A DNA stretch of 29,705 bases. It comes from a virus. Both the position numbers and the translations under genes were made by a program. Numbering within the stretch: the stretch's first letter is position 1; each line of letters starts with the position of its first letter. A model generated the notes under the pieces. The model saw only the letters and a program-made list of their open reading frames with translations. It was not told the DNA's origin and did no database searches. This document shows, piece by piece, positions 1 to 29,705 of this stretch. The stretch spans positions 1-29,705 of IMG/VR virus record IMGVR_UViG_3300025889_000654; one strand, given 5' to 3'.

Positions 1-2
1 AC

Positions 3-410
3 TTCTTCCCAAGCGTTCAGGAGGTTTGGGGGGCAGAGATACCCTTGTACTATCCAAAGCGCTACGCGGGCACCTCAGACTGCATAGGCGTGTACAAGAA
101 CAATGAATCCATCATCGACTTCAAGCAAACCAATAAGATGAAGCGTCGGGATTGGATTGAGGACTATTTTGTCCAATTAGCTGCATATGCTGCGGCGCAT
201 AACGAGGTCCATGGCACGAAGATCCGCCAAGGCGTCATTATGATGGTTGCGCAGGATGGTCAGGTGCAAGAATTCACCACCTGTGGCCGTGAGTTTGACG
301 GGTATGTAGATAAGTGGTGGCGTCGTGTCGATGCCTTTGAGAAAGCAAAAAGAGCTCTGGTGGACCAGCCACCAGAGCTAATTACCCCCGAGGGTGGAGA
401 GGGCCCTTGA
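3..410 (+). CDS. PD-(D/E)XK (RecB/Cas4-like) nuclease, 5' end cut by window
   Basis: This is the C-terminal part of a phage nuclease of the PD-(D/E)XK superfamily (RecB/Cas4/lambda-exonuclease type), which usually acts on DNA ends during phage replication, recombination or host DNA breakdown. The frame is open to the window edge, so the gene begins outside. Visible motifs, in order: a Glu in 'VWGAEIPLYYP', 'YAGTSDCIGV' with the first catalytic Asp, 'IIDFKQTNK' (the D-x-K of motif III), and 'QLAAYAAAH' (the Q-x-x-x-Y motif of the RecB family). It is the only plus-strand gene here and converges on the minus-strand late block. Its last 25 codons carry a hairpin that acts on the opposite strand as a likely terminator (341-379). 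A TTG at 45 is an in-frame codon, not a credible start, because motif residues lie upstream of it. The family call is strong; the exact role is inferred. Confidence 0.85.
   Translation, partial: FFPSVQEVWGAEIPLYYPKRYAGTSDCIGVYKNNESIIDFKQTNKMKRRDWIEDYFVQLAAYAAAHNEVHGTKIRQGVIMMVAQDGQVQEFTTCGREFDGYVDKWWRRVDAFEKAKRALVDQPPELITPEGGEGP
341..379 (-). terminator. Intrinsic terminator of the minus-strand late block, inside the nuclease gene
   Basis: On the minus strand an 11-bp perfect stem (AGCTCTGGTGG / CCACCAGAGCT, arms 369-379 and 353-363, 5-nt loop) is followed by CTTTTTGCTTTC. This is the classical shape of a rho-independent terminator and sits about 47 nt past the last late-gene stop codon. On the plus strand the same stem is followed by AATTACCCC, so it would work in one direction only. 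It lies within the coding sequence of the convergent nuclease gene. Function is inferred from structure. Confidence 0.75.
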
Positions 411-425
411 AGACGTGGAGGTAAC

Positions 426-581
426 TCACTTTTTGCGGGCAGCCCGCATGTTGTCCACTAGATTTGGATAAGGACGACCAGCCTTCTTAGCAGCCGCTTT
501 TGCGGCTGCTTTTTTTGCTGAGGTCAGTGCTTTTGGTTTGCCGACTGACTTCGGTCGTTTCTTGTCCCAGATTTCTTTCAT
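426..581 (-). CDS. Small Lys/Ala-rich basic protein (51 aa)
   Basis: A 51-residue ORF whose ATG overlaps the TGA of the preceding large gene (ATGA, 578-581), indicating translational coupling. The protein is very basic: an N-terminal 'MKEIWDKKRPKSVGKPKAL', then a Lys/Ala repeat stretch (about residues 21-34) and a C-terminal 'GRPYPNLVDNMRAARKK'. I recall similar 'GRPYPNL-DN-RAA' tails in small hypothetical proteins of environmental phages, but I know no function. The Lys/Ala stretch resembles histone-H1 or nucleoid-protein tails, so DNA binding or co-packaging is possible but unproven. It is the last gene of the late block. Its Lys/Ala codons also form the stem and T-tract of the plus-strand terminator at 489-516. 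Codon-level coherence and the ATGA overlap make the gene likely real. Confidence 0.75.
   Translation of the reverse strand: MKEIWDKKRPKSVGKPKALTSAKKAAAKAAAKKAGRPYPNLVDNMRAARKK
489..516 (+). terminator. Intrinsic terminator for the plus-strand nuclease transcript
   Basis: A 9-bp perfect GC-rich stem (AGCAGCCGC, TTTT loop, GCGGCTGCT; arms 489-497 and 502-510) runs directly into a 7-T tract at 510-516 on the plus strand, about 80 nt after the nuclease stop codon. On the minus strand no T-tract follows, so it is unidirectional. It lies inside the minus-strand 51-aa gene, where the same bases encode its Lys/Ala repeat. Confidence 0.8.
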
Positions 582-3500
582 TGTGTTAGCCCTGCTTGGC
601 GCTGCTGCAACATTGCACTAATTGGATCATTAGGGAACAGCGTGGGGTACATCAAATTCACATTACTTGGCTTACTGGCTGGTTGCTGGAATGCAGGGGC
701 ACGCAGATTAGGCTGTTTCTGTTGAGGCGCAGGCATACCGCGGCTTGGTGGTGCCGGTGGCAGTGAACGTAGCATCTGACGCGCTGTACCCGCAACAGGC
801 AACTTAGGGTTTACCCCAGTAGACGCCATTTCTTCTTGGCGCAACAAGTCATTCAGCTCTTGGCTCGCGGCCCGTGCAGCGCCGGGAGTGGTCACCAGTT
901 GCTGGAAAAAGGACCGTGGTACACCGACTTTGGTCAGCTCTGCCGCAACCTTAGCTGCATCATCTGGCGTAGAGAGGTTCGTGAGCCGGTTTGCAAATCT
1001 TTCATCCTCTAGTGCTTTAACAAAAATACGGTCATAGACCTGCTTTTCCAGCCCCCCTGCTAGGCGCATCAACAGGGCTAAAGCCCCTGTTTCAGGGCGG
1101 ATACGGCCTACAGCGGCTTCGCGAATAGTGGTCGTAAGGTATTGGACCCCTGATCCAAAAATCTTTTTAAGGTTTTCATCCAAGGAATTAAATTCAGGAA
1201 TCTGCCCTGTCACACTAGAAAAAACTTCAACGCGCCGCTGTAAATCAGCCAGCTTCTTTAGGTCATCTAGATGCTTAGTATTCCTAAACAATACGTTCAG
1301 GCTTTTTTCATTGTTTTGAATAAACGAGGATAACAATCCCCCCTGTTGTGCACCCTCACCTGCCGTGGTAAAAACCGCACGACGCAAGGCGGCAATCATT
1401 TCAGGATCTTTTCCTGCCTCATCCACCAACTTGCGCATTAATGCAGGATCTGTGAGGGCTGCTGCAATAGATTGCTTAGGGTCCGCATCAAGACGGGAGG
1501 CTCTTGCAAGCAAGTTGTCCAATTCGCCGTCTTTTGCAGCAATGCGGCGCTGATCGATTTCTGCCATGCGTGCAGCATAATCATCCGCAAAACCAATTTC
1601 ATCCGTCAATTTAGTCCGGATGTTTTCAGGTAATGCATCAACAATACCCTTGTTCTTGTCCAACACCGAACGGATTTTCTTTGGGTCTACTAGCCCGTTT
1701 TTGTCAAAGATAGGCTTACGAGACAGCCAATCAATTGCGCCACGGGTCATTAAATCATCTACCTGTGCACTTCCACCAAGAGTCACACGAAGTTGACGCA
1801 GATTGTCCGCGTTACTAAACGCTGTCTGCATCAAAGATTCGTTTGGCAGCAGATATTCTTGGCCGCCGCGCTTAGTACTGGACAACAGCAAGGGGAGTGC
1901 TTTTTCGTAGCCTGCCTTGTAGTCATCGAGGACCATTTTCATGCCCTCATACTCGCGCTTGATCTTTGGCACGTGGTCCATGATCAGCTTCTCGATGTCC
2001 TTGAACACCGCATCGCCTGTATCTACAATGCGCTGGGCATCGGTAAGGCGAGTCCGACCCTTCATCATTGCGGCGTTATAGCCACCGATCGAGTCATTCC
2101 GGAAGCGTTGCGCAGCAGTGAGATAGTCCAGTGCCTCAGGCACGTTGATATCAATCTTCGTAGCGTCTTCTGCAATCAGCGCAGCATCCCTTTTGATCTG
2201 CTCCGGATTGATTACTACCCGCTTGCCGGGGATGCCGGTGGGGATGGAGATATTGCCTTCTTTATCGCGCGCCGAAGTCTCTGCAATATCGCTCAAAGAG
2301 ACGCCACGTTTGCGGCCTTTTGTAGCCTTGCCCTCCATCAGTTCGGCAACAGTTTTACGGACTGTATTTTGAACGTCTGGATCAAGACCTGCTACCTGAG
2401 AATCTAGGGCCTCATTTGTAAGGTCCCGCTCCATGCGGGCCTGCATATTTTCCCGCGCTACTTGCTGTGACTTTACAAATCGCTCAAGGAGTCGGATAGG
2501 CTCTGGGACTTGGCTACGCGCAGAGGGCCGCTCAATCCGATATTTTTCAATCAGCTTTGCCGCAGCATCTTCCATGTCCCGTGATTCAAACAAAGACTTA
2601 CCGTCTTTGCGAGTAGGCATCAACAGGCCTTCAGGGGAAATGGCTTGGCGAAGACCCATGCGGCTAAGAACGTTTTTGCGCATGTCGGCATTCATCTCCA
2701 TGCCAGACATCAGGACGCCGCGTAACTCATCGTTTAAAGCATCAATGTTCTGTGGGCCGAGGCGCTCGGACAACGCAAGAATTTCCGCTTCAGTTAAATC
2801 AGCCTGTTCCCGCAACATGGACTCAAAGAAACCTTGGCGATTTGCCTGTACCTGCTGGAATGCCTCAACAATGGGTTTGCGGGCCTCGGGGGCAAAACTA
2901 TCAAACAAGTTTTGTAGTTTGGTCTGGTTTTGATTAATCCTAGCTTTTACTTCGCCTAATTGTTCTGGGCCAAGAGTTTCGAGCACCTCTAGTTTCCGTT
3001 TTAATAACGGAGTAAACATTGTTTGCTCAGTCACATCGAATACAAATCCGGCCTCGGAGACGCGGGGATCGTCTAATGCGGCTTTTAATGCGGCCAATGC
3101 CTCTTGTGCTTCTTTACTTTCGCTGATCGGCCCAAACACCTGTCCGAGCTTTTTTTCAGCATTTTTAATGAACATTTTCGGTAAGATATTGATACCGGGA
3201 AATCTAAAAAAGCCCGGCTCAAGCTCGTTTAAAACGCTTTTTTCAACATCCCCCATCTCAGCAAAAAGGCCTGACGTATCTACAGCTTGCTTAATTTTTT
3301 TCCCCGCAAAAAGAGTCGGGCTTAGCTTTGCAACATTAGCGGCTGCCAATGGTAGACCAATAAACGCGGCAGCAGGCATCAGCTCCTTGTAGACAGGCTT
3401 CATCTCATTGCTATCGTCTACATTTTCTTCGACTGCTTGGCGCAATCCTTCGTAGCCTGCGCCAAATGCTACATCCAAAGCAACCGCGCCTCTGGGATTG

Positions 3501-4018
3501 CGCTTGACAAAATCAATTGCATCTGTCGAAATGTCTTTCAGTATGCTGCCGCTAGGTCCAATTCTTCCCGTTAATTCAGTACCGGCCCGGGCAATGGGTG
3601 CCTTAGAGGCTGCCCATGCCAATATGCCCGTGAATGGGAGGTTAGCTCCAACGCCTTCTCCGATAGCACGGGCGTAGCGCTCGGCTTCATTTTTGGGTGC
3701 GCGGATTTTATCGCCACCGATGGCTACTTGCAATTTATTAAACAGCTTACCAAGGGTTTGGACTTGATCTTCCTTCATGCCCAAGGCTTTACCAATACCA
3801 AGCGTTGCGGCATCGGGCAATGCAAACAAGGCGCTTTGTAAGCCCCATGTTGTATTGTTTACCAACCCGCCGATTGCGTCATTGGTGCTGGTGAATTCTT
3901 GATCAACACCAGCCGCGGACCGCGGTGCTTTCTCCAGCGGAGCACCCTCGGCTCGACCGACGACTTCGCCGGTCATCATGTCAATTACTTCGCCCTTGAT
4001 ATTGGTAATTGTGCTCAT
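578..4018 (-). CDS. Very large putative internal virion / DNA-ejection protein (1146 aa)
   Basis: Probably a capsid-internal protein injected with the DNA, as with the large last late genes of podoviruses (T7 gp15/gp16 being the functional type, though I see no sequence signature linking them). Mostly helical and charged, with hydrophobic/amphipathic patches at about 47-80, 120-142 and 213-232, a long coiled-coil-prone middle, and a C-terminal Pro/Gln-rich tail (about 1070-1146) containing 'NLMYPTLFPNDPISAMLQQ', a tail peptide I recall at the end of similar proteins in environmental phages. No lysozyme or transglycosylase motif was recognised. The ATG overlaps the upstream TGA by 4 nt (ATGA, 4015-4018) and its own stop overlaps the next small gene in the same way. 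Function is inferred from size, composition and position; a tail component is the alternative. Confidence 0.7.
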   Translation of the reverse strand: MSTITNIKGEVIDMMTGEVVGRAEGAPLEKAPRSAAGVDQEFTSTNDAIGGLVNNTTWGLQSALFALPDAATLGIGKALGMKEDQVQTLGKLFNKLQVAIGGDKIRAPKNEAERYARAIGEGVGANLPFTGILAWAASKAPIARAGTELTGRIGPSGSILKDISTDAIDFVKRNPRGAVALDVAFGAGYEGLRQAVEENVDDSNEMKPVYKELMPAAAFIGLPLAAANVAKLSPTLFAGKKIKQAVDTSGLFAEMGDVEKSVLNELEPGFFRFPGINILPKMFIKNAEKKLGQVFGPISESKEAQEALAALKAALDDPRVSEAGFVFDVTEQTMFTPLLKRKLEVLETLGPEQLGEVKARINQNQTKLQNLFDSFAPEARKPIVEAFQQVQANRQGFFESMLREQADLTEAEILALSERLGPQNIDALNDELRGVLMSGMEMNADMRKNVLSRMGLRQAISPEGLLMPTRKDGKSLFESRDMEDAAAKLIEKYRIERPSARSQVPEPIRLLERFVKSQQVARENMQARMERDLTNEALDSQVAGLDPDVQNTVRKTVAELMEGKATKGRKRGVSLSDIAETSARDKEGNISIPTGIPGKRVVINPEQIKRDAALIAEDATKIDINVPEALDYLTAAQRFRNDSIGGYNAAMMKGRTRLTDAQRIVDTGDAVFKDIEKLIMDHVPKIKREYEGMKMVLDDYKAGYEKALPLLLSSTKRGGQEYLLPNESLMQTAFSNADNLRQLRVTLGGSAQVDDLMTRGAIDWLSRKPIFDKNGLVDPKKIRSVLDKNKGIVDALPENIRTKLTDEIGFADDYAARMAEIDQRRIAAKDGELDNLLARASRLDADPKQSIAAALTDPALMRKLVDEAGKDPEMIAALRRAVFTTAGEGAQQGGLLSSFIQNNEKSLNVLFRNTKHLDDLKKLADLQRRVEVFSSVTGQIPEFNSLDENLKKIFGSGVQYLTTTIREAAVGRIRPETGALALLMRLAGGLEKQVYDRIFVKALEDERFANRLTNLSTPDDAAKVAAELTKVGVPRSFFQQLVTTPGAARAASQELNDLLRQEEMASTGVNPKLPVAGTARQMLRSLPPAPPSRGMPAPQQKQPNLRAPAFQQPASKPSNVNLMYPTLFPNDPISAMLQQRQAGLTQ

Positions 4019-6402
4019 TTAAGGCTAATGCTCCGCAGTTGGCCTACTGTAAATGCTTGAATACTGCCGTTGGGCATTTTCAAATACACCGTAGCATTTG
4101 GATCTTGCGCAGTTCCGACGGTGCTCTTCAGGAAAGTATACATGCGGCGAGCAGCATCAGGGTCTTGGCTGACGACAAACGGATCACTTTGTGTGCCTGT
4201 GTTTGGCGTATTCATGACATAGTTGTTCTTCTCAAAGCCCAGCTGGGTAAGAATCTGTTGACGAGCATTACGAAAACGTGCCTCTAATGCGTTAATGCTA
4301 CCTGCCGTAAGTTCTTTGTTTTTAAAGAACTCTTCTGGCTTAGTAAGGGCTTCTTGTGTCTCACGTTCCCACTCCTGCTCCTGCACTGCTATGCGACCAC
4401 TTTCGTTAGCACTAGCAGCAGCTTTCATGATCCTGTTTAACGAGATACCAACAGTGGTGGCTGCTTTTTTCTGATCAACATCAGGCCGAATTACGCCCCC
4501 GCCGATAGGCACCAACAGGTTGTTAACTTTAGACGTAAACCATGTGCCGGGGCTATATAGCTCTGTGAAATTCCGCTTTAAGGTATTGACCTCTTGCAAA
4601 GCATTGTCGAGGGACCGCAAGGCGCTGCCTAACTTAATACGCTCGTCCTTGTCTGTCTCAACCGTTGTTGGAGCTTCGCCAAGGTTTTCAACAAACGGAT
4701 TGTCTGTGGGACGAAGCGTGTAGGGACTGTTAAGGGCGGTGCTAACTGTTGGATCTTTCGCCGGATCAGTCTCAATGCTAAAGGTGGGGGTCCCGTCCGT
4801 GTCCTCAATAATACGACCCCCCATCCCGATACTTGAAACCTTAACTTTTCCCTTTGCTTTGGCTTGAGCGATCAGCAACTTGTAATCATTATCCAAAATC
4901 TTTAGCTGAAGAGCTTTGGCGGCAGCGTCTTGAGCGTTAACATCTGTAATGGCCTGACTCAAGGCAGCTGAATCGAGCTTCAACTGACGATCCTTAGCCT
5001 GCGCAACCAAGGCAGCAAAGCCCTTAGGAATACCCTCTGCGGCTTTTGCCAAAGACATTGCCATTGTGGGCTCGGTAGCACCAGCAAACTTGAACCCAGC
5101 ATCTGCCAACATTAGCAATGCATTGGTCTTCATATCTTCTTTGCTGTCGCCCATCAGTTCACGGAACAATGGGCTGTACTCATCCCGGGCTTCACGAATG
5201 CGATCTATCTTGCTCTTTGCTTTAACAGGAACGGCTGTGCCTGTCGCCTTTGCTAGGTCTTCTGCAGCAGAGCTCGCGAAAGTGGAATCCTCATCGGGGT
5301 TTGCAGCAACAGGAAAATCTACGGAGGGAGTCTGTTCAGCGGGCATTCCACGAGTTTTTTCTTCCGCAGCTGCCATTGCAGCTTCCCGGGACATCGTCGG
5401 ATCTTGCGCATAGTAGCGCTCATCAATAAAACCACGACCACCACCGGCCCCAGTAGCAGGGGCCATCATGGGAACCTCATAGCCAATAACTTTTCGTTCA
5501 CCCGGCTGAGGTTCTTTTTGTATATCGGTGTCCAAACCTGCCAGCATGGCTGCGGCACTGGATAAAACGGGGGCTGCATTTGGATACCGCTGAGACAGCT
5601 GATTTAAGCCCTGACTCAACCCTTGGGTAAAGGTAGGCTGCATTAAATTACCACCACGAGCAATTTGATCGGCAGTAAACCGACCGCCTGCTCCCCGCAC
5701 GTTTTCAAGGTACGGCTGCGACATTTGAGGGTTCATGAACATACGGCCCAAAGCAGCGTTTGCGGACTGGGCATAACGCGATGCGGTAGGACCGACTTGA
5801 TTCAGAGTTCGCGCCACAGCTGGTGCAAATCGCCCAGCTTGAGTCATAAAGGCGGTACCCATCGCAGAAACCGGACCGCCGATATTAAACTGCTGCGGAG
5901 GCATGCCATCAGGTGTTGGCGGAGCTTGTTCAGCCCCGCCCTGTGGGAAAGGGCCAGCCATGCCCTCACCCCCGGGAGGCATCATAGGTCCTTGGTCCAT
6001 GGGCATCGGCGCACCCTGCATTGCCATCGGGTCTTGTCCGGGCATCGGGGGAGGCATCATACCAGCACCCTGAGGCAAACCACCAATACCACCTTGCGGC
6101 TGCTGCATCATAGTAAAGTGCTCTTGCAACATGGCTAACACCTCTGGGGGCGTCTCCATCGCTGCTTCTTCACCAACCATCTGAGCAAGTTCCATGTACC
6201 GCGCATCAACTGAGCGCATATCGCCGCGCAGTGTATTCATCAAAATCTCAGGGTTTTGAGGCGTGCGCTCCATGATGGGCATCTCATCCTCGTCGTCCAT
6301 CTCATTGATGTCGTCTTCGAACCCAGACATGATCCCGCTGTTCTTAGCCTCTTTTGACAAGGGCATATCAAACATGGCCCGTTTTAGGATTTCTTCTTTC
6401 AT
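4015..6402 (-). CDS. Putative internal virion / ejection protein with Met-Pro-Gly-rich segment (795 aa)
   Basis: Second of the consecutive large late proteins. The N-terminus has an acidic segment (residues 28-42), then 'DARYMELAQMVGEEAAMETP' (about 66-85), a motif I recognise from marine phage internal proteins, then a strongly Met/Pro/Gly/Gln-rich low-complexity stretch (93-171). The centre has a helical, Ala-rich region and the C-terminal third is a mixed helical domain ending 'VGQLRSISLK'. No enzymatic motif is visible. The ATG at 6402 is preceded by AAGGA, which overlaps the stop codon of the upstream gene, a good ribosome binding site. It overlaps the next gene by 4 nt. The Met-rich segment is unusual and may be disordered. 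Role as an ejection protein is inferred from neighbours and size. Confidence 0.7.
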   Translation of the reverse strand: MKEEILKRAMFDMPLSKEAKNSGIMSGFEDDINEMDDEDEMPIMERTPQNPEILMNTLRGDMRSVDARYMELAQMVGEEAAMETPPEVLAMLQEHFTMMQQPQGGIGGLPQGAGMMPPPMPGQDPMAMQGAPMPMDQGPMMPPGGEGMAGPFPQGGAEQAPPTPDGMPPQQFNIGGPVSAMGTAFMTQAGRFAPAVARTLNQVGPTASRYAQSANAALGRMFMNPQMSQPYLENVRGAGGRFTADQIARGGNLMQPTFTQGLSQGLNQLSQRYPNAAPVLSSAAAMLAGLDTDIQKEPQPGERKVIGYEVPMMAPATGAGGGRGFIDERYYAQDPTMSREAAMAAAEEKTRGMPAEQTPSVDFPVAANPDEDSTFASSAAEDLAKATGTAVPVKAKSKIDRIREARDEYSPLFRELMGDSKEDMKTNALLMLADAGFKFAGATEPTMAMSLAKAAEGIPKGFAALVAQAKDRQLKLDSAALSQAITDVNAQDAAAKALQLKILDNDYKLLIAQAKAKGKVKVSSIGMGGRIIEDTDGTPTFSIETDPAKDPTVSTALNSPYTLRPTDNPFVENLGEAPTTVETDKDERIKLGSALRSLDNALQEVNTLKRNFTELYSPGTWFTSKVNNLLVPIGGGVIRPDVDQKKAATTVGISLNRIMKAAASANESGRIAVQEQEWERETQEALTKPEEFFKNKELTAGSINALEARFRNARQQILTQLGFEKNNYVMNTPNTGTQSDPFVVSQDPDAARRMYTFLKSTVGTAQDPNATVYLKMPNGSIQAFTVGQLRSISLK

Positions 6403-6411
6403 GCTGTTTCC

Positions 6412-7536
6412 TTAGACCAATCCGGCAGTTTTTGCCGCGGCGGCTGTACCAAGTATACCGGTTCCAACACCAGCAAGCTGCTGGAATGGGCTGGGGGTCG
6501 GTTGCGTTTGTTGGGTGACCGCCATTTGCGTAGACGGAGCGCCTTTGTAAATATCGGACAAGAACGCCAAATTCTGACGTGTCTGCATTTCGTTTTGCAG
6601 GGCGTTGGCACGAGTAACGTCGTACTGGCTTTGCAAATCCGCCTGCTGCGACTGGCCCAAGTTGTACAAGAAGTTGACATCCTGTTGGCCCAACGCCTGC
6701 TGCTGTGCCCCCAACGCGGCTTGCTGTACACCCATGTTGCCCATTTGCGTACCCAGTGCACCGATGCCTTGCGCAACGCCTTGCTGCAAACCAGCCTGTG
6801 AACCCAAGATGTTTGCCTGAACGCCTGCAATATTTGCATATTGACTCGCGGCATTTTGCAAACCCTGAGCTTGCTGTAATTGACGCAACTGCTGCTGCTC
6901 AAAGGCCTGCTGGGCCTGAGCTTGCGCAGCACCATAGCCCTGCTGGAGCGCCCCAAAAATCGCAGCGTTCTTTGTTTCAGCAAGGTTGCGATTAAGCTCT
7001 TCGCGTTGGATACCTTCGCGTGATCCACCAAACGCCCCAGCGCGTACAGCCTGCGTATTTAATGCCTGCTGTTGTATGTCGCCTTGGCGATCAATCTGCT
7101 TGACGGCCTCATCAATAACCTGCTGCTGATACGGGTTCATGTAGGCGCTGACACTGGTGGGGTCATAGCCCTGCGCAGCACCCGTGTAAGCAGTAACGCC
7201 CTGACCCAACGCACCAAGTCCAGCTCCTGCAGCCCCTGCATACTGGCCCATGGCCCGCGCTGCTTCATCCGCGTTCAAAAATGACTTGTAGCCCTGACCA
7301 CCGTAGGCCTGACCCATATCAAGCGCGGCGGCGCCTTGGTTTAGGTATGACTGAAATGCGCCAATCCCTGCACGGCCCGTTGCCAACGCATCAAGCTGGT
7401 CCGGGGACATCCCTGCCCGCTGATACTGGGGCAGGCTAAATTTACGATCGGCCTCTGCTTTAGCGGACTGGAGAAGCCCTACTTTAATGGCTTCAATTTC
7501 CGGGGCTTCCCGGACGTACTGTGTGGTTTCTTCCAT
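6412..7536 (-). CDS. Gln/Ala-rich putative DNA-ejection protein (374 aa)
   Basis: Helical, Gln/Ala/Gly-rich protein resembling the mid-sized internal virion proteins of podoviruses. Markers that I recall in environmental phages: 'YMNPYQQQVIDEAVKQIDRQ' (132-151) and 'GAFGGSREG' (167-175), followed by a long Q/A-rich helical region (about 195-320) and a Gly/Ala-rich hydrophobic C-terminus (352-374). Such proteins are packaged inside the capsid and help form a conduit through the envelope during infection. It starts 2 nt after the stop of the 1036-residue protein and ends 9 nt before the 795-residue one, so all three should be produced together. No catalytic motif is seen. The call is by composition, motifs and order. 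Confidence 0.72.
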   Translation of the reverse strand: MEETTQYVREAPEIEAIKVGLLQSAKAEADRKFSLPQYQRAGMSPDQLDALATGRAGIGAFQSYLNQGAAALDMGQAYGGQGYKSFLNADEAARAMGQYAGAAGAGLGALGQGVTAYTGAAQGYDPTSVSAYMNPYQQQVIDEAVKQIDRQGDIQQQALNTQAVRAGAFGGSREGIQREELNRNLAETKNAAIFGALQQGYGAAQAQAQQAFEQQQLRQLQQAQGLQNAASQYANIAGVQANILGSQAGLQQGVAQGIGALGTQMGNMGVQQAALGAQQQALGQQDVNFLYNLGQSQQADLQSQYDVTRANALQNEMQTRQNLAFLSDIYKGAPSTQMAVTQQTQPTPSPFQQLAGVGTGILGTAAAAKTAGLV

Positions 7537-7538
7537 TT

Positions 7539-10500
7539 TTAACCCCGTGCTGCGTTACGTTCTAACTGATGCATCAAAGCATACATCTTCTTTGCGCCTG
7601 CTCTACGGCTACCGTTACCCGCGCCACGAACAGCTTTTGCCGTCATGACAAACTCGCCATCCGACAGCATTGCAGGGATTGAATCAGAGATCTCGGTCCC
7701 CGGACCGGAAATTTGACCAGTGCGTCTAGGATAACCGCCCTGAGCCAAATGCGCAATACCCCCGTTCATCATCCCGCCAGTTGCGGCGAGGCGCGGATAT
7801 GTGCGTGGATAGTCGATTAAGTTCCTGCCCTTGTAGTACTGGAAGTAGTCATCTGTTGCCTGTGCAGGAGCCGTGACGGGTTTTCCGGTAAATAAGTCAA
7901 GCGGAGCAGCTCCAGTAATCGGATTCACTGGAAGTGGGTCCAGCCTGCCGGTGACTCCCGCGCCCCCGCCAATCATATTGGTGCCCGGACCCGCCGGGCC
8001 AGCAATTAGGTTTGTTCCGGTATACCCAACATTGAATCCACCGGTGTTAGTGCCACCGGTGTTAGTGCCGCCAGTATTTGTCCCACCGACGTTGATGCCA
8101 CCGGTGTTCGTACCGCCAGTGTTGATCTTCTTTTCGTCGTCCTTAACAACATCAATATTAATTGGGTTATACCCGAAGACGGGGATGCCCCGCTCTAGAA
8201 GATCATCAACGCTCGTTGAAGTCCCGTTCTTAGCCATGTTCGCTAGACCAGCCGCCGTCAGGGGAGTACTCGTATCTGCTAACAAGCGCAAGTTGCCGAC
8301 ACCAGTATTTGCCACTGTTTGCGCTAGTTCGGCTTTATATGCTGCAGGTATTGCGTCAAGGCTTTTTGTTCCCCCGACTTGTTTGTACAGCGCGTCTACT
8401 GCCTTGTAGCCGCCGTATTTATCAAACTCCGAGGTAGGGGCCCCTGTTGTCATCGACCGATACATCAGGTCTTTGGCAATTTCAGGAGTCAAAACCGGAC
8501 GGGCTGGTTGGGCCGCAGCGGCTTCGTACAATTGAGCCGCCTGTGTGACAGAAGCGACGGGTACTTGTTTTTCGCGCAAATAGTCTACCGCAACCTGTCT
8601 GGTTTCCTGACTATCCGGTTTTTTAACAGTGCCGAGAAACTGCTGGTAGGCCGCCATGATCTGTTCAGGAGTACTTTGAGGAGTCAACTGCTCTGCTAAG
8701 TTGACTTCGCCACCAGCGGCGTAGCCGCCAATTTCCATGATTCCGCCGCCCGCTTTGCGCTGGACAGGTTGGGCATAAAGATTCGTATAATCCGCTGGGG
8801 TTTCATACCCAGCAAAACCACCTTCGGGGGTGTATTTAATCCCGTACATGTTCTGGACCAAGTATTCCCGGGGGTTCTTTTTGATCAGGTCTAAGCCCGG
8901 AGTGCCCTTTATCTGTTTAGCCAACTCTGATTCTTGGTTCTCGCCGGGCTCAAAGCCTCCCATCAGGGCGAGGCTGCCAAGGCCTGCTGCGGTGAGTGGG
9001 CCATATTGTGCAAGCATGCCGGGTCGGGCAGCCTCTGATGCCTTTTCGTACACCGCTTTCTGCAGCCAGTCACGGCTGCCCTCGGGCAGCTTGGCTACGG
9101 CATCCATGCCTGCTTGGTGGGCAGCTGGTTCCCCGCGACTGGCAATTTCACTTGGAGACAAATACTCGTTGTAGAAGTCTTTACCGCCTTGGTAAAGATT
9201 CTCTGCGCCCGTCTTAACAGTGTTAAAAAGAGAACCTATGCCGCTTTCAACAGGGACAACAGGGGGCGGGTTTTGGGCAGCCTGCGCCATGGGATTCATG
9301 TTTGGGCGGTAGCCACCAACAGGCAATGTTCCGGGGGGTTTGGTCGTTAAAGCTATGGGGGCGTCAATTCCCGCTCTGCTTGGGAAAGAAGCGCCTGTTG
9401 TAACAGGGGCCACGTTTCCGCCGGGCGGGCGGGGCATGTTTCGATCAACCACTTCTACGGGAGCCGCTTTACCTGCGGCCACGTCTGCCGGTTTTAAAAC
9501 CTCTGGCAAAACCTCTGGCTCATATACTTTGCCACCGATCGTATCACTTGGGGGCACTGAAGCAAAGGTATCTTTAATCGCAGTAGACAAGTCACGCGTG
9601 CCCACCGGCTGGCTCATGTAGTTCAGGCCTACCGTGGTACCTACACCGATCGCCGCCTGTTGCAGGCCTCCTTTAACAGAATCCTTTAGGCTTTGGCCGC
9701 CAAGCAGGCCTGCTGCAGTGCCCGCCGCCGTGGACGCCAGAGCGGCGCGCCCCGCAACGCTCGTCACACCGGTTACGCCACCGAGGAACTCCCCGACTGG
9801 GCCACCCGGCGCCCCTAGGAACGAAATAGCAGAACTGGTGAGGACTTGTTTTAGGTCGCCCCCGCTAAGGGCAGTCAAACCACCAGAAACCAGCGCGGCG
9901 GTACCTGCTGAACCGAGGCCATATGCGGCTGCCGCAGGGCCGAGAATCGTGGTCAAGGCAACGGTTGCAACGATTCGACCAATAGGGCTCTTGACAATCT
10001 GTTTAGCGACATTGACAATGGGCTTAACGACGGATTTAACAATATTCGTTACGCCCTTAAACAGACTTTTAAAGAAGCCATATTCTCGTAAACCCGTCAC
10101 AGGGTTGATGGTTCCCATGCCTCCTTGTTGGCGCAACATCGCCGCTTCGGCGGGTGTAATATGCGCCAGAATGGTGTCCCCTGAGCGACCCTGACTAGCA
10201 ACGGCGCGGGCAGCATCAGCAATACCCCCCATAGCAAAGCCTTGTGGTGCTTGGGCCATGGACCCCTGCTTTGTCTTCAGTGCCTGCAGCAGTAAAGCAG
10301 TTACCGTTGCCAGTACTTCCTCGTCATATTCCGCAGGAAGATCACCCTCGTCAATGACGCCGTCTTTGATAAGTTCTGCGATTGCCGATGCGTACTGATC
10401 GGGATTTTCTTGTAGATACTGGAATAGCTGGAGAATCTGGCTGATTTCTTCTGCCGACATGTTCAGCAGCTCTGGAGGCAGCGACATGTTCATCGTCTGC

Positions 10501-10649
10501 TCATATTGCGCAGCAGTTTCTGGGCTAGTCGTAGCTAACGCTGTAGTAACAGCGTCATAGGACTCTATCGGAGAAAGCTGCGGGCCTTGGTTCATTTCCT
10601 CGTTTTCGGGGAGGGCCATAATCCCTGCTGTCTTAGGTGCTGTTGCCAT
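7539..10649 (-). CDS. Large putative internal virion protein with hydrophobic core and GGTNTG repeats (1036 aa)
   Basis: Start chosen at the ATG at 10649 because GAGGA lies 6 nt upstream (10656-10660); an in-frame TTG at 10667 overlaps that site. Order of parts: acidic helical N-terminus (1-130); 'GFAMGGIADAARAVASQGR' and 'GDTILAHITPAEAAMLRQQG' (137-176), ending 'TINPVTGL'; a Lys/Val amphipathic segment (190-222) and a long Gly/Ala/Leu hydrophobic region (226-350) able to interact with membrane; Pro-rich linkers; GGTNTGG repeats (about 842-871); a Gly-rich part; and a C-terminal 'GPGTEISDSIPAMLSDGEFV' (about 980-1000) followed by a basic helix. The last motif is widespread in aquatic phages, function unknown. 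Position and membrane-active core suggest an ejection protein. A tape-measure-like role is less likely in a short-tailed phage. Confidence 0.7.
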   Translation of the reverse strand: MATAPKTAGIMALPENEEMNQGPQLSPIESYDAVTTALATTSPETAAQYEQTMNMSLPPELLNMSAEEISQILQLFQYLQENPDQYASAIAELIKDGVIDEGDLPAEYDEEVLATVTALLLQALKTKQGSMAQAPQGFAMGGIADAARAVASQGRSGDTILAHITPAEAAMLRQQGGMGTINPVTGLREYGFFKSLFKGVTNIVKSVVKPIVNVAKQIVKSPIGRIVATVALTTILGPAAAAYGLGSAGTAALVSGGLTALSGGDLKQVLTSSAISFLGAPGGPVGEFLGGVTGVTSVAGRAALASTAAGTAAGLLGGQSLKDSVKGGLQQAAIGVGTTVGLNYMSQPVGTRDLSTAIKDTFASVPPSDTIGGKVYEPEVLPEVLKPADVAAGKAAPVEVVDRNMPRPPGGNVAPVTTGASFPSRAGIDAPIALTTKPPGTLPVGGYRPNMNPMAQAAQNPPPVVPVESGIGSLFNTVKTGAENLYQGGKDFYNEYLSPSEIASRGEPAAHQAGMDAVAKLPEGSRDWLQKAVYEKASEAARPGMLAQYGPLTAAGLGSLALMGGFEPGENQESELAKQIKGTPGLDLIKKNPREYLVQNMYGIKYTPEGGFAGYETPADYTNLYAQPVQRKAGGGIMEIGGYAAGGEVNLAEQLTPQSTPEQIMAAYQQFLGTVKKPDSQETRQVAVDYLREKQVPVASVTQAAQLYEAAAAQPARPVLTPEIAKDLMYRSMTTGAPTSEFDKYGGYKAVDALYKQVGGTKSLDAIPAAYKAELAQTVANTGVGNLRLLADTSTPLTAAGLANMAKNGTSTSVDDLLERGIPVFGYNPINIDVVKDDEKKINTGGTNTGGINVGGTNTGGTNTGGTNTGGFNVGYTGTNLIAGPAGPGTNMIGGGAGVTGRLDPLPVNPITGAAPLDLFTGKPVTAPAQATDDYFQYYKGRNLIDYPRTYPRLAATGGMMNGGIAHLAQGGYPRRTGQISGPGTEISDSIPAMLSDGEFVMTAKAVRGAGNGSRRAGAKKMYALMHQLERNAARG
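8035..8123 (-). repeat. GGTNTGG-encoding short tandem repeats
   Basis: About 89 bp of degenerate 15-bp units of the form ACCGGTGTTAGTGCC / GCCAGTATTTGTCCC on the plus strand encode repeated Gly-Gly-Thr-Asn-Thr / Gly-Gly-(Ile/Phe)-Asn-Val on the minus strand. The unit is a multiple of three, so copy number could vary without breaking the frame. Confidence 0.8.
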
Positions 10650-10655
10650 GCTGTG

Positions 10656-10660
10656 TCCTC
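10656..10660 (-). promoter_or_regulatory. Ribosome binding site deciding the start at 10649
   Basis: GAGGA on the minus strand, 6 nt before ATG at 10649. It lies in the longest intergenic gap of the late block (61 nt), which separates the appendage protein from the ejection-protein cluster. The same gap holds a short inverted repeat, AATAC-GTCA-GTATT (10666-10679). No convincing -10/-35 promoter was recognised. Confidence 0.65.
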
Positions 10661-10710
10661 GGTCCAATACGTCAGTATTTTACAAAATTATTAGGGGGTG
10701 GTACAGGGGT

Positions 10711-11847
10711 TTATTGCTGTACCTGTTCAACTACCAAGTTAGCCGCCGGGGAGCCGGGAGCAAACGCAGTAGCAGGCGCCGCAACTATACTCAAAGCGAC
10801 ATCCGTAGTCGCAAACATAATCTCAATGTAGTCATTCGCCGCAAGAGATACCGCCTCTGAAATAAGCACCGGGCTGTACCCCGAGTTTAAGTCCAACGTT
10901 ACGATTCGCGACGACTGGGGAATATCTACCCCGTTTTTGCGTATCCAAGCGTAAGCGTTTTTTGAGGACGAGTTGCTGCTTGTGTATTGCAACGTGCATG
11001 AAATGTCGTAGTACCCAGACTGCGAAAAAACAATTCTAGAGGTTGGCGTGCCAATACTCACCCCGTTACTGACAGCCGTTGACGTAAACGGTACGGCATA
11101 GGCCGTGTTTACTGCGGCAGCAACGTAGTTACTTGCTCGATTAAACGTGCCGTAGTTCTTCTGCTGCTCAATGGTCGGGCGAACAAAGATAATCCCGTCG
11201 GTTGTACCGACTTTAATCACCGCCGCAACAGGGGTGACGTTGTTTGGTGCAGTCGGCTTCACGTTGGTAAACGCCCCTGCCACGGTGGGCGACGCATACA
11301 AAATATCGCCCTGAGAGAAAGCGCTGGTATTTACGTCCCGAACGAAGCCCCAAACCGTGCAGTAACCGCGCTCCCCCGTGTCAGGCAAGTCATGTGTCAT
11401 GACACCTAAGATATACAGAGAGGGCTGTGAGCCATTAGCGATATAAGGAGCAACCTTTACTGCGTTATCTGATGCCCCCGCAAAACCGACCACCGTGCCG
11501 TTGGGGATCGTTACCCCCGTGTCGTTCTGCACCCGAGCGTAGGTCTCTTGTCCAATTTGTTGTACAACTCCGTACTCCATGTCGAGTTCAAGAGTCGCGT
11601 CGTCCGAGTCCCAATCAAGCCGCCCGGTCTGGTGTGGGGCAACACCGGGCGTGGTATCAAAGTCAATATAGTCAACCGGCTTGTTCCATTCCAACTGCCC
11701 CAGAATGTTGTTGATCTGGTTAAAGTAAAGACGCAGGATGTTACTCAGTTGTTCTTGGTATTGCCTGTTATATTGATCCGTGGCTGAAGGCAGGCGCGGC
11801 GGGGTGGCCCGATTGAGCGCTTCTTCAGATGTGATGACGTTAGCCAT
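10711..11847 (-). CDS. Tail appendage / fibre-like protein with jelly-roll-type C-terminus (378 aa)
   Basis: Structural protein with three apparent parts: an N-terminal helical segment (1-60, 'YNRQYQEQLSNILRLYFNQI') that could anchor to the tail; a beta-rich middle (about 85-235) with 'NDTGVTIPNGTVVGFAGASD', 'GYCTVWGFVRDVNT' and 'QGDILYASPTVAGAFTNVKP'; and a C-terminal region (about 245-378) with 'GYYDISCTLQYTSSNSSSKN', 'AWIRKNG' and 'NDYIEIMFATTD', which reads like a C1q/TNF-type jelly roll often used for trimeric fibre tips. It starts with a TAATG overlap with the P22 gp10-like gene, so both are co-translated. I infer a tail-attached appendage, possibly receptor-contacting. No enzymatic motif is visible. 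Confidence 0.68.
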   Translation of the reverse strand: MANVITSEEALNRATPPRLPSATDQYNRQYQEQLSNILRLYFNQINNILGQLEWNKPVDYIDFDTTPGVAPHQTGRLDWDSDDATLELDMEYGVVQQIGQETYARVQNDTGVTIPNGTVVGFAGASDNAVKVAPYIANGSQPSLYILGVMTHDLPDTGERGYCTVWGFVRDVNTSAFSQGDILYASPTVAGAFTNVKPTAPNNVTPVAAVIKVGTTDGIIFVRPTIEQQKNYGTFNRASNYVAAAVNTAYAVPFTSTAVSNGVSIGTPTSRIVFSQSGYYDISCTLQYTSSNSSSKNAYAWIRKNGVDIPQSSRIVTLDLNSGYSPVLISEAVSLAANDYIEIMFATTDVALSIVAAPATAFAPGSPAANLVVEQVQQ

Positions 11848-13745
11848 TAGCGCCGACCGTCCGGACGAATATCAATGCGCGGAGCACCCAACTGCCACGC
11901 GGTGCCTAAGGTATTAGAGTCTATGCGCAAAGAAATCTGTCTTCCCCGCACCCGGGTGTTGACCTGCCCCGTATATTCCTCAACCGGAATTGCAACGGTC
12001 CGAACGACAGGACCGCCGTTTACCCCGCTTGTTGATTCGGGGTCCGTGGTCCCCGAACCTGAGTTCTGTTGCGGTGTCAGAGATAGTGTGACAGCGGGCC
12101 TCGGCGAAGTAGAACCCCGGAAAGTTATATCAGGAAGCACGCGACTAACAAAGCCAAAATTGTGCCCGTCGTCCATGTCAAACTGGGAGCTTTCAATATA
12201 AGCAGGCAACGGGATATTACCTTCCCCCGCGGCATCATCTGACCCATTTTCCTGTGACGTCAAATACCCATTAAGCGTTGCTGCAGTTGGGTTTCTAGCA
12301 ACTTTGCTGTCAATCCACGCAGTGCGCTCCATCGTCCCGAAATACCAAATATCTTCCGCATAGTTATATACGACATATCGGTCAGGGGAGATAATTGGGG
12401 CATTTTCTGGGGAAGAGCAGTAGAACCACCACACCTCGTTAAACGCCTCCACAGTTCCTGCAAAGACTTGCTCGGCCTGTGTTAAATCAATTTGGTTTTT
12501 TGGGTCATTATTATTAAATATGTACTGACGGACATCGCAGCGCAATGTTTGCACACGACCATCATACATATAGAACTTATCGACGCCCATCCAATAAGTT
12601 ACGTTGTTGGCTGAAGCGACGGCGCGGGAGGACATTATTGAAGTGTTTTCGCCCAGTAAGGTGGCTCCCCACACGAACGGCGCACCGAGATACTGCAAAG
12701 AGTACAGTGCTGCATCAGTCCAAACCAATATCTCTTGGCGCTGCTGTTGAACCGCTATGATGGAAGAACCGATAGATAGTCGTAAATCGCCCGCTTGGTT
12801 TGTAGCAGTAGGCAACCAGTCATACGGGTTTTCTTGATCCGACCAACGAATAAGCATTGGATCGAGGCTGGGATCAAATACAGGGTTTACCCCAAAGCAC
12901 AAAACAAACCTTGATACATCCGAGACCACTAACTGGTTGTGGAGGGTAGGTACATTAGTGCCGACTAAGGGGACGCCACGGACGCCTGCCGTTACTCCAT
13001 CGGCAGCTGACCAGTAATAAAGTCCGCCGTACTCCGGGCCAAAGATTAGATCCTGCCCAAAGTTGGCTTGGTTCCAAACACGAATCCGTAGCGTACTGGT
13101 TTCCCCCACTCCCCACGGGCCTCTGCCCCACGGGCCTGCTCCCCAACCTTCTACCGGGACTTCTAAGACGGCCCCTGTCGCGAGTAAGTAGCTGCCAACA
13201 ACACTAGCACCACCATCCCCTGTGTCCGCCTCAGTTATGACTAAGCCCGAAGGCAGCACCACCGTGTAACTACCGGAAGCAACAGAAGCTACTTCCCATT
13301 CTTGGTTTAAGACTGCCGCAGTGACATTCCCCCCAAGGTCGACTGCGCCACTAAAGATGACGTAGTCCCCCGGCCTAATAGCGCTGGTTACGGAATCATT
13401 AACTGTCAGTGTCTGGGTGACAGACGAGGCAGAGAAAGTCACGTCCCCTGCAGCAGTAACAGAACGAAATGGCGTGATGTCGTAATAAATGCCGCCATTT
13501 TCAACGTAATAATGACTTGTAGTACCTACTCCTAAGAGTCTTTGACCGCCCAGCGTCACCCAGTTAAACAGCTTGCGACATACACCTTTAATGACGTTCT
13601 GCGAGTAGCGGACCCAACCCCCGATTTTTTCTGGAGTTCCCTGCCGAAACCTGACCTTATCACAGTCATACCATCCACCCTCAGTGGCATACCGGGTGTT
13701 TTCCCGGTTTATACCGGGTTTAAATAGCATCTTTTTTAACGGCAT
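11847..13745 (-). CDS. P22 gp10-like packaged-DNA stabilisation / tail hub protein (632 aa)
   Basis: Resembles the proteins commonly annotated as 'packaged DNA stabilization protein gp10' of P22-like phages, which form the lower tail/nozzle and keep DNA in the filled head; T7 gp12 has the analogous place. Visible: N-terminal 'GINRENTRYATEGGWYDCDK' followed by 'VRFRQGTPEKIGGW', a repetitive beta-strand (propeller-like) body with 'LFNWVTLGGQRLLGVGTTSH', 'LVVSDVSRFVLCFGVNPVFD', 'IRWSDQENPYDWLPT' and 'ILVWTDAALYSLQYLGAPFV', and a C-terminal 'GRQISLRIDSNTLGTAWQLG'. Length is typical for the family (about 470-650). It follows the lysis cassette by 9 nt and overlaps the next gene by one base (TAATG). 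The family call is from motif memory, not a search. Confidence 0.72.
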   Translation of the reverse strand: MPLKKMLFKPGINRENTRYATEGGWYDCDKVRFRQGTPEKIGGWVRYSQNVIKGVCRKLFNWVTLGGQRLLGVGTTSHYYVENGGIYYDITPFRSVTAAGDVTFSASSVTQTLTVNDSVTSAIRPGDYVIFSGAVDLGGNVTAAVLNQEWEVASVASGSYTVVLPSGLVITEADTGDGGASVVGSYLLATGAVLEVPVEGWGAGPWGRGPWGVGETSTLRIRVWNQANFGQDLIFGPEYGGLYYWSAADGVTAGVRGVPLVGTNVPTLHNQLVVSDVSRFVLCFGVNPVFDPSLDPMLIRWSDQENPYDWLPTATNQAGDLRLSIGSSIIAVQQQRQEILVWTDAALYSLQYLGAPFVWGATLLGENTSIMSSRAVASANNVTYWMGVDKFYMYDGRVQTLRCDVRQYIFNNNDPKNQIDLTQAEQVFAGTVEAFNEVWWFYCSSPENAPIISPDRYVVYNYAEDIWYFGTMERTAWIDSKVARNPTAATLNGYLTSQENGSDDAAGEGNIPLPAYIESSQFDMDDGHNFGFVSRVLPDITFRGSTSPRPAVTLSLTPQQNSGSGTTDPESTSGVNGGPVVRTVAIPVEEYTGQVNTRVRGRQISLRIDSNTLGTAWQLGAPRIDIRPDGRR

Positions 13746-13754
13746 GGCAGTCTC

Positions 13755-14219
13755 TTATGCAACAAGTCCGGTCAAATACACAGTTTTCCCACCCTGTTTA
13801 GTGGCCGTAAGCACTTGCTTCTTGTTATCCGCAGGGTTAAAACTAACATGCACCCACCCAGAATCAGGGATGCCGGGGGTATAGAACTCTAGGATAACTT
13901 GGCGGAAATTCATGTGGTCTACAATCCATTTCGCTAGGTCTGCATTTGGAATACCGGGGATTTCGATGTCCGCCGCCATTCCTTTACAGTGATCCGAGGT
14001 CCGCGAACCACCGACTTTGGTGTTCACAGCGGGGTGGCGAAAACCCGAGTTTACTTTGACGCCCATGCCAAAGTGCTCACGCACCGGCTGGAGAATATTT
14101 TCGCACAAGGCGACCATATTGGCAACCTGTTCCTCATCCGGGGTATTGTCCATATCTAGACGTAAAGCGGTATCGCTTTTAGTCATCTCTGCGAGGCTAA
14201 AATTGGCGGTTAGTTTCAT
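13755..14219 (-). CDS. M15-family peptidase endolysin (154 aa)
   Basis: Zinc peptidase of the M15 (D-Ala-D-Ala carboxypeptidase/endopeptidase-like) family that cuts peptidoglycan peptides and serves as phage endolysin. N-terminal 'NFSLAEMTKSDTA' is typical of the phage members. Zinc ligands expected from the family are all visible: His77 and Asp84 in 'SDHCKGMAADIE' (S-x-H-x(3)-G-x-A-x-D type) and His124 in 'GWVHVSF'; Glu111 in 'VILEFY' is a candidate catalytic base. No signal peptide, so export would depend on the holin at 14424-14921. Its ATG overlaps the TGA of the small secreted protein gene (ATGA, 14216-14219). Full-length for the family, with no missing residue. Confidence 0.9.
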   Translation of the reverse strand: MKLTANFSLAEMTKSDTALRLDMDNTPDEEQVANMVALCENILQPVREHFGMGVKVNSGFRHPAVNTKVGGSRTSDHCKGMAADIEIPGIPNADLAKWIVDHMNFRQVILEFYTPGIPDSGWVHVSFNPADNKKQVLTATKQGGKTVYLTGLVA

Positions 14220-14413
14220 AATGAATCAGTTGGTTTGGGGGATAGTTCCAAGCAGTCCACCTGAAAAGCCTTTACGTCGGCATCCCTTTGCATGGCAAAA
14301 ACAGCGGTTTTGTTTTGGGCTTGGCACTGCTCAAGTGATATCGAAAGATTGCCGTTATAGAACGAACAGGTGCCGTTAGCTAGACAGGCAAACGCGACAG
14401 GTAACCAAACCAT
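14216..14413 (-). CDS. Small secreted four-cysteine protein of the lysis cassette (65 aa)
   Basis: A short hydrophobic N-terminus ('MVWLPVAFACLANG') followed by a soluble part with cysteines at 10, 16, 30 and 54. This could be a very short signal segment or membrane anchor with disulfides in the periplasm. I recall similar small four-Cys ORFs next to phage holins, but no function. It lies between holin and endolysin, starts 10 nt after the holin stop with AAGGGG overlapping that stop as ribosome binding site, and overlaps the endolysin start by 4 nt, so a lysis-related or envelope role is plausible. The Cys10 context (A-F-A-C) is not a clear lipobox, so I do not call it a spanin. Confidence 0.65.
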   Translation of the reverse strand: MVWLPVAFACLANGTCSFYNGNLSISLEQCQAQNKTAVFAMQRDADVKAFQVDCLELSPKPTDSL

Positions 14414-14423
14414 AGCAGACCCC

Positions 14424-14921
14424 TTATTTCACAACAGACCTCAATTGATCATCTTTGTCCTTGCTACCCACACTTGAGCCAAAGTAGTACGACAGGATTT
14501 GTGTCACAGCCGCAGACAAGACGCCAAGAATGTAAATAAGGATGTCTTTAGCCTCAGGCTTGACCTCCACAAAGATAAGCACTGTGAAAAGAACAAAAGA
14601 TAAGCCTGTGACCCCAAGAGCCAAAGCAGGTGTAACAATTTTGTTAATGAAAGGCGCATTTTGGCTTTCAACCACACGAGCCTCGCGCTCACGAGCGTTA
14701 GCTTTATCTGCAAGAATTGCTTTAAATTTTTCATGTTCAAGTTGTTTAATTTTGGCTTCTGCTTCGGGATCGCTTGTGATGGCTTTCATCACGGCGTTTA
14801 CTTCGTCTTTGACACCAAGTTGTTTAGAAAGCGCACTGACCGCCACGCCAGCCAAAGGGCCCCCAAGCGCAGTAGCGATACCGGGCGCGAAGCCCTTAAC
14901 CATTGAAATAAGATCATCCAT
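14424..14921 (-). CDS. Holin, three-TM superfamily type (165 aa)
   Basis: Start at ATG 14921, overlapping the previous gene's TAA (TAATG), with GAGG just upstream; a longer in-frame reading from 15020 lies within the previous gene and is rejected. The protein has an N-terminal hydrophobic/amphipathic helix (about 9-32, 'GFAPGIATALGGPLAGVAVS'), a charged cytoplasmic helical region (37-90), and two transmembrane segments (about 95-119 and 124-147), then 'SYYFGSSVGSKDKDDQLRSV', the characteristic tail of phage 3-TM holins. It would form the membrane lesion that releases the M15 endolysin. Its place immediately before the four-Cys protein and endolysin supports this. Confidence 0.88.
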   Translation of the reverse strand: MDDLISMVKGFAPGIATALGGPLAGVAVSALSKQLGVKDEVNAVMKAITSDPEAEAKIKQLEHEKFKAILADKANAREREARVVESQNAPFINKIVTPALALGVTGLSFVLFTVLIFVEVKPEAKDILIYILGVLSAAVTQILSYYFGSSVGSKDKDDQLRSVVK

Positions 14922-15361
14922 TAAATACCTCGCTTCACGATTACCCAAACCAGACCCGCGACAACAATTAGGCCGGTTAAAACACACAGCGTAATAATGA
15001 TCCCATTGAGCCACGCCCAAATAAGCTCTTTCCGCTTGATCTTCGCTAAGACAATTTGTCTTGCCTCCTCGTCCCGCTTGCGCTTGGCGTCGGATTGGAA
15101 CTTCAACCAGTCATCCCAAAGGCCTGCGCGGCCTTGGTAGATAAACATCTCCTTTAAAGCTGCTTCGTTTTGCTTGATTGTTTCTAGCGCAAAAAACGCT
15201 TCTGAGTCGGACCCCGATGCATTGGCTTTTTGGGCAATTTTTGCTTTGTTGTCAAAAAAGCTAAACAGGTGCTGACCCGCCGCCATGATGTCGCCGCCGT
15301 TGGCGATAGTCTCCTTAATCACCCCAAAGGCAGCATTGGCGATGGCGAGTTCAGCTATCAC
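14921..15361 (-). CDS. Helical protein with C-terminal membrane anchor, lysis region (146 aa)
   Basis: Start is GTG at 15361, directly after the preceding TAA, with no clear ribosome binding site, so coupled translation is likely. Residues 1-35 are Ala-rich helical, 55-110 are charged and coiled-coil prone, and 113-142 form a single transmembrane helix ('LNGIIITLCVLTGLIVVAGL') followed by a short basic tail (KRGI), suggesting a C-terminal anchor with the bulk in the cytoplasm. It overlaps the holin start by one base. I recall related proteins in aquatic podovirus contigs without a function. A holin partner, antiholin or membrane-tethered lysis regulator are all possible; none is shown by motifs. 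Confidence 0.68.
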   Translation of the reverse strand: MIAELAIANAAFGVIKETIANGGDIMAAGQHLFSFFDNKAKIAQKANASGSDSEAFFALETIKQNEAALKEMFIYQGRAGLWDDWLKFQSDAKRKRDEEARQIVLAKIKRKELIWAWLNGIIITLCVLTGLIVVAGLVWVIVKRGI

Positions 15362-15679
15362 TTAGGCGCGTCGATGGCTTAAAAACAAAGAGGCCAGCTC
15401 TTCCGCGCTTACCGCGGCTTCTATTTCTGCTTGAACAGTTGGTGGCGCATTGGGGCAAAGAAGTAAAATTTTCTGTTTTTCGGACGCCATGTCCCAGTCC
15501 GGGACCACTTCCATGTGCCTTAGGGCTCGATCTAAAGACGGTGGGGGCGTATATTCTTCTATCCCCAAGTGTTCCCGGGTCTGACTGTCAGACAGTTCTA
15601 AAAAAGTTCCCGGATAGCGCGTTTCCGCGATGGAAAATCCACGACCGCTAACTAATGCTCGACCATTAATTTTGTACAT
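15362..15679 (-). CDS. Possible tail fibre assembly chaperone-like protein (105 aa)
   Basis: Small protein coded 2 nt after the large fibre gene, the usual place of a fibre chaperone. N-terminal 'MYKINGRALVSGRGFSIAET' and 'YPGTFLELSDSQTREHLGIE' followed by 'YTPPPSLDRALRH' are reminiscent of the 'S-x-x-x-R-x-x-L-G-I ... P-P' segment near the start of many tail-fibre assembly proteins; the C-terminal part (70-105) is helical and acidic. The similarity is loose, and there is no signal peptide or membrane segment. It ends directly at the GTG of the next gene. I am sure of the gene, only moderately of the role. Confidence 0.5.
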   Translation of the reverse strand: MYKINGRALVSGRGFSIAETRYPGTFLELSDSQTREHLGIEEYTPPPSLDRALRHMEVVPDWDMASEKQKILLLCPNAPPTVQAEIEAAVSAEELASLFLSHRRA

Positions 15680-15681
15680 TT

Positions 15682-18600
15682 CTAAAGGTAATCTGAAGGC
15701 CTTTTAAGGAGGCCGGGAGTAGTGTATTTCGCAGGTGCTTGGGCAAAAGCTATATAGTGATAGTTCATGCCCATGTAATTTAAAGGACGCCGCCCGGCAA
15801 AGTCCAGAGCTCTACTACAAACAGTGAACCCCGCAGCAGAAGTTGCTATAGGTGCTCCCAGTTCGTCGTACCAGCTATAGACGTTACTGCCGTCTCCCAT
15901 GGGGTCATGCCCCATGGTAAAAGTATTGAGGCTATCTGCCACAGGATTGTTTCCTGATAACATGTCCGACATTATAAATTCCACGGAATAATATTCGCGT
16001 TGTGGGTTAGTGTCGGGACTGATAGGTTCAATGGTGTTCCAGCCGGTTATCAAAATCCATGCGGGTTTAAACCCGCAATGGACATAGTTTCCGCTTAAAG
16101 GATCTTGGCCTGTCCCGCCAGATGATCCCACGTAAGTGCCCACCTTACTAAAGCCCGGGACAGACCGGATACACATGGCCCAATAGTTTTGATAAAGCTC
16201 GTTTAGGTTTTTCCTTCCCGAGGATCCGTCGCTTACTTTTCCATAAATATTCGTCTCGTCCATGCCATAGACATACCCGTCCTCGGTCAGAATAGTCCCC
16301 GGTAGATCTTGGGAGGGTATACCAAGGGCAGACTGCTGCAGCTCGCCTTCGCGACCAGCCATTCCTGACAAGCGGTCTTTATGAACTACGTAAAGTGGAG
16401 TCCCCACCGGATAGTTGATTACGTTGCTACCCACGCTACCATAAATCACAGCTTCCGGAGCTGCCCCGAGATTATGTGGAATTGTAAGGTAATAACCTTC
16501 GCTATTCCCGCTCCATGTCATATAGGTTATTCCTGCCTGCGCATTAAGGTAGCAGGTAGTGCCTATCTCCCCGGAATTTGGATTAGATGGGAATGTAACA
16601 GGGTCGCTTTCTGGAGCTTTCCAAACGTACTGGGCGTAAGTCTTCGTTATGTATTCGTTAAAACCACCATCATTGTTTTGACCCATCGTATAGCCGTCTT
16701 GGTTAAAAGTAACGACCCCAGCATTATCTCCCTGCCCACTGCTAGGGAGAAAAGAATACTTTAATGCGTTTGGTGTCCCGGGCTGGCATCGCCTGCTAAG
16801 GCCCCCCGGGGATAAGTATTGCGTTGGAATAGCGCTGTCAATGATTGGCGACGTAAACAAAAGACAATCCTCGTAAATAGGGATGTTATTTGCTTGTTGC
16901 GTAGCGATTGCATGGGACAGAATAAGCGAGGGGTTGAGATCAAGCCCGGTAATCGTTCTATTGATTCCTAAATCTCCTGTGCCTAGACCACTAACGCCGA
17001 CAAATTCTGTTTCACTGCGCAAGATGCTTGGGTTAGGTTGCCGGACAGCAGAAAGTTCTGAGTACCCGCTTGGGGGTGCATACACAAATGGATATCGACC
17101 AAAATTTACTTGGATTGTGCCGTTAGAGGGTACCGTGAAACCGGGGAACCATTCTCCTGCCTCCGGGGTATTTGTGGCGGTTGTTGAAATTAAGAGCTCA
17201 TTGTTTTTATAAAAGGAAATGGTCCCTGCATCGTAGTCCGCAGCCACTCCGATAACGTCCCCTGTAGTAGCGGTGGGAAGCGACACGGCTTGGTAGGTCT
17301 GGGAAACCTCATCGTATTCCCAAAAATTCCCGGTAAAGGGGTCGTAGCAGTGTGTTTCGTTGTTTTTGTCTAGACCCAAATAGCCATGGGGTATTCGACC
17401 TTCCCGGTCCAGCAGGAAAGGGTTGTTTGCCGTCCGAAGCATGTTAAACGGCCATGGGGAAGGCATAGGGTTTCGAGGCCCTAAAAAAATACCAAAGGAT
17501 GGTGTCGTGGCCGGGCCCATAGAGATGTACACCTCATAGTAGGTTTTCATTCCCGTGGTTATAGTATGGGTTGCGTATGCCCCATATCCGGCGAAATGGC
17601 CTAAGTCTGGTACCTCAAACCCGTCCCCGTTGAAGACAGGGTTAAATATATAGGGGGTCGCCCTTGGCCACGGACCGGAAGTAAAGGTGTATCCGGCATC
17701 TTGCACCTTTGCAGGAATGGTGTAGGTCTGGAGCGGGGTGCCTATTGATCTCGCCGTGTTTAGCCCTGCCGTATGACCATACGGTTTACCCCACATCATT
17801 GGACTATCGTAGGCCCGAGACGGGACAGTTTGCGGCGCACCATCCGGCGTAATAGAATCCGCTGACCACGTCTCATTGTTCCCGGAACTGTCCGCGAGCA
17901 AAGATTCCGCCGTAGTTCCGTCCGAGAAATCTAAATGAGAACCGTAATTGCCGTAGAGGCCTGTGTAGATTGTTGGTTGCCATTGCCCCGTGCTCTCATT
18001 AACTGTTCCCACTCTATTAATAAAACCCCGTATTCCATCCATGTACTTAAAATCGTGGATTAAAAAGTTATTATCATATTGTCCCGGATCAAATCTCTGC
18101 CCAATACAAATCCTATTACCCGGGACCAGTGCGGGGATAACTGCATTTCTTTCAGGATATACTATGGGGCTCTCCGGGGTGAAATTCGAAAGTATGTTTT
18201 TCCCGTTAATAAACACCCGTTGCCGTAGCTCTGGCGCTGAGTTACCTGTGTCAAACATTATGTGCACATGCATCCACCCATCGCTGAGTATGGGGCTTAC
18301 CACATTTTTAAAATCCCACGGACCAGAAGTCAAGCCACTTTCGAAACGGAGATAGTTATATCCATAAGTATCTGCAGGGTCGGGCGTCTGTTTTAACATT
18401 GCCAACGAAAAAGATTTGTAAGTAGGGTCTGCTTCCCCACCATCGATGCTTAAAAAATACTGCTCGGGGCGGGGATAAGGCGTAACTCCACCAGTAGGGG
18501 CTACAGTGCCGAACTGTAGCCCCTCCATGAAGGATTTAACCCAAAAACTAAAAGTACATCTCCGTTGGTCAGGGAACCCGGGCAGAACATAATAGACGCC

Positions 18601-18684
18601 TCCGGAAGGGACCTTAAGGGAACTGTTGGATGTATAGGACCCCCCGGCGGAGCTCCCCAGCATATTTGAACCTACGATACTCAT
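15682..18684 (-). CDS. Large tail fibre / receptor-binding protein with LamG-like and SPRY-like domains (1000 aa)
   Basis: Start chosen at ATG 18684 ('MSIVGSNMLG'), which overlaps the previous TAA (TAATG) and has GGAG 10 nt upstream; the 45-residue extension to 18819 is out of character and lies inside the previous gene. Parts: concanavalin/LamG-like beta sandwich (about 40-220; 'CTFSFWVKSF', 'DGWMHVHIMFDTGNS', 'QRVFINGKNI'); SPRY-like domain (about 370-545; 'KTYYEVYISMG', 'GDVIGVAADYDAGTISFYKN'); C-terminal region (about 600-985) with 'GFKPAWILITG', 'AGFTVCSRALDF' and 'YHYIAFAQAPAKYTTPG', which I recall from aquatic phage tail fibres (DUF7483-like, from memory). The lectin-type folds suggest binding of host surface glycans. 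A 12-bp hairpin lies near its 5' end. It is followed by a possible chaperone gene. Confidence 0.78.
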   Translation of the reverse strand: MSIVGSNMLGSSAGGSYTSNSSLKVPSGGVYYVLPGFPDQRRCTFSFWVKSFMEGLQFGTVAPTGGVTPYPRPEQYFLSIDGGEADPTYKSFSLAMLKQTPDPADTYGYNYLRFESGLTSGPWDFKNVVSPILSDGWMHVHIMFDTGNSAPELRQRVFINGKNILSNFTPESPIVYPERNAVIPALVPGNRICIGQRFDPGQYDNNFLIHDFKYMDGIRGFINRVGTVNESTGQWQPTIYTGLYGNYGSHLDFSDGTTAESLLADSSGNNETWSADSITPDGAPQTVPSRAYDSPMMWGKPYGHTAGLNTARSIGTPLQTYTIPAKVQDAGYTFTSGPWPRATPYIFNPVFNGDGFEVPDLGHFAGYGAYATHTITTGMKTYYEVYISMGPATTPSFGIFLGPRNPMPSPWPFNMLRTANNPFLLDREGRIPHGYLGLDKNNETHCYDPFTGNFWEYDEVSQTYQAVSLPTATTGDVIGVAADYDAGTISFYKNNELLISTTATNTPEAGEWFPGFTVPSNGTIQVNFGRYPFVYAPPSGYSELSAVRQPNPSILRSETEFVGVSGLGTGDLGINRTITGLDLNPSLILSHAIATQQANNIPIYEDCLLFTSPIIDSAIPTQYLSPGGLSRRCQPGTPNALKYSFLPSSGQGDNAGVVTFNQDGYTMGQNNDGGFNEYITKTYAQYVWKAPESDPVTFPSNPNSGEIGTTCYLNAQAGITYMTWSGNSEGYYLTIPHNLGAAPEAVIYGSVGSNVINYPVGTPLYVVHKDRLSGMAGREGELQQSALGIPSQDLPGTILTEDGYVYGMDETNIYGKVSDGSSGRKNLNELYQNYWAMCIRSVPGFSKVGTYVGSSGGTGQDPLSGNYVHCGFKPAWILITGWNTIEPISPDTNPQREYYSVEFIMSDMLSGNNPVADSLNTFTMGHDPMGDGSNVYSWYDELGAPIATSAAGFTVCSRALDFAGRRPLNYMGMNYHYIAFAQAPAKYTTPGLLKRPSDYL
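15897..15917. repeat. 8-bp inverted repeat inside the fibre gene
   Basis: CCATGGGG-TCATG-CCCCATGG, near the 3' end of the 1000-residue fibre gene. No T-tract follows on either strand. Probably chance or codon-driven; listed because it is a perfect hairpin. Confidence 0.4.
18496..18524. repeat. Perfect 12-bp inverted repeat (hairpin) in the 5' part of the fibre gene
   Basis: AGGGGCTACAGT (18496-18507), 5-nt loop, ACTGTAGCCCCT (18513-18524). The stem lies about 160 nt after the fibre start codon. No T-tract follows on either strand, so it is not a terminator. It would form a very stable mRNA hairpin or a protein-binding or recombination site. Confidence 0.7.
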
Positions 18685-19550
18685 TAGGAATAATCTCCAG
18701 ACCACACAGCGTGAATTTGGGTAGGGCTTTTTACAATGTAATCCACTCGATCCACTGCGTTGAACCTTTGGGTAATGGTGGGCAGAAAACCTGCCTGAAA
18801 CTGCCAATTTTGATGCCAACCTAGGGTAACTAAACTGGAGCTAGGACGCTGTGTAATAAAAATAGATCCGCTTTGGCCTGCAACCGCATTCGTGGGAGCG
18901 TCAATGGTGTGTATGTTACCGGATGCTGCCAGCTGCAGGCTGAAATTATTAGCTAAGGATAAATCTATAGGGATTGTGGTCCCATCAACAAGCGCGACAA
19001 TGGATCCCGCTTGACCCCCTGTAAAGGTTTGCGGCACCGCTATGCCTGCTGCCCCCAAATTAGTACGAGCGCCTGCTGCGTCTACACCGCCAGTGCCCCC
19101 GCTAAGTACAGGAAGGGGCGACCCTAAGTTCAGTGCATCTAAGTAGGAGAACGCACTTAAAACGTTTATTCCATCGCTATATACAAATGCAATTTGGCCT
19201 GCAGCGACGGAAACTCCCGTACCTAGCTCGGTCTTAATGGTCAGTGCAAAGCCCCCAGTGCAGCCATTAATCACAATATAGAGTTTTGACACAGGGGGGC
19301 AAATAACATTGCGATTCGCTGTCAACGTGCCCGTGACATTAAGAATCATCTGTCGAGCTTGGTCAGACGAGGCATTGTTAAACGAAAGGTAGTAATCCGG
19401 TGAGTCGTCGTGTACAACTGCTGCCGTACCGGCGACGGCAGCGTCCAGCAGCGCCGTAATGCCCTCGTTAACACGGTTTCCCCAATCGCCGGTAAGCTCC
19501 CCGGTGACGGGCAGCTCCAGTCGCAAACTACTTGTATATGAACTAGGCAT
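18684..19550 (-). CDS. Tail fibre-like structural protein (288 aa)
   Basis: Fibre-like protein of a type I recall often in aquatic phages: N-terminal 'SSYTSSLRLELPVTGELTGD' then 'WGNRVNEGITALLDAAVAG', a beta-rich 'ARQMILNVTGTLTANRNVI' and 'PPVSKLYIVINGCTGGF' segment (about 65-115), then 'GGTGGVDAAGARTNLGAAG' (about 150-170), the Gly-Thr-Gly ... Thr-Asn-Leu-Gly motif of phage fibre shafts. The C-terminal 100 residues are beta-rich and end in 'HAVWSGDYS'. It starts 9 nt after the repeat protein gene with AAGGAAG as ribosome binding site and overlaps the large fibre gene by one base. Probably a fibre or connector between tail and the large fibre. Confidence 0.72.
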   Translation of the reverse strand: MPSSYTSSLRLELPVTGELTGDWGNRVNEGITALLDAAVAGTAAVVHDDSPDYYLSFNNASSDQARQMILNVTGTLTANRNVICPPVSKLYIVINGCTGGFALTIKTELGTGVSVAAGQIAFVYSDGINVLSAFSYLDALNLGSPLPVLSGGTGGVDAAGARTNLGAAGIAVPQTFTGGQAGSIVALVDGTTIPIDLSLANNFSLQLAASGNIHTIDAPTNAVAGQSGSIFITQRPSSSLVTLGWHQNWQFQAGFLPTITQRFNAVDRVDYIVKSPTQIHAVWSGDYS

Positions 19551-19559
19551 CTTACTTCC

Positions 19560-20249
19560 TTACATTGTTACTTCGTCCCAGACCGTTGTGGCGGTATTTG
19601 TAGCCACTTGGGTCCAGACAGGGTCTTGGCTTGTTGCAATGTCCGCCCATGACACAAGAACTCCCGTATTTATGTTTGTCCAACCACCAATCAGAACCGT
19701 GCCGATTTGGCCTATACCTGCAACGCCCAAAGCCGGTTTTTTAACCCACGGCCTTGCCGTACCAACCCGCCCTGTGCCTGCAACCCCGGAGGGTAAACCA
19801 ACGGCAGCACCTAACGCCGTACCAATTTCCCCTGTACCGAATATACCAGTTATGTTCGGGGAAATAAAGGGTGTGACTTGCCCAACAAAGGTATTGGCCT
19901 GAACGCCAATCAAAACAATGCTGTCGTCTATCTTTACGGTGGCAGTGCCGATTTCTCCGACACCCTCAACACCAACCAAGACAATGCTGTCGTCAACAGA
20001 AACAGTAACAGTGCCGATTTCTCCGACACCCTCAACACCAACCAAGGTTGGCTGGAGCTTGGCTACCGCATCGCCAACTAGGCCCTGCGCAGATACCCCG
20101 GAAAGTAATAGGCCGGAGTCTGTGGACGTAGTACCAATCAGGCCAGTGGCGTATATCCCAGTGGGATATACGTACACGTCGGGGAGCACCCCTATCTGGG
20201 TGCTAGTCGCAAACGGAGTTTCCGAATATGCCGAGTAGCCAAAAGCCAC
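19560..20249 (-). CDS. Glycine-rich G-x-G-x-I-G-T repeat structural protein (229 aa)
   Basis: Start is GTG at 20249, preceded by a strong AAGGGGAG (20254-20261, 4 nt spacing). The protein carries eight short repeats with consensus G-(V/I)-x-(G/A)-x-G-x-(I/V)-G-(T/x), at residues about 31-40, 51-60, 71-80, 93-102, 115-124, 135-144, 155-164 and 175-184, which should build a beta-solenoid or fibrous beta structure. The C-terminus (195-229) is Trp-rich: 'VSWADIATSQDPVWTQVATN'. I recall such repeat proteins beside fibre genes in environmental phages. Two of the repeats are nearly identical at DNA level (66-bp tandem repeat). Role as virion shaft or decoration is inferred from repeats and neighbours. 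Confidence 0.65.
   Translation of the reverse strand: MAFGYSAYSETPFATSTQIGVLPDVYVYPTGIYATGLIGTTSTDSGLLLSGVSAQGLVGDAVAKLQPTLVGVEGVGEIGTVTVSVDDSIVLVGVEGVGEIGTATVKIDDSIVLIGVQANTFVGQVTPFISPNITGIFGTGEIGTALGAAVGLPSGVAGTGRVGTARPWVKKPALGVAGIGQIGTVLIGGWTNINTGVLVSWADIATSQDPVWTQVATNTATTVWDEVTM
19915..20046. repeat. 66-bp tandem direct repeat
   Basis: Two adjacent 66-bp copies (19915-19980 and 19981-20046). The 14-nt start ACAATGCTGTCGTC (19915, 19981) and the 38-nt end beginning CAGTGCCGATTTCTCC (19943, 20009) are identical; only the middle differs. Each copy encodes 22 residues of the G-x-G-x-I-G-T protein, so loss or gain keeps the frame. Confidence 0.9.
20150..20172. repeat. 23-nt near-palindrome in the 5' part of the repeat-protein gene
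   Basis: CGTATATCCCA-G-TGGGATATACG, perfect on both arms, 77-99 nt downstream of the GTG start at 20249. As RNA it forms a 10-bp stem with a 3-nt loop. There is no T-tract on either side. It encodes part of 'YVYPTGIYA'. Confidence 0.7.
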
Positions 20250-20261
20250 GGTACTCCCCTT

Positions 20262-23200
20262 TTATGCCTGACTTTCAGTCCATGTGATACGTCCGACAGC
20301 GGTTAAAGGATTGGTAGTGGACACGGTTGACGGATCTTCTGCCAAAACAGCCACTACCGTCAGTACGTCGGGCCCATCCGGGAAGGTGCTGTCACCACCC
20401 AGAATTGCGTTACCCAATACACTAACTTCGCCCAAGTCCACCGCCGTAATGTTCAATGTTCGGTCGGCAGCGCCAACTGAACCCTGTGCACGGAAGGTGA
20501 AGATATCCACACCCCCCTCAATAGTGTCATCATTGGTATGGTAAAGCAGTTGGCTCAAACTTGGGTTCTGGACCCGTTCCCAATTATTTGTAGAAATCAG
20601 GCCGTTCAGGCGAAGTTTGATCTGGAGCGTGTGCGTGGTGGAGATACCGACACTTGCCAAAATCAACTGCATGCGGTTAATGATTTCTCGCTCTCCCAAA
20701 AAGCCCGGGGTTCCGGTGTCGACACTGGGGGCCAAGCGAATACTGATCAGCGGAATATCATAGACCACCGGCGTACTAGATGCAGCCAGCGTGACTGTGT
20801 AGGCACTATTGGCACCTGCGGTACCCGTAGGGGCAGGAGAAACCATGATCAGATTTCGAGTGGCATCGGTAGCACTGTTCCCAGCTAACCGAGTACGTAA
20901 ACTCACCTGATACGGCTGATTGGGCAAGCCGTAGAAAGATGCGTTAAACGGGTTAGCGGTTTTAGCGCCAGATAGATTGGCTCCGGTAATTTCTTGACCC
21001 GCGATAAGCGTGTTGTACACAGTGCTGGGTGTATCCACCAACAACGCATACCCAAGGGTGCGCCATGTGGTACCAACCCGCACCTCGTAGAACCCAACAG
21101 TCTCCGCCCGAGCCGTCACATTCAAGGTGGGTGTTCCGGTCAACTGGACGTTATTACTTGAAGCCGTAAACAAATACGCATTATCTGGGTCAAAGCGACC
21201 ATCCATAATCACCGATGTACCCCAGTGCGCCAACGCAGGGACATATGAGGGTCGGCCTGTGTTCTGGATCTCATACCGCGCAGGAAGGTTGCCTGAGCGG
21301 AGATAGGCTTCGGTCTGGTGGTTGTTATGGACAAACTCATGGGCATATCGAACAATGCCGTTTTGATCCTTAAATCCAAAGCGAACTTTTCCGGCGCCAT
21401 ACCATGCATAATCCATGTATGCCATCTGGATACGATAAGGCCGTAGGTAAAAACCCGAAGGTCCGGTGCCATCACAGCGGTCAATGTTCCACTCACTCTG
21501 TGGGACCCGTGTGTCGATTACCTTGGTAACAACAATACCAGAGGTGCTAACCCCACGGTAGGCAGGCAAAATATACAGGTTATTGTCACTGTCAATCTGG
21601 GTGACCAAATAAGTCTGGCCCTTAATGACGATGCGATCCCCCGCTACTAACTGCGACGTAAACCGCGTGTTTGTACCAATCAGTAAACTGTCCCTGAAGG
21701 TGGCTGCACATGACCCGCTGATCTGGGTGGTTGCATTACGGCGGCAAGCGTACACAGTATTGCCGTCAAATTCAAAGTACAGGCCGTTCTGGTCATCAAA
21801 GAGGCCGCACCGTAATGCGCTGTTAGTCCAGCTTTGGACATAAAACTCAGGTATGCCATTAGGTCCTGAGTTCGCATCACTGTCCGGAGCTCCCGCCAAT
21901 TGCATAGTGAACGTGAATTCATCAACAACTGACAGAACTTCGTGTTCGCCATTCCAGTAATCGACTGAACTGGTGGTCAATGCGCCACTCATGACAACAA
22001 CCAAACCGGGATCTAGGCGGTGTGGGTATCGGGTAGTAACCGTGGCGACGGTCCCCACAGAGCTCATGTTTTCAACCGGCGTAGAAGGTTGGAAGTTAAC
22101 TGCGTAACTAACCTGAATACCCTTGCCGGATTGATAGCGGAAGTACCTGCGAGTCTGACGAATCATCTGACTATCAGGGTTTTTACTGGGTATGAGCTCC
22201 ACCCCACCATCGTAGGGACGGTGTAACGCAGAACCATCCGCACGAATAAGCAGGCTTGTGCCTAGCGCAAACTTAGCACCGCTTACGCTAACTGCGGCTG
22301 CTTCGGTAAGCTCCAATTTTCCTGCACTGTTCACATAAGCAATAACATGCTCATACACAGCGCCAATGCTGGAGTACCGAGTCCATGTGTTCCCGACTCC
22401 AGCCGTAGTAATATCGATTACGTTTGTATTGGCCTCGGCGTCGGCAAAAGTGGGGTGTAAGGTGAAGTAGTTGGCGTCAACTAGGCGGACGTAGTAAAAG
22501 CGACCATCGACTAAAGGCTGTATAGGCGTCGGGGCTGAATAAACAATCATGTCCCCCGTGCTAAAGCCGTTATTAAAGCTGTAGAGCGTATTTGCCGCCG
22601 TGTTGACGGAAGTAATAACACCCGTAACTGTTGTTGGCGCTACAAGGAACGAAATTGAATCGCCGTTTTTAAAGAAAGACGTGAAGTTTGTGCCAACCCC
22701 TGTCACCACAACTGATCCGGAGGCAAGATCCACGGTCCCGGATCCGGTAACATCCCCTGCAATAGTGCTCGTCGTCAGAGACTGATCTTCGTCAGGGGCA
22801 GAGGCTAAAGCGATGGCTACCCCGTTTACGGCATCATCTGCGGTCAACGCAAGGCGGAACCAGTCTTCGCTAACCCGAATAACATAGTAAACCGTGGCAG
22901 TAGCCAAGGGGCTGATGGGTGTAGTAGCGGTATAAGTTACAGGCTGAGCGTCAACAAATCCATGCTTAAGATATAAAAGAGCATTTTCCTGTAGGTTTAC
23001 GGAAGTTGCAGGGCTGAACACCAAGTCACGCTGAGGAATATATGTTGTCGCAGCCATTTCAAAGGTGGCTGAGTCAACATTAGAAGTAATGGTGTACACG
23101 CCGTCAGCAGCACCGGGCGCAAGAGCCTCCATATTTTGTGTACCGGCCCCTGTGCTAAGCAGGTCAACGACAGTACTTTTTTGCCATGTGCCAGAACCGG

Positions 23201-26200
23201 CGGAGTTACGGGCTGTGATTTTCATGCCGTGAGGCCAATTATAGCTATAGGCGCTAGACCCCATATAATAACGTGGGGTGAGTGTGGGGTATATATAAGG
23301 GCTATTTACTCGTCCCGCATAATAAATAGCGCCATTGCGTAAGCCGGGAAGCGGGGTATCACTTGTATAACGAATGCGGTCCCCTTCGGAAACATTTGTT
23401 ATTCCCGGGAGATACACATACCCCTGAAAATAGTTGTGATAGCCGGTGTTATGCGGGATTGTTACTGAATTTCCATCCAGCCCTGTTGGGGTGGTAGCTA
23501 ATTGAAACCTATTTGCCGTAGCATTAACTACATAGTATGGTTGGCTCGCGACAAGCCCGGGGATGGGGTTGTTGCCCAGTGGTCTGTATGAAACAATATC
23601 CCCATCGCTAAGCCCGTGGTCCACGGCGTTAATGTAGTCGCCCTCTTCTGTTGCGGCAACAGCGTTGGTAAAATGAAGATACCCATTAGACAACGGGGTG
23701 CTGGTGTACGATTCCGTACCGTTGCTATTGTATGGAATAAAGCGGAGCCGGTTTTCTCCGACAGTTTCTACAGATTTCCAAGAAGTGGACCAGCCGGAAG
23801 GATTGGCGGTGAGATAGGGGTAAACCATATGTCCGGTTTGCAGTTTGTGACCGGCTACCCACACAGTGTTGGCATTGGGATTAACTGAAACTTTAACGAC
23901 TGCCCCAAAAGTATTGCTGGTACTAAGGGCGCTAGTAGCGCCGGGGAAAGTTCCGAAACGCCAATAGTTATTGCCTGTATACCTAGTTGGGTAGTATGTC
24001 TGGTAATTTTGCGTAAGGTAACTAGAATTGAAAAATACCGTCAAACCACCCATTGTGCCGGTTGTCAGCATGTACCGAGAATTTGGGTCCAGCCACTGGT
24101 CGATACTGTTTATGTATGGGAAATAGAAATAGTTCGCGGTAGTAGAATTAGAGGTAGCTTGATACGCTTTGGCAAAACAGCTTCGCAGTATCGGAGTGTT
24201 CGAGGCGCCTGAGATTTGATAGCGTCCGGTGCTGGTGGGGGTGCTTGCTAGATAAAAGCTATAGTCATCAATTTTGCGAAGATAGTAGTATTGACCATCA
24301 CTTAAACCACCAATTACTGGGTTGTTTACGGCTGCGAAATAAACAACGCATGTCCCATCCTCAAAACCATGAGGGGTGGGCGTTGTGATTGTGTCATTCA
24401 CAGAGTCAATAATAGTTCTGAATTCCAGTGGAGCCCCTGCACCGGTCTCAAAGAAATAAGCATCTTCTGGTAGCCAATTATTCGGGTCCCATGAACCGAC
24501 GTTCCAGTTTCCGGTTTCCCCCGTGCGATCGGAATACCGTATAAAAGTGTTTTCTAAGAAACTCCACGTTATATAGGTGTGAGAGCCTGTGTTGATCGTA
24601 CCAGTGAGGTTTACAGGGGTGCCTGTATATGCCACGGGATCTACCCCGGACAGTTGAACCGCGAATCGGTCAGCGTTAGCCCGAATGGCATAAGCGTGAA
24701 AACCCAACACGGTGCTGTTTCCGCCGCTTAGGCCGCTAGTCGAAATCGTGTTAGGGAAAACAGCGGTGGTATTAGTGGTGTTTCCGACGCCCCACATGAA
24801 AAGCCGATCGCCGGAACTAAAGCCATGACCCTGAACCCAGATAGTATTCGCTAATGGATCATAAAACACCGGCATTAAAAAACCGGTGGCAGTCGTGCTG
24901 GTGAAATCAAAATTACTGCCACCAAAGGTGGTCTGGAACGTATATGTGTTTGTCCCTGTAGATGTTGCGTATAACGCGCTGCCATCCCCCACCGAGCCCG
25001 TGTTAAGCTGCTCCGCGTCTGTGATTACAGTCATGCCGCCCACAGCGCTGGTCACTGCCATGTATGCATAGTCAGCGCTATCAGAAGTAGGCAGCGCCTT
25101 TGCCGTAGTCACTACATCCGTAGTGTCATCAATACTTGAAACTACTTCCACGTAAGCAAAGCAGGATTTCATCTGGTTCCCGTTGACCCCACCTGAGGTC
25201 AGGGATACATCCGCCCCACCGGCAGTAAGGCTGAGGGAGAATTCATCCGCACTAATGACTTTTGCATAGTACGTTCCGGCGTCGCTAAGCCCGCCGATCG
25301 GTGTATTGCCAGTCTGAACAAGATAGACATAGGTTTGACCATCAACTAGGCCATGACCGGCCAAAGTGATTGTATTAGTCCCGGTGTTTACCGTGATATC
25401 GTCAGACGTAAAAAACGTTCCAATGTAGGGGCGCCAGTTCGCCATCTGGACGGGGCCTAGAGCCCAGCCATCATTTTCCCCTGTAGGTACGTATGCACCA
25501 GCGGACATCACCTCCGTTATGAGGTTAGCTCTGGCTGTGTTAGCCGGTTGCACTGCAGTAGCATCAAATGAAATGGTTTTAGTTCCCAAGCTATTGCTTA
25601 AGAAAAAACTCGTGCCAACCGAGAAATTGGTGGGCGATTTAGTGGACACGGTCAGCGTCGATGGGTTAGCGTTGTCAGTGGTAATCGAGCCTAGGTCACT
25701 CAACTGAAATTCAGTCCCTTGGTAAACGCTGGCGATAAAAATCTGCGTATAAGTGTCAAGGATCGAAGCCGTGGAGGGCAAGACATCTTTTGCAATGTAC
25801 TGAAACGACAAAGAACTAACAACCTTTGTCACCACAAAAGCGCCATTGGCATTAACTGCTTTTGTGCCTTGAACAAGAATGGGATTTCCTACGGAAAGGC
25901 CATGCGCCTCTAGCGTCGTAACGACAACAATTGAGCTGCCCGTTGTCGAGGTGACGTCCCCGAGGTCTAAATCCTGATCGCCGTTTCGGCTGTAAAACGT
26001 GGGGATGTTCCGTACCTGCTCCAAAGTCTCCCATTTAGTGCTCTGCAAACCATACTCAAAATCGGTGTCGATCAGGTTCTCAGGCTGCGATACACGGAAC
26101 TTGGAAACGGGGTCAGAGTATGTGGGGCTGGGCTCAAACGTCTGGTAGTCTTGCTCGATAAAAATTTGCAGCTTGTCTCCACTCGACATCGCGCTACAGT

Positions 26201-26408
26201 CATAATCAAGAACTATAGTGGTTTTTTCGTTCGGGTAATCAAACGTGATGTTTGACATACCGTTATAGCCGTCATTAAAGACATAAATCTGCTGCTCTGA
26301 CTGCGCGTTTGTAATCAACAAGAACCGCTCGCGGGCATAAATCCCATCAATTACGATCGTGTTGGTGCTAGGGGTAAACGTGTAGTGATGGAGCAGTTGT
26401 TTAGCCAT
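20262..26408 (-). CDS. Giant virion structural protein with repeated HGL-x-x-GD modules (2048 aa)
   Basis: The largest gene here. It resembles, from memory, the very large structural proteins of marine T4-like phages (VrlC-type) and environmental podoviruses: N-terminal 'RNGDQDLDLGDVTSTTGS' (141-158), and late 'GTNTRFTSQLVAGDRIVIKG' (about 1578-1597), 'PAYRG', 'MAYMDYAWYGAGKVRFGFKD' (1662-1681), 'YAHEFVHNNHQTEAYLRSGN' (1688-1707). Between them, repeats of the type H-G-(L/F)-x-x-G-(D/x) ... P-I-x-G-L ... Y-Y ... F-x-L occur around residues 169, 352, 528, 690, 853, 930, 1149, 1280 and 1462; such segments tend to match the E1 FCCH beta-domain in searches. A module of about 290 residues is duplicated. 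The C-terminus (1790-2048) is a separate beta-rich domain. Starts 5 nt after the previous stop. Likely a tail spike/fibre or baseplate-like appendage. Confidence 0.78.
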   Translation of the reverse strand: MAKQLLHHYTFTPSTNTIVIDGIYARERFLLITNAQSEQQIYVFNDGYNGMSNITFDYPNEKTTIVLDYDCSAMSSGDKLQIFIEQDYQTFEPSPTYSDPVSKFRVSQPENLIDTDFEYGLQSTKWETLEQVRNIPTFYSRNGDQDLDLGDVTSTTGSSIVVVTTLEAHGLSVGNPILVQGTKAVNANGAFVVTKVVSSLSFQYIAKDVLPSTASILDTYTQIFIASVYQGTEFQLSDLGSITTDNANPSTLTVSTKSPTNFSVGTSFFLSNSLGTKTISFDATAVQPANTARANLITEVMSAGAYVPTGENDGWALGPVQMANWRPYIGTFFTSDDITVNTGTNTITLAGHGLVDGQTYVYLVQTGNTPIGGLSDAGTYYAKVISADEFSLSLTAGGADVSLTSGGVNGNQMKSCFAYVEVVSSIDDTTDVVTTAKALPTSDSADYAYMAVTSAVGGMTVITDAEQLNTGSVGDGSALYATSTGTNTYTFQTTFGGSNFDFTSTTATGFLMPVFYDPLANTIWVQGHGFSSGDRLFMWGVGNTTNTTAVFPNTISTSGLSGGNSTVLGFHAYAIRANADRFAVQLSGVDPVAYTGTPVNLTGTINTGSHTYITWSFLENTFIRYSDRTGETGNWNVGSWDPNNWLPEDAYFFETGAGAPLEFRTIIDSVNDTITTPTPHGFEDGTCVVYFAAVNNPVIGGLSDGQYYYLRKIDDYSFYLASTPTSTGRYQISGASNTPILRSCFAKAYQATSNSTTANYFYFPYINSIDQWLDPNSRYMLTTGTMGGLTVFFNSSYLTQNYQTYYPTRYTGNNYWRFGTFPGATSALSTSNTFGAVVKVSVNPNANTVWVAGHKLQTGHMVYPYLTANPSGWSTSWKSVETVGENRLRFIPYNSNGTESYTSTPLSNGYLHFTNAVAATEEGDYINAVDHGLSDGDIVSYRPLGNNPIPGLVASQPYYVVNATANRFQLATTPTGLDGNSVTIPHNTGYHNYFQGYVYLPGITNVSEGDRIRYTSDTPLPGLRNGAIYYAGRVNSPYIYPTLTPRYYMGSSAYSYNWPHGMKITARNSAGSGTWQKSTVVDLLSTGAGTQNMEALAPGAADGVYTITSNVDSATFEMAATTYIPQRDLVFSPATSVNLQENALLYLKHGFVDAQPVTYTATTPISPLATATVYYVIRVSEDWFRLALTADDAVNGVAIALASAPDEDQSLTTSTIAGDVTGSGTVDLASGSVVVTGVGTNFTSFFKNGDSISFLVAPTTVTGVITSVNTAANTLYSFNNGFSTGDMIVYSAPTPIQPLVDGRFYYVRLVDANYFTLHPTFADAEANTNVIDITTAGVGNTWTRYSSIGAVYEHVIAYVNSAGKLELTEAAAVSVSGAKFALGTSLLIRADGSALHRPYDGGVELIPSKNPDSQMIRQTRRYFRYQSGKGIQVSYAVNFQPSTPVENMSSVGTVATVTTRYPHRLDPGLVVVMSGALTTSSVDYWNGEHEVLSVVDEFTFTMQLAGAPDSDANSGPNGIPEFYVQSWTNSALRCGLFDDQNGLYFEFDGNTVYACRRNATTQISGSCAATFRDSLLIGTNTRFTSQLVAGDRIVIKGQTYLVTQIDSDNNLYILPAYRGVSTSGIVVTKVIDTRVPQSEWNIDRCDGTGPSGFYLRPYRIQMAYMDYAWYGAGKVRFGFKDQNGIVRYAHEFVHNNHQTEAYLRSGNLPARYEIQNTGRPSYVPALAHWGTSVIMDGRFDPDNAYLFTASSNNVQLTGTPTLNVTARAETVGFYEVRVGTTWRTLGYALLVDTPSTVYNTLIAGQEITGANLSGAKTANPFNASFYGLPNQPYQVSLRTRLAGNSATDATRNLIMVSPAPTGTAGANSAYTVTLAASSTPVVYDIPLISIRLAPSVDTGTPGFLGEREIINRMQLILASVGISTTHTLQIKLRLNGLISTNNWERVQNPSLSQLLYHTNDDTIEGGVDIFTFRAQGSVGAADRTLNITAVDLGEVSVLGNAILGGDSTFPDGPDVLTVVAVLAEDPSTVSTTNPLTAVGRITWTESQA
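23661..25439 (-). repeat. Diverged internal duplication of a ~290-residue module
   Basis: Copy A is residues about 324-612 (25439-24573), copy B about 644-916 (24479-23661) of the 2048-aa protein. Anchors recur in the same order at an offset of about 320-338 residues: N-W, H-G-(L/F)-x-D-G, G-L-S-D...Y-Y, S-C-F-A, G-G-(M/L)-T-V, and A-N-T-(I/V)-W-V-x-G-H. DNA identity has been lost. Confidence 0.75.
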
Positions 26409-26413
26409 TGTTC

Positions 26414-26764
26414 TTAGTTCCCGAGAGCGATTGAATATGCTACAGACTGGTTGCGCGACACATACTGTTCGGCAGGGGCTGTAATAAATACGGTTTTTGG
26501 ACCACCCGAGAAGTTTACTGGGGCATTTGCATTAGAACTACTAAACACCGTGACTCGTGTCAAAGTGTTTGCGGCGCTGTAAGTACCTAAGCCAACTTCC
26601 CACTGATCCGCGGTTTCATTTGCAATTGTATAGTAGGTGGCATCGCCAACCGCCATAACGGACGCAAAGGTCTGGAACCCATCCACCGTACCTGTTAAGG
26701 TGAAATCCCCTGTACCAGAGGATGTAGAGGATTCTTTGACTCGATCCTTAACAACTAACGGCAT
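26414..26764 (-). CDS. Small conserved phage structural protein (116 aa)
   Basis: Beta-rich protein of a type I recall repeatedly in aquatic phages upstream of fibre genes: 'LVVKDRVKESSTSSGTGDFT', 'GTVDGFQTFASVMAVGDATY', 'WEVGLGTYSAANTLTRVTVF', 'SSSNANAPVNFSGGPKTVFI'. This pattern also occurs as an N-terminal module of tail fibres, so it may be a fibre-base or neck/tail decoration protein. ATG overlaps the preceding TAA by one base (TAATG). No catalytic motif, membrane segment or signal peptide. Function not established. Confidence 0.68.
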   Translation of the reverse strand: MPLVVKDRVKESSTSSGTGDFTLTGTVDGFQTFASVMAVGDATYYTIANETADQWEVGLGTYSAANTLTRVTVFSSSNANAPVNFSGGPKTVFITAPAEQYVSRNQSVAYSIALGN

Positions 26765-27183
26765 TATGAGATCCGGATAATAGCGTCGGCAGGAGTAGCG
26801 GCAGGGAAGATAACAGCAAAGTCACCAGAAGAAACTGACTGGTCCCCGCCGAAATCTAGAACAGCAATCGCCCGGTTGGCCTTTGAGCTGTTGTAAATTA
26901 ATGCGCCGCGTGTCACAAAAGTAGCGCCCGTCCAAGTGGAGGTGTTGAACGTTACAATTGCCGTGGTTCCCACAGCGGAAATCACTGCGCCTGTCAAACT
27001 GTTTCCACCTGCAACATAACCAGTGCCTGTGACCTCATTCAGCCCCGTGTATGCGGTTGTTGCGGCATCTAGGGTCGCCGCAGAAGTGTACAGCGCAATC
27101 TTAATTGCGTCCGTGTCGATATCATGCACGCCGCCCATAATTTCCGTTTTGAACGAGGTACACATTGCTTGTGTAATTGCCAT
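26764..27183 (-). CDS. Conserved phage structural protein, beta-rich (139 aa)
   Basis: Typical of a conserved phage family without a fixed name: 'MCTSFKTEIMGGVHDIDTDA' then 'IKIALYTSAATLDAATTAY', 'NEVTGTGYVAGGNSLTGAVI', 'TFVTRGALIYNSSKANRAIA', 'VLDFGGDQSVSSGDFAVIFP'. Predicted all-beta, about the usual length (130-145). Placed between the adaptor-like protein and the next small structural protein; starts 9 nt after the previous stop with AGGAG upstream. A tail or head-decoration role is inferred; I know of no experimental function. Confidence 0.68.
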   Translation of the reverse strand: MAITQAMCTSFKTEIMGGVHDIDTDAIKIALYTSAATLDAATTAYTGLNEVTGTGYVAGGNSLTGAVISAVGTTAIVTFNTSTWTGATFVTRGALIYNSSKANRAIAVLDFGGDQSVSSGDFAVIFPAATPADAIIRIS

Positions 27184-27192
27184 AATCTACTC

Positions 27193-27858
27193 CTAGGTAA
27201 CTTCCATTCGAGCTTGACCGGACCGGTAAGCATCTTGCCTTTGTAGGCCATCGCCTAACCGTTTTGCCATTATAAGCGATTCGCCGTATTTTGTGTTATA
27301 TAGACCAATGAGGTCCGCCTCGCCCTTCATGTATGTATACGCCTCTACAAGGGAACCGTAAAGAAGGGCCATGTCCATGTTATCCCCCAGCCACGTCCGC
27401 CCGCCAGCTACAGTTGTGATTGACTCTGGGTAAAAATAGTAATGCAGCTCCATGGTGTACGCAACATCCGGGACGGGGCCTACAATGAAGGTCAGCTCCT
27501 TTGCATCGTTTGATTGGGGGCCGAACAATGCATAGCATTTCGGCTTACCGTACGTAGATGAAGAGCTCGACTGTGGGTAGACCTCGCGGACGTAATTGAC
27601 GTCCTTATTCTCCAAATAGGTGTAGTCGCCCGTGGAGGAGATTACCGCTAAAGAAAACGGAGATAAGAAATCGGAGGGGCAAGAGAGATAGGGGGTAAGC
27701 GGCGCAATAGTACCTGTCACGTTTTTTCGCAACGACGGGAATTGAACCGCATTGTGGATACGTTTTTCTGTCTGCGTTATAAACGTATTTATCGTGGCGG
27801 TGCTAAACGTATATTCCGTGTAGTCCTGTATGGCAGTTACGAGTTCATTGTATGTCAC
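27193..27858 (-). CDS. Head-tail adaptor-like protein, SU10/P22 gp4 type (221 aa)
   Basis: Start is GTG at 27858 with AAGGA 9 nt upstream. Helical N-terminus ('TYNELVTAIQDYTEYTFS', 'TFITQTEKRIHNAVQFPSLR') followed by a beta-sandwich part ('YLSCPSDFLSPFSLAVIS', 'YTYLENKDVNYVREVYPQ', 'GKPKCYALFG', 'TFIVGPVPDVAYTMELHYYF') and a C-terminal helical part ('DMALLYGSLVEAYTYMKGE'). This is the pattern of phage adaptor proteins that sit under the portal (Phage SU10 adaptor family, as I recall it), analogous to T7 gp11 and P22 gp4. It is paired with another adaptor-like gene two places upstream. Confidence 0.72.
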   Translation of the reverse strand: MTYNELVTAIQDYTEYTFSTATINTFITQTEKRIHNAVQFPSLRKNVTGTIAPLTPYLSCPSDFLSPFSLAVISSTGDYTYLENKDVNYVREVYPQSSSSSTYGKPKCYALFGPQSNDAKELTFIVGPVPDVAYTMELHYYFYPESITTVAGGRTWLGDNMDMALLYGSLVEAYTYMKGEADLIGLYNTKYGESLIMAKRLGDGLQRQDAYRSGQARMEVT

Positions 27859-27870
27859 GTCATCTTTTCC

Positions 27871-28200
27871 TTACGTAATGGTGACGGAAGCTGTCCCCAC
27901 TTCGCCACCCATGTTAAGTTTTTGCGCCACAGGAGCGGGCTGCATCCCAACGGAAGAAAAAGCAGAGGCTCCGGGAGCCTGCGCGGACACGGTCACCAAC
28001 GGCGTCTGGTCCGGTCGTGCGTCTCGAAGAGCAATCGCATCTGAAATATCGCGTTTAACAAAAAGCTGTGGATGCTTTGTTTCGTAGCACTCAAAACACA
28101 CCTTAAACCCTGTCCACTCTTTTCTGAGCGTATTGAGCTTGTACTGCTGACCACAGCGGTCACAGATACCTAGTGCATGTTTCCCTTGTGCATATGCCAT
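27871..28200 (-). CDS. Zinc-ribbon phage protein (109 aa)
   Basis: Residues 1-50 hold a four-cysteine zinc ribbon: C13-x-x-C16 ('GICDRCGQQYKLNTLRKEW') and C35-x-x-C38 ('FKVCFECYETKHPQL'). The rest is low-complexity, Ala/Pro/Gly-rich. I recall this 'CDRCG-YKL--LRKEW-G--VC-EC-E-KHPQ' protein in many podovirus contigs next to adaptor genes, without a known function. Starts 2 nt after the upstream stop and ends 12 nt before the next start, so it is made with the adaptors. Structural or assembly role is a guess from position; the zinc-ribbon itself is directly visible. Confidence 0.75.
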   Translation of the reverse strand: MAYAQGKHALGICDRCGQQYKLNTLRKEWTGFKVCFECYETKHPQLFVKRDISDAIALRDARPDQTPLVTVSAQAPGASAFSSVGMQPAPVAQKLNMGGEVGTASVTIT

Positions 28201-28202
28201 TA

Positions 28203-28877
28203 TTAGCCCACACTGATTTCAGGAGTTAAATAAACACTCGCCGTGTCGCGATCCTCTAACGCGGCCCGCATAAACTCTTCCTCGTACAACTGCTTCAGCA
28301 TTGGGGTACGATCAGGTGCCTTTTTCAGGGACAAGTAATAGGCTAGACCAGCAGCCAGCGCTGGGATAAATCGGAACACCACGTCCGCGTTATTACCAAA
28401 ACCGCCTGTGTCTTGGATGCGGCGCACGGCATAGTACTGGAAAGTATACGACCCAGCAGCATCTGACGCCGGGTAGATAAATAAAACAGGGGTGCTGGTG
28501 CGCTGCAAAAAGTATTGAGAGGGCCTACCCTGCGTCAACTTATCGGGGATGTGCAGGTATTCGTTTTGGCTGATTCGGTCAAGCGTCACGTCCTGCTGCG
28601 TGCTTCCGGAACCCGTGCGAACGACCGCCGATAAAATATTGACAGTGTCTGCAGGCAGTTCATACTGGGCCGTGCCGGGAACAAGCGCCACGGACCGCTG
28701 CTCAATTGTCCACAGATTTAAGCCCCGGTTGGCCCAGTCCATAAACATTAAATTTAAAGATCGACGGCCCGTGCGCATTTCATAGCCCGTGCGCGTTTCT
28801 ACGCCACAGCGCTCATATGCTTCTTCGATAAGCTCTTCAAAATCTAAATTAAATGTCGCTGTTCCTGAAGTAGCCAT
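28203..28877 (-). CDS. Head-tail adaptor / tail accessory protein, P22 gp4-like (224 aa)
   Basis: N-terminal helical part 'DFEELIEEAYERCGVETRTG' followed by 'RRSLNLMFMDWANRGLNLW', then a beta-rich domain ('VPGTAQYELPADTVNILSAV', 'LDRISQNEYLHIPDKLTQGR', 'PSQYFLQR', 'LFIYPASDAAGSYTFQYYAV') and a C-terminal helical part ('IPALAAGLAYYLSLKKAPDR'). This matches the general pattern of P22 gp4/T7 gp11-type head-tail adaptors in environmental podoviruses. It starts 3 nt after the small basic protein gene and is followed by the zinc-ribbon and a second adaptor-like protein. The portal would be expected upstream, beyond the window. Confidence 0.72.
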   Translation of the reverse strand: MATSGTATFNLDFEELIEEAYERCGVETRTGYEMRTGRRSLNLMFMDWANRGLNLWTIEQRSVALVPGTAQYELPADTVNILSAVVRTGSGSTQQDVTLDRISQNEYLHIPDKLTQGRPSQYFLQRTSTPVLFIYPASDAAGSYTFQYYAVRRIQDTGGFGNNADVVFRFIPALAAGLAYYLSLKKAPDRTPMLKQLYEEEFMRAALEDRDTASVYLTPEISVG

Positions 28878-28880
28878 AGC

Positions 28881-29132
28881 TTATTTCCGTTTTTTAGTGG
28901 GGACGCGAACTTCTTTAATAATCTTGTCTATATCGGGATCCCGGCGAGAGGGGGTTACTGCATCGCCAACACGGTTGACGCTGCCACCTGTGCCCTTTTT
29001 CGGGGGGTTTTTCTTATCTTCTTTAGCAAATTTCTTGCCTACCGATACAGGAATACCGACCTTTTTAGCAAATTTAGGGCTGTGTGCCACAGCCTGCATC
29101 AATTTTTGCTGTTTTTTACTTGTTGACGGCAT
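28881..29132 (-). CDS. Small basic phage protein (83 aa)
   Basis: Lys-rich protein with 'SKKQQKLMQAVAHSPKFAKK' then 'VGIPVSVGKKFAKEDKK', a motif I recall in numerous small proteins of podoviruses and environmental phages, and a basic C-terminal tail ('IIKEVRVPTKKRK'). The ATG lies inside the upstream gene (17-nt overlap), so it depends on coupled translation. Probably cytosolic or virion-associated nucleic-acid binding, judged only by charge. No known function. Confidence 0.72.
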   Translation of the reverse strand: MPSTSKKQQKLMQAVAHSPKFAKKVGIPVSVGKKFAKEDKKNPPKKGTGGSVNRVGDAVTPSRRDPDIDKIIKEVRVPTKKRK

Positions 29133-29364
29133 GGTGTTTTTCCATTAATCGATCTAGCTTTTCGTCTAGTCGATCTAATCGATCTAGGACGCGGTTGATA
29201 TCCGCATGGACCTCAACTTTTGTTACATACTCTTTAGCTATCTCTTCGCGTGTGCGATTTAAAAGAATGGACAAACGGGCTATTTCAGCCGATTTTTCTC
29301 TTAAAATCCAACCGCAAAAGGCTAGGATGCCACTTAAAATAAGGTTCCAAAGCATGATATCCAT
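29116..29364 (-). CDS. Small membrane-anchored coiled-coil protein (82 aa)
   Basis: One N-terminal transmembrane helix (about 3-21, 'IMLWNLILSGILAFCGWIL') followed by a charged helical region ending in clear heptads ('RVLDRLDRLDEKLDRLMEKH'), so an oligomeric coiled coil on one side of the membrane. The topology resembles an inner-membrane spanin, but it is far from the lysis cassette and no outer-membrane partner is embedded or adjacent. Starts 1 nt after the upstream stop. I recall similar 80-90-residue proteins in aquatic phages, function unknown. Confidence 0.7.
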   Translation of the reverse strand: MDIMLWNLILSGILAFCGWILREKSAEIARLSILLNRTREEIAKEYVTKVEVHADINRVLDRLDRLDEKLDRLMEKHHAVNK

Positions 29365-29365
29365 T

Positions 29366-29635
29366 TCAGCACTTCCACGCTCTAAGGCTCTTGTTTATAC
29401 GGCTGTGCGGGTCTTTGGCTGTCTTTGGGCTCGTCAACTTGGACTTCATCCCAGACATTCTGGCGCAAAAGGACTTTCGCCGTGCTGCGTCTTTCTCTGT
29501 CTTTGGCTTGGGCGCGGGTGGCTTGAGCCCGGGTTTCCCCGGGTTCTCTTTGTTGTAAGAGGCTCGCCCTTTGGCGTTTAGGCCGCCTTTGGGGTTTTTG
29601 CCTTCTTTCCTCGTCCATGCCGCTGACTTAGACAT
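29366..29635 (-). CDS. Small basic conserved phage protein, DUF6321-like (89 aa)
   Basis: Start chosen at ATG 29635 ('MSKSAAWTRKEGKNPKGGLN'), where the conserved part begins; the 13-residue extension to 29674 overlaps another gene's frame. Motifs: 'SAAWTRKEGKNPKGGLNAKG', 'KPKTEKDAARRKSFCARMSG', 'TAKDPHSRINKSLRAWKC'. This is a family I recall in very many marine and freshwater phages near structural genes (DUF6321, from memory, so the name needs checking). Highly basic, with two Cys. Possibly nucleic-acid binding, not established. One base separates it from the stop of the upstream partial gene. Confidence 0.78.
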   Translation of the reverse strand: MSKSAAWTRKEGKNPKGGLNAKGRASYNKENPGKPGLKPPAPKPKTEKDAARRKSFCARMSGMKSKLTSPKTAKDPHSRINKSLRAWKC

Positions 29636-29636
29636 A

Positions 29637-29705
29637 TCAACGCAACTTAAACTTACGTGGTTTTGCCATGCCACAGCCTTTTACAACCATGCCGCCTTCT
29701 GAATA
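29637..29705 (-). CDS. C-terminal fragment of a small Gly/Lys-rich phage protein (cut by window edge)
   Basis: Twenty-two codons and a TGA stop are visible: 'YSEGGMVVKGCGMAKPRKFK' then LR. Gly-rich followed by a basic tail; small phage proteins with 'GG-VV-G-G-A' endings are common in aquatic phages. The stop is one base before the next start (TGA-T-ATG), consistent with a coupled operon. Only the end is here, so the gene identity cannot be given. Confidence 0.5.
   Translation of the reverse strand, partial: YSEGGMVVKGCGMAKPRKFKLR

Follow-up and report, generated by a model that had tools for sequence, protein, structure and literature searches.

A phage terminator at a convergent junction is known from phi29, where TD1 lies between the converging early and late transcripts; the locus described here resembles it in layout. 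In bacteria, terminators at convergent junctions (PMC7566282), 3' overlaps (PMC7373196) and collision-assisted termination (PMC13082048) are established. Intrinsic terminators between convergent bacterial genes were described by Ju et al. (2019), as far as the papers citing that work relate it (PMC10070815, PMC13082048, PMC10349824), and in Zymomonas (PMC7566282); like the phage element, they join a GC hairpin to a U-tract at the junction, limiting read-through into the opposing unit. They are, however, often two-directional and placed between genes, whereas the conserved hairpin of the phage has a one-strand U-tract and lies within the opposing coding sequence. In the tail-to-tail pair mscL/arfA of E. 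coli, as predicted for the phage, the transcript of one gene ends antisense to the 3' coding part of its neighbour (PMC10070815), but there antisense regulation was tested, while the phage offers an embedded putative intrinsic terminator with codon-level conservation. Transcript ends overlap in convergent E. coli operons as well (Conway et al., as cited in PMC7373196), as they are predicted to do in the phage; our reading of PMC7373196, however, gave no sign that terminators are conserved there within the coding sequence opposite. The main text of the HTVC027P transcriptome paper (PMC12753301) mentions neither antisense, nor terminator, nor exonuclease. The present locus is a new, well-documented instance of these established kinds, in which the embedding is visible in codon choice.

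The window, that is, the whole stretch analysed, is a 29.7-kb virus record that opens with the C-terminal part of a PD-(D/E)XK-type exonuclease gene (phrog_298; 3..410, plus strand), the start of which lies beyond the window edge; in the closest relative the nuclease has 248 aa and follows a 483-aa SNF2-type helicase. Facing it on the minus strand, the late block ends with the gene of a 51-aa basic protein of unassigned function (phrog_34011; 426..581), which contains AKKAAAKAAAKK, and upstream of this lies the gene of a 1146-aa late-block protein without family match (578..4018, minus strand); the DSL-LC04 gene at the corresponding position is annotated as 'DNA transfer protein'. Only 15 nt separate the nuclease stop (410) from the end of the 51-aa ORF (581-426). 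The first-pass annotation had described here two interlocked terminators, each within the opposing gene, and the two hairpins, the gene stops, the gap and the one-strand T-tracts are all present at the positions it gave. Homologues of the 51-aa protein, which share a conserved GRPYPNLVDNMRAA, occur widely among other phages (window 426-581, L002-L081), typically followed after a few hundred bases by a co-directional gene of ~520 aa.

We propose that in a family of aquatic phages with genomes of ~60 kb a terminator of the late transcript very probably lies antisense in the nuclease tail, kept there by codon choice. In the window the candidate terminator occupies 353..379 on the minus strand, in the variable C-terminal tail of the nuclease, with an 11-bp stem, a 5-nt loop and a dG of -19.4 kcal/mol (AGCTCTGGTGG-CTGGT-CCACCAGAGCT, then CTTTTTGCTTTC). 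The U-tract (341..352, minus strand) lies directly 3' of the stem and overlaps the Lys/Arg codons (AAA GCA AAA AGA) with which the conserved nuclease domain closes. This hairpin and the plus-strand one are by dG the two best terminator-like sites of the whole window, the next reaching -16.5, and they rank first and second among 30 such sites in 1-20000; their folding z-scores are -5.3 (minus) and -5.7 (plus), both far above dinucleotide shuffles in stability. Each has its T-tract on one strand only, so that the U-tracts on both strands that mark a bidirectional terminator are found at neither. When codons were redrawn at the phage's own usage and scored for a hairpin and T-tract at least as good, the minus element was equalled in none of 5000 synonymous recodings of the last 40 codons and in none of 3000 of the whole fragment. 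With a stable, GC-rich, short-loop hairpin, an adjoining U-tract and a structure kept despite sequence change, it has the features of an intrinsic terminator, and it would end the late (virion-gene) transcript antisense within the 3' end of the convergent nuclease gene.

The recurrence of this element was followed across 160 loci, gathered by searching viral contigs with the nuclease and the 51-aa protein as queries. Where nuclease identity is at least ~59%, the convergent block is nearly always next, usually with the 51-aa gene; below ~59%, many loci have a co-directional gene of ~525 aa instead. An opposite-strand hairpin with a T-tract stands at the same junction in 42 convergent loci (window included), which comprise 25 distinct hairpin sequences but are not phylogenetically independent. 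These hairpins range in dG from -12.5 to -22.3, occur at nuclease identities down to 61%, and lie between 73 nt before and 12 nt after the nuclease stop. No such terminator was detected in any of 34 distinct diverged nuclease homologues, controls that are more distant (49-58% identity) and partly AT-richer; relaxed folding gave -9.6 at the strongest, and a mean indistinguishable from the null (-2.9 vs -3.1). In L084, which lacks both the tail and the 51-aa gene, and in phage DSL-LC04, in which the nuclease and DNA-transfer genes overlap by 46 bp, the convergent layout is kept and no terminator was detected; in L124 a weaker terminator (-13.5) is intergenic. The late gene facing the truncated nuclease of L084 has no homologue of the 51-aa gene beside it and contains a tandem repeat (ggagctactggagtaggagga) at 4740-4840. 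In a MAFFT alignment of the 25 embedded terminators the stems shift by one column between clades. In place of column-wise covariation counts, the analysis therefore relied on whether convergent and other homologues have the hairpin, on codon shuffles and on Lys-codon bias.

The last of these makes the embedding visible at the level of codons. The T-tract falls on Lys/Arg codons directly after a conserved RRVExFxK-like motif, and 41 of the 48 Lys codons over it are AAA (AAA:AAG 41:7), against 52 of 275 in the remainder of the same nuclease genes (52:223; odds ratio 25, p = 5e-19, the p value being optimistic for related sequences). Given this bias, selection appears to act, through the Lys codons of the nuclease, on the U-tract of the opposite strand. 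The Lys/Arg codons that close the conserved domain would supply the U-tract, and the hairpin would fill the poorly conserved tail and probably itself determine most of the tail's sequence, which is often rich in Pro and Gly (APALLPGPKD and GPEPDPGPNA are examples of the encoded peptides). In one clade the nuclease ends in ...KNSPEA*, with its TGA within the hairpin. The locus would be a clean case of overprinting, seen across tens of phage contigs, in which the terminator of one strand dictates the codon choice and C-terminal tail of the other strand's protein and, in that clade, the position of its stop codon too. Compact placement of a late terminator in the opposing gene, as the first-pass annotation had suggested, draws strong support from its recurrence with different stems, from its dependence on context and from the codon bias. 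The sequence, the recurrence, the context dependence and the codon selection are observed here; termination itself and its purpose are inferred.

What could be the purpose of so strong a terminator? Among the long relatives, G002 (62,136 bp) and G004 (60,977 bp) both have 127-bp end repeats, and G001 (48 kb) is the nearest. In all three the virion, replication (primase, helicase, family-A polymerase) and terminase genes share one strand, and in the relatives the SNF2-type helicase and the nuclease form a two-gene island on the strand facing them. The nearest annotated phage, DSL-LC04, has the same helicase-nuclease island and belongs to the proposed family Dishuiviridae (PMC10611076). The earlier framing of the junction as a meeting of early and late genes is wrong: in relatives the opposite-strand unit consists of the SNF2-type helicase and the nuclease only, and the genes for primase, helicase and polymerase share the strand of the late genes. 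The embedded terminator of the long relatives comes after the virion block and ahead of the replication block, and because both blocks occupy the same strand, a transcript reading through it would traverse the island in antisense and go on into the replication genes in sense. Insulation against such read-through, and not a duel of early and late transcripts, would be the likely reason for the strength of the terminator, its role being to block late transcripts from both the antisense run through the island and the sense entry beyond it. We hold it highly likely that a late terminator of the ordinary sort has been overprinted in the variable tail of the nuclease and that it shields both the island and the replication block lying downstream. 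The replication block of the relatives also encodes Pam3 gp33-like (DUF7307) and Pam3 gp34-like proteins, and its primase matches the TOTE-type archaeo-eukaryotic primase domain (L165:18324-19685, L169:2541-4073).

The plus-strand counterpart lies within the 51-aa gene, at 489..516 (stem-loop 489-510), with a 9-bp stem and a dG of -18.2 (AGCAGCCGC-TTTT-GCGGCTGCT, then TTTTTTG). It has a hairpin and a U-tract but is not conserved beyond what the protein needs. An identical hairpin occurs only in L082, the closest relative, whose nuclease is 95% identical and whose T-tract is interrupted; other plus-direction hairpins, strong in L087, L090 and L113 and weaker in L098, L103 and L122, differ in place and sequence. 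In the 1.5 kb past the nuclease stop, a search for another plus-direction terminator found few strong ones in the relatives, and none in most. A head-on collision of polymerases of the kind proposed for E. coli ynaJ-uspE, positioned by the hairpin and ending transcription in both directions, would account for the helicase-nuclease transcript ends in relatives that have no plus-strand terminator. A mechanism of such kind has been described (PMC13082048), and the convergent layout with one strong hairpin, often without a plus-direction U-tract, would suit it. The hairpin's canonical one-sided U-tract appears, however, to be under selection, so the late direction needs no collision, and we regard this explanation as unlikely.

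It is likewise improbable that the two hairpins are working interlocked terminators whose ~175-nt overlap serves as antisense RNA cross-regulating the nuclease and the late genes. Strong versions of both hairpins occur in L082 as well as in the window, most relatives keep the late terminator within coding sequence, and the 3' coding overlap of arfA/mscL in E. coli is reported to regulate (PMC10070815); in E. coli, however, much less RNase III-cut dsRNA came from 3' than from 5' overlaps (PMC7373196). Antisense hairpins in the 51-aa genes are indeed stronger where the homologues are convergent (median -16.2) than where they are co-directional (-8.5), but permuting the codons of this A/K-rich peptide gives a shift as well (-13.3 vs -9.1) and reproduces most of the excess; the imperfect hairpins that relaxed folding finds in many 51-aa genes are mostly accounted for by peptide composition. 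Runs of Ala/Lys codons, read backwards, are GC palindromes beside T-tracts, and for this reason the null mean for the plus hairpin already stands at -9.4 kcal/mol. The protein includes ...SAKKAAAKAAAKKAG..., and the peptide AKKAAAKAAAKK so readily gives such hairpins that ~1-1.6% of null draws reach the plus one (51 of 5000 synonymous recodings, 80 of 5000 own-codon shuffles). Nor are the Lys codons under the U-tract of the 51-aa gene enriched in AAA (AAA:AAG 20:36 vs 147:136 elsewhere). T-tract hairpins in A/K-rich genes can mimic terminators, and the Lys-codon bias test separates the two. Only the minus-strand element is strongly non-random. Of the interlocked pair proposed at first pass, the recurrent and codon-biased minus half stands; the plus half falls by a standard set beforehand, its stem not being conserved in relatives that keep both proteins, and a strong terminator in that direction is missing from most of them. 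The plus hairpin is probably lineage-specific at most and largely a by-product of an alanine/lysine-rich protein; in this lineage it may end the helicase-nuclease transcript, with no conserved part in the arrangement. Searches of Rfam returned sub-threshold matches only, the best being Hrs13 (22.2 bits vs a cut-off of 52); this sRNA-family match (E 0.0078), at 440-516 on the plus strand, overlaps the plus hairpin and probably reflects mere resemblance to a terminator.

Cross-regulation could in principle also proceed through the minus element alone. Late transcription would run antisense over ~70 nt of nuclease coding sequence in the window, and the terminator might stay in the nuclease gene because this stretch, by duplex formation or polymerase collision, silences the helicase and nuclease genes at the late stage of infection. 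We consider this quite doubtful, antisense cross-regulation being possible but unsupported by the comparisons made here. A role of the 353-379 hairpin in the nuclease mRNA, as a 3'-end stabiliser or processing site rather than a late-strand terminator, is very unlikely: the stem folds in the plus-strand RNA too (348-395, dG -25.2), but such a role fails to explain the conserved A-run exactly at the stem base with its synonymous AAA preference, a run that is a U-tract in the minus-strand RNA only. That both hairpins are coincidences of protein coding, as the null frequency and A/K-rich peptide of the plus one could suggest, is most improbable, this reading being already refuted for the minus element by the recodings, the recurrence with changed stems, the absence in diverged homologues and the AAA bias. 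The insulating late terminator embedded in the nuclease tail is thus the reading we retain.

The third strongest terminator-like hairpin lies near the window end, at 29525-29546 on the plus strand, opposite to the late genes, with a dG of -16.5 and the tail TCTTTGTT.
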